37,422 bases of DNA, from positions 1 to 37,422 of the IMG/VR virus record IMGVR_UViG_3300009616_000008. One strand, written 5' to 3'. Below the pieces are notes generated by a model that was not told where the DNA came from, made no database searches, and saw only the letters and a program-made list of their open reading frames with translations. The DNA is from a virus. The translations under genes were made by a program, and so were the position numbers. Positions 1 through 37,422 of this stretch are shown one piece after another (position 1 is the first letter of the stretch; each line of letters opens with the position of its first letter).

Positions 1-33
1 CAAACTAAACAATATTTAAACCATTTCAAATTA

Positions 34-369
34 CTATTGATAAGCGTAGTTGTAAAAGGTTGTTGTGCTGTAAAAACATATGCCGCATTTGACTTGGCTA
101 CTAATTTCAATTCTTTCCACAATATGACCGTTATACATTGGTTTTACATGGATCCCATGTTTTTTATTTGATTTTTCTTCTATCCGAAAACAGCATTTTC
201 CTTCTTTAAAAATATTTTCAACAGGATCAAAATCTGGAAAATTTTGACTACCTTTTGGTTGTTCTATAAAGTCAGCATCACATTTTATTAAATATTTCTT
301 TGTTGCTACTCCAGGATGTTTATCATATTTTAAATCAAATAATCCATTAACAAAATCATCTATAGTCAT
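34..369 (-). CDS. hypothetical protein, 111 aa
   Basis: I do not recognise this protein. It is a small soluble protein without membrane segments, with four scattered cysteines (Cys30, a Cys-Cys pair near 59-60, and a Cys-x-x-Cys near 95-98) but no clear zinc-ribbon spacing. It is the last leftward gene seen, downstream of uvsX, and starts at ATG 369. About 75 bases separate it from uvsX. That gap holds a GAAAGGTGG stretch and a TATAAT-like box but no well-spaced -35 element, so it is probably read through from the uvsX operon. Coding by length and position; function unknown. Confidence 0.6.
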   Translation of the reverse strand: MTIDDFVNGLFDLKYDKHPGVATKKYLIKCDADFIEQPKGSQNFPDFDPVENIFKEGKCCFRIEEKSNKKHGIHVKPMYNGHIVERIEISSQVKCGICFYSTTTFYNYAYQ

Positions 370-444
370 AAAATATTTTTCGTCACATCAATCCATTATA
401 TACTTAAACCACCTTTCATTTCAATTCAAAAAGTCAAACAATTC

Positions 445-1689
445 TTAATCTTCCTCAACCTCACTCGCTACTTCCTCCGGCATTTCAACCGTCATACCAT
501 AATTGAATTCTTTACCGGCAAATACATCAAGCGCCTTCAGCACTTCATCGGTAAAATATACCTCTGGGTTTGCTTCGATCTGTTTTTCAGTTGCTACCTT
601 ATCACCAATTCTAATTTTACCACCCTTCTTTGCTTTCTCTTTACCTTCTTTCAGTTTCGCAAATCCTTCTGTTGCTGTTTTCTCTTTCTTCTCTTTTACT
701 CTCTTGAATAGTTCATACTTCAATCCAAGTTCCAGTAATCCATAATACTTATCTAATCCGCCCGCATAATCCAGAGATACATCAATCAATGTATTCTCTT
801 TCGTCAAGCGGCCCTTTTCTAACTTACAGTGTAAAATAACTCCAACTACTTCAGTTCCTTCTTTATCTTTACTCTTACTCAAGAATACTGAAAGCGAATT
901 GGCATATTGTGGCCCACTGCCACCCGATTGGACTGTGTGAGAAAATAGATCTTGAGTCTTATATACATGATTCGTAATAAAGAATGGAATATTTAATAAA
1001 CCCATTTTCAATGTAATAGTTCTGAATGCTGATTTAATCAACCGGGTTCTGGTCATATCTTGTTTCTCACTACCCGATTCAGCATCTTCCATTTCTTTCT
1101 GTGTAGAAAGATTTCCCAAAGAGTCGCATACAAACATCAATTCTTGCCGCTCTGAAGGTTTTGTTTCTTTCACTACGCGCAACATCTTAAGTGATTGAGT
1201 CCGGAATTCTTGAACCGTTTCGATAGGAATCACATATACACGAGATACATCAATTCCTCTTGACACCATCATATCTTTTGTAATCGCACCTTCAGTTTCA
1301 AAGAACATGATCCCCGATCCCGGGTGCGTATCCAAGAAATGTTTAACCAATGCTAAAATGAAATAGGTCTTACCTGTAGCAGATGGTCCTGCGAAAACAA
1401 CAATCTTGTTGTTAGGTGCTCCACCAAATAATGAACCACTCCATTGAGCGTTCAATAGATATACACCCGTATCAATCCAACCCGTTACATCGCCTGATAT
1501 AATTCCATTTGAAGCCGCTTGAGCAAGGTCATTTCCTGTTGCTTTGGCTATCTTTTCAAAAAAGGCGATATTGGCCGTTTGCTTTACTTTCTTTTCCCGT
1601 ACCTTCTTTTCTCTTACAGGTTTAGGTGCTCTTGGTTTCTTTACCCGTTGAATTTTGTTTGCTGCTTTAATTTTCTTTGGACGCGCCAT
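445..1689 (-). CDS. uvsX: UvsX-like RecA-family recombinase
   Basis: This is the strand-exchange recombinase that coats single-stranded DNA and drives recombination-dependent replication and repair. The Walker A motif GPSATGKT is at about residues 101-108 and Walker B (LMFVCDS) near 184-190. The GGSGPQYANS stretch further on is the RecA/UvsX-type DNA-binding loop region. At 414 aa it is close to T4 UvsX. The first 40 residues form a Lys/Arg/Pro-rich extension not needed for the fold, and the tail is acidic (EEVASEVEED), as in T4 UvsX. It overlaps the upstream HD gene by 23 bases and the start has a GGAGAG ribosome site just upstream. The family call is firm; the basic N-terminal extension is unusual. 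Confidence 0.93.
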   Translation of the reverse strand: MARPKKIKAANKIQRVKKPRAPKPVREKKVREKKVKQTANIAFFEKIAKATGNDLAQAASNGIISGDVTGWIDTGVYLLNAQWSGSLFGGAPNNKIVVFAGPSATGKTYFILALVKHFLDTHPGSGIMFFETEGAITKDMMVSRGIDVSRVYVIPIETVQEFRTQSLKMLRVVKETKPSERQELMFVCDSLGNLSTQKEMEDAESGSEKQDMTRTRLIKSAFRTITLKMGLLNIPFFITNHVYKTQDLFSHTVQSGGSGPQYANSLSVFLSKSKDKEGTEVVGVILHCKLEKGRLTKENTLIDVSLDYAGGLDKYYGLLELGLKYELFKRVKEKKEKTATEGFAKLKEGKEKAKKGGKIRIGDKVATEKQIEANPEVYFTDEVLKALDVFAGKEFNYGMTVEMPEEVASEVEED

Positions 1690-2368
1690 TCATTCTCTCC
1701 ATTTGTAAGAAATCTTCATCAGTGGCTATTGATAGTTTCACACCATTTAATTCTAAAAACCGTTTAATATACATCGCTTTGGCAGTTACAGGAGGCCAAC
1801 AAAAAAATCTTGGAATCATAGGTTTATCTAATCCCTCTTGTGACAATCTTTCCGTTACCCAATCTGGAATAGGTTTAAATAGATAATATCCTTCAGCCAT
1901 CAAGGCCATATCATCTGCCCATTTAACATCTTGTACCATTGGATATGGTAACCCAAATTTCTCATTGATTACTCGTTCTAATTTAGCTTCGACTTCACGA
2001 TAACCTTCAAGTGCTTTACTATATTTAACAGGTCGGGCAATATCACTTAAATATGCTTCTGAAGCATCATGGAGCAATCCAGCTAAAGCATTTTCTGGTT
2101 GAACTAATTCGCTTACTATTACACAATGTTGTGCCACGGAATAAAATTGATTCACATGACCAGTATATCGGCAGTTATTTCCCAATGCATGGGCAATATC
2201 TTGAATATCAATTTCATTAGGATCTGGATTAATTGGGAAAATTTTATGTCCTCTATAAGTACCTATCCAAGATCCTTTTTCATAATTACCTTGGCGATTA
2301 CTTGCTTTACTATCCGACACTTCACGATCATAAATTTCTTGACCAGTTAATTCTTTAATTTGTTCCAT
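1667..2368 (-). CDS. HD-domain phosphohydrolase (YfbR/5'-deoxynucleotidase-like)
   Basis: The protein carries the HD-superfamily metal site: a histidine in the segment RYTGHVNQFYSVAQH, then LLHDASEAYLSDIARPVK, where the His-Asp pair coordinates a divalent metal. That pattern matches phage and bacterial HD hydrolases acting on deoxynucleoside monophosphates (YfbR type) or related nucleotides. At 233 aa it is about the expected size. It sits between an HNH gene and uvsX, with dNTP-metabolism genes nearby, which supports a role in nucleotide-pool control. The exact substrate cannot be read from sequence; another HD phosphatase activity is possible. Confidence 0.75.
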   Translation of the reverse strand: MEQIKELTGQEIYDREVSDSKASNRQGNYEKGSWIGTYRGHKIFPINPDPNEIDIQDIAHALGNNCRYTGHVNQFYSVAQHCVIVSELVQPENALAGLLHDASEAYLSDIARPVKYSKALEGYREVEAKLERVINEKFGLPYPMVQDVKWADDMALMAEGYYLFKPIPDWVTERLSQEGLDKPMIPRFFCWPPVTAKAMYIKRFLELNGVKLSIATDEDFLQMERMNGASKEN

Positions 2369-2899
2369 TTACTTCCTACGATTCTTATTTTGTTCACTTC
2401 TTGTAGACCATTTAACATTTCCTGGTTTATAATTACCATCATTATCTATACGATCAATTGAATATTCAGGTCCAGGTCTTTTACCAACATCTTTAATAAA
2501 ATTTTCAAAAGATTTTCTCCATCTACTACAAACAGAAATACCTCTTCCACCATAATTTTTATAACCTTTGGCATTTGGTTCATAGCATCTTTTCAACATA
2601 TTAATATATGAACCATATGTTATATTATTTCTTTGTGTTGGTATTTCTCTATGGTTATATCTTGAAAAATATCCATGTTTTAAATGTGCTTTTCTATAAT
2701 TTTCAATATTTTTACATCCACAAGAAATAGTTTTTCTCTTTCTTCTAAACAAAACCAGTGGTAAAATTATTTCTTTCTGACAACCATTACAAAAACATTT
2801 CCACCAAGAACAAACTTTATCATTATATGGTTTATAATAACAAAATTCTTTAACAATTAAATATCCAAATTTTCTGCAGGAATATTCAACATACGCCAT
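2369..2899 (-). CDS. HNH homing-type endonuclease
   Basis: The N-terminal half is cysteine-rich (CSWWKCFCNGCQ, then SCGCKN), typical of a zinc-binding platform. The C-terminal half has the phage HNH signature: a Tyr/Asn/Gly segment KNYGGRGISVC, then YSIDRIDNDGNYKPGNVKW and a basic tail SEQNKNRRK. Such free-standing HNH proteins nick or cut DNA and spread into phage genes. It is wedged between the HD gene (start 2368) and the dNTP-pyrophosphohydrolase-like gene, overlapping the latter by 14 bases, as expected for an insertion that adapted to an operon. A shorter, broken relative of its C-terminus is present upstream of regA at 24938-25076. Confidence 0.85.
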   Translation of the reverse strand: MAYVEYSCRKFGYLIVKEFCYYKPYNDKVCSWWKCFCNGCQKEIILPLVLFRRKRKTISCGCKNIENYRKAHLKHGYFSRYNHREIPTQRNNITYGSYINMLKRCYEPNAKGYKNYGGRGISVCSRWRKSFENFIKDVGKRPGPEYSIDRIDNDGNYKPGNVKWSTRSEQNKNRRK

Positions 2900-3362
2900 T
2901 TTTTAATTTTTCCTTCAATAACTCATGCAAATATCCTTGTGCATTAAATATAATAGCACATAATGCAGTTTCTTTATTTACTGGTTTACCAGTTTTTTTA
3001 TCAATTGTAGGATATCCTCTATGTAATTTCCATAAATCCCAAACATGTCGTAACAAAGATTTAATATATGAATTAAAAGTTATACCTAACTGCCAATTAT
3101 CTCCAGGTCTTTTGGATCCATCCGCTTGTACACTACAACTTAACATATATTCTCCAAATGCTTCTAATACAATTGGAGATAAACAAGCTTCATAATCAAT
3201 CTTTGATATATCTAAATCTCTGGTTGCTCCAGTTTCAAATTCTCTAACCAATGAAAGTCCTCTAGTCATAGTACCCATTACTGTATGAGATTTATTATCA
3301 CCTTCTAATGTTTTATATTTCGGATATTCATTATTTTCTTCTATCATTTCTTCTGTATTCAT
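2886..3362 (-). CDS. MazG/MazZ-like dNTP diphosphohydrolase (DUF5664-like)
   Basis: The central segment matches the pattern of the DUF5664 / dATP-dGTP diphosphohydrolase family as I know it: SPIVLEAFGEYM, then ADGSKRPGDNWQLG, YIKSLLRHVWDLW, an acidic/His helix and a final helix FNAQGYLHELL. Members are distant MazG relatives that hydrolyse dNTPs to dNMPs, and some (MazZ) support 2-aminoadenine phage genomes. No PurZ partner is visible here, so ordinary pool control is equally likely. The stop of the upstream DNA polymerase and this start share ATGA, implying translational coupling. The family call is moderately sure; the substrate is inferred. Confidence 0.6.
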   Translation of the reverse strand: MNTEEMIEENNEYPKYKTLEGDNKSHTVMGTMTRGLSLVREFETGATRDLDISKIDYEACLSPIVLEAFGEYMLSCSVQADGSKRPGDNWQLGITFNSYIKSLLRHVWDLWKLHRGYPTIDKKTGKPVNKETALCAIIFNAQGYLHELLKEKLKNGVC

Positions 3363-6022
3363 ACGAAAAATTTATCCATATCTTCTATTTTTTCTGTACT
3401 CCACCCAATTGGGTCTAAAATTTTCTCAATTGGATTTATAAAAGTCTTTTCATACATTTTTTCATAATCAACATACTTATGCAATCCAAATTCTGGTGGT
3501 AATTTACCATTAAAAGCAATTACTTGATCATCAATTGGATTAGGTTGTTTCAAATATACATACTTGATTCTTTCAGATGATGTAATTGGAGGATATTTTT
3601 TCTGCAACTTTTTATCCTCTAAACATTTATTATAAATTAAAACGGCTTTAACTCCAATATCTGTTCCTTTTTTATAAGTGTCTGCTTCATCTTCCCATTT
3701 TTTTAAATTATTCACTCCTCGAGGGCGGGCAATATCTTCAACTGGTAATTTCATAAACTTTTGTCGAAATGTTTCTATGAAATCTGCCATTTCAAATTGT
3801 GTTCCTGTCATCATAATTTGGACAGCTTTTCTCATTGCATCTCGGCAATATTGTGGGGTACTTGATTTAACAAGATCAAATCCCATAATTTTCAATTTAG
3901 AAACTCGTTTAGTATTTTTACTTTTACAATCATTACAAGGTGGTGCTTTTTCAGAAGGACCAGAAAACTCATTATGGCAAGCATTACATTCAAAATAATT
4001 ATCACCTTCTGAATTCCATACTTGTAAAGCGTAGTGCTTCTTGGATGCCCAAATGCCGCGGTCTGCTAATACTTCCCGTTTCATACTTAAGATCGGCTTT
4101 TCAAGTTTCATCCCATTGATAAGGTCATTTGTAATTTGAGAAAACAATTGATCAATCAATGGTTCTAATTTAGTCTTACAAACTTTATCCAAGAAACTAA
4201 TCAATGTCTCAATATCTGGTTTCTTTCCTTTAAACACATGCTGAATCAATTTATCCAAACTTACATAAACTGAATCTGTATCTGAATAAATCACAAAATC
4301 TAAATTTTCAGTCTTATATAGGTCATTAAAATACCGATTCAATTCACGCGCAATATATTGGATGATGAATTGCCCAGTCATTGTGACCGCTTCAGCATTG
4401 TCCAAATCATACCAACGAAAATAAGGATTTCCATAAGCACCGTAAAGTGAATTGAGCAAAATTTTAGTTGCTTTTTGTTTTACATCTAATTTGGAAACCA
4501 AATTCTCTAATTCTATTTTTCTCTTTGGATCGGTACATCTTTCTAATTCTTTTTTAGCTGCTTTCAGATCCGCTTGATATTTCTTCCGTTTAGTAAAAAT
4601 AGTTTCAACCATGCGACTATAGAAACTTTGTTTCTCCTTACTATAGAAAACTCCATTAGAAGCACTAGTACAATTATTACTTGTCGCTCTACCAAAAGCC
4701 TCTTCCCATTTATCATTTTCCGCCAACACATCATCAGAATTTAAATTCATTTTCAGGTCGGTTAATTTAACTTCAGGACCAATATTCAGTACGCGAATAA
4801 TATTAGGATACAGTGAAGCTACGTCAAACGATACTACACTTTCATAAACTCCCGGATTAGGTGGTTTAACATATGCACCTACATATTGATCCTTTTTCTC
4901 TTGATATTCTTTTTGTGGGATTACAATCTTCTCTTGATGAAGCCAATTAAAGATCAATACATCCCATGTTCTTACTTGCGCGAGAACATCCATAAAATTC
5001 ACTTTAGCCAAATAAGCTACATCAACAGTTAACGCAATCAGATTTACTTTCTTTTCCAATTGTTCAATCAAATTCACATCTTGGATATTATATTCAGTAA
5101 ACCATTGAAAATCTTTTTCATAAAATTCTTTCATAGTTTCATATTTTTCTCGCCAATCAACTTTTCCTTCACCTTTCAATTCTGTTTTGGCAATATAATC
5201 CAATTTATAATTTTCTCTTGGATCTTTGATATTTTTAACATAGATCTGATAATAATCGATTTGAGATATCCCATAAATCTCATAACATTGCCATTCTCTA
5301 TGATTGAAATCTACTGAAACCGCTTGGACAATTCCCCATGTTGATAATTTCTTTGCGGTCTTTTCATCAAACAAATTCATTAAACGATTATACAAATATG
5401 GGATATCAAAGAATCTTGAATTCCATCCTGTGATAATATCAGGGTCTAATTTATTCCAGAATTCAAGGAACCCCAAAAGCATTTCTTTTTCACTTTCAAA
5501 TTCATAATGCTTAATGTTCTTTGATTTTGGAACAAAATGATTCTTCTTATTATATTTCTTTCCATCTACGAATGTGAAAACATGGAAGATATCAACATTG
5601 AATTCTTTAACAGTCAGAACATTGATTCGTTCACGCGCTATCTTCGCATCATCCTGTGTAAATCCTTGTTCGTTCTCATGCTCTAAATCGAGAGAAACAA
5701 TACAAAGAGCATTCAATGAATATTCAAGGTCATGTTCTGGATATTCTTCAGCAATAAAACTATATTGAAATTGTGAATTCCCATAGATGGGATACTGATC
5801 ATTTTCGGCATGATCTTTGATAAATTCCCGCGCTTCTTTGATTTCATTGAAATGTATGGGTTCAACCGGATCTCCGACTAATGTATGCCATTCTGAATTA
5901 GATTTTCCTGGGACATATAAGGTCGGGTGATATTTTATCCGGTACCGTTTTCTTTTCCCGTTATCAAATTCCTTTAATAGTACATTTGAACCATAACAAC
6001 ATACATTGGTGTAAAATTTCAT
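3359..6022 (-). CDS. 43: Family B DNA polymerase (T4 gp43-like) with zinc-ribbon insert
   Basis: The replicative polymerase with 3'-5' proofreading. Exonuclease motifs: Exo I SLDLEHE (Asp112/Glu114), Exo II GWNSRFFD (Asp206), Exo III YNIQD (Asp315). Polymerase motifs: A VVSFDVASLYPN (Asp400), B KATKILLNSLYGAYGNP (517-533), C IYSDTDS (Asp581/Asp583), and KKHY at 661-664. The C-terminus ends MDKFFV, which fits a clamp-binding tail. Length 887 aa, close to T4 gp43 (898). Odd feature: residues 679-699 contain Cys-x2-Cys-x13-Cys-x2-Cys, a zinc ribbon inserted between the KKHY motif and the KIMGFDLVKSSTP segment, which T4 gp43 lacks. A TAGGAATTC ribosome site precedes ATG 6022. Confidence 0.96.
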   Translation of the reverse strand: MKFYTNVCCYGSNVLLKEFDNGKRKRYRIKYHPTLYVPGKSNSEWHTLVGDPVEPIHFNEIKEAREFIKDHAENDQYPIYGNSQFQYSFIAEEYPEHDLEYSLNALCIVSLDLEHENEQGFTQDDAKIARERINVLTVKEFNVDIFHVFTFVDGKKYNKKNHFVPKSKNIKHYEFESEKEMLLGFLEFWNKLDPDIITGWNSRFFDIPYLYNRLMNLFDEKTAKKLSTWGIVQAVSVDFNHREWQCYEIYGISQIDYYQIYVKNIKDPRENYKLDYIAKTELKGEGKVDWREKYETMKEFYEKDFQWFTEYNIQDVNLIEQLEKKVNLIALTVDVAYLAKVNFMDVLAQVRTWDVLIFNWLHQEKIVIPQKEYQEKKDQYVGAYVKPPNPGVYESVVSFDVASLYPNIIRVLNIGPEVKLTDLKMNLNSDDVLAENDKWEEAFGRATSNNCTSASNGVFYSKEKQSFYSRMVETIFTKRKKYQADLKAAKKELERCTDPKRKIELENLVSKLDVKQKATKILLNSLYGAYGNPYFRWYDLDNAEAVTMTGQFIIQYIARELNRYFNDLYKTENLDFVIYSDTDSVYVSLDKLIQHVFKGKKPDIETLISFLDKVCKTKLEPLIDQLFSQITNDLINGMKLEKPILSMKREVLADRGIWASKKHYALQVWNSEGDNYFECNACHNEFSGPSEKAPPCNDCKSKNTKRVSKLKIMGFDLVKSSTPQYCRDAMRKAVQIMMTGTQFEMADFIETFRQKFMKLPVEDIARPRGVNNLKKWEDEADTYKKGTDIGVKAVLIYNKCLEDKKLQKKYPPITSSERIKYVYLKQPNPIDDQVIAFNGKLPPEFGLHKYVDYEKMYEKTFINPIEKILDPIGWSTEKIEDMDKFFV

Positions 6023-6054
6023 AATGAATTCCTAAAACATTTATATCCTTTATG

Positions 6055-6648
6055 TTATTTGTGTTTTCCTTCCGAAACTTTATACATACAATCATAATTG
6101 AGTTTATGAATCTTACAAAATTTATATAAATTATTAACAATTCGCATTTTAAAATCCGGATAAACTATTTTCCAATTTTTGGAATGTAATTCAGAATTTT
6201 GTTTTAGAAATCTTTTGGAACGCTTAAGTCCTAATTGATTATTTGGCTTACCAATTTTAGATTCCGATAAATGTATCTTATGTTCTTCTGATTTCTTTTT
6301 TCCAGAAAGAGATTTTGATATTTTTATATTTGTCTTTTTGGAATTTTTTCCATGACCACCTCCACCAACAGTATAATTATAACCGTGTTTATAGGTATCA
6401 AAATAAAATATACAAAGTATTTCCAAATTTAAGGCTTCTTTTAAAGTAGGAATATTATCAATTAAAATTTGGTGAATCCATTGATTTTCTTTTGTATATT
6501 TTCTTATAGCGTAATCTATTTTCAATTTATGGTTTTCATTTTTAGAGTGTTTAATTTCTTCTTTCCAACGGACCATCATTGGTTTATAAGTATATCCAAT
6601 ATATGCTTTCTTGGAAATTTTACAAGTATGTTTATAAATTAGATACAT
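6055..6648 (-). CDS. GIY-YIG homing endonuclease
   Basis: The N-terminus YLIYKHT...KAYIGYT is the GIY-YIG nuclease motif, followed by a conserved Arg (VRWKEEIKHS) and a catalytic-type Glu (NLEILCIFYFD). The C-terminal half has NUMOD3-like DNA-binding repeats (SGKKKSEEHKIHLSESKIGKPN region). It is closely related to the plus-strand gene at 22647-23267: both share the IYKHT / YIGYT / DNIPTL-type blocks and the GYN...GGxGHGK block. It lies directly upstream of the DNA polymerase gene in the same direction, behind its own strong sigma-70 promoter, as expected for a mobile gene flanking a conserved target gene. Confidence 0.9.
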   Translation of the reverse strand: MYLIYKHTCKISKKAYIGYTYKPMMVRWKEEIKHSKNENHKLKIDYAIRKYTKENQWIHQILIDNIPTLKEALNLEILCIFYFDTYKHGYNYTVGGGGHGKNSKKTNIKISKSLSGKKKSEEHKIHLSESKIGKPNNQLGLKRSKRFLKQNSELHSKNWKIVYPDFKMRIVNNLYKFCKIHKLNYDCMYKVSEGKHK

Positions 6649-6662
6649 AGCTCTATTTACAT

Positions 6663-6692
6663 ATTATATCATAATTTGCTATTGTTTGTCAA
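6663..6692 (-). promoter_or_regulatory. Early sigma-70 promoter for GIY-YIG / DNA polymerase
   Basis: Minus-strand TTGACA (6692-6687), 18-base spacer, TATAAT (6668-6663). It reads toward the GIY-YIG gene at 6648 and probably DNA polymerase beyond. Its -35 box directly abuts the plus-strand TATAAATA of the lysozyme gene. Confidence 0.8.
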
Positions 6693-6700
6693 TATAAATA
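6693..6700 (+). promoter_or_regulatory. T4-type late promoter element for lysozyme
   Basis: TATAAATA, the exact T4 late-promoter -10 sequence, lies five bases before the lysozyme ATG. With T4 spacing, transcription would start at about 6706, the A of the ATG, giving a leaderless mRNA. No Shine-Dalgarno sequence is present upstream. The octamer is common by chance in A+T-rich DNA; the call rests on its placement. Confidence 0.6.
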
Positions 6701-6705
6701 TTAAC

Positions 6706-7152
6706 ATGAACGTATCACAAAATGGATTAAACCGAATCGAACATTCTGAAGGATTTGTCGATCATGCTTATCCCGATGCAGGTGGATTATCTATTGGATA
6801 TGGCACAAATCTTAATACACCAGAATTACTTGCCAAATATAATGTACCCGGAGTGACCATCACTCAAGCGGAAGCTGTGGAACTAATGATGGTTAAAATT
6901 GCGGCTATTGAGGCCGCATTCGCTGCGAGTATTATTGTTCCACTCACACAGAACCAATATGATGCTTTAGCCAGTTTTACTTATAATATGGGTATAGCAT
7001 CTTTTGAAACATCTACTTTATTGAAACTTCTAAATCAGAAAAATTACCAAGGTGCTGCGGATCAATTATTGCGTTGGGTATATTCTCAAGGTAAAGTGAG
7101 TACTGGACTAACTTACCGCAGACAAGAGGAAAGAACTTTGTTTCTTACTTAA
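6706..7152 (+). CDS. e: T4-type lysozyme (GH24 endolysin)
   Basis: This enzyme cleaves the beta-1,4 bond of peptidoglycan at the end of infection. The GH24 signature is clear: RIEHSEGF with catalytic Glu15, then AYPDAGGLSIGYGTN with Asp24 and Ser29 in the usual Thr position. The C-terminal helical lobe contains NQYDALASFTYNMG and a WVYSQGK..GLTYRRQEE segment typical of the family. Length from ATG 6706 is 148 aa; an upstream TTG at 6676 would add ten hydrophobic residues but lies across the promoter and is unlikely. There is no signal peptide, so a holin is needed for release. It is one of the few plus-strand genes and its end overlaps the convergent 46-aa gene by 8 bases. Confidence 0.93.
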   Translation: MNVSQNGLNRIEHSEGFVDHAYPDAGGLSIGYGTNLNTPELLAKYNVPGVTITQAEAVELMMVKIAAIEAAFAASIIVPLTQNQYDALASFTYNMGIASFETSTLLKLLNQKNYQGAADQLLRWVYSQGKVSTGLTYRRQEERTLFLT

Positions 7153-7285
7153 CCTGTTCTAAAACTTTAGCAACAATTTCCTTATCAATCTCTTCCATAA
7201 TAGATTCTGGAGAAATTCCAAAGAAATGCATTATACCTTCAGGAACTTCTTGAAAATTAGAATTAACATATACAAGATGGATCAT
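7145..7285 (-). CDS. small hypothetical protein, 46 aa
   Basis: An uninterrupted minus-strand frame starts MIHLVYVNSNFQEVPEG and ends IVAKVLEQVK. Its ATG overlaps the stop codon of the dUTPase gene as TAATG, the same coupling used elsewhere in this window, which supports translation. It fills the space between dUTPase and the convergent lysozyme gene, overlapping the lysozyme stop by 8 bases. The sequence is amphipathic and acidic near the end. I do not recognise a family. Confidence 0.55.
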   Translation of the reverse strand: MIHLVYVNSNFQEVPEGIMHFFGISPESIMEEIDKEIVAKVLEQVK

Positions 7286-7809
7286 TAAAATATTCCAGTT
7301 GAATTAAATCCACCTGTTCTTTGAGTTTTCTTACCAGGTGGTTGGTAAAGTTCTTCCAAAACACTATGGATTTTACGTTCTAATTTCGCTTGTGCTATAC
7401 GTTCTCCATTTTGAATGGTAATAGAATTTTCTGTAGTATTCATTACACAAATAAAAAGTTCATTTACATAATCCCAATCAATGATCCCAGTTGAATTACA
7501 AAGGATTAATCCCGTTTTAAAAGCAGTCCCACCACGCAGATTTACATCAACTCTATATCCTTCAGGTATATCAAGAATTAAACCAGTAGGAATTTTATAA
7601 CGCCAGTTTGGCCATAAAATCAATTCAGGATTTATAAGTGGTACATATTGAAATGCAACTTCATTATTATCTCTATAACATTCAATTGAAGATCCATCTA
7701 AAAATACCCGCAAATCAAAAGCGGCCGCCCCATCAGTGGCATATGTAGGTATTTGAACTTCTTTGGATAATCTATAAAATTTCAAAATATTATTTACATT
7801 TTCTAGCAT
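7285..7809 (-). CDS. dut: dUTPase (dUTP diphosphatase)
   Basis: The enzyme hydrolyses dUTP to dUMP, preventing uracil incorporation and feeding dTMP synthesis. Family motifs: motif 1 TDGAAAFDLRV, motif 2-like region IPEGYRVDVNLRGG, motif 3 STGIIDWDYVNEL (usual GxIDxDYxGE), motif 4 ENGERIAQAKLER-like segment and motif 5 RTGGFNSTG near the C-terminus. Length 174 aa fits a trimeric dUTPase with a short insertion after motif 1. The annotated ATG has little room for a ribosome site (AAAAGGTGA just before it), so an internal start before LKFYRLS is possible. It overlaps the upstream gene by 20 bases. Confidence 0.9.
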   Translation of the reverse strand: MLENVNNILKFYRLSKEVQIPTYATDGAAAFDLRVFLDGSSIECYRDNNEVAFQYVPLINPELILWPNWRYKIPTGLILDIPEGYRVDVNLRGGTAFKTGLILCNSTGIIDWDYVNELFICVMNTTENSITIQNGERIAQAKLERKIHSVLEELYQPPGKKTQRTGGFNSTGIF

Positions 7810-8143
7810 TCACCTTTTTTTCAACTTCCTTTTTATCTTTTTTAACTTTAGCTTTTTTACGGGAAGCTTCCATTCTAGCATCACAATCTGCAATAGCTTC
7901 TTGAACTGCTAATTTAGCAGAATATAGACTAATATATGATCCAAATTCTTCATCATTTACTTCTACTTCCCAAATAAAATTTTCATCTCCATCTTCATCA
8001 TCATAACTAGTGAAGACTATAGCCAATACTTTGTTATTTTCATCAACAAGCGAATGGCATTGTTTATTAACTCGGATCCACTGAGTAGTTTCTAACATAG
8101 GAAATCCTTTTTTATTTCGGATTCCATAATCTAATTCTGTCAT
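7790..8143 (-). CDS. hypothetical protein with Lys-rich C-terminus, 117 aa
   Basis: I do not recognise a family. The first ~85 residues are acidic with a beta-strand-like core (WIRVNKQCHSLVDENNK, AIVFTSYDDEDGDENF), and the last 30 are strongly Lys-rich (KKAKVKKDKKEVEKKVNARK), suggesting a flexible nucleic-acid-contacting tail. It lies immediately upstream of dUTPase with a 20-base overlap, within the same operon. Confidence 0.6.
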   Translation of the reverse strand: MTELDYGIRNKKGFPMLETTQWIRVNKQCHSLVDENNKVLAIVFTSYDDEDGDENFIWEVEVNDEEFGSYISLYSAKLAVQEAIADCDARMEASRKKAKVKKDKKEVEKKVNARKCK

Positions 8144-8161
8144 TCAATTATCCTCAAAATA

Positions 8162-8947
8162 TTATGGTCGGGATGAAAGAAATGATGCTCCTGTTAAAGC
8201 AATACTTGTTACTGGATTTAAATTTCGATAAATTACTGCCGCATTTAACCCATAACCGATAAGCCGGTCATACCATTTAGGATTAGTCAATCTTCTAAAA
8301 TTCCCTGTAATCGCATCTACATTATTTGTAATACTTCCAGCATCTTTCATCAAACTTGGAAAACCTGCATTAAAAGTTTTTGTCATATCACTAATATCAC
8401 GCCCTGTATAACGGAAATTAGCTAATACATCTGTTGTCATGTTTTGCCAACATAAACCATTTGTAGTACAATCTGTTTGTTGATTAAATCTTTCCCCAAC
8501 TTGTGCCGGAAGAGCAGCATATACTGTTGTCACTTGATCTATATTTTTATTTAATTCCGTTTCCTGTTCATTCAAATTTGCATTAAAAGTACCTAATTGC
8601 GTATTAACATTTGCTGATAAAATATCTACCGTTTCCGTAAATTTATCCACACGGGCGAATACATCGGTTTTAAAACTCTGTTTAGGTCCTAATAAAGCGT
8701 CCTGGATATTCCCAACTCTCTTATCCGTTTTATCAAATAATTGCGTAGTCAATTCCTGAAAACTATCAGCACGTTTATTTACCAATGCAATTGTATCTGT
8801 TCTTAATACATTCATTTGTATTGTAGCATTATTTTGTAAGGAAGTCAACTGAGAATTGATAATAAATGGGAGAGTAAAAAATGCACCTGCTATGGCACAA
8901 TACATTAGAATTTTAGAATATATTAAAAGCCTTTTTTCTACTAACAT
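8162..8947 (-). CDS. membrane-anchored coiled-coil protein, 261 aa
   Basis: Residues about 8-30 (IYSKILMYCAIAGAFFTLPF) form one N-terminal transmembrane helix. The rest is long helical sequence with heptad-like repeats, many Asn/Gln/Thr, and a pair of cysteines (DCTTNGLCW) that could form a disulfide outside the cytoplasm. A second weakly hydrophobic stretch is near the C-terminus (LNPVTSIALTGASFL). A strong ribosome site (GGAGGAAATTTTTC) precedes the ATG, which overlaps the end of the thioredoxin-like gene. It may act at the inner membrane, for example in superinfection or lysis control, but that is a guess. Confidence 0.65.
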   Translation of the reverse strand: MLVEKRLLIYSKILMYCAIAGAFFTLPFIINSQLTSLQNNATIQMNVLRTDTIALVNKRADSFQELTTQLFDKTDKRVGNIQDALLGPKQSFKTDVFARVDKFTETVDILSANVNTQLGTFNANLNEQETELNKNIDQVTTVYAALPAQVGERFNQQTDCTTNGLCWQNMTTDVLANFRYTGRDISDMTKTFNAGFPSLMKDAGSITNNVDAITGNFRRLTNPKWYDRLIGYGLNAAVIYRNLNPVTSIALTGASFLSSRP

Positions 8948-9264
8948 GAAAAATTTCCTCCAAATAGGAGAGATAATTCATTATCATTAGTGCAATGAAT
9001 TGCCGCACCCACCAATCTTCCATTTTTAAAAGCATAGATATCTGGCAAATTCCTAACAGAGAATTTTTCAACCAATTCTCTTTCAGTATCATAATCAACT
9101 GAATAAACTTTAACAATATGTAAATTGGATTCATTCACCGTTTCTAAATAATTACGTGTTTGAATTCCTATAGTATCCCAAGTAGCTGTAAAATATACAA
9201 TAACTGGGCATAAAGCTTCAATAACTTTAGATTGGAAATCTTTAAATGTAAGATTTTCTATCAT
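8941..9264 (-). CDS. thioredoxin-fold protein lacking the active-site cysteines
   Basis: The layout matches thioredoxin: CPVIVYFTATWDTIGIQ in place of the usual ATWCGPC active-site segment, then VKVYSVDYDTERELVEKF and RNLPDIYAFKNGRLVG, containing the conserved cis-proline and the glycine after it. Both redox cysteines are replaced (Asp and Ile in the CxxC positions), so dithiol exchange should not be possible. Length 107 aa is that of a standard thioredoxin. It may be a structural or polymerase-accessory partner, as host thioredoxin is for T7 polymerase, but there is no direct evidence. Start and upstream stop overlap as TAATG. Confidence 0.7.
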   Translation of the reverse strand: MIENLTFKDFQSKVIEALCPVIVYFTATWDTIGIQTRNYLETVNESNLHIVKVYSVDYDTERELVEKFSVRNLPDIYAFKNGRLVGAAIHCTNDNELSLLFGGNFSC

Positions 9265-9728
9265 TATAACCTCGATATTTCATTAACAATATCTGTTAAG
9301 AAATGTTGATAATCGGCATGTGGTTTAATACCGTATCTTTGGCAAGTTACATCAATATTATCAAATCGAAAATATGATGGAGGACAATATACTATCACTT
9401 CTTTATGACTACCTAAACACTGTCCTAATTCTAAAAGTGAAATTGGACTTTGTTTAGATGGATCAAAATAGAAAACTACAATAGTCGCTAATTTAATTGC
9501 CTCTTGTTCCCAAGTAATTTGTTTACGTAATTGAGATCCGCCAAGATTAGGATTCCAATTCTTCCGGCGAGGATTAAGAACCACAATATAATCGAAACGA
9601 TCTAATTCTTTGGCTAATTTATCTTGCCAATCGATAGCAGTCCCATTAGCAATAGATCCAGCCAGAAAAATACTAAATCTATTATTAGCTATTCCAAATT
9701 CGTGTGGTGCTTCTATTACTGTGGCCAT
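9264..9728 (-). CDS. nucleoside 2-deoxyribosyltransferase-like protein
   Basis: FSIFLAGSIANGTAIDWQ, LNPRRKNWNP, QITWEQEAIKLATIVVFYF and ISLLELGQCLGSHKEVIVYC match the phage-type nucleoside 2-deoxyribosyltransferase-like family (Nuc_deoxyri_tr2). Members have a Rossmann-like fold, with the Glu of LLELG as the catalytic candidate. The enzyme would move deoxyribose between bases or hydrolyse the glycosidic bond of nucleosides or nucleotides. At 154 aa it has the usual size. It sits beside dUTPase, consistent with nucleotide salvage. The biochemical activity in phages of this family is mostly untested. Confidence 0.75.
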   Translation of the reverse strand: MATVIEAPHEFGIANNRFSIFLAGSIANGTAIDWQDKLAKELDRFDYIVVLNPRRKNWNPNLGGSQLRKQITWEQEAIKLATIVVFYFDPSKQSPISLLELGQCLGSHKEVIVYCPPSYFRFDNIDVTCQRYGIKPHADYQHFLTDIVNEISRL

Positions 9729-9739
9729 TTTATTCCTTT

Positions 9740-9815
9740 TGGCAGGGGTGGGGAGACTCGAACTCCCGTCTTACAGTTTTGGAGACTGCCATCCTTCCCA
9801 TTAAACGACACCCCT
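9740..9815 (-). tRNA. tRNA-Trp (CCA)
   Basis: A complete cloverleaf: acceptor AGGGGTG / CACCCCT, D arm with GGG, anticodon loop CTCCAAA giving anticodon CCA, T loop TTCGAGT, and an encoded GCCA 3' end. It reads Trp UGG codons and lies between the deoxyribosyltransferase-like gene and a small gene. Confidence 0.93.
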
Positions 9816-9833
9816 ATTAGTGGCGTTATACAA

Positions 9834-10118
9834 TTATTTATCGCTTTCTAATTCTAATAAAATATCATTAGGGATATTATCTTTAGACAAAATCATAAAT
9901 GGTGCCACAAAAAGAGTTACTGTTTTTACTTTCCAAGTTTTTGCTCTTCCAATTCTATAATCCCATTTATCTTCTATACGAGCCCGAATAGAAATATTAC
10001 CATTTTCTGTAATGTTGACAACTCTTCCAACTCTTAAATGTGTTCCTTTATATTTACTAGAAGTGGGAGCAGCGATATAATCTCCAATTTTAATTTCACG
10101 TTCAAAAATATCTTTCAT
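9834..10118 (-). CDS. hypothetical protein, 94 aa, SH3/KOW-like
   Basis: The sequence EREIKIGDYIAAP...KGTHLRVGRVVNITENGNISIRAR has the alternating hydrophobic/Gly pattern of a small beta-barrel (KOW/SH3-like), often found in nucleic-acid-binding proteins; this is inference from pattern only. The start overlaps the preceding gene's stop as ATGA, so it is translationally coupled to the glycosyltransferase-like gene. A later small gene (20483-20770) has a similar VGDRI-type opening. Confidence 0.55.
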   Translation of the reverse strand: MKDIFEREIKIGDYIAAPTSSKYKGTHLRVGRVVNITENGNISIRARIEDKWDYRIGRAKTWKVKTVTLFVAPFMILSKDNIPNDILLELESDK

Positions 10119-10987
10119 ACTTTTATAATTTTTCCTTTTGAGAAAATAGCAGCTAAATCCGATAAATTACCAGCATTCTTAACCAAAATACTGGCCATAG
10201 AAAACATAACCATCATTGTTATTACCTTTAGTGCCTTTTCATATCCGGATTGTGGATTAACACAATCGGATATAATATGCATATCAATCGGTGCATGAGG
10301 TGGTACTCTATAAAATTCATCCATAATTATTATTTGCGGAAATTGTTTCTGCATTTTTTCAGCAATTATCTGTTCTTCTGGTTGAAACCAAATTTTATAT
10401 GTTGGATGTTCTATTAATAAATTCTCTAAAATACCAAAATAATCTTCAATTGAAACCAATTTCAAACCAGGATTAATTCGTAAATCATTAAATTTATTTG
10501 TTCCTCTGTGAGAAACCGCTATTGTTTCTTCTGGAATTAAATTATACCTTTTAAAAAGTATATTTGCATACTGTTGTACACTTGGACTCCATTTTACAAG
10601 TCGTGGTACAATTTCCCTTAATAATTCCATTTCAGATACATTATAAACATCAATACGACCTAATGTTAAAAGATCATTCAACTTTCGCATATATTCACCC
10701 ATACCAATAGGGTATGGATATACTTGCGGCCAAATATCATGTGGATTATCTAAGACTTCATCTAATTCTACTAACGGTTGTTCAAAAAACCAATCCCAAA
10801 CATTTGGTCCTAATAATATAGGAGCATTTGAATCTTTATATAAACCAATTGTAGATCCTCGGCGCCAATCAACGGCCGCTTTAATTCCACACAATTCAGC
10901 ATTTCGGAGCATCAATACATAATTCAATATATGAAATGCTAATGGTGATTCATCATCGCTATCACATTGGATTAATGCATAACTCAT
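10115..10987 (-). CDS. putative glycosyltransferase, fucosyltransferase/NodZ-like
   Basis: The middle of the protein contains IAVSHRGTNKFND, matching the nucleotide-sugar motif of fucosyltransferase-type GT-B enzymes (usual H-x-R-R-G-D-K form). It is followed by a strand-helix segment (YKIWFQPEEQIIAEKMQKQFP) and a C-terminal block ALKVITMMVMFSMASILVKN AGNLSDLAAIF resembling the family's acceptor-side helix with its SNxS-like turn. Length 290 aa is plausible. It could modify phage DNA, a host surface sugar or a protein. Homology is remote and judged by eye, so another GT-B family remains possible. It is coupled to both neighbours by ATGA overlaps. Confidence 0.5.
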   Translation of the reverse strand: MSYALIQCDSDDESPLAFHILNYVLMLRNAELCGIKAAVDWRRGSTIGLYKDSNAPILLGPNVWDWFFEQPLVELDEVLDNPHDIWPQVYPYPIGMGEYMRKLNDLLTLGRIDVYNVSEMELLREIVPRLVKWSPSVQQYANILFKRYNLIPEETIAVSHRGTNKFNDLRINPGLKLVSIEDYFGILENLLIEHPTYKIWFQPEEQIIAEKMQKQFPQIIIMDEFYRVPPHAPIDMHIISDCVNPQSGYEKALKVITMMVMFSMASILVKNAGNLSDLAAIFSKGKIIKV

Positions 10988-11136
10988 GGTTTAAATTCCG
11001 TATCTTTAATAGAACAATTTGAGATTCTTTCTACTGGAAGAAGTCTTTCAATAAAATCACAAGCTTCCTCATAAGTATCAGTAGAAACCAATTTCTTTTT
11101 AGATTCATAAATAATAAAACGTTTAGTTTTATTCAT
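10984..11136 (-). CDS. small hypothetical protein, 50 aa
   Basis: A minus-strand frame beginning MNKTKRFIIYESKKKLVS and ending CSIKDTEFKP. Its stop overlaps the next start as ATGA, and its own ATG overlaps the end of the upstream 86-aa gene by 8 bases. This operon packing strongly supports it as a gene. The mix of strand-like start and helix (TYEEACDFIERLL) suggests a small folded domain; no family recognised. Confidence 0.6.
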   Translation of the reverse strand: MNKTKRFIIYESKKKLVSTDTYEEACDFIERLLPVERISNCSIKDTEFKP

Positions 11137-11389
11137 TTTTAAGATTTTCCAAATAAGATCTTTGTTCTAAAAGTTCTTTTCTTTCATCTGCCAAAACCAC
11201 TAATATAGAACAATCTATACCATATTTTTTCAAATTATCAAGTATATCTTTCCAATTACTACAGCTTATTGATTCTAATTTATCAGAAATATCTTTCAAC
11301 ATATAAGCAATATCATTAAATTTTCTTGTATTATCTTCTATTTTTCTTGCTACTTCTTTTTCTTTTTTAAAATATTCTTTTACTTCCAT
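11129..11389 (-). CDS. hypothetical coiled-coil protein, 86 aa
   Basis: I place the start at ATG 11389 (MEVKEYFKKEKEVARK), behind a strong AAGGGAGGGG ribosome site. The longer open frame upstream is only the tRNA-Leu gene read as protein. The protein is almost wholly helical and charged (KEYFKKEKEVARKIEDNTRK; LADERKELLEQRSYLENLK), a likely coiled coil, with one short middle segment containing two cysteines. Function unknown. Confidence 0.6.
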   Translation of the reverse strand: MEVKEYFKKEKEVARKIEDNTRKFNDIAYMLKDISDKLESISCSNWKDILDNLKKYGIDCSILVVLADERKELLEQRSYLENLKNE

Positions 11390-11414
11390 AAAATTTCCCC
11401 TCCCTTCAAAAATT

Positions 11415-11491
11415 TGGTAGCCCGAGAGGGATTCGAACCCACAAAAAATAGCTCCTAAGGCTACCGCGTCTGCCAATTTCGCCACCGGGCC
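11415..11491 (-). tRNA. tRNA-Leu (UAG) with shortened variable arm
   Basis: Acceptor GGCCCGG / TCGGGCT (with two G-U pairs) and encoded ACCA; D arm GCG...CGC with GG; anticodon loop CTTAGGA, anticodon TAG, reading CUA. The base composition and three-pair D stem are those of class II Leu tRNAs. However, the region between anticodon and T arms is only a run of T residues where a long paired variable arm is expected, and the outer T stem has a mismatch. Confidence 0.85.
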
Positions 11492-11503
11492 AATTTTACT
11501 TTT

Positions 11504-11773
11504 CTATAATACTTCCAAAACTGGTTTAGAAATTATTTTAACTTCTTTTACCAATTTATAAATACCAAAAATCACTTCTCCATCACCACTATTATTGCGT
11601 AATTGTTCATTTAGAAATTCAGTATCTTGTAAATCTTTTTCATTTGAAGATACTATATTTTCATCAATATCACTATATATTAACGTATTTTCCGTTTTAT
11701 TTCCCTTTCTTTGGTGTAGTAACCAAAACTGCTGAAGGATTAGCAGATAATTTATAAGTTCTAACCAATTCAT
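11504..11773 (-). CDS. hypothetical protein with no clear start, paralogue of upstream gene
   Basis: The well-supported part (ENTLIYSDIDENIVSS... to stop at 11504) lies after the end of the 75-aa gene at 11697. Its ending GIYKLVKEVKIISKP resembles GVYELVRTYKLSANP of that gene, so the two look like tandem duplicates. No ATG, GTG or TTG starts the paralogous region itself. The listed ATG at 11773 would read the first copy in another frame, which is unlikely to be real protein. Possibilities are a lost start, a frameshift from the upstream gene (+1 at the GGGAAATAA end) or a rare start codon. Confidence 0.4.
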   Translation of the reverse strand: MNWLELINYLLILQQFWLLHQRKGNKTENTLIYSDIDENIVSSNEKDLQDTEFLNEQLRNNSGDGEVIFGIYKLVKEVKIISKPVLEVL

Positions 11774-11924
11774 AAACTCCAACTAAAATTTCTTGTCCTT
11801 CATTAAAATTACTAAGGACATCTTCAACATACTCCTTTTGTTTTACATCAGATTCCTTAGTATCCAGATCAAAAGAATCCTTTCCTTCAACAACAACAAT
11901 CGTTTTTAGTAAATTATGTGACAT
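11697..11924 (-). CDS. hypothetical protein, 75 aa
   Basis: Starts MSHNLLKTIVVVEGKDSF and ends in a basic tail TTPKKGK. The C-terminal block GVYELVRTYKLSANPSAV recurs in the following gene, indicating local duplication. The ATG is preceded by AAAAGAGAGAAAAAAA, a purine-rich ribosome-site region. No family recognised. Confidence 0.6.
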   Translation of the reverse strand: MSHNLLKTIVVVEGKDSFDLDTKESDVKQKEYVEDVLSNFNEGQEILVGVYELVRTYKLSANPSAVLVTTPKKGK

Positions 11925-11940
11925 TTTTTTTCTCTCTTTT

Positions 11941-12303
11941 CTATAAATATAAACTTGGTAATTTAACTGCTTCTTCTACTAATCCAACCCAATAATCATC
12001 CAAATTATCAATATTAAAATCTTTTTCACCAAAACCATTATCCCTCAAAAAATTTCTAATATACATCCCATAACCAAAATGATATTCTGTCCACCATTCT
12101 TGTGGGTCATTATCAATCGCTTGACGAATTTTATCTATTGATTCCCGTTTTAAATGAACTTTTAAAAATTGAACACATTCATTACGTAAATCCGGTCTTA
12201 ATAAAGCCACTTTATCCGCATGATATTTTTGCCAATTTTCTGGTAAATTCAAATCGACTTCACCAGTTATTTTCTCCTCGGTTTGTTTCCATATTCTAAA
12301 CAT
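11941..12303 (-). CDS. conserved phage hypothetical protein, 120 aa
   Basis: The block EWWTEYHFGYGMYIRNFLRDNGFGEKDF followed by NLDDYWVGLVEEAVK is a pattern seen in many tailed-phage and bacterial hypothetical proteins (W-W-x-x-Y-H-F-x-x-G-M-x-x-R-N). Its role is unknown. The ATG has an AAAGGTAATAT ribosome site and lies behind a near-consensus sigma-70 promoter (12366-12394). Confidence 0.7.
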   Translation of the reverse strand: MFRIWKQTEEKITGEVDLNLPENWQKYHADKVALLRPDLRNECVQFLKVHLKRESIDKIRQAIDNDPQEWWTEYHFGYGMYIRNFLRDNGFGEKDFNIDNLDDYWVGLVEEAVKLPSLYL

Positions 12304-12365
12304 ATATTACCTTTTAAATGATTGGTTCCACATGTGGATGTAATTCTTCAAAATAACATAATCTA

Positions 12366-12394
12366 AATATATCACAAATAATTCTGGTTGTCAA
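12366..12394 (-). promoter_or_regulatory. Early sigma-70 promoter
   Basis: Minus-strand TTGACA (12394-12389), 17-base spacer, TATATT (12371-12366), reading into the 120-aa gene at 12303. It lies just downstream of tRNA-Asn, so it restarts transcription after that tRNA. Confidence 0.75.
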
Positions 12395-12404
12395 GTAAGA
12401 AATT

Positions 12405-12479
12405 TGGCTCTGGCCCTTGGATTCGAACCAAGATCCTAAATGTTAACAGCATTTCGCTTTACCATTAAGCTAGACCAGA
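12405..12479 (-). tRNA. tRNA-Asn (GUU)
   Basis: Acceptor TCTGGTC / GGCCAGA with one U-G pair, D arm GCTTAATGGTAAAGC, anticodon stem AAATG / CATTT with loop CTGTTAA (anticodon GTT), T loop TTCGAAT, and encoded GCCA. A standard class I tRNA. Confidence 0.93.
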
Positions 12480-12490
12480 AGATCCTTTAG

Positions 12491-12722
12491 CTACCCGGGA
12501 ATGTAATTACTTTCAGAATCTAAAACCAATTCATATTTGAGCAAGTAAAATTTATAATTTTCAATATAACATTGGTGGTCTTTTTAAATATAAATAATAG
12601 CTTGTGTAACATAATCAGGACGTTTGTATAATTTAGCTTTACTTATTTTTTATCCACGTATCACGACCACAATAAAATGGCTTAATCCATCCATCATTAC
12701 GCCGCAAAATATACACATTCAT
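12491..12722 (-). pseudogene. broken small phage gene (frameshift plus nonsense)
   Basis: An AAGGAT ribosome site and ATG 12722 open MNVYILRRNDGWIKPFYC and run 27 codons to a TAA at 12641-12639. A +1 shift continues KAKLYKRPDYVTQAIIYI to an in-frame TAA at 12586-12584, after which the same frame continues KDHQCYIENYKFYLLKYELV to TAG at 12493-12491. Losing one A from the A6 run before the first stop would give ...DTWIKISKAKLYKRP... The combined product resembles the common small phage proteins with a C-terminal E-Y-E-L-V block. Two lesions make a decayed gene more likely than a sequencing slip. Confidence 0.6.
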
Positions 12723-12734
12723 AATATTATCCTT

Positions 12735-12809
12735 TGGAGCGAGGTGCGAGGATCGAACTCGCATAAACTAGCTTGGAAGGCTAGCGCACAACCATTATAC
12801 CAACCTCGC
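12735..12809 (-). tRNA. tRNA-Gly (UCC)
   Basis: Acceptor GCGAGGT / ACCTCGC, anticodon stem CTAGC / GCTAG, loop CTTCCAA (anticodon TCC), T loop TTCGATC, encoded TCCA. The ribosome site of the broken gene at 12722 follows the CCA end almost directly. Confidence 0.93.
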
Positions 12810-12901
12810 CACGCTCATCCGAGGCGCCCATTCGCGATTCGCGAATCGCGAATCCCGAATCTATAATGGTCTCATGGTCTTGAAGCCACAGGATTCCTCG
12901 C
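12810..12901. other. G+C-rich spacer with palindrome
   Basis: Between tRNA-Gly and the 63-aa gene lies about 90 bases of much higher G+C content than the surroundings. It contains a perfect 24-base palindrome (listed separately) and a GAATCC...GGGATTC pair that could close a larger stem. I see no open frame or tRNA in it. Confidence 0.45.
12830..12853. repeat. 24-bp perfect palindrome built from ATTCGCG units
   Basis: The half-site ATTCGCGATTCG is followed directly by its reverse complement. The repeat unit ATTCGCG occurs twice per arm, so alternative foldings are possible. No T-run follows on either strand, so it is not a standard intrinsic terminator. It may be an RNA processing hairpin or a protein-binding site. 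Confidence 0.8.
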
Positions 12902-13093
12902 TTATCGAATACGCAATTGATATTGTAACTTTTCTGCCAAAATCATAATATCTTCGGCATTTTCGGTACAAACAAATCTTAACCCACTATCCTTACGTAT
13001 TTCTACATTTTTTAGTATTTCATATATTTCTCCTATTGTTAGATAATCTCTCAATAGAAAAAATAAAAATAATTTAATTCGTTCTTGATCCAT
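12902..13093 (-). CDS. hypothetical protein, 63 aa
   Basis: The start is ATG 13093 (MDQERIKLFLFFLLRDYLTI), with a TTGAGGAATAGT ribosome site; the longer frame upstream is tRNA-Gln read as protein. A hydrophobic helix near residues 6-18 is followed by charged helix and a short strand (GLRFVCTEN). It could be a small helical regulator. No family recognised. Confidence 0.55.
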   Translation of the reverse strand: MDQERIKLFLFFLLRDYLTIGEIYEILKNVEIRKDSGLRFVCTENAEDIMILAEKLQYQLRIR

Positions 13094-13114
13094 ACTATTC
13101 CTCAATTCAAAATT

Positions 13115-13188
13115 TGGCACCCGGTCAGGGACTCGAACCCCAATTAATGGCTCCAAAGGCCACTGTCCTACCATTAGACGAACCAGGT
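13115..13188 (-). tRNA. tRNA-Gln (UUG)
   Basis: Acceptor ACCTGGT / ACCGGGT, D arm with GG, anticodon stem TGGC / GCCA with loop CTTTGGA (anticodon TTG), T loop TTCGAGT, encoded GCCA. The upstream gene's stop codon ends one base before the tRNA 5' end. Confidence 0.92.
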
Positions 13189-13189
13189 A

Positions 13190-13552
13190 TTAACCCATAG
13201 AACTTGGTGAAGTACCCATAGTATTTACATTAGCATTATAAGGTTCTTCTATTTTTGACCGACGAAATTCCTTATTTTTTTCTTCTCGTTCTGTTTTATC
13301 TCTATCTTCAGTTATTGGTGTATCTTTCAAAAAATTTTCAAGAGACATATCATCCATACGGCCTACTTGGATAACTACACCATCAAGGACAAAATGCCAT
13401 TCATTTGCTGGAAGATCAAGTAATATTTCTTGCCCTTCATCAAATCGGTAAGACCAATGTTCATCAGCCCCTTTAACAGGACCTACATAACCATGCATAT
13501 TTAATAAAATGGTTTGCGTTGCTTGTTTAAAAATTTCTTTATAAGATTTCAT
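13190..13552 (-). CDS. hypothetical protein, 120 aa
   Basis: Unrecognised. An N-terminal helix (SYKEIFKQATQTILLNMHGY) and a strand-rich middle (YRFDEGQEILLDLPANEWHFVL) are followed by a highly charged region (TEDRDKTEREEKNKEFRRSK) that is probably disordered. The stop lies one base from tRNA-Gln, so mRNA and tRNA are likely cut from the same transcript. Confidence 0.6.
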   Translation of the reverse strand: MKSYKEIFKQATQTILLNMHGYVGPVKGADEHWSYRFDEGQEILLDLPANEWHFVLDGVVIQVGRMDDMSLENFLKDTPITEDRDKTEREEKNKEFRRSKIEEPYNANVNTMGTSPSSMG

Positions 13553-13564
13553 ATTTAATATTTA

Positions 13565-13960
13565 TCAAAATTTCAAAAAACTTTCATGGATTAATATACC
13601 TTTTGGTGGTCTTGTTTCACACCTTCCATACCGAGAACTACAATTATATGGTATATATTTCTCAGTATTAAAAATTGCTTTCTTTCCATTTAAAGGACCA
13701 CCAATACAAGGAAATTTAGTAGATCCACTTACTCTTTTATAAGAATAACTATATTCCCATTTTGATTTGGTTTTTAATTTATAAAATACATCACTAATAA
13801 AAACATCTTCCGATCGATTTTCAGTTTCATTATGTATTGTTAACACATCCTGATCCCATTTTATATCATATTTTTCATAAGAATCATAATCTTTTAAGAA
13901 AGCGGGTTGTTTGAATGTTCGTTTTATAACATCAGGGAATTTCGTTTTTCCTATCCACAT
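13565..13960 (-). CDS. hypothetical protein, 131 aa
   Basis: Unrecognised as a whole. The piece FPCIGGPLNGKKAIFN resembles a C-x-G-G-P-x-x-G motif in many small phage proteins of unknown role. The ATG overlaps the end of the upstream 28-aa frame by ten bases. Confidence 0.55.
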   Translation of the reverse strand: MWIGKTKFPDVIKRTFKQPAFLKDYDSYEKYDIKWDQDVLTIHNETENRSEDVFISDVFYKLKTKSKWEYSYSYKRVSGSTKFPCIGGPLNGKKAIFNTEKYIPYNCSSRYGRCETRPPKGILIHESFLKF

Positions 13961-14037
13961 ACTACTACTCCATGTTTAAATAATACACTCGGTTCTATCG
14001 TTCCATCATTATACATTGCAACCTTTTCTTCACTCAT
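13951..14037 (-). CDS. small hypothetical protein, 28 aa
   Basis: ATG 14037 is preceded by GGTGGAAATT and opens MSEEKVAMYNDGTIEPSV, ending GVVVCG. Its stop lies inside the start of the next gene. The good ribosome site and overlap support translation, but such a short frame could be a leader that couples translation. Confidence 0.45.
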   Translation of the reverse strand: MSEEKVAMYNDGTIEPSVLFKHGVVVCG

Positions 14038-14068
14038 AATTTCCACCAATAATATACATGAAATAACA

Positions 14069-15253
14069 TTACATATCCTTCTTATCCCGAAATCCAAGTG
14101 CCCTTGGAAACCTTGGAATACCATCTGCTGTTAAATTTTGAAATGCTACTTTCACCAACTTACCAATATATTTCTTTCCATCTCGGTAATATTCTTCACG
14201 TTTTGCCGCCGATGCTTTAGGTGTAGCTTTAAATCTCTTATGATCTTTTGTTTCACAAATCCAAATGGCTGAATTAGCCATTTTACCAACACCATGTTCG
14301 AAATCAACTACCTTATATTCTGCATCTTGGAAAGATTTTACTTTTTGAATATCGCTTGATCGGTGGCCAAATAAATATTCACCATCCCAATTACGGACAA
14401 TACATCCTTCATATCCTTGTTCCACAAATGTTTTTTCAAAATCAAAAATTTCATCATATTCATATGTAGGTTGTAAACATGCACTACAAACTCCTGCATA
14501 ATATTTTGGTAATTTAACTACTTGATTTACAATATAAGTTGGTACTAAAACCAAATATGCACTTTCATATTTTGGACTAGTAGGGTTTAATTTATGAAAA
14601 AATGCTTCAAGATTTTTCAAGCGATTCTTCCAAATATCACGTTTCCCCAATTCATTAATTGGCATATCAAATACATGATATTCTAATTGTTCTGTTTCAC
14701 CTTCATGATATTTCTTTGCCCATGAAGTAAGAGATTCAAAATCAACTCCATGAACATATAATTCACCATCCAGAACCATTTCTTGTGGCATTACTTTTTC
14801 AAGTTCTTCAATAATATGTTTAGGAGCCGTCCATTCTTTACCACCGCGAGTCCCTAATACTACACGGCCATCTTCCCAATATGCCATTGCACGAACACCA
14901 TCCAATTTTGGTTGGAGGTCACATGGATAAACGATTCCGCGGCCTTTCTTTTTATGAAAATCGTGTGCCAACATAGGTAAAAAGATTTCTTCTTTAGCAC
15001 CTTCTTTAGTTTCAGAATATTTTCGTTCCCGTTTAAAAGTCCACATTGCTTGAGCTTCCAAAATTGCTTGTTCTTCCGCAGTTGTGGCATTTGCTTTACC
15101 AAAATTTTTTGGAGTAGCTTTTTTGGGTGAAAGTTGTAATTTACCACCAATTTGTCCATGGCGGGTAATAATAGTATCACCTTCTGTCCAAATATCCCAT
15201 TGAACTAAAGCTCCCGTTTTACTTTTATGATATAATGTTGGAAATGTTTTCAT
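14069..15253 (-). CDS. ATP-dependent DNA ligase with WGR-like N-terminus and zinc-half insert
   Basis: Seals nicks through a ligase-AMP intermediate. Motif I is KLDGVR with lysine 116 as nucleotidyl acceptor; LDGELYVHG (motif III region), EYHVFDMP (IIIa), YEGCIVR (IV) and a C-terminal KLVKVAF-type motif V follow. The first ~80 residues (HKSKTGALVQWDIWTEGDTI, HGQIGGKLQ) look like a WGR domain. I choose ATG 15253 (MKTFPTLYHKSK) for its AAGGAT site; 394 aa. Residues about 244-264 are encoded by a 65-bp sequence also present at 27629-27693 and contain CSAC, an insert between motifs IIIa and IV that ordinary ligases lack. Activity with this insert is uncertain. Confidence 0.85.
   Translation of the reverse strand: MKTFPTLYHKSKTGALVQWDIWTEGDTIITRHGQIGGKLQLSPKKATPKNFGKANATTAEEQAILEAQAMWTFKRERKYSETKEGAKEEIFLPMLAHDFHKKKGRGIVYPCDLQPKLDGVRAMAYWEDGRVVLGTRGGKEWTAPKHIIEELEKVMPQEMVLDGELYVHGVDFESLTSWAKKYHEGETEQLEYHVFDMPINELGKRDIWKNRLKNLEAFFHKLNPTSPKYESAYLVLVPTYIVNQVVKLPKYYAGVCSACLQPTYEYDEIFDFEKTFVEQGYEGCIVRNWDGEYLFGHRSSDIQKVKSFQDAEYKVVDFEHGVGKMANSAIWICETKDHKRFKATPKASAAKREEYYRDGKKYIGKLVKVAFQNLTADGIPRFPRALGFRDKKDM
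14462..14526. repeat. 65-bp exact direct repeat, copy 1 (inside ligase)
   Basis: Identical over 65 bases to 27629-27693, in the same orientation and same reading frame on the minus strand. It encodes QVVKLPKYYAG followed by VCSACLQPTY. Flanking bases diverge immediately on both sides. Confidence 0.95.
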
Positions 15254-15254
15254 T

Positions 15255-15440
15255 TTAAAATCCTTGTGAACGGTCATATGCAGCTTCCGCTTGAGCGGCC
15301 TTTTTTTCCGACCAATTAACCTCAGCATCAAGGAAAACATTATACTGTTCATTTTCAGGCAAATCGTAAAAATCTACACCAAAACGTTCTTCAGCAAGAC
15401 GTTCTGCTTCCATTTGAATTTCATATTTATAGTCTGACAT
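15255..15440 (-). CDS. hypothetical acidic helical protein, 61 aa
   Basis: Starts at ATG 15440 (MSDYKYEIQMEAERLAEERF) with a TTGAGGTT ribosome site close to the promoter. The sequence is helical, acidic and ends KKAAQAEAAYDRSQGF. The stop is one base from the ligase start, so the two are coupled. No family recognised. Confidence 0.6.
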   Translation of the reverse strand: MSDYKYEIQMEAERLAEERFGVDFYDLPENEQYNVFLDAEVNWSEKKAAQAEAAYDRSQGF

Positions 15441-15457
15441 ATTCAACCTCAATTACA

Positions 15458-15486
15458 ATTATAGCGTATGTAAGGCCGCTTGTCAA
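15458..15486 (-). promoter_or_regulatory. Early sigma-70 promoter for ligase operon
   Basis: Minus-strand TTGACA (15486-15481), 17-base spacer, TATAAT (15463-15458): full consensus. It reads into the 61-aa gene and ligase with a very short leader. Confidence 0.88.
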
Positions 15487-15499
15487 GTGATTTTTAAAG

Positions 15500-15592
15500 A
15501 CGCCTAGTGGATTCTTTGCTCACGCGAAAGAACCCTGTAAGGAGGCGAGATGATCTTGCTCAAGGACCATCTTCTTGTGGTATGCTAGGCGT
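15500..15592. other. Structured element, possible small RNA (strand uncertain)
   Basis: A closing stem ACGCCTAG (15500-15507) / CTAGGCGT (15585-15592) encloses two hairpins. One is GGATTCTTT / AAAGAACCC (15509-15517 with 15527-15535, one mismatch). The other is GATGATCTT / AGGACCATC (about 15549-15572, with mismatch and G-U). It is richer in G+C than its flanks, lies between a tRNA and a promoter, and is not a tRNA. On the plus strand it contains AAGGAGG and a 12-codon frame from ATG 15550 (MILLKDHLLVVC). It may be a small RNA, a decayed tRNA or a processing signal. Confidence 0.5.
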
Positions 15593-15605
15593 ACCCATAC
15601 CAAAC

Positions 15606-15682
15606 TGGAGCCGCGGGGGAGAATCGAACTCCCTCTCTGTTGATTACAGGTCAACCGCTTTCCCGGATTAAGCTACCGTGGC
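15606..15682 (-). tRNA. tRNA-Thr (UGU)
   Basis: Acceptor GCCACGG / CCGCGGC with one A-C mismatch at pair 4-69, D arm GCTTAATCCGGGAAAGC, anticodon stem GTTGA / TCAAC with loop CCTGTAA (anticodon TGT), T loop TTCGATT, encoded TCCA. Otherwise a normal tRNA. Confidence 0.9.
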
Positions 15683-15754
15683 TAATAACTTTTTCCTTTT
15701 ATTTTAAAAATAAATCTCCTTCCCTTACCTTTTGTATTTAAAGATCCGAAATTA

Positions 15755-15830
15755 TGGCGGGACCGAACGGATTCGAACCGTCAACATCTTGCTCGACAGG
15801 CAAGAACTCTAACCATTGAGCTACGGTCCC
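15755..15830 (-). tRNA. tRNA-Asp (GUC)
   Basis: Acceptor GGGACCG / CGGTCCC, D arm GCTCAATGGTTAGAGT, anticodon stem CTTGC / GCAAG with loop CTGTCGA (anticodon GTC), T loop TTCGAAT, encoded GCCA. Its first base is the last base of the TAG stop of the upstream FmdB-like gene. Confidence 0.94.
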
Positions 15831-16054
15831 TAAACTTTCTTTTTCGGATAATCATTCACATAAAATCCAGGGCCCACAAATTTCAATGCGGAAGTAGAAA
15901 CTTTCCGTTCCAAGTGGCCGCGGCATCTACTTTCTGTCAATTCATAATTTTCTGCTAAATCACCGTGGGTCAAAACTCTGGCTTCTTCATCCATCTTTTG
16001 GAAGATTTCAAAAGTCTTTCCGCATTCACTACACACGTAATCGTAATATGGCAT
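15830..16054 (-). CDS. FmdB-family zinc-ribbon protein, 74 aa
   Basis: MPYYDYVCSECGKTFEIFQKM is the FmdB-type opening with the first CxxC knuckle, and ALKFVGPGFYVNDYPKK is the family's characteristic ending. The second knuckle, normally CPxCG, is reduced to SRCRG, leaving three cysteines plus possibly a histidine. Start at ATG 16054 with a TAGGATTTTT site; the longer frame upstream overlaps the protease gene. Such proteins may regulate transcription or bind nucleic acid, but their role in phages is unknown. The stop TAG overlaps tRNA-Asp by one base. Confidence 0.8.
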   Translation of the reverse strand: MPYYDYVCSECGKTFEIFQKMDEEARVLTHGDLAENYELTESRCRGHLERKVSTSALKFVGPGFYVNDYPKKKV

Positions 16055-16061
16055 AAAAATC

Positions 16062-16844
16062 CTAATGGTCTTTTTCACCCTGTGTAGCCGCAGGTAATGG
16101 AGCATCTGGATCCGATTGATACCATTTATATTTTCCATCTTTTAATAATTTTCGAAATTTAATTAAACGCGATACTGGCATAGCAATCATACTTGTTTGT
16201 GCTACAGTACCAACTATAAAAGCACAAATAGCATGTTGATTCAAACAAATAACCGATGAACCACTTGATCCACCATTTATACCAAATTCTTGTAATAATA
16301 TAGTTCCAGTCCATTGAATGGCATCATCAACAATAGGACGATCAACACTTGTACTAGAAACAGACCCTAAAAACACTTGTTTACCAATTCCTAATGGACC
16401 ACCAACATTAATTACTTCATCTAATAAATTAGGATCTTCACCTAATGGAATAATAGGAAAACTAAAAGTTTTATCAACTGTTAATAAGAAAAAATCATCA
16501 CCTTTAGTCCTATATCCGCAACCTTTAGGAATTGCTTTTAAATAAACTTTATCCCCAGGAATATCTGGAGATATAAAGAAAAATGTTTTTTCTGGTGTAA
16601 CTGTCTTTTTTTCCGAATCATCTATACAACCACAATGAGCGGCTGTAACAAATGTATATGTAGTTTTATCTTCATCAATAGCTGTAGCGGTACATTTCAT
16701 TTCCATTGTACCTTGTGCTGTTTGAGCATATAATAATGTTGTAGCTGGCCATAATACTTTATTCACATATAATTTATCGGCATTCGATAACTGTCCGAAT
16801 ATTAATGTTGAAAACATCAACGAAAGAACTATTAATTTCGTCAT
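16062..16844 (-). CDS. secreted trypsin-like (S1) serine protease
   Basis: Residues 1-18 (LIVLSLMFSTLIFG) form a signal peptide. The chymotrypsin triad is readable: His in FVTAAHCGC, Asp in KGDDFFLLTVD, and Ser in FGINGGSSGSSVIC, which also gives the oxyanion glycine. Several cysteine pairs fit disulfides in the periplasm. Length 260 aa matches a single S1 domain plus a short Pro-rich tail. Trypsin-like proteases are uncommon as free, exported phage products. It could degrade host envelope or periplasmic defence proteins, or act at lysis. It lies in an early-direction operon between small genes. Confidence 0.85.
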   Translation of the reverse strand: MTKLIVLSLMFSTLIFGQLSNADKLYVNKVLWPATTLLYAQTAQGTMEMKCTATAIDEDKTTYTFVTAAHCGCIDDSEKKTVTPEKTFFFISPDIPGDKVYLKAIPKGCGYRTKGDDFFLLTVDKTFSFPIIPLGEDPNLLDEVINVGGPLGIGKQVFLGSVSSTSVDRPIVDDAIQWTGTILLQEFGINGGSSGSSVICLNQHAICAFIVGTVAQTSMIAMPVSRLIKFRKLLKDGKYKWYQSDPDAPLPAATQGEKDH

Positions 16845-16865
16845 CCAATTTCCTTAATTTAAATT

Positions 16866-17123
16866 TTAATCTCTTTTTCTTGGATCTTCTTTACTAGCAT
16901 TTTTAATTTCTATTTCTGTTAATTTTACAGTTAATTCATTTTCATCCATTGCTTCAAAAAGAGCCATTTCAATAGCAATACCACCCTCTTCTTTTATAGT
17001 GGCTGCCCGTTTATTAATTCCGTGTGATACTAATAAATGATCTTTTTCCTTATCAGATAATTGATTCATTTGTTTTACAAATTTAAGTGTATTTAATAAT
17101 GTATGTTGCATACTTATAACCAT
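16866..17123 (-). CDS. hypothetical protein, 85 aa
   Basis: Two starts are possible: ATG 17123 (purine-rich GGAAGAGA close upstream) or ATG 17111, right after the stop of the 24-aa frame. The protein is helical, with an acidic middle (EMALFEAMDENELTVKLTEIEI) and ends KEDPRKRD. No family recognised. Confidence 0.55.
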   Translation of the reverse strand: MVISMQHTLLNTLKFVKQMNQLSDKEKDHLLVSHGINKRAATIKEEGGIAIEMALFEAMDENELTVKLTEIEIKNASKEDPRKRD

Positions 17124-17188
17124 TCTCTTCCATAATCTTGTTCTTGATCATATCTTATTAATCTTTCAACAAAATCTTTTATTTTCAT
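17114..17188 (-). CDS. small hypothetical protein, 24 aa
   Basis: ATG 17188 has an AAAGGAAATATC ribosome site and opens MKIKDFVERLIRYDQEQDYG, ending REWL. Its TAA lies at the start of the next gene, giving translational coupling. It may be a leader peptide or a real microprotein. Confidence 0.45.
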   Translation of the reverse strand: MKIKDFVERLIRYDQEQDYGREWL

Positions 17189-17206
17189 GATATTTCCTTT
17201 AATCTT

Positions 17207-17282
17207 TGGAGGGACGTCAGAGAGTTGAACTCTATCTAATGGTTCCACAGACCATCGTGCTTACCGGCAACACTTCCGTCCC
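17207..17282 (-). tRNA. tRNA-His (GUG)
   Basis: Acceptor GGGACGG / ACGTCCC (pair 7-66 mismatched), anticodon stem ATGGT / ACCAT with loop CTGTGGA (anticodon GTG), encoded TCCA. The usual C73 is T and no G(-1) is encoded: the base before G1 is the final A of the upstream tRNA-Tyr. Both are atypical for tRNA-His. Confidence 0.87.
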
Positions 17283-17374
17283 TGGTGTAAGGTAATGGAT
17301 TTGAACCACTGAGGCCTCCGAAGAGACAAAGGAGCTACAGCCCTTCGCATTCAACCGAACTCTGCCAACCTTAC
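17283..17374 (-). tRNA. tRNA-Tyr (GUA), class II
   Basis: Acceptor GTAAGGT / ACCTTAC, anticodon loop CTGTAGC (anticodon GTA) on stem AAGGG / TCCTT, a long variable arm GTCTC TTC GGAGGC, T loop TTCAAAT, encoded ACCA. Its CCA joins the first base of tRNA-His with no spacer. Confidence 0.92.
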
Positions 17375-17378
17375 AAAA

Positions 17379-17759
17379 TTATTCTGCTTTATCTACTTTA
17401 TTTAAACTTTCCACTTCTGTTCTTGGACGGCAAGCCTCACAAGTTAAAGAATTTAATTCTTTAAGTAATTCCGAATTACGATCATAAAGAAAATTAATAT
17501 CCTCAATCAAATTGTCTACTGCTAAATCAGTTTCCTTAACTCTATCCATTAAATCCTTTTCAACTTCTTCTAAGGATTCAACTTGTTCAAATAACTCATC
17601 ATTTTCTTCTTCTAAGTTTTCAACCATTTCATTAGCTTCGTCCAAAGAATATTCTAAGTCACGATAGGCTTCATCTAAATCAAAATTTTCTCTTAACAAC
17701 TCTTTATTATTTTCTTTTAATTCTTTTACTAATTCTTTTAATTGTTTAACCGTTTTCAT
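17379..17759 (-). CDS. coiled-coil protein, 126 aa
   Basis: Start at ATG 17759 (MKTVKQLKELVKELKENNK) with a GAGGATAATT site. Nearly the whole protein is a long acidic coiled coil with regular Leu/Val heptads (EANEMVENLEEENDELFEQV) and a short C-terminal tail containing a CEAC cysteine pair. It may be a dimerising scaffold or inhibitor; function unknown. Confidence 0.65.
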   Translation of the reverse strand: MKTVKQLKELVKELKENNKELLRENFDLDEAYRDLEYSLDEANEMVENLEEENDELFEQVESLEEVEKDLMDRVKETDLAVDNLIEDINFLYDRNSELLKELNSLTCEACRPRTEVESLNKVDKAE

Positions 17760-17779
17760 AATTATCCTCATTTCTAATT

Positions 17780-17857
17780 TGGACCACCAGGAGGGACTTG
17801 AACCCTCTAAGACCAGTTTTGCAGACCTAGCGCCTCGACCACCTCGGCATCTAGTGA
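17780..17857 (-). tRNA. tRNA-Cys (GCA)
   Basis: Acceptor TCACTAG / CTGGTGG (two G-U pairs), D arm GCC...GGC, anticodon loop CTGCAAA (anticodon GCA), T arm GAGGG TTCAAGT CCCTC, encoded TCCA with the U73 expected for Cys. The anticodon stem is weak (one mismatch and G-U pairs), so it may be less stable than the others. Confidence 0.85.
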
Positions 17858-17860
17858 ATT

Positions 17861-17935
17861 TGGTGGACCCGCCGAGACTCGAACTCGGAACTCAACCTTG
17901 CAAAGGTCATATTTTCCCATTAAAACTACAAGCCC
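17861..17935 (-). tRNA. tRNA-Ala (UGC)
   Basis: Acceptor GGGCTTG / CGGGTCC with three G-U pairs, anticodon stem TGACC / GGTTG and loop TTTGCAA (anticodon TGC), T arm CCGAG TTCGAGT CTCGG, encoded ACCA. The usual Ala identity pair G3-U70 is present. Three bases separate it from tRNA-Cys. Confidence 0.9.
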
Positions 17936-18032
17936 AATTTTCTTTCTTCATACCACTGTTTTCTGTGGCAATTAGCACAAAGAACATCACTCTAAACCAT
18001 CGTTTTCTATCTTCTGGATTTTTAAATGCCAT
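17926..18032 (-). pseudogene. HNH endonuclease remnant between tRNAs
   Basis: ATG 18032 opens MAFKNPEDRKRWF, a typical start of small phage HNH proteins. One frame over, the DNA encodes SDVLCANCHRKQWYEERKLG, the typical CxxCH-containing HNH C-terminus, ending at a TAG inside tRNA-Ala. The middle of the protein is missing and the halves are out of frame, so this is a deleted, inactive copy. Confidence 0.65.
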
Positions 18033-18044
18033 TTCTTTTAAAAT

Positions 18045-18120
18045 TGGTAGTGGATTAGGGAATCGAACCCTACTAAACTTGCTTGTAGAGCAAGTGCCTC
18101 AACCAGCCGGCCCATCCACT
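18045..18120 (-). tRNA. tRNA-Val (UAC) with C33
   Basis: Acceptor AGTGGAT / ATCCACT, D arm GCCGGCTGGTTGAGGC, anticodon stem CTTGC / GCAAG, loop TCTACAA giving anticodon TAC, T loop TTCGATT, encoded ACCA. Position 33, almost always U, is C here. Its 5' two bases overlap the TAG stop of the upstream gene. Confidence 0.82.
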
Positions 18121-18460
18121 AAACTACATCCGGATCAACTGGCGCCACTACCACGCGGGCCGCGCTATCCAAATAACCATATGCTGTAGCCGTCCATTCA
18201 CGGCTTGGAACAACCCGCAAAGTATGAGTACCCTTTTCAGTACCTTCTCTAATTGTTGCCTTATGTTGTTTGGGGATTCTATCCCAACACTTTGAGCAAA
18301 ACAAATTCTTACCAGATGCCATATTCTTACACTTCGGATAATCAAAACATCTATGAACACTACCAACCTTTTTCTTGGTTTTAGTAGCACGCCGGATAGC
18401 ATCCTGGCATTCACTACATTTTTGATCGTTTCTTCCGATACTTGAGCAACCTGAACACAT
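18119..18460 (-). CDS. cysteine-rich zinc-binding protein, 113 aa
   Basis: Contains CSGC, CSEC, HRCFDYPKC and CSKC clusters in the first 60 residues, giving two probable zinc knuckles, then a strand-rich C-terminal half (HTLRVVPSREWTATAYGY). Start at ATG 18460 with a TTGAGGTTGAAAATTT site directly downstream of a near-consensus promoter. The stop TAG overlaps tRNA-Val by two bases. Probably nucleic-acid-binding; no family recognised. Confidence 0.65.
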   Translation of the reverse strand: MCSGCSSIGRNDQKCSECQDAIRRATKTKKKVGSVHRCFDYPKCKNMASGKNLFCSKCWDRIPKQHKATIREGTEKGTHTLRVVPSREWTATAYGYLDSAARVVVAPVDPDVV

Positions 18461-18479
18461 AAATTTTCAACCTCAATTC

Positions 18480-18508
18480 ATTGTAACACAATTTATTTAG
18501 AATGTCAA
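18480..18508 (-). promoter_or_regulatory. Early sigma-70 promoter
   Basis: Minus-strand TTGACA (18508-18503), 17-base spacer, TACAAT (18485-18480), driving the cysteine-rich gene and the tRNA-Val/Ala/Cys stretch beyond. Confidence 0.82.
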
Positions 18509-18526
18509 GGGGAATTTTAATTCCCC
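18509..18526 (-). terminator. hairpin after 60-aa gene, possible terminator
   Basis: GGGGAATT and AATTCCCC form an 8-bp inverted repeat directly after the stop of the small membrane gene and directly before the next -35 box. No T-run follows on the minus strand, so it could be a weak terminator or an mRNA end-protecting hairpin. Confidence 0.45.
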
Positions 18527-18531
18527 TATAT

Positions 18532-18714
18532 TTAAATCAACAAAATCAATTTGGGTAATAACCACGCGAATAACCAAATTAATAACCCAATAACCAAAAT
18601 AAAATTAATAACTACTCGAATTCTTTGGTCCATCGTCAAAGTACCCAATAAATACCACGCAAGACCAACAAAGGCAAGAACTATACAAGACACAAAAATT
18701 AAATGAAGAAGCAT
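18532..18714 (-). CDS. small two-helix membrane protein, 60 aa
   Basis: Two hydrophobic segments, LIFVSCIVLAFVGLAWYLLG and IRVVINFILVIGLLIWLFAW, joined by a short TMDQR turn, fill almost the whole protein. An AGGAG site precedes ATG 18714, and a TATAAATA element lies about 50 bases upstream (18763-18770). Size and topology would fit a class II-type holin or a lysis/superinfection regulator, but no lysis gene adjoins it. That role is only a suggestion. Confidence 0.65.
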   Translation of the reverse strand: MLLHLIFVSCIVLAFVGLAWYLLGTLTMDQRIRVVINFILVIGLLIWLFAWLLPKLILLI

Positions 18715-18762
18715 AAGATATCTTACTCCTTTCTGGAGATACAGACACTTATCTCATGTTAG

Positions 18763-18770
18763 TATTTATA
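18763..18770 (-). promoter_or_regulatory. possible late promoter element for small membrane gene
   Basis: TATAAATA on the minus strand between tRNA-Met and the 60-aa membrane gene, with a predicted start about 43 bases before the ATG. The octamer is expected often by chance in this A+T-rich DNA, so this is tentative. Confidence 0.35.
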
Positions 18771-18773
18771 TTT

Positions 18774-18848
18774 TGGTAGCGGGTGGGGGTATCGATCCCC
18801 ACTCTATGGCTTATGAGACCATCGTGACACCTGTTCACTTCACCCGCA
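18774..18848 (-). tRNA. tRNA-Met (CAU), initiator-like features
   Basis: Acceptor pairs 2-7 GCGGGT / ACCCGC are intact, but 1-72 is T opposite T, a mismatch like the one that marks bacterial initiator tRNA. Anticodon loop CTCATAA (anticodon CAT), encoded ACCA. The T loop reads ATCGATA, with A54 and A60 instead of T54. The anticodon stem lacks the three consecutive G-C pairs of bacterial initiators. It could be initiator, elongator or a lysidine-modified Ile tRNA. Confidence 0.85.
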
Positions 18849-18857
18849 TCAACCGTT

Positions 18858-19295
18858 TTAAATAATAACTATAAATCTATCATCCAAAAATTTTAAATGT
18901 GGTTTTACATCTTCCCACTTTAAACCACCATTTCCACAACCGACTTTAGGTAAATAAATTTCATTAATTCTCATTTCATTTACTAAATTTAAAAGTTCTT
19001 CTCCACTTTTAATAATTAATGATAAAATTGATTTTTCCCACCATTTATCTTTAGTTGGAAATGTAAATATATTAAATTCTTTCCAGTAATGGGTTCTATT
19101 ACCATAATTTTGAATAAATTGGCCTAACATTTTTGATAAATTGGGGAAAGTATTTTTAGCTTTAAGAGCAACCCCTTTCCCCATTACAGCATTATCATTT
19201 TTATTTAACCAATTATTTACAGTAATTATAATCGGATACCCAAGTTTATGTACCGTCCATAAATTATAAACTAAACTTTCTTTTATTTCAACCAT
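18858..19295 (-). CDS. macro-domain protein (ADP-ribose binding/hydrolysis)
   Basis: The macro-domain pattern is present: ITVNNWLNKNDNAVMGKGVALKAK near the N-terminus (the N-x-x-N/G-x-G-V-A loop that binds ADP-ribose) and INEIYLPKVGCGNGGLKWEDV near the C-terminus (second ligand loop G-C-G-N-G-G-L-x-W). Length 145 aa is one domain. Known activities are removal of ADP-ribose from proteins or nucleic acids and ADP-ribose-1''-phosphate hydrolysis during tRNA splicing/repair. An RNA ligase is encoded nearby (21515-22504). It overlaps the upstream gene by 8 bases. Confidence 0.82.
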   Translation of the reverse strand: MVEIKESLVYNLWTVHKLGYPIIITVNNWLNKNDNAVMGKGVALKAKNTFPNLSKMLGQFIQNYGNRTHYWKEFNIFTFPTKDKWWEKSILSLIIKSGEELLNLVNEMRINEIYLPKVGCGNGGLKWEDVKPHLKFLDDRFIVII

Positions 19296-19713
19296 TTTTA
19301 TTTATCAAGTTAGCAACCGCTTGTTCATCTAATGGTTCAATCAAAAAACTTTTACCACGAGAATAATAACCAGACATTACTTCACGGGCTGATTCTGTTA
19401 TAATAGTGTGGGTTGATACTGCTTCCTCAAGTGCCCTAGTTAAAGAAAGAACACGTCCCGTTTCTTTTTTATAATTATCAACTGGATGCGTAAATGCTTT
19501 TCCAAAAAATTCTACTTCTGGAAGTGTAGGATGTTCTTCCATATATCCAACATTTAACTGTAAAGTACAATGAGTTTCCCCTCGTAAAAATTGCAATTTA
19601 TCAGCTAAAGAAACCAATGAATTTACATTTGTATCTGCGATCCTAACTTCTGGAAGAAAATGCCGGAATTTAATTACAACCTTCCCCAATTTTTGTGTCT
19701 CAAACTTAATCAT
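19288..19713 (-). CDS. hypothetical protein, 141 aa
   Basis: Start at ATG 19713 (MIKFETQKLGKVVIKFRHFL) with an AAGGAAAATTAT site; the longer frame upstream reads into tRNA-Lys. The protein has a strand-rich N-terminal half and a helical C-terminal half (LSLTRALEEAVSTHTIITES). It is similar in style to small phage proteins of unknown role and is coupled to the macro-domain gene. Confidence 0.6.
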   Translation of the reverse strand: MIKFETQKLGKVVIKFRHFLPEVRIADTNVNSLVSLADKLQFLRGETHCTLQLNVGYMEEHPTLPEVEFFGKAFTHPVDNYKKETGRVLSLTRALEEAVSTHTIITESAREVMSGYYSRGKSFLIEPLDEQAVANLINKNG

Positions 19714-19772
19714 ATAATTTTCCTTTTTATATTTAAACAACATCAATTTACAGTCCAAACTGTAATTGAATT

Positions 19773-19849
19773 TGGTGGCTTGTTTGGGGTACGATCCCAA
19801 ATCTCTCAGCTTAAAAGGCTGGAGCTTTTTCCATTTAAGCTAACAAGCC
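19773..19849 (-). tRNA. tRNA-Lys (UUU)
   Basis: Acceptor GGCTTGT / ACAAGCC, D arm GCTTAAATGGAAAAAGC, anticodon stem CCAGC / GCTGA with loop CTTTTAA (anticodon TTT), encoded ACCA. The T loop ATCGTAC starts with A54 rather than T, like the tRNA-Met in this window. Confidence 0.9.
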
Positions 19850-19875
19850 AAAACTTTTTGTATTTCTTTTATTAT

Positions 19876-19903
19876 AGTATAGCATATTTTAAAAAATTGT
19901 CAA
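19876..19903 (-). promoter_or_regulatory. Early sigma-70 promoter before tRNA-Lys
   Basis: Minus-strand TTGACA (19903-19898), 16-base spacer, TATACT (19881-19876), transcribing tRNA-Lys, the 141-aa gene, the macro domain and tRNA-Met. Confidence 0.78.
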
Positions 19904-19913
19904 GCATTTTATT

Positions 19914-19990
19914 TTGATATTCCATTACCGCTCGCTTCCCACCTGGGTTGGCTACCAGCCTCAGCCTCGTCCGTATGGAACATCAAAACT
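19914..19990 (-). other. G+C-rich spacer with possible 24-aa frame
   Basis: Between tRNA-Arg and the next promoter lies a short segment of high G+C content unlike its flanks. It can be read from an ATG near 19982 as MFHTDEAEAGSQPRWEASG..., but without a ribosome site. It also has GGCT/AGCC pairs that could form a hairpin. It may be a foreign insertion or tRNA-processing structure. Confidence 0.25.
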
Positions 19991-20067
19991 TGGTACCCGT
20001 AGAGCGATTCGAACGCCCGACATACTGGTTAGAAGCCAGTTACTCTATCCAACTGAGTTATACGGGC
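19991..20067 (-). tRNA. tRNA-Arg (UCU)
   Basis: Acceptor GCCCGTA / TACGGGT (G1-U72), D arm ACTCAGTTGGATAGAGT, anticodon stem ACTGG / CCAGT with loop CTTCTAA (anticodon TCT, reading AGA), T loop TTCGAAT, encoded ACCA. Confidence 0.94.
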
Positions 20068-20095
20068 AAAATGTTTCATATATTTTTATAATTTT

Positions 20096-20192
20096 TGGCA
20101 GAGGGAATAGGATTCGAACCTACGGATGAACTTATTAAGCCCACCTACGGTTTTCAAGACCGCCGCAATAAACCGGACTCTGCCATCCCTCT
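20096..20192 (-). tRNA. tRNA-Ser (UGA), class II
   Basis: Acceptor AGAGGGA / TCCCTCT, three-pair D stem, anticodon stem CGGT / ACCG with loop CTTGAAA (anticodon TGA), a long variable arm, T loop TTCGAAT, encoded GCCA with G73 as in Ser tRNAs. Its first two bases belong to the TAG stop of the upstream gene. Confidence 0.94.
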
Positions 20193-20463
20193 ATAAATTA
20201 ATACCAGCATCTATATATCCGTGACAATGATCTTCCCATTCGCCAGTGGCCTCATTGTACTTCATTCCACCTACTTCATTAAATCCAAAAGCGCAACATT
20301 CACAAGGAATATAACTTTCATGAGTAACCTCATAATATTCTAAATTCATTACCATACACAAATGGTGTTCTCTCCAAGAACATCCACATATACAAATACC
20401 AGAACAATTAGGACCACTATATTTTGGTTCCCATTTTTCTATTGTTTGTTCTATTTGTATCAT
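20191..20463 (-). CDS. cysteine-rich hypothetical protein, 90 aa
   Basis: Contains NCSGICICGCSWREHHLC and PCECCAFGF, a Cys/His arrangement like small phage zinc-binding proteins with a CxCG-x-H...C-x-C-x-x-F pattern. The remainder is acidic. The stop codon TAG overlaps the 5' end of tRNA-Ser by two bases. Probably metal-binding; role unknown. Confidence 0.65.
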   Translation of the reverse strand: MIQIEQTIEKWEPKYSGPNCSGICICGCSWREHHLCMVMNLEYYEVTHESYIPCECCAFGFNEVGGMKYNEATGEWEDHCHGYIDAGINL

Positions 20464-20482
20464 AATTTATTAACCCATTAAA

Positions 20483-20770
20483 TTATTTCTTTTTCTTAGC
20501 AACTTTTTTAATAGGTTTCTTTACTGTTTTAAATGGTAATTTTGATTGATCATTATCAGGAATTTCAACATCATAAATATGATCCTGAAGTCTATCAGTT
20601 GAACCTGATTCAATTTTCATTTCATCTCCATTATCATCTACTAAAGTAAGTAATGGAAATATAACTCCAGTTAAATGGCTTGTTTGTATGTCTTTAACTA
20701 ACCAACTTTTAGTTAAACCAATAATTCTATCACCAACCCTCAAATCCTTTGCTTTCTTTTGTACCTTCAT
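20483..20770 (-). CDS. hypothetical protein, 95 aa, small beta-barrel with Lys-rich tail
   Basis: KAKDLRVGDRIIGLTKSWLV and VIFPLLTLVDDNGDEMKIES suggest a small beta-barrel, and the tail VKKPIKKVAKKKK is basic. A nucleic-acid-binding role is possible but unproved. It starts almost directly after the upstream gene (20772) ends. Confidence 0.6.
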   Translation of the reverse strand: MKVQKKAKDLRVGDRIIGLTKSWLVKDIQTSHLTGVIFPLLTLVDDNGDEMKIESGSTDRLQDHIYDVEIPDNDQSKLPFKTVKKPIKKVAKKKK

Positions 20771-20771
20771 T

Positions 20772-21026
20772 TCAAACCTCCATACCTTCTTCTTCTAAAA
20801 TTTCTAAAGGTGTTCTTTTTCTTTCTTTGGCTAATTTATTAATATATTCACCCATTTCTGGTGATAATTGTTCATAAATTACCAATTGTTTAATTTGTTT
20901 CTCGGGTGGAAGATTCCTTATATAATCTTTTCTTCCCATAATACAAGTTTTAGGATCATTATTATGCGGGTATTTATCAAGACCTGTTGCACATGCTTTA
21001 CATATTTCACGCTTTTGATTTATCAT
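20772..21026 (-). CDS. hypothetical protein, 84 aa
   Basis: An N-terminal ICKACATGLDK followed by NDPKTC could form a single zinc site. The C-terminal half is helical and ends KERKRTPLEILEEEGMEV. Its start lies inside the end of the broken gene at 21007-21152. No family recognised. Confidence 0.6.
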   Translation of the reverse strand: MINQKREICKACATGLDKYPHNNDPKTCIMGRKDYIRNLPPEKQIKQLVIYEQLSPEMGEYINKLAKERKRTPLEILEEEGMEV

Positions 21027-21152
21027 AATATTTTCTTATAAAATAGGGAATTTCATTGACATATGTATCGTACCGTTTTTCATCTAAATTGGTCCTACTT
21101 CATACACATAATATTCTAAACCTTCTTCAAATACTATACCACAATTTCTCAT
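21007..21152 (-). pseudogene. frameshifted small gene, about 48 aa if intact
   Basis: ATG 21152 shares ATGA with the stop of the upstream gene and encodes MRNCGIVFEEGLEYYVYEV before a TAG at 21086-21084. One frame over, coding continues TNLDEKRYDTYVNEIPYFI and RKYYDKSKA, to a TGA at 21009-21007 that overlaps the next gene start by 20 bases. Adding one G to the GG of the GTAGGACC joins both parts (..EVGTNLDEKRYD..). It is either a one-base indel mutation, an assembly error or a frameshift site. Confidence 0.6.
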
Positions 21153-21499
21153 ATTAAAACTTCCTTAATATCTAATGGAACTATTTTCTTTTTATTCCAT
21201 TTTTCTTTTTCTTCTTTATTCATTTGAACTAAACCACGATCCCATGCCCAACGAGCTAAACCTCTCATATCTCGAATAGAAGTTAAATATTTTGAAGTCA
21301 TAAGTAATCGAGATATTTGATTATAATCTTCATTTTCTCGAATAGTTACAATAACTCTCCCACCTTCATCTTTTAATTTACCAAAAAAATTAGAAATACC
21401 AGATGGATTATATTTACCTTGAATTTCAAAAGTCCATTGGTGATGTTTCGCCTCAATTTTTTGTGCCGCCTTTTTTGTTTGGTTTTTCATGTGAAACAT
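21149..21499 (-). CDS. hypothetical protein, 116 aa
   Basis: ATG 21499 or the in-frame ATG 21490 may be used; neither has a strong ribosome site. The protein is basic at both ends (KNQTKKAAQKIEAKHH; KEEKEKWNKKK) with a mixed core (GGRVIVTIRENEDYNQISRL). It could bind RNA or DNA. It follows the RNA ligase gene in the same operon. Confidence 0.6.
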   Translation of the reverse strand: MFHMKNQTKKAAQKIEAKHHQWTFEIQGKYNPSGISNFFGKLKDEGGRVIVTIRENEDYNQISRLLMTSKYLTSIRDMRGLARWAWDRGLVQMNKEEKEKWNKKKIVPLDIKEVLI

Positions 21500-21514
21500 T
21501 AAAGAAAAAACATG

Positions 21515-22504
21515 CTATTTCTTCCTTTTGTCCTCCAAATAATCTATAGATACATATTTTAATATTAATCTTCCATGTAACCTTTCAGAATATCTTTCTT
21601 TAATACATTTAACTACACACCCCTCGCGGATATGTTTCGCGCCTTCTATTGTAGATAATCCATTTACATATTTTTGCATCACTTCTATAGAATATGGCCC
21701 GCGATATAACACTGGTACCAAAAAATCAGATTTGGCACCACCGAGGGCATCGTCATAATCCAAAAATTGACCTGCGGCGAATACATCAAACGCTCTAAAC
21801 TTATAAGGACATTCCTGAGTAACACCATAATTAAATCCCTTCTGTACTGCACCAAAAATTTCTCCATATAAAATTACATCCGGATTAAGACGGCAAAATG
21901 CTTCTACCCAAGGACAATATTCTAATACATTCCAATAAAGATTCTTTCCCTGTTCTGGTATTTTTTTCCATTGATAGTGCGATCCACAATACATTTTTCC
22001 ATTTTGGAAAGTATACCGTGAATTTGCACCATGGATTTTTTCTGTAATTACAACTTCTTCACCTTCCACAAATTCATTCCGATATTTTTGCCATGGTTCA
22101 ATATCATAAATTACACCATCAATTGGTGGAGGATCTTGAAATTCTCCTTGAGCCGAATTAATTTCTGCGGATAATTCTGGGTCATAATGTTTAATTCCAA
22201 GAATATCAGCAACATCATCACCAACTACCGATCCTTCAGGCGCAGGTATGAGCATACCATAAGATTCTTCCCCGCGGAATCTCCTAGCCCTGATTTTTAA
22301 ATGCCCTTCCAAAAATTTAAATTGTTCAGTATTTGGAACAACTGAATCGGGTGGAAGATAAGCAGCCAAATCTCCTTTCTTCCAATCTTCTAAACGAACA
22401 ACACATTGATATCCATCAAATACTTTACAAATTCCGAGTAGGTCTGCGTTGGGGTGTTTTTCAATTTTTTCAATTCTAACCACTTCAACAATGAAATTAC
22501 TCAT
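21515..22504 (-). CDS. RNA ligase, DraRnl (Rnl5)-like
   Basis: Joins or repairs RNA through a ligase-AMP intermediate. Motif I is TEKIHGAN with lysine 156; motif III region ILYGEIFG; motif IIIa FRAFDVFA; motif IV REGCVVK; motif V LILKYVS. An N-terminal domain of about 150 residues (VEVVRIEKIEKHPNADLLGI, SYGMLIPAP) precedes the catalytic core, as in the Deinococcus Rnl/DRB0094 family with its extra OB domain, rather than in T4 Rnl1 or Rnl2. Length 329 aa fits. It has its own strong early promoter. In a phage with 17 tRNAs it could repair tRNAs cut by host anticodon nucleases. Confidence 0.85.
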   Translation of the reverse strand: MSNFIVEVVRIEKIEKHPNADLLGICKVFDGYQCVVRLEDWKKGDLAAYLPPDSVVPNTEQFKFLEGHLKIRARRFRGEESYGMLIPAPEGSVVGDDVADILGIKHYDPELSAEINSAQGEFQDPPPIDGVIYDIEPWQKYRNEFVEGEEVVITEKIHGANSRYTFQNGKMYCGSHYQWKKIPEQGKNLYWNVLEYCPWVEAFCRLNPDVILYGEIFGAVQKGFNYGVTQECPYKFRAFDVFAAGQFLDYDDALGGAKSDFLVPVLYRGPYSIEVMQKYVNGLSTIEGAKHIREGCVVKCIKERYSERLHGRLILKYVSIDYLEDKRKK

Positions 22505-22532
22505 AATTTATCCTTTATTTTATGATACATCT

Positions 22533-22561
22533 ATCATAACATAAAATAAATGAAATGTCAA
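22533..22561 (-). promoter_or_regulatory. Early sigma-70 promoter for RNA ligase
   Basis: Minus-strand TTGACA (22561-22556), 17-base spacer, TATGAT (22538-22533), with an AAAGGATAAATT ribosome site before ATG 22504. Its -35 box is a few bases from the plus-strand TATAAATA. Confidence 0.82.
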
Positions 22562-22566
22562 GTGAA

Positions 22567-22574
22567 TATAAATA
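22567..22574 (+). promoter_or_regulatory. T4-type late promoter element for GIY-YIG gene
   Basis: TATAAATA on the plus strand, placing the start near 22580, about 67 bases before ATG 22647. As at the lysozyme gene, it sits back to back with an early minus-strand promoter. Confidence 0.55.
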
Positions 22575-22582
22575 TTATTATC

Positions 22583-22616
22583 GGGACCAAGTGGTGTTTA
22601 AGACCGCATTGGCCCC
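22583..22616 (+). promoter_or_regulatory. 5'-terminal hairpin of the predicted late mRNA
   Basis: GGG-A-CCAA-GTGGT pairs with ACCGC-A-TTGG-C-CCC around the loop GTTTAAG (one mismatch, one bulge, one G-U). It starts about three bases after the predicted transcription start of the GIY-YIG gene, so it would protect or regulate that mRNA. T4 homing-endonuclease mRNAs also carry regulatory hairpins. Confidence 0.55.
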
Positions 22617-22646
22617 TGAACAAAGCATTAGAGGTAACTAACGCAA

Positions 22647-23267
22647 ATGTCTAAACCTATTTATTTAATATATAAACACACCAGTCCATCAGGAAAATCT
22701 TATATTGGATATACTTGTCAAACTATGAAAGAAAGATGGAAACAAGAAATTTCACATTCCAAAAATTTTAAACATGGACACAAATTAGATACTGCTATTA
22801 GAAAATATCCAAATGAGGATCAATGGACTTATAAAATCCTAATATATAATATTCCAACTTTAGACGAAGCCAAGAATTTAGAAATCATTTGTATATTTTA
22901 TTTTGATACAAATATTAATGGATATAATATGACTCCTGGTGGAGATGGACATGGAAAACATTCTAAAGAAACTAAAAATAAAATAGGTATGAAAAATAAA
23001 GGAAAAATTTCTTGGCGTAAAGGTAAAATTAATTTACCAAAACATTCTAAAGAAACTATATACAAAATGTCACAAATAAAATTAAATAAACATCCATCAC
23101 AAAAAACTAAAAATAAAATATCTAAATCTTTAACTAATCGGAAACTTTCCAAAGAACATATATTTAACAGGTCTAAATCTCAAACAGGATTAAAACGCTC
23201 ACAAGAAACCAAAAGGAAAATACAAATAGCCAAATTAGGACAACATTACACAAAACAATGTGGATAG
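22647..23267 (+). CDS. GIY-YIG homing endonuclease, second copy
   Basis: IYLIYKHTSPSGKSYIGYT is the GIY-YIG motif, with conserved Arg (ERWKQEISHSKN) and Glu (NLEIICIFYFD). The C-terminal half has repeated KHSKETxxKx-type NUMOD3 segments for DNA binding. It is clearly paralogous to the minus-strand protein at 6055-6648. It is in the opposite direction to its neighbours, behind a late-type promoter element and a hairpin; the ribosome site AGAGGT is rather far (about 12 bases) from the ATG. It is probably mobile and inserted beside the RNA ligase gene. Confidence 0.9.
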   Translation: MSKPIYLIYKHTSPSGKSYIGYTCQTMKERWKQEISHSKNFKHGHKLDTAIRKYPNEDQWTYKILIYNIPTLDEAKNLEIICIFYFDTNINGYNMTPGGDGHGKHSKETKNKIGMKNKGKISWRKGKINLPKHSKETIYKMSQIKLNKHPSQKTKNKISKSLTNRKLSKEHIFNRSKSQTGLKRSQETKRKIQIAKLGQHYTKQCG

Positions 23268-23307
23268 CAAATATTTATTTGATGGTTTCTTTAAAGGTTA
23301 AGAAAAG

Positions 23308-23439
23308 GTGCGGTATTACGCAGATTCAAGTAAAACAAAAATCCATGAATTTTATCTCATTCTAAATCAACAAGATAGAGCGATTGGAAATCATAAAAAT
23401 GTGTTTTATAGGCCAAGAAGTGTGGTTTCGATAGCTTGA
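23308..23439 (+). CDS. possible small plus-strand protein, 43 aa
   Basis: A GTG-started frame encodes RYYADSSKTKIHEFYLILNQ and then QDRAIGNHKNVFYRPRSVV, a composition more protein-like than random. It would be co-transcribed after the GIY-YIG gene. Its last 34 bases overlap the end of the convergent minus-strand gene, and its AAAGG ribosome site is poorly spaced. Otherwise the stretch 23268-23405 holds nothing I can identify. Confidence 0.3.
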   Translation: MRYYADSSKTKIHEFYLILNQQDRAIGNHKNVFYRPRSVVSIA

Positions 23440-23618
23440 ACAAGCGATTCCAAATCATCATCCAAGCGGCCTATATCAATCAAGGACAATTGTGTATTAC
23501 TTTCCAAAGTATATTCTCTCCGGATCTTTCCAAGTTCTGTTTTCAATAAGTAAAGAGTATCCGAATATAACTCATTCTCTCTTTCTAATTCCAACGTTTC
23601 GTTAATCTGTCTAGCCAT
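23406..23618 (-). CDS. hypothetical helical protein, 70 aa
   Basis: A charged helical protein (NETLELERENELYSDTLYLL; LDDLESLVQAIETTLL), likely coiled coil. It overlaps the end of the 214-aa gene by 8 bases and is the last gene of that operon. No family recognised. Confidence 0.6.
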   Translation of the reverse strand: MARQINETLELERENELYSDTLYLLKTELGKIRREYTLESNTQLSLIDIGRLDDDLESLVQAIETTLLGL

Positions 23619-24255
23619 TTAATTTCCACTCTGATGCTGGGAGGTAAGTTCTTATCCGAGCATACAATTTACTATTGGTTCCTTTTTGTAGATTTGGTGT
23701 TACATTTTTCTTTATTTCTTCTTTGGATAATTGGCGTTGATGGTAATTCTCCTGTATATAGATACCATCATCAACCTTAACACCATTATGATATATTGGA
23801 TAAGTAGTTTCATTTTTTGTTATCCAATAAACAAACCAACAACCTTTGATTTGTTTAAAGTCATATACATCACCAAAACCCAAATTTATTGGTAAAAATT
23901 TACTTTGAATATAATCAATTTCTAATTCATTTGTATGAGGTTGTTTCCAAGATCTACTCTTATATTTTCCTTTACAAAGAAAACCAGTATTTGGATCTAC
24001 ATAAAGATCTTCAATAGGATAAATTTTAGGAAAATGTGAATGTTGAGTATATGCTTCACCATTTAATATATAAACATTTTTTTCTACCATCCATAAAATA
24101 CGATGACGAATTTCCTGTCCTATTTCAGTTTTATCATCAGCAAAATGGCAAATTTCAGAATATACTTTATCCCAAAGTTGTCCAACTTTAGATTCTAAAA
24201 AACTATGCAAAACCGAATAATCAAAATAATCTTTAGCTTTCTTTTTATTCAACAT
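23611..24255 (-). CDS. conserved-type hypothetical protein, 214 aa
   Basis: The segment QLWDKVYSEICHFADDKTEI followed by GQEIRHRILWMVEKNVYI resembles a pattern I associate with uncharacterised phage and bacterial proteins, but I cannot give it a function. Later parts are rich in Tyr, Trp and Lys (WFVYWITKNETTYPIYHNG). The predicted transcription start of its promoter falls about two bases before ATG 24255 and no Shine-Dalgarno is present, so the message may be leaderless. Confidence 0.6.
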   Translation of the reverse strand: MLNKKKAKDYFDYSVLHSFLESKVGQLWDKVYSEICHFADDKTEIGQEIRHRILWMVEKNVYILNGEAYTQHSHFPKIYPIEDLYVDPNTGFLCKGKYKSRSWKQPHTNELEIDYIQSKFLPINLGFGDVYDFKQIKGCWFVYWITKNETTYPIYHNGVKVDDGIYIQENYHQRQLSKEEIKKNVTPNLQKGTNSKLYARIRTYLPASEWKLNG

Positions 24256-24263
24256 AATACAAA

Positions 24264-24292
24264 ATTATATCATACCTCAATATTTTTGTCAA
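24264..24292 (-). promoter_or_regulatory. Early sigma-70 promoter
   Basis: Minus-strand TTGACA (24292-24287), 17-base spacer, TATAAT (24269-24264): full consensus. Its start point would be at about 24257, next to the ATG at 24255. Confidence 0.88.
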
Positions 24293-24295
24293 GAT

Positions 24296-24544
24296 TTATT
24301 TTTGCTTTTTCCACCCAGTAGAAATTTTAGAATAACGCCGGTCTGACATTTCTACAATATTAGGATCTATTTGATTATTTAATGATTCTTGAGCCCGCTG
24401 ACGGAGTAATTGAGATGTAGAAAGAGTTTTAGATCTTTTTTCAACTATATCCTGCATCATTTCATTTACTTTGGGGCTTACTACATTATCAGGATTATTC
24501 TTTACTTGTTCCTTTAATTCAGAAATTTTTTGATTATCAAACAT
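24296..24544 (-). CDS. hypothetical protein, 82 aa
   Basis: A hydrophilic helical protein (NEMMQDIVEKRSKTLSTSQL; LRQRAQESLNNQ) with a basic end STGWKKQK. Its start overlaps the RegA stop as TAATG, so it is coupled to regA. It occupies the place where T4 has DNA polymerase after regA. No family recognised. Confidence 0.6.
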   Translation of the reverse strand: MFDNQKISELKEQVKNNPDNVVSPKVNEMMQDIVEKRSKTLSTSQLLRQRAQESLNNQIDPNIVEMSDRRYSKISTGWKKQK

Positions 24545-24948
24545 TATATCACTCTTTTCGGTTTTCCAATATTATATTTTGGAACTAAAGTCCATCCTTC
24601 CTTTTCTTTGAAAGATAAAATTTTAATTAAATTAATTGGTGTAATAGGTGATTTAGATTTTTCTGGATCCACCAATTTTACTAATCCCCATTCTGCCAAA
24701 AGATTTGCAATTGTATTACGGCGCCCTTTATCTTCTTCTGAAAAATTCGTTTGTTTTCCATCTAATGCAAAAAGTTCTTTAAAATGGAGAATTTTATAGT
24801 GACCTTGTTTATGTAATATATGTGCCGATTGATATAATTTTGGTTCTTTACGTGAAGCTATTCCAATACGAGTTAAAGTTTCCTTAGTTTTTAAAAAATC
24901 ATCCGGTGAGGATAAAGTGACTTCAATTCCAATATCATCAAATAACAT
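24544..24948 (-). CDS. regA: RegA translational repressor
   Basis: Binds early phage mRNAs at their ribosome sites and represses translation. It closely follows T4 RegA: IEVTLSSPDDFLKTKETLTRIGIAS (T4 MIEITLKKPEDFLK...), LYQSAHILHKQGHYKILHFKE, TEEDKGRRNTIANLLAEWGL, and the ending LSFKEKEGWTLVPKYNIGKP. The correct start is ATG 24948 (MLFDDIGIEV), with AAAAGGAAAAATT upstream; the longer frame is an HNH remnant read in another frame. 134 aa. In T4 regA lies between gp62 and gp43; here gp62 is upstream but polymerase is about 20 kb away. Confidence 0.92.
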   Translation of the reverse strand: MLFDDIGIEVTLSSPDDFLKTKETLTRIGIASRKEPKLYQSAHILHKQGHYKILHFKELFALDGKQTNFSEEDKGRRNTIANLLAEWGLVKLVDPEKSKSPITPINLIKILSFKEKEGWTLVPKYNIGKPKRVI

Positions 24949-25076
24949 AATTTTTCCTTTTATTTCTTTGTTGTTCAGATCTTGTGGCCCACCCAACATT
25001 ACCAGGCTCATAATTTTCATTATTATTTATATGATCAATAGTCTTTAGATGGACCTGAAATATCTTTATAAAACAT
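24938..25076 (-). pseudogene. HNH endonuclease remnant between gp62 and regA
   Basis: One frame encodes TIDHINNNENYEPGNVGWAT followed by RSEQQRNKRKNYVI and a stop inside regA: a near-perfect C-terminus of the phage HNH family (compare YSIDRIDNDGNYKPGNVKW of the gene at 2369). Just upstream, in another frame, MFYKDISGPSKDY from ATG 25076 gives the usual preceding G-P-S-K-D-Y piece. The two join if two bases are restored at the TATTG; everything before is lost. The regA ribosome site lies within the remnant. Confidence 0.75.
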
Positions 25077-25485
25077 TTTTCTTTTTATTTATACCACCCT
25101 GATACATTCGAGATTTAATATATTCAAGATCCTTTTCAGTAAGGATTTTCAATGCTTCTCTAGCTTTTTTAGTAGAATAGGAATAATATTCTTTAACTAA
25201 ATCTAAATTTTCAGGTTTTTCATCTTTTGTTCCTTTTGCAAAACGAGGACGCGCAGAAACACCATACAGATAAAAAAGATATTGAGGAGCACCATCTAAA
25301 CTCGATCTTTTATTCATTTCTTGGGCATAATAAAGTGAATCAGGAAAACGAGCAAATATACGATTTATCACATACGCATACCGCTTATATTCTTTTTCAG
25401 TTATTTGAGGATCTGATTCAGAATCCTCAAGTAAATTTTTTTTCGTTTTATTAATTGAATCTAAAAACCTAAAAAAATCTGCCAT
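25066..25485 (-). CDS. 62: clamp loader small subunit (gp62-like)
   Basis: Partner of gp44 in the sliding-clamp loader. It matches the phage clamp-loader A-subunit family as I know it: FFRFLDSINKTKKNLL, EKEYKRYAYVINRIFARFPD SLYYAQEMN, LFYLYGVSARPRFAKGT, then VKEYYSYSTKKAREALKIL. The start is ATG 25485, whose A is part of the upstream 28-aa frame's TAA stop (TAATG); 139 aa, shorter than T4 gp62 (187). It lies between gp44 and regA as in T4, apart from inserted genes. Confidence 0.85.
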   Translation of the reverse strand: MADFFRFLDSINKTKKNLLEDSESDPQITEKEYKRYAYVINRIFARFPDSLYYAQEMNKRSSLDGAPQYLFYLYGVSARPRFAKGTKDEKPENLDLVKEYYSYSTKKAREALKILTEKDLEYIKSRMYQGGINKKKNVL

Positions 25486-25571
25486 TACAGAATATATTCC
25501 CAAGTACCATCCGCATCTGATAGGATATCTCCCGATTGTCTTTTCATTTTTACTACTTTCTTTTCTGTCAT
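25485..25571 (-). CDS. 28-aa microprotein coupled to gp62
   Basis: ATG 25571 has an excellent AGAAGGATAATAAT ribosome site and encodes MTEKKVVKMKRQSGDILSDA then DGTWEYIL. Its stop overlaps the gp62 start as TAATG, while gp62 has no strong site of its own, so translation of this frame probably delivers ribosomes to gp62. It is basic then acidic and unrecognised. Confidence 0.6.
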   Translation of the reverse strand: MTEKKVVKMKRQSGDILSDADGTWEYIL

Positions 25572-25575
25572 ATTA

Positions 25576-26460
25576 TTATCCTTCTTTCAATAATTGTTCA
25601 TGCATTGTTTTAAATGCTGCATAAAAATCTTCTGGATGAATTGAATAAGACCATAAATCACCATTCCCATCGGGAAAAGAAATTTCATAAAACCCAAAAA
25701 AGGTTCCACCGAAATGTGCTACTTGTTTTTCTTTTGGTGTATTTTCATTTTCAATTACATCTACCATACAATCTGCCAATTTAAATCTCATTGTCCCTTT
25801 AGTTTGTCCGGGATACCAATCTCTTTGAACTGGGACAGAAATTGTAGCCACTGGAACTCTTGGCTTTTTGACAACTGGATCCGGATCATTTTTGATTTCT
25901 TTTGGCTCTTTCTTTTTCTTTGCAATTTTCTTTTTCTTAACAGTTTTCTTTGGTACATATTTTTCCTCTACCAAATCTTCTGTCGGTGAATCTATTGAAG
26001 CATCAAATGCTTTATCGAGATTATCACCACTAATAACAATACCATGGTCATCTAACCACCATTGCGGAAATGAATGATCTTTGTTATGGTCTTCCAAAAT
26101 TATATTATGTAATTCTATACCCCCCTTTTCAAACAATTCATCTATTTCATATTTTACATATACACGATAAGTATAATCTGAAACCACAAGTATCAAAGAA
26201 TTAGGATTATTTTCAGCCCATTTAATCAAATACCGTGAATTATCTTCCATCAATGAGGTTCCTGGCAGCATTCCACCAAAATCGTAAATAACTAAATCTG
26301 TACCTTCTTGAATACCACCCACGGAATGCGCCCGATATGCATCCAATTCACATGGAAAAATTAAAGCAGCAAATACTTTTTTATGAGTTTCTACTTCCTC
26401 TTCTGCTGTATGCATAGAGGTGCCCATAGGATCTACAAGGATACAAGTTTTAATTTTCAT
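25576..26460 (-). CDS. hypothetical protein inserted in clamp-loader operon, 294 aa
   Basis: Three parts are visible: an N-terminal alpha/beta domain of about 160 residues with Rossmann-like strands (KTCILVDPMG, TDLVIYDFGGMLPG, NSLILVVSDYTYRVYVK); a Lys-rich linker (KKTVKKKKIAKKKKEPKEIK); and a C-terminal domain of about 90 residues (YPGQTKGTMRFKLADCMVDV, HFGGTFFGFYEISFPDGNGD). The N-terminal pattern VDPMGTSM...VIYDFGG could be a response-regulator-like or P-loop-less NTPase fold; I cannot name it. T4 has no gene between 44 and 62, so this is a lineage-specific insertion that may act with the loader or simply share its operon. Confidence 0.65.
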   Translation of the reverse strand: MKIKTCILVDPMGTSMHTAEEEVETHKKVFAALIFPCELDAYRAHSVGGIQEGTDLVIYDFGGMLPGTSLMEDNSRYLIKWAENNPNSLILVVSDYTYRVYVKYEIDELFEKGGIELHNIILEDHNKDHSFPQWWLDDHGIVISGDNLDKAFDASIDSPTEDLVEEKYVPKKTVKKKKIAKKKKEPKEIKNDPDPVVKKPRVPVATISVPVQRDWYPGQTKGTMRFKLADCMVDVIENENTPKEKQVAHFGGTFFGFYEISFPDGNGDLWSYSIHPEDFYAAFKTMHEQLLKEG

Positions 26461-27401
26461 ATAACTTCAAATCCTTCATCTGCCATTACAGTTGTTAAAA
26501 ACGCAAGCAAACAAATTTCTTGATCCAAACTACGTGATGCTTGATCCAGAAAATCACCCAAAATCAAAACAAATTGTGGAATGAATTCTGGCTTAAAATG
26601 AACATACATCACATCAAACAACTGCCGATATATGCGCGTGGGTTCATTATCTGCGTTATTAGCTACCCACTTTCTCACTTTACCAAAATCTTTATCTTTC
26701 ATTGCTGCTAAAAGTTCCTTAATCGGAACATCGGCCAACTGGCTTAAAATACCTGAATCAATCTTTCCTGTAATTGCATATCTTTGAATTACACCAATTG
26801 TCATACGAAAATCAGGAAAGAATTTCGAAATCAATTGCATTAAAACTGCATTTTCAAATGGGATCTTTTCTATCTTTAAGATTTCGGCAATCCGTTGATG
26901 CATTTGTTTGGCCATAGAAACTTTTTCTTCTTTTGTTGGTTTAAAATCAACAATAGGACAGCGAGAAAATAAAGCATCAATTACTTGATTCTTAAAATTG
27001 ATAGTTAAAATAAAACTACAATTTCCAGAAAATTCTTCCATGAAATTCCGTAATGCTTCTTGAGTTAACTTGGTAAGCCCATCAGCTTCATCCAAAATAA
27101 CTACTTTACGTCCACCAGTCATAGATACTGTTGATGAAAAACCACGAATATCTGTTCTCAATGTATCAATATTACCATTTTCAGAACAATTGATAATTAA
27201 ACTATCCGCATCCAACTCATCACATAGCGCACGAGCAATAGTTGTTTTTCCAATTCCTGGAACACCATGTAAAGTTATATTAGGAATAATATTTTGATCT
27301 ACATAAGATTGGAATATTATTCTGAGGTTTTCTGGAAGGACTGTATCTTTTACCGTACGTGGACGATATTTCTCTGCCCAAATAATTTCTTTACGAATCA
27401 T
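26457..27401 (-). CDS. 44: clamp loader large subunit (gp44-like AAA+ ATPase)
   Basis: ATPase subunit that opens the sliding clamp and places it on primed DNA. AKYRPRTVKDTVLPENLR-type start, Walker A GVPGIGKTT at about 46-54, Walker B VVILDEAD, sensor 1 LTINFKNQ, the SRC motif (ALFSRCPIVDF) and a sensor 2 region with FRMTIGVIQRYA are all present. Length 314 aa matches T4 gp44 (319). It overlaps the gene after it by four bases (ATGA type) and its start overlaps the end of the frameshifted gene at 27391. Confidence 0.95.
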   Translation of the reverse strand: MIRKEIIWAEKYRPRTVKDTVLPENLRIIFQSYVDQNIIPNITLHGVPGIGKTTIARALCDELDADSLIINCSENGNIDTLRTDIRGFSSTVSMTGGRKVVILDEADGLTKLTQEALRNFMEEFSGNCSFILTINFKNQVIDALFSRCPIVDFKPTKEEKVSMAKQMHQRIAEILKIEKIPFENAVLMQLISKFFPDFRMTIGVIQRYAITGKIDSGILSQLADVPIKELLAAMKDKDFGKVRKWVANNADNEPTRIYRQLFDVMYVHFKPEFIPQFVLILGDFLDQASRSLDQEICLLAFLTTVMADEGFEVI

Positions 27402-27581
27402 GTAATACTTTTTCCTTTTCTTTTTTCAATTTAATTATTGTAGGATATTTAGGATCTCTACACCATCTACAAAGTAATGGTGCTCCTTTCATTTCACCCT
27501 CAAGAATTACAGCATCATAAAATAACCCGCGCGATCAGGAAATAATTGGTCACTCTCTCCACAAATTTTACATTTTTCCAT
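27391..27581 (-). pseudogene. frameshifted zinc-binding small gene, about 62 aa if intact
   Basis: ATG 27581 overlaps the upstream stop (TAATG) and encodes MEKCKICGESDQLFPDR before running to TAA at 27509-27507. One frame over, GLFYDAVILEGEMKGAPLLC and RWCRDPKYPTIIKLKKEKEK continue to a TAA overlapping the gp44 start by 11 bases. Removing one CG from the CGCGCG run joins them. The joined product has two CxxC knuckles and resembles a small phage zinc protein. The preserved overlaps at both ends suggest the lesion is recent or an assembly error. Confidence 0.65.
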
Positions 27582-27862
27582 TATGTAACCACCACTTTCA
27601 ATTTAGTTCCTTGATTTTGTCCTTGATAATATGTAGGTTGTAAACATGCACTACAAACTCCTGCATAATATTTTGGTAATTTAACTACTTGATCTGATTG
27701 AATTAAATCAAGGAACTTCTTTACACTAAAGGGATATGTTTTACGTTTTTCTTTATTTTCTGGTTCACTGGTATCAATTGCCAAAAATTGAGCCATTTTA
27801 CGTTTCTGACCACAAAATTGGCAATGTAAAGTTGTATTTTTTCTTTTAGTAGATTTAGCCAT
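27581..27862 (-). CDS. zinc-ribbon protein, 93 aa
   Basis: Start at ATG 27862 (MAKSTKRKNTTLHCQFCGQK). Two CxxC pairs, CQFC and CSAC, about 50 residues apart form a probable zinc ribbon, with a basic N-terminus. The second knuckle and flanks (QVVKLPKYYAG, VCSACLQPTY) are encoded by a 65-bp sequence identical to one inside the ligase. In this protein the segment is integral to the zinc site, so this is likely the donor copy. It overlaps the upstream gene by 8 bases. Confidence 0.7.
   Translation of the reverse strand: MAKSTKRKNTTLHCQFCGQKRKMAQFLAIDTSEPENKEKRKTYPFSVKKFLDLIQSDQVVKLPKYYAGVCSACLQPTYYQGQNQGTKLKVVVT
27629..27693. repeat. 65-bp exact direct repeat, copy 2 (zinc-ribbon gene)
   Basis: Identical over 65 bases to 14462-14526 in the ligase gene, same strand and same reading frame. 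Identity stops abruptly at both ends. Confidence 0.95.
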
Positions 27863-28124
27863 TTTCAATAGTCAAGGTTGATTTTAATTCCTTGTATCCT
27901 TTAACTATAATATCCCATTCAGGACCTACATATATAGAATTAAAAGGATGAAGTGATTTATCTAATTTAAAAACACCTTCACCAGCTAAAAGAAAAATTC
28001 CATTACCCAAACCATCAATATATCCAGAAAATACTGTTCCATATGTAATAGATCCTAAACGTCTAGATTCTTTTTTAACTTCTTTAGTTTTAATATTAAT
28101 TTTCATTTGTGCCATAATTTCCAT
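27855..28124 (-). CDS. hypothetical protein, 89 aa
   Basis: Two near starts, ATG 28124 (AAAGGAAAA just upstream) and ATG 28115 (MAQMKINIKTKEVKKESRRL). The rest alternates Gly and hydrophobics (GTVFSGYIDGLGNGIFLLAG), suggesting a small beta fold. It is located between gp45/tRNA-Glu and the zinc-ribbon gene. No family recognised. Confidence 0.55.
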   Translation of the reverse strand: MEIMAQMKINIKTKEVKKESRRLGSITYGTVFSGYIDGLGNGIFLLAGEGVFKLDKSLHPFNSIYVGPEWDIIVKGYKELKSTLTIENG

Positions 28125-28165
28125 TTTTCCTTTTCACATTATTTGATTTATTATCCATAATATTT

Positions 28166-28241
28166 TGGTAGAGTTACCGAGGATTGAACTCGGATTTGTG
28201 GCGTGAAGGGCCACCTTCCTATCCATTTAGAAGATAACTCC
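28166..28241 (-). tRNA. tRNA-Glu (UUC)
   Basis: Acceptor GGAGTTA / TAACTCT (G1-U72), D arm TTCTAAATGGATAGGA, anticodon stem GTGGC / GCCAC with loop CCTTCAC (anticodon TTC), T arm CCGAG TTCAATC CTCGG, encoded ACCA. It sits alone inside the clamp operon, five bases after the gp45 stop. Confidence 0.93.
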
Positions 28242-28246
28242 ACATT

Positions 28247-28945
28247 TTAATTACCATATTGACTAGCATTTGCTTCTAATACAATATGATATGTAAGTGG
28301 TAAAGTCTCATGTTTAAAGCGGCTAATACCATCTTTACATACTGCAACATCATAAGTGCCTGGAATTAATGTTAAATAATCAATTTTCCAAACAAATTTA
28401 AATGGAGGAATTTTAGCAGGTGCTTTACCAATTTCAAGACTGGTTGTATTTGTACTGCTATTTTTACTATCTAATGTAGTTAGACTTAACTTTTTACCAT
28501 CACTTTCAAGAGCCAATTCAGGCGTTCCTAAAGTTCTAGCCATATTTGTAATTGATCGAAATTGAGCTTCTGTTAATTTTAAGGTAACTTCAGTACTAGG
28601 TAAAGCTATTTTTTTCTTAGGATCTGGAATATATGCTAAAGCTTCATCTCCATAATGATATTTAACCGATAAACCACCAGATTCATCACTAATTTTAACA
28701 TATTCATCAGCTTCATCAAAAATCAATGTTGGTTTTTCAAATTGTGTTGTTACTGATAAAAATTGAGTTAAATCATAAATTGTAAATCTTTTAGGAAATT
28801 TTTCTGTTATTTCTACTTCTGCAAAAGTATGTTTCTTTACAGAACGTGTTACCAAATTATTTCCTTTTGGAAACAATAATGTTTGATTAATAGTTGCAAA
28901 ATTCTTTAAAATATCAGTTGTTATTGGTGTTAATAATAGAGACAT
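28247..28945 (-). CDS. 45: sliding clamp (gp45-like)
   Basis: Processivity factor of the DNA polymerase and, in T4, coactivator of late transcription. The order of elements follows gp45: ILKNFATINQTLLFPKGNNL, FTIYDLTQFLSVTTQFEKPTLIFDE, LTEAQFRSITNMARTLGTPE LAL, and the ending TYDVAVCKDGISRFKHETLPLTYHI VLE. Length 232 aa (T4: 228). The start has AAAAAGGAATTAGCTA. The presence of gp45 fits the TATAAATA late-promoter elements seen here, because T4 late transcription needs the clamp. Confidence 0.93.
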   Translation of the reverse strand: MSLLLTPITTDILKNFATINQTLLFPKGNNLVTRSVKKHTFAEVEITEKFPKRFTIYDLTQFLSVTTQFEKPTLIFDEADEYVKISDESGGLSVKYHYGDEALAYIPDPKKKIALPSTEVTLKLTEAQFRSITNMARTLGTPELALESDGKKLSLTTLDSKNSSTNTTSLEIGKAPAKIPPFKFVWKIDYLTLIPGTYDVAVCKDGISRFKHETLPLTYHIVLEANASQYGN

Positions 28946-29357
28946 TAGCTAATTCCTTTTTCATTTCAATTATAAATTTCAATCTTAATGTATTTTCCAA
29001 TACCGATTTATAATGTTGCATTAAAACTAATTTATATGCTTCAGAATCTTTAGTAACTATTACGGTATCCATTGCTTCAAATAAAGCTTGGCGCATATAT
29101 ACTAAACTATCCAAATGTTCTTCATAAGCATCTTTTAATGCATCACGCCCATTGAATGGTTGAAGTCTTGTACCATACTTATGATATCCTGTACGGTCCC
29201 TTAATTTAATATCATCCATCAATTTTAATTGTGTTTTTTCTTGTATTGATCCTGGAGGAAATTTTTGTCTTGATAAATCACTTAATACAAGATCCCAAAT
29301 AGCAGGTTTATTATTTACTATTGGAGGCGGTTCTTTTTTCCATAATTCTTCATTCAT
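28914..29357 (-). CDS. conserved phage hypothetical protein, 147 aa
   Basis: AIWDLVLSDLSRQKF...RDRTGYHKYGTRLQPFNGRDALKDAYEEHLDSLVYMRQA is a pattern found in many phage proteins (K-Y-G-T-x-L-x-P-x-N-G-R-D...DAYxExLD), often called MazG-related or uncharacterised. The acidic/helical layout (E in DAYEEHLD) fits an all-alpha NTP pyrophosphohydrolase-like fold, but this is not certain. First gene after a full-consensus promoter; it overlaps gp45 by 32 bases. Confidence 0.7.
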   Translation of the reverse strand: MNEELWKKEPPPIVNNKPAIWDLVLSDLSRQKFPPGSIQEKTQLKLMDDIKLRDRTGYHKYGTRLQPFNGRDALKDAYEEHLDSLVYMRQALFEAMDTVIVTKDSEAYKLVLMQHYKSVLENTLRLKFIIEMKKELANVSIINTNNN

Positions 29358-29402
29358 TTTAAATATATCCCAAAATACTAAATTTTCTTTTTATCATTAT
29401 TC

Positions 29403-29431
29403 ATTATAACATATTTCTATTTGGTTGTCAA
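29403..29431 (-). promoter_or_regulatory. Early sigma-70 promoter for clamp / loader operon
   Basis: Minus-strand TTGACA (29431-29426), 17-base spacer, TATAAT (29408-29403): full consensus, reading into the 147-aa gene, gp45, tRNA-Glu, gp44, gp62 and regA. Confidence 0.9.
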
Positions 29432-30361
29432 TTACCAAGTTTTCTTAATTGGCGGAGCAATAGGGTGTGAATTATCTTCATTTCCTATATCATCAGGTCC
29501 ATCTTGTGCATTTGGATCTATTTTGGTATAAACATCAAGGAAACTAGTTTGAGTATTTAAATCAAATCTAGCAATACTATCTCGAATAGCCTTAATTCTA
29601 TTACGTTTAAAAATGGCATAAGCTTTCACAATATATACTAAACGACCAGTACTAATTGTTTCATCTACACCACCTTGATTATATGTTTGCCGTATATTTT
29701 CTGCCCATTGACACAAACAATCAATAAAATCAGGAGATTCAATACCATATATTGATAAATTCTTTTTAAGAATTTTGGCAGTTATTTTTGAATTTGGATA
29801 TCCTTGTTCATACATTAAAGGAAATCTTTCCAATAATGCTTCATTCATTACATTTGTTCCAATATATTTACCATCTTCACTACCTCGACCTTTTGTATTA
29901 GCTGTAGCTACAATATTGAAACCCTTACAAGGATGCACCCAACGATTAATTTTTTTAATATAAATTCCACTACCTTCTAAAAGAGGTTGCATACATAAAA
30001 ATTTGGAAGAACCTAAATCAATTTCATCTAATAAAAGAAGTGCACCACTAGGATCTTCGGCTGCTTTAACTGCTGGTCCATCTTCCCAAATTGTATCTCC
30101 ATTAATTAACTTATAACTTCCTAATAAATCACTTTCATCCGTTTCAATCGTAATATTTACTCGATACAAATTTTTCTTATTTTCTGCACAAATCTGTAAA
30201 GGAATTAATGTCTTCCCAGATCTTGTGGGACCTGTAATATAAAATGGTAGAAAAATACCACTATCAATAATAGTTTTTACATCATTATAACAACCAAAAG
30301 GAACAAAGGTTGGGTCTTTTTCAGGAATAAAATTATTTGAATTTTCAATTTTCTTCTTCAT
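29432..30361 (-). CDS. MoxR/CobS-like AAA+ ATPase
   Basis: Walker A GPTRSGKT at about 44-51, Walker B ALLLLDEIDLG, sensor 1 IVATANTKG and arginine-finger region LLERFPLMYEQGYP are those of the MoxR/CobS group. The pattern FNIVATANTKGRGSEDGKYIGTN is especially CobS-like. These ATPases work with VWA-domain partners as chaperones or metal-insertion machines. The partner is present two genes upstream (30844-33045). Length 309 aa. In phages such pairs are known but their target is not. Confidence 0.85.
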   Translation of the reverse strand: MKKKIENSNNFIPEKDPTFVPFGCYNDVKTIIDSGIFLPFYITGPTRSGKTLIPLQICAENKKNLYRVNITIETDESDLLGSYKLINGDTIWEDGPAVKAAEDPSGALLLLDEIDLGSSKFLCMQPLLEGSGIYIKKINRWVHPCKGFNIVATANTKGRGSEDGKYIGTNVMNEALLERFPLMYEQGYPNSKITAKILKKNLSIYGIESPDFIDCLCQWAENIRQTYNQGGVDETISTGRLVYIVKAYAIFKRNRIKAIRDSIARFDLNTQTSFLDVYTKIDPNAQDGPDDIGNEDNSHPIAPPIKKTW

Positions 30362-30423
30362 AATGTATATTATCCAATTTTTTATTCTATTCCAAAAGGT
30401 TTCGCTTTTACATCATTTTCATC

Positions 30424-30750
30424 TTACCATACTTCAGGTTCAACTGGCTCCTTTGGAACTTTCAATGGTTTCGTTTTAATTACTACATCTTTAAATGCCA
30501 CAACTGGCAATTTTAAAAGAACAGTCAAATCATATCGGGCCCGTTTATCTGGAATACGAACCTTTAAATTCTTACTAATCCATGATGGTGCAAATTTTAA
30601 ACCATTAATCTCTTTTGTAGCTTTTAATAAATCAGAACGTTTTACAAGATTTGCATTCTTTCCAAATTTTGCAATTAGTTGATCTAAAAATAATCTTTGG
30701 CTTGTTGTTAAACTTTTTGGTGAATTATTATCCACTTTTTTCTTGGACAT
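30424..30750 (-). CDS. hypothetical basic protein, 108 aa
   Basis: LTTSQRLFLDQLIAKFGKNA...LVKRSDLLKATKEINGLKF looks like a small helix-turn-helix-type domain, followed by a basic middle and Pro/Val-rich end. After its TAA the same frame stays open for 14 codons (DENDVKAKPFGIE), so the stop may be a recent nonsense change or be read through. It lies between the AAA+ and VWA genes with its own promoter and may be part of that system. Confidence 0.6.
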   Translation of the reverse strand: MSKKKVDNNSPKSLTTSQRLFLDQLIAKFGKNANLVKRSDLLKATKEINGLKFAPSWISKNLKVRIPDKRARYDLTVLLKLPVVAFKDVVIKTKPLKVPKEPVEPEVW

Positions 30751-30768
30751 TTCTAACCCCTATCTTTA

Positions 30769-30797
30769 ATTATACTATATTTTCAATGAATTGTCAA
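30769..30797 (-). promoter_or_regulatory. Early sigma-70 promoter
   Basis: Minus-strand TTGACA (30797-30792), 17-base spacer, TATAAT (30774-30769): full consensus, reading into the 108-aa gene and the AAA+ ATPase. Confidence 0.9.
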
Positions 30798-30843
30798 GTA
30801 CCCTATTTAATGAATCTTGTTAAAAAACGCGGACATTATAAAA

Positions 30844-33045
30844 TTAAGAAATCATCCGTATAAACCGAGTGAGAACTACGCGTTGTTTCCTCTGTTTCAA
30901 TCCATGATCAGTCATTGCTGTTACCATTTGACGATTACTCATTGGCATTGCTGGCGCAAACGGACTTGATGGTAAATGAATTTTCAATTCTTTTCCTCCA
31001 GGAATAATATAAAATTCATTATATCCCATATCATCAGCCAAAATAAAACCATTTTTATTAAATTCACCTCTTAATTTATTTTGGCTATCTTCATCTATCC
31101 ATCTTTTAGGACATAAAATTTCAAACGCATGATTTTTTAATTCTTCAGAATCTCCCGAAATAAAAAATCCAATAGCATTAACTCCTGTACGATTACGGAA
31201 AATTTGTAAAAATTGTGAAGTATTTTCCATAGATGATACCGAAATTGGATAATCTATATGAGTTATTGGATCTTTCAAAAATATATCATTTTTATTACAA
31301 TCAATAGGTAATACATGTCCTTCTTCATTACCTACATAATAATGATCTGTTGTTGCTTCACCATCTGTAATAAAAATTGTATTTACTTTTTGATATTTCT
31401 TACAAAATGGTTTAACCATCTCTATCGCAGTTACAATGGTTTCATTTAAAGGAGTACCTCCCATTAAATCTGTGGGTGGTAAAGAAAGTTGATTACTAGA
31501 AGCCATCATTAATAAATTAATACAAGCATCATTAAAATCTGTGGCGGACATATTACTTGATAAAATTTGACGTAACTTAAATCCTGCAAAAAAAGCAAAA
31601 TCATCTTTATGATGTATAAATTCATCCGCGTTTGCTTCTATTCCCAAAGAAAAAATATTTTGCTTACTATGTGTTGCATATGATCCAAAAGTATAAACAT
31701 CAAATGGAATTTGTTCTTTTTTAGCAAATAAAACCAAATTCAATAATTGATGAATAGCTCCCAACATATGTGGTTCCATGGAACCACTCCAATCAACAAA
31801 AATTTGTAAAATATGATTCTTACCTTCTGGTATAGTGGCCACTTTCAACATAATATCATCTTCAAATTTATACCTATTTAATTTATGAAGATCGATAATT
31901 CCCATATTTGAAATTTGGGTTCTACGGTATGCATCGGCCGCTTTATGTATTTCAAATTCTTTTTGTAACCATGCAACCACTGGTTTATTTTCTTCTTTAA
32001 ATTTTTCAAATTCATTAGTATGAAGAGAAACCATATTTGGTTTTTGATCATAAAATAATCTAATTTCAGAATGAACTACCCAATAAGGAATAATAATTTG
32101 ATCTAATTTTGGAATAGGTATACCTAAATATTTAACATTTTTAGCCATAGAATCAATTAAATTTTCTTGAGATTTTTCCCAAGTTTTATCAGTTTCCGAT
32201 TCTATAGGAATATCTAATTCCGATTCATTGTCCTTTTCGGTTTTAGTGGTTTCTTTGGATTTTTTGTCTTCATTGGTTTCTTTGGTTTCTTTGGAAGTAT
32301 CTTTTTTAATTTCATTTTCTTCCTTTTCTGGTTCTACAGTATCTTCCTCATTATCAGATTCATCAATATCTGAATCGGGATCAATTACATCAGAATCTTC
32401 TTTTTGAGATACATTCTGTTCTTTTTGTTTCTCTTCTTGATTTTCTTCCTTTTGTGATTCTCTTTTTTTCTTTTGTTCCTCTTTAGCATACTTATATAAG
32501 TCAAAACAAATATCTATAACATCATTAAATATTAATGCTTTTTCAATACGATCAACAAATTCATGTTCAATTGGAGAAAAAATAATTGAAGAATCTCTCG
32601 TTTTAAAATAAACATTAATACGGTCTATAATATTGAATTCATTTATATTACGAGATTTCGTAGCAAAAAAATCTCTATCTACTAATTCTTTATATCCATT
32701 TAAAAATGCTTTTCGGCCACCAGGATATTTGATCTTTATAAGTTTTTCAATACGGCAATCTTCTACAATATTGATAAGTCTTTTTGCAGCCCGAGGATGA
32801 ATAGGATTAACATACATACATGCTTCAGTAAATATATTTCCTCCTTGTGTAGAAAATAATGCATGTGATACTTCATGAAGGATAAAAAGATCATATATAT
32901 CATTTGATATATCTTTCCAAATTGGAAGAGTTAATATTCTTCTTTTTGGATCGAAGGACGCAGTACAAATACCCGCATGTACTACTGTTAAATCTTCTTT
33001 AGCTAATAATTTTGCCAACATCTTTTTGGATTGAATGTTTATCAT
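30844..33045 (-). CDS. CobT-like VWA protein with HExxH metallopeptidase-type N-terminus
   Basis: Residues 55-62 (ILHEVSHA) form an HExxH zinc site and NIVEDCRIE near 93-100 could supply the third ligand, as in VWA-linked metallopeptidase-like proteins. Residues about 190-290 are a very acidic/Lys-Glu low-complexity linker, typical of CobT. The C-terminal VWA domain has the MIDAS site DWSGS (Asp418, Ser420, Ser422), a TPLNETI threonine and FITDGEATTD. Length 733 aa. It pairs with the MoxR/CobS-like ATPase downstream; such pairs remodel or insert metals into target proteins. Start at ATG 33045 with TTTGGAG. The target and any peptidase activity are unknown. Confidence 0.85.
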   Translation of the reverse strand: MINIQSKKMLAKLLAKEDLTVVHAGICTASFDPKRRILTLPIWKDISNDIYDLFILHEVSHALFSTQGGNIFTEACMYVNPIHPRAAKRLINIVEDCRIEKLIKIKYPGGRKAFLNGYKELVDRDFFATKSRNINEFNIIDRINVYFKTRDSSIIFSPIEHEFVDRIEKALIFNDVIDICFDLYKYAKEEQKKKRESQKEENQEEKQKEQNVSQKEDSDVIDPDSDIDESDNEEDTVEPEKEENEIKKDTSKETKETNEDKKSKETTKTEKDNESELDIPIESETDKTWEKSQENLIDSMAKNVKYLGIPIPKLDQIIIPYWVVHSEIRLFYDQKPNMVSLHTNEFEKFKEENKPVVAWLQKEFEIHKAADAYRRTQISNMGIIDLHKLNRYKFEDDIMLKVATIPEGKNHILQIFVDWSGSMEPHMLGAIHQLLNLVLFAKKEQIPFDVYTFGSYATHSKQNIFSLGIEANADEFIHHKDDFAFFAGFKLRQILSSNMSATDFNDACINLLMMASSNQLSLPPTDLMGGTPLNETIVTAIEMVKPFCKKYQKVNTIFITDGEATTDHYYVGNEEGHVLPIDCNKNDIFLKDPITHIDYPISVSSMENTSQFLQIFRNRTGVNAIGFFISGDSEELKNHAFEILCPKRWIDEDSQNKLRGEFNKNGFILADDMGYNEFYIIPGGKELKIHLPSSPFAPAMPMSNRQMVTAMTDHGLKQRKQRVVLTRFIRMIS

Positions 33046-33069
33046 TTAATCTCCAAAGACTTCAAAATT

Positions 33070-33534
33070 TTATTTTGGATCATTCCCGCATGGCGCAAAA
33101 GTCTCTTTCTCTTCCACCTCGTACAGCCAAACGTGATCGTCTTGGTGGCCTCTCGCCATCGGGATGATCCATCGAAGGTTTGGAACCACGTTGGGGAGGT
33201 CCGAAACTGGGAATATGCGCACCTCTTCGGACTCCAGCGTGCGGCAAGCCTCCAGTTTTGTTGTGTCAAAGGCATGAAAGAACTCAACAGACCAATCCTT
33301 CCCAAAAAGTCTGAGAAATAGCGTCCAACCCACGGCAACTCCAGCCTCTTCATTGAACTCGCGCCACATGGCCGCGCTGGCGCTTTCATCTGGCAACCCA
33401 GGCTCTCCGGATGTGCGCTTACCGCCGATGGCATTCCAGTGCCCTACCACCGAAGCAGGCCCGTGGTTCTTGTGGATCAAGGCTACCTTGGAGCCGTCAG
33501 AACTGAAAAGAAAACCGGCAACGTACTTTGTCAT
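33070..33534 (-). CDS. Nudix hydrolase, G+C-rich recent acquisition
   Basis: A nucleoside-diphosphate-X hydrolase. The Nudix box reads GGKRTSGEPGLPDESASAAM followed by WREFNEEAGV, with the catalytic REFNEEAGV core and one extra residue between the glycine and first glutamate. N-terminal strand KYVAGFLFSSDGSKVALIHK and C-terminal strands complete the fold; 154 aa. Two hand-counted 60-base lines are 55-58% G+C against about 28% just outside, so the gene is foreign. Its own GGGAGGT ribosome site came with it. It follows a truncated gene (33557-33622). The substrate (oxidised dNTP, ADP-ribose or other) is not evident. Confidence 0.9.
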   Translation of the reverse strand: MTKYVAGFLFSSDGSKVALIHKNHGPASVVGHWNAIGGKRTSGEPGLPDESASAAMWREFNEEAGVAVGWTLFLRLFGKDWSVEFFHAFDTTKLEACRTLESEEVRIFPVSDLPNVVPNLRWIIPMARGHQDDHVWLYEVEEKETFAPCGNDPK

Positions 33535-33556
33535 TCGGCCCTACCTCCCGCTGTAG

Positions 33557-33622
33557 TCATGTTTTAGATGAATATACCAACTTCTTCTTACATTTTGGAC
33601 AAATTCTACTATATTCATTCAT
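33557..33622 (-). pseudogene. N-terminal stub of a zinc/HNH-type gene cut by Nudix insertion
   Basis: ATG 33622, right behind a full-consensus promoter, encodes MNEYSRICPKCKKKLVYSS then KT and stops exactly where the G+C-rich Nudix segment begins. I-C-P-x-C-x-K-x-L-x-Y-x-S-K is a typical opening of phage HNH-type zinc proteins, so the rest of that gene was probably lost when the Nudix gene arrived. Confidence 0.6.
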
Positions 33623-33629
33623 AAATTTA

Positions 33630-33658
33630 ATTATAACATGATTTATGTAATTTGTCAA
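33630..33658 (-). promoter_or_regulatory. Early sigma-70 promoter for Nudix / VWA genes
   Basis: Minus-strand TTGACA (33658-33653), 17-base spacer, TATAAT (33635-33630): full consensus. The -35 box overlaps the stop codon of the IMPDH/GMPR gene. Confidence 0.9.
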
Positions 33659-34671
33659 GCGCCATGAGCAGTACTTTCATGATAACCCGCGGCACTAATT
33701 TGAACAAATTCAGCATTCTTCCATAATTCTACAATATTACGTGCACCATTATATGAAAAACCAGAACGAACACCTTCCATTAATTGAGTAAGAATTGTAG
33801 ATACATGTCCTTTATATGGAACTAATGTTTCTTCACCTTCAATATATCCTTGTTTTTGAACTTCAAATTTTTGTCCAAACGATGCTGAACCGCGATATAT
33901 TTTGAATAATTTTCCATCATCTTTAATCACATTACCTGGAGTTTCTTTTGTCCCAGCAATCAAATGGCCTAACATAACTGAATTGGCTCCAGCGGCTAAT
34001 GCTTTTACAATATCACCAGAATTCTTTATTCCTCCATCAGCAATTAAATTAATTTTAGGAAAAAATTTCCGAATTCTAAAAATACTTTCTAAAGTAGGAA
34101 GACCAGATCCTGTAACAATTCTTGTAGTACATTGACTACCACTTCCAATCCCCACTTTAAATGATAAATCATATAATGGAAAATTACCTCCCAACCTTTT
34201 TAAAAGATTATCAATACCTTTAGGAGTTGCATAATTACCTATAATCAATCTAGGTGTTGGAATAATTTTACTATAAATTTCTAAAATTGTATTTTCAACT
34301 TCAGGAGAATCAGCATGAGCCACATCAATACAATATCCATAGGGATGATACTTTTCACACAATCTAATTCTTTCTAATGCTTCTTTATATTTCCCTTCAA
34401 CCGAAACAAATACAGGTGGTTTTTCATATTTTGGAAGTAAATATAATTGTTCTTTAGGAGAACACATTCTATGTAATACTCCAACTCCACCAAATTTATA
34501 CATTTCTATTGCCATATCGGTTTCTGTAATCGAAGACATATTAGCAGATAAAATGGGAAATTTTAATGGAATACCAGCAACCGAAGTAGCCAATGAAACT
34601 TGATCACGACTACCTCCAAATGTTCTTTGTGGAACTAATAAAACATCATCAAAACTATTTGCATATAACAT
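33655..34671 (-). CDS. IMP dehydrogenase / GMP reductase family enzyme
   Basis: A TIM-barrel purine enzyme acting at [16 protein letters not shown] start, [20 protein letters not shown], the catalytic loop [19 protein letters not shown] with Cys181, [45 protein letters not shown] and VPYKGHVS are all present. There are no CBS domains, and 338 aa with a short mobile flap is the size of GMP reductase. The loop TTRIVTG and [10 protein letters not shown] look more like IMP dehydrogenase. I cannot decide the direction; either way it alters the guanine-nucleotide supply during infection. Confidence 0.88.
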
Positions 34672-34680
34672 GTTTCTTCC

Positions 34681-34737
34681 TTATGAGTGTTGTATTTCTC
34701 TACTATCCTTTCCCAAATTTGCGTAGTTTCTCAACAT
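34681..34737 (-). CDS. possible 18-aa leader peptide before IMPDH/GMPR
   Basis: ATG 34737 preceded by AAGGAAATTTTCGT encodes MLRNYANLGKDSREIQHS and stops at the ribosome site of the IMPDH/GMPR gene (TAAGGAAG). It may couple translation; its small size leaves it uncertain. Confidence 0.35.
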   Translation of the reverse strand: MLRNYANLGKDSREIQHS

Positions 34738-34801
34738 ACGAAAATTTCCTTATCTTTAGAATCAATAACTTGAGATTTGCATTAAACGTGCAACTATAAT
34801 A

Positions 34802-34839
34802 GTATGACAGTCATACTCGTTTTAACTGTATTTACAGTT
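34802..34839. repeat. two adjacent palindromes in intergenic region
   Basis: GTATGAC-A-GTCATAC (34802-34816) and AACTGTA-TT-TACAGTT (34824-34839) are perfect inverted repeats eight bases apart, between the IMPDH/GMPR leader and the small gene ending at 34856. On the plus strand the second is followed by five T residues, so it could be a weak terminator. The pair may also be operator sites. Confidence 0.65.
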
Positions 34840-34884
34840 TTTGTCCTCATTGATGCTATTCAGAGGAAACACCAGAAAAGCTAG
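34804..34884 (+). CDS. possible 26-aa membrane peptide
   Basis: A plus-strand frame encodes MTVILVLTVFTVFVLIDAIQ and RKHQKS: one hydrophobic helix plus a basic tail, the layout of small phage membrane peptides. TATAAT (34795-34800) lies just before it, but without a good -35 box or Shine-Dalgarno, so it would have to be leaderless. The frame contains both palindromes and overlaps the convergent gene's 3' end. Confidence 0.3.
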   Translation: MTVILVLTVFTVFVLIDAIQRKHQKS

Positions 34885-35071
34885 TTTTCTGGATATAACT
34901 TGGACGGAATGTCTTGACCGCATCAATAACAATTTGTTGCCGTCTTCGCATTTCGTCCAAGTGAATTACACAAATTGAATTTGGATCTTCATGTTTCCCA
35001 TAATTTTCAATTAAATCAATTATACTATCTAATAGTTTATTAAATTCATCTAGGTTAACTTTAATTTCCAC
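34856..35071 (-). CDS. hypothetical protein, about 71 aa
   Basis: GTG 35071 lies two bases after the methyltransferase stop with GGAAGAAAG upstream; in-frame ATGs at 35092 and 35104 are alternatives that would overlap that gene. The sequence (VNLDEFNKLLDSIIDLIENY; LDEMRRRQQIVIDAVKTF) is helical and acidic to basic. No family recognised. Confidence 0.55.
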   Translation of the reverse strand: MEIKVNLDEFNKLLDSIIDLIENYGKHEDPNSICVIHLDEMRRRQQIVIDAVKTFRPSYIQKTSFSGVSSE

Positions 35072-35072
35072 A

Positions 35073-36788
35073 TTATTCTTTCTTCCACACATAAACCGGC
35101 TCATATTTCCGGAATCGTCCTAATACTTTGATATAATTCTTACAAAGAGGGGTTCCATCTTCTCCAATGCGATTCGCACCCGGCATATTCATTAATACCA
35201 TTTTTTCAACACCAACAAATTTCATTCCAAGTGATTTCAAAATCTCAGAACTGTCTTGTTCAATTGGCATACATTCTTTTCCATAAAAAACATCTGCTAC
35301 ATTCCAAAGTAAATATCGATTTTTCTTAAGATAAGAAACCGCAGTTTCTAAAGTTGGACGTAAAAATCCTTCTCGCCATGCATCATATTGAGGGAATTTA
35401 ATACATGATTGTGTTTCATCTTCACTATATTGTTCCTTTGAAAAATATGGAGGTGATGTAAAAACAAGGTCTAATTTTCCTTTATATTTTTTGAATTTCT
35501 TATCTTTTCCAATTACTTCAGACCCTAATTGAAATACTTCAAATGTATGTGGTTCATAACCCCAATGTTTCAATGAATTATTAATAAATCCTGCCAAATA
35601 CTCGTAACGAGTTTTTCCAAGTTCATCAATAAAATTATCTGTATTTGGATCTGTTCCAATATAATGAATATGTCTATCATCTAATACAGTCATTGCACCC
35701 GCAATTCGGCCACCCCAACCCGCAGATGGGTCATAAATGTTAATTACTGGTTGATCTTTAATATGGTCTGTATATTTTTCATAAAGATATTTGGCAACCA
35801 TTGGTGGAAAATTTACTGCTACTTGAATATAACCAATTTTAAATGCTGTAAATCCAAGTGGAAAAATTCGAGTTGAATTCTTAAAGAAACGGATATGGTA
35901 TTGTTCTTCTTCTTTTAAATCCTGTTCCATTGCTTGAAAATATGGATCTAGATATATTTTTATCTTTTTATTTGAACCAAAAGGTTTAATGAAAGCTGGA
36001 GGAAGTTCTCCTAATAAATTAGTTAGGTGTTCTGGACCTATAATTCCTAATGTAAATAATTCAATAATATCAGCTTTAGAAAGCCATAAAAATTTTGAAG
36101 CATCAACTTGAGTATAACCACTACCTGTTTCACCTTCTTTGGAAGGTTCAACACGACTCAACCAAAATCCATATTCACCAAATTTTACAAAATCTCTTTT
36201 GAATAATTGAACCCATTCTTTACCAGTAGCCGCTGGAACTAAACCCATATCACTATTAGCTAAAATTGAAATGGAATATTTGTAAAATGAATCTTTACGA
36301 AAATGTCTACGGCATCCTTTTTGCATCCTATTTCGGAATCTATTATCTTTGAATAAATCATAAACTGCATACCCATTAAATCCCTTTTCAGTCACTTTAG
36401 TTTGATAATTTATTTTAGCACGCATCATGGTTGGAAAAAATTGATTCACACATGATCCCATACATCCATCATTAATAATCACATTTTCTTTTCCATCTAA
36501 TTCATCAACATAAGGTTTTGTAGATCCTGATTTAGGTTTATATCGTGAAAGAGTGATTCCAGGAGTTCCACTCATCTTACGGAATTCTTCTTCCATTTCA
36601 AATTCATTGGATCCAGCTAATGGTGGAACTCCATATTCATCCCATACCTCAAGCACACGGGCGCGCATCTTATCAACCCACGTTTCGAATTCTTCATTAT
36701 CCATTAGTAACAATTCTTTAAATGTTACATTGATAGATTGATCTTCAAGAATATAATCATTTCTATCCCAATAATGTTTTTCCATCAT
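35073..36788 (-). CDS. SAM-dependent DNA methyltransferase-like protein, 571 aa
   Basis: The C-terminal half carries a class I methyltransferase core: IYDPSAGWGGRIAGA (motif I, residues about 351-365), HYIGTDPN (motif II acidic residue) and LDLVFTSPPYF (439-449), an SPPY-type catalytic motif of amino-methylating DNA enzymes. The N-terminal ~330 residues are unusual and probably hold target recognition or another domain (INDGCMGSCVNQFF, FPLGFTAFKIGYIQVAVNFPP). Proteins with D-P-x-A-G-W-G-G-R occur in several large phages. It may methylate adenine or cytosine-N4 to evade restriction; the target is unknown. Only two bases separate it from gp46. Confidence 0.75.
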   Translation of the reverse strand: MMEKHYWDRNDYILEDQSINVTFKELLLMDNEEFETWVDKMRARVLEVWDEYGVPPLAGSNEFEMEEEFRKMSGTPGITLSRYKPKSGSTKPYVDELDGKENVIINDGCMGSCVNQFFPTMMRAKINYQTKVTEKGFNGYAVYDLFKDNRFRNRMQKGCRRHFRKDSFYKYSISILANSDMGLVPAATGKEWVQLFKRDFVKFGEYGFWLSRVEPSKEGETGSGYTQVDASKFLWLSKADIIELFTLGIIGPEHLTNLLGELPPAFIKPFGSNKKIKIYLDPYFQAMEQDLKEEEQYHIRFFKNSTRIFPLGFTAFKIGYIQVAVNFPPMVAKYLYEKYTDHIKDQPVINIYDPSAGWGGRIAGAMTVLDDRHIHYIGTDPNTDNFIDELGKTRYEYLAGFINNSLKHWGYEPHTFEVFQLGSEVIGKDKKFKKYKGKLDLVFTSPPYFSKEQYSEDETQSCIKFPQYDAWREGFLRPTLETAVSYLKKNRYLLWNVADVFYGKECMPIEQDSSEILKSLGMKFVGVEKMVLMNMPGANRIGEDGTPLCKNYIKVLGRFRKYEPVYVWKKE

Positions 36789-36790
36789 AA

Positions 36791-37422
36791 TTACTCCAAA
36801 ATGCTAAATCCCTTTTCTTCAATAAATTTCAATGTATTATTAAACTTATCAATCAATAAATCACCTTGAGGACTAATAACAAAAATATTTACATCCTTAC
36901 TTAATAACTGAATAATCTTTAAAAGATCATCCACACCTGATGCATCCAAACTCTTTTCAAAAATTTCATCCATTATCAATAAATTCGTATTTGCGGAATT
37001 TTTTAATCTAGCAATTTCTCGCCATGTAAATAAAATTGCCAAATCAATACGAAGTTTTTGTCCTTCTGATAATTGATAATATGTTCTTTCTTTATTTCCA
37101 CGAATATGAATCAATTCTTTAAAATTCTCATCAATTGTAAAATTAGCAAAGAAGTCCATAGCTGCCAAATATCGATTGACATATTTATTAATAATTGGAA
37201 GATATTGCCTAATAATTTTAGTTTTAATACCAGTATCTTTCAACATTACAGAAATTATATCCAAATAATGTTTTTTGGATGTTAATTCATCTCTTTGTTC
37301 CATCAATTTGGATAATTCTTTGTATAAATCTTTCAATTTATCTTCTTGTTCTTTAGTATCTCCACTTTTTTCCTGTAATTCATTAATATCTTCTTGTACC
37401 TTTTCAATAAAGTTATCAATTG
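36791..37422 (-). CDS. 46: gp46-like recombination nuclease subunit (SbcC/Rad50 type), C-terminal part
   Basis: The frame stays open to the window edge, so the start lies beyond 37422. The visible ~210 residues begin in coiled coil (EDINELQEKSGDTKEQEDKL), then YYQLSEGQKLRIDLAILFTW (the ABC signature of Rad50/SbcC), NLLIMDEIFEKSLDASG (Walker B with D-loop) and NIFVISPQGD (switch histidine position changed to Gln/Gly). With gp47 it processes DNA ends for recombination-dependent replication alongside UvsX. Confidence 0.9.
   Translation of the reverse strand, partial: IDNFIEKVQEDINELQEKSGDTKEQEDKLKDLYKELSKLMEQRDELTSKKHYLDIISVMLKDTGIKTKIIRQYLPIINKYVNRYLAAMDFFANFTIDENFKELIHIRGNKERTYYQLSEGQKLRIDLAILFTWREIARLKNSANTNLLIMDEIFEKSLDASGVDDLLKIIQLLSKDVNIFVISPQGDLLIDKFNNTLKFIEEKGFSILE

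What the first reader, a model, noticed from the sequence alone, without database searches (positions are those of the whole stretch)
14462..14526. Exact 65-bp repeat has placed half a zinc ribbon inside the DNA ligase
Bases 14462-14526 and 27629-27693 are identical and in the same reading frame. In the 93-aa protein at 27581 the segment supplies the second CxxC of a zinc ribbon. In the ligase it forms an insert between motifs IIIa and IV where other ligases have a short loop. Perfect identity over 13 kb distance implies recent copying (gene conversion, template switching or a mini mobile segment). It may have created a new domain or damaged the ligase.
Basis: partly seen in the sequence, partly recalled or inferred. 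Interest (0 to 1): 0.8.

Follow-up and report, generated by a model that had tools for sequence, protein, structure and literature searches.

The report
Gene fragment copied into phage ligase
In a T4-like phage, a 63-base piece of one replication-region gene has been copied, in frame and without change, into the middle of the phage's DNA ligase gene 13 kb away, a freshly preserved example of how new protein segments can arise by copying errors.

Summary
The 65-bp repeat is exact and is the longest repeat in a 101.6-kb contig of the same virus. Both copies also occur in two other viral contigs, so a one-off assembly error is unlikely. The 93-aa gene is the source: its family, including this segment, is conserved in related phages beside the sliding clamp. 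The ligase is the recipient: 0 of 101 ligase rows from other viruses or genomes that cover the site carry the segment (88, 13). Removing 21 codons restores the junction length of 86 of 87 relatives. The copy is recent: no difference in 63 nt, against dS about 0.9 to the nearest ligase without it. Flanks are not homologous and no third exact copy was found, so gene conversion and a mobile element are disfavoured. A two-step template switch in a T4-type, UvsX-bearing replication system fits best; related events are described for T4 (PMC3016281). The insert falls in a strand-helix loop of a confidently predicted ligase fold. It is most likely a tolerated loop extension; a half ribbon alone should not bind zinc. 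Function was not tested.

The parts
14069..15253 (-). ATP-dependent DNA ligase gene, 394 aa, start taken at the ATG at 15253 from alignment with relatives (a longer in-frame ORF starts at 15352)
   Evidence: phrog_114 E 2e-76, PF01068 and PF14743 over cut-off, alignment, model with mean pLDDT 91.9
14462..14526 (-). 65-bp repeat, recipient copy in the ligase
14462..14524 (-). inferred 63-bp (21-codon) insertion, residues 244-264; placement can slide by up to 2 bp
27581..27862 (-). 93-aa four-cysteine protein gene (donor), between clamp and clamp-loader genes
27629..27693 (-). 65-bp repeat, donor copy; carries the second CxxC
26457..27401 (-). clamp loader subunit (gp44-like)
   Evidence: phrog_168 E 3.8e-103
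28247..28945 (-). sliding clamp (gp45-like)
   Evidence: phrog_223 E 5.9e-55
445..1689 (-). UvsX-like recombinase
   Evidence: phrog_97 E 5.5e-74
3359..6022 (-). DNA polymerase
   Evidence: phrog_262 E 3.4e-269
6055..6648 (-). GIY-YIG homing endonuclease (candidate source of DNA breaks in a rival explanation)
   Evidence: phrog_314 E 5.2e-21
22647..23267 (+). GIY-YIG homing endonuclease, paralogue of the previous
   Evidence: phrog_314 E 5.7e-21; 74% nt over 330 bp

Best explanation
An ectopic templated insertion. During replication or recombination-dependent repair of the phage genome, a nascent strand in the ligase gene left its template, paired by chance with the 93-aa gene 13.2 kb away in the same orientation (2-bp AT microhomology), copied 63 nt, and returned to the ligase template without loss of ligase sequence. 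The result is an in-frame 21-aa extension of the loop between a strand and the helix that leads into motif IV. It survived because it is in frame and in a loop, and it is present in every record of this virus that covers the site (3 of 3). Shown: exact copy, direction, recency relative to the nearest relative found, net insertion without loss in length, one open frame. Inferred: template switching rather than end joining with filler DNA, and a tolerated, roughly neutral effect on ligase activity.
For: Exact 65-bp identity, the longest repeat of the 101.6-kb contig. Direction: members of the 93-aa family in other phages carry the homologous segment, in the window, G006 and G012 between clamp and clamp loader, whereas 101 of 101 ligase rows from other viruses or genomes that cover the site lack it (88, 13; several rows are near-duplicates). 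G006, G007, G009 and G012 hold both genes and have ligases without the insert. Removing 21 codons turns a two-piece profile match (467 bits in all) into one continuous match (483 bits) and restores junction length in 86 of 87 relatives. Recency: 0 differences in 63 nt; 95% upper bound on dS between the copies 0.22, against 0.90 between this ligase and its nearest relative without the insert. Flanks non-homologous (38%/30%). The phage encodes a UvsX-like recombinase, DNA polymerase, clamp and clamp loader. For T4, sequential strand switching to an ectopic template and back is described (PMC3016281, section 16 read in full). Ligase fold predicted with mean pLDDT 91.9; blocks covering residues 241-270 at 70, 54 and 72. 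One PF01068 match each in the 74-kb and 101.6-kb contigs, the ligase itself.
Against: A 2-bp microhomology is about what chance gives, so the junctions do not single out template switching over end joining. T4 templated mutations in the review copy an imperfect repeat; no such guide was found here. A net insertion of 63 nt from 13 kb away is larger than the typical templated mutation (my recollection). The three records with the ligase copy are nearly identical where compared (99.986% or better in each fetched stretch), so they are one population, not independent events. In-frame survival is weak evidence of selection: about 1 in 9 by chance (a third for length, a third for phase; my reckoning). 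NAD-dependent ligases were not searched for, and the contigs may be incomplete, so a back-up ligase is not excluded.
Confidence: 0.68

Rival explanations
1. Break repair with filler DNA: a double-strand break in the ligase gene, perhaps cut off-target by one of the phage's own endonucleases, was healed by capture or annealing of a short single strand from the 93-aa gene.
For: Two GIY-YIG homing endonuclease genes and an HNH endonuclease gene (2369-2899, phrog_374 E 2.7e-43) lie in the window. Junctions with 2-bp microhomology fit end joining. Substitution by short intragenomic segments is reported for a bacterium (Harms et al. 2016, seen only as a reference-list entry in PMC8116780; the paper itself is not held).
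Against: Each GIY-YIG gene lies about 7.4 kb from the ligase gene, with no sign of homing at the ligase; no loss of length at the junction (86 of 87 relatives match), whereas break repair often loses bases.
Confidence: 0.2
2. Adaptive half-ribbon: the copied CxxC hairpin gives the ligase a new contact, for example with the partner of the 93-aa protein near the clamp, or by pairing with another CxxC in trans.
For: The copied part holds the conserved core of the donor family (LP..Y.G.C..C); the donor gene sits in the clamp/clamp-loader cluster; present in 3 of 3 records.
Against: No partner CxxC in the ligase (sequence); low model confidence in the insert; the unchanged copy shows no tuning; presence throughout one near-clonal population needs no selection.
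Confidence: 0.07
3. Damaging insert: the ligase is impaired and the phage relies on the host ligase.
For: A 21-aa insert before motif IV in a catalytic domain; T4 ligase-null phages can use the host ligase (recalled).
Against: No stop, frame kept, catalytic motifs kept, fold model confident, no second PF01068 match found.
Confidence: 0.15
4. Assembly artefact.
For: All records are metagenome assemblies; no reads could be inspected.
Against: Same arrangement in window, 74-kb and 101.6-kb contigs; insert is exactly 21 codons at a strand-helix junction; the uninserted junction as an exact 30-mer is in no viral contig (a diverged allele would be missed, and this call had no positive control).
Confidence: 0.02
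5. Ordinary gene conversion between paralogous segments, or a mini mobile element.
For: Perfect identity.
Against: Flanks not homologous; relatives lack any segment to convert; exact 65-mer only at these two gene positions; no stable hairpin (z 0.30).
Confidence: 0.02

Closest known systems
Templated mutations in bacteriophage T4 (Schultz et al., as told in PMC3016281, section 16)
   Same: Copying of an ectopic template and return to the original location, in a UvsX-type replication system
   Different: There an imperfect repeat is copied; here a 63-nt net insertion between unrelated genes 13 kb apart, without visible guide homology
Short-segment substitutions of intragenomic origin (Harms et al. 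2016; title seen in a reference list; content recalled)
   Same: Short tract copied from elsewhere in the genome with microhomology at the ends
   Different: Reported in a bacterium as substitutions; here a pure insertion in a phage
Sequence mosaicism of phage proteins (PMC10684548, passages seen)
   Same: Fragment shared by otherwise unrelated phage proteins; [quoted passage not shown]
   Different: Its sequence-based definition required at least 50 aa, so a 21-aa sub-domain copy lies below the cut-off
Phage ATP-dependent DNA ligase, phrog_114; nearest solved fold AsfvLIG 6imk (Z 27.0, 351 aligned, rmsd 11.4)
   Same: Motifs and overall fold
   Different: 21-aa insert before motif IV

Membership tests
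ATP-dependent DNA ligase (phrog_114 / PF01068) | Profile match over cut-off | tested here: met
   PF01068 60 bits against cut-off 26.2; phrog_114 E 2e-76
ATP-dependent DNA ligase (phrog_114 / PF01068) | Conserved catalytic motifs (KxDGxR, EG of IV, KxK of V; names recalled) | tested here: met
   K116, D118, G119, R121, E282, G283, K304, K306 invariant or at least 90% in 83 rows
ATP-dependent DNA ligase (phrog_114 / PF01068) | Nick-sealing activity | not testable with these tools
   needs purified enzyme
Ectopic templated insertion | Tract identical to an ectopic donor that stays intact | tested here: met
Ectopic templated insertion | Return to the original template with no loss | tested here: met
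   86 of 87 relatives match the emptied junction in length over an 11-residue stretch
Ectopic templated insertion | Short homology guiding the switch | tested here: inconclusive
   2-bp AT at the junctions, no more than chance
Gene conversion | Homology in the flanks or a pre-existing homologous segment | tested here: not met
   flank identity 38% and 30%; segment absent in relatives
Mobile element | Further copies or terminal structures | tested here: not met
   exact 65-mer at two gene positions only; no stable hairpin
Zinc ribbon (93-aa donor) | Four conserved zinc-ligand cysteines | tested here: met
   C14, C17, C70, C73 invariant in 5 of 5; zinc binding itself not tested
Zinc ribbon (93-aa donor) | Match to a known zinc-ribbon family | tested here: inconclusive
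   best Pfam E 0.11 (window protein only); best PHROG E 0.087 among window protein and three relatives; PDB profile best E 0.67, a zinc-finger protein
Zinc ribbon (ligase insert) | Two CxxC pairs in one chain | tested here: not met
   one CxxC only in the ligase (sequence)

The most novel reading that the evidence does not exclude
The phage has made a new protein contact by sub-domain transplantation: the CxxC hairpin copied from a replisome-cluster protein lets the ligase pair in trans with a CxxC partner (the 93-aa protein or another ligase) and so ties nick sealing to the clamp, an exon-shuffling-like step without introns or homology, caught before any mutation has touched it.
Probability: 0.06. 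Interest if true: 0.75.

Novelty: new member of a known kind. Interest (0 to 1): 0.4.

Why it matters
Insertions in conserved enzymes are usually too old to tell where they came from. Here donor, recipient, direction, ends and relative age are all legible, in the only PF01068 DNA ligase gene found in a T4-like phage. It shows that a copying error can move a sub-domain piece between unrelated genes in frame, and it gives a ready pair of proteins (with and without the segment) to measure the cost or gain of such an event. Surveys of phage protein mosaicism that require 50 aa or more would miss it.

Tried and rejected
Rejected: gene conversion (non-homologous flanks); mobile element; hairpin-driven copying (no stable fold, z 0.30); old insert lost in relatives (no difference between the copies, and the segment belongs to the donor family); insert as a feature of a known ligase subtype.

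Led nowhere: the first structure job with 8 sequences was poor (mean pLDDT 61.7), so I repeated it with 83. Pfam and PHROG gave no family for the donor. My idea that the donor resembles the ClpX zinc-binding domain is recall only; Pfam at E up to 1 did not list it for the window protein, nor did the PDB profile search. Known phages showed no relative of the donor (tblastn, blastn). A 25-nt stretch at 11955-11979 that resembles part of the repeat (84% and 80%) I judged a chance match: it lies in a 120-aa ORF that does not have the CxxC. A weak donor-profile match in the 294-aa protein at 25576-26460 (E 0.0022; sequence) shows no CxxC and was not pursued.

Rows dropped: one search left out L032 and L033 (the same virus as the window; they carry the insert) and loci that repeat a contig already used or are its near-twin (L039, L079-L083, L087, L097, L119); L039 was added. 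L148 has a stop; it is counted but was left out. One search also left out L103, L121, L123, L140, L144 as near-duplicates. One search reported 567 relatives and said there were more; the tool kept 80, the rest were not inspected. The 1057 phage records were not inspected at the insert site (30 were listed, with spans only). L078 does not cover the site, and L077 has a stop (X) at the aligned motif IV E. For the donor alignment L162 was dropped because its coordinates did not open in frame, and L166 (a weak match) was left out.

Control survey: 9 related viral contigs plus the virus's own, exact repeats of at least 36 bp and at least 2 kb apart. Many lie in paralogues or repetitive genes. Leaving out the window's own case, 7 rows have both flanks under 50% identical, in 2 of the 9 contigs: two in G009 and two in G012 touch contig ends, and three in G012 do not (66 bp direct, 46 bp inverted, 41 bp direct). 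So short ectopic copies with non-homologous flanks are not unique to this virus. Of these three, the 66-bp one covers the end of one ORF; the 46-bp one lies in no long ORF at either place; the 41-bp one was seen only. Repeats across the borders of 20-kb pieces could be missed or split, and words present more than six times were skipped for direct repeats.

Full report
What is there. The window is a virus record with replication genes of T4 type: UvsX-like recombinase, DNA polymerase, clamp loader and sliding clamp. One lies in the ATP-dependent DNA ligase gene (14069-15253, minus), the other in a 93-aa protein gene (27581-27862, minus). The 65-mer is the longest exact repeat in a 101.6-kb contig of the same virus; the next is 34 bp, and three shuffles reached 18, 20 and 18 bp. 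In both genes the phase is the same, and of the six frames only this one is open.

Not an accident of one assembly. The same pair of copies occurs in IMGVR_UViG_3300017996_000112 and IMGVR_UViG_3300039310_000050. The fetched stretches of these are 99.986% or more identical to the window, so they are the same viral population. Five further contigs hold the 93-aa locus with the exact 65-mer and end before the ligase. The uninserted junction as an exact 30-mer is in no viral contig. A paper names a contact (Lilleskov) for metagenome 3300017996 (PMC7449369, passages seen); that this is peatland is my recollection.

Direction. Relatives of the 93-aa protein in other phages carry the homologous segment: 70% identity in G004 and 52-54% in G006, G009 and G012, with four invariant cysteines. 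The gene lies between clamp and clamp loader in the window, G006 and G012, and after the clamp in G009, where an endonuclease gene follows. Ligase relatives lack the segment: 17 of 17 other rows in the first alignment, 88 of 88 in the second, which includes 16 of those 17, and 13 of 13 further rows that cover the site. CxxC between motifs IIIa and IV occurs only in the window row out of 103 rows. Contigs G006, G007, G009 and G012 have both genes and no insert. So the 93-aa gene is the donor.

Exactness. Taking out 21 codons turns a split profile match (467 bits in all) into a single one (483 bits) and gives the same junction length as 86 of 87 relatives. No ligase residue appears lost. The repeat exceeds the insert by 2 bp (AT), a microhomology that chance would readily give.

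Age. The nearest ligase without the insert (L005/L034, 74% in the best segment) differs with dS 0.90 and dN 0.16 over 354 codons, so the gene was under purifying selection over that distance. The two copies differ at none of 63 sites; with 13.7 synonymous sites the 95% upper bound on their dS is 0.22, about a quarter of that distance. Unless later conversion has kept them alike, the copy is recent.

Mechanism. Flanks are not homologous (38% and 30%), which speaks against gene conversion. No third place carries the exact 65-mer, which speaks against a mobile element. A double template switch explains an exact copy, an intact donor, and a return without loss. [quoted passage not shown] The guide repeat named there is not seen here. 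Break repair with filler DNA remains possible; the window has two GIY-YIG endonuclease genes and an HNH endonuclease gene.

Effect on the ligase. With 83 sequences the model has mean pLDDT 91.9; the blocks covering residues 241-270 score 70, 54 and 72. The insert lies after strand 240-242 and before helix 266-278, which leads into the motif IV strand. Solved ligases match the whole or its core (AsfvLIG 6imk Z 27.0, 351 aligned, rmsd 11.4; T4 ligase 6dt1 Z 22.1, 273 aligned, rmsd 11.7). It is the only PF01068 match in the 74-kb and 101.6-kb contigs; NAD-dependent ligases were not sought, and an RNA ligase gene lies at 21515-22504. I infer a tolerated loop. One CxxC cannot make a four-ligand zinc site alone.

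How unusual. In nine related viral contigs surveyed for exact repeats of at least 36 bp and at least 2 kb apart, many lie in paralogues or repetitive genes. Seven rows in two contigs have both flanks under 50% identical, four of them at contig ends. The other three are in G012: 66 bp over the end of one ORF, 46 bp outside long ORFs, and 41 bp not looked at further. So short ectopic copies occur elsewhere in this group; among the rows that I looked at, none is another internal, same-frame insertion into an unrelated long gene. A study of phage protein mosaicism used a minimum of 50 aa in its sequence-based definition (PMC10684548, passages). My searches of the paper library listed no title or abstract start that reports an in-frame intragenomic insertion into a phage DNA ligase; this covers only the open-licence library.

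Verdict. The event is a clear and recent in-frame copy between unrelated genes of a natural phage, of a kind known in principle. Its effect on the enzyme is untested.

Noticed in passing
G012 (IMGVR_UViG_3300050015_000276) 28650 and 89150; 19056 and 103224; 131470 and 169763: Exact repeats of 66 bp (direct, over the end of an ORF and the start signal of the next), 46 bp (inverted) and 41 bp (direct), all with non-homologous flanks: further short ectopic copies.
   Followed up: partly
G009 (IMGVR_UViG_3300050015_000167) 5523 and 9937: A 47-bp identical tract inside two diverged paralogues, as left by gene conversion.
   Followed up: no
window 6055-6648 (-) and 22647-23267 (+): Two paralogous GIY-YIG homing endonuclease genes, 74% identical over 330 bp.
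   Followed up: partly
window 27581-27862: The donor belongs to an uncharacterised four-cysteine family beside the clamp gene in this T4-like group, without Pfam or PHROG family.
   Followed up: partly
window 9740-20192 and 28166-28241: 16 predicted tRNA genes, 15 of them within about 10 kb.
   Followed up: no
window ligase motif IV (YEGCIVRN): A cysteine where the 17 relatives have A, V or I.
   Followed up: no
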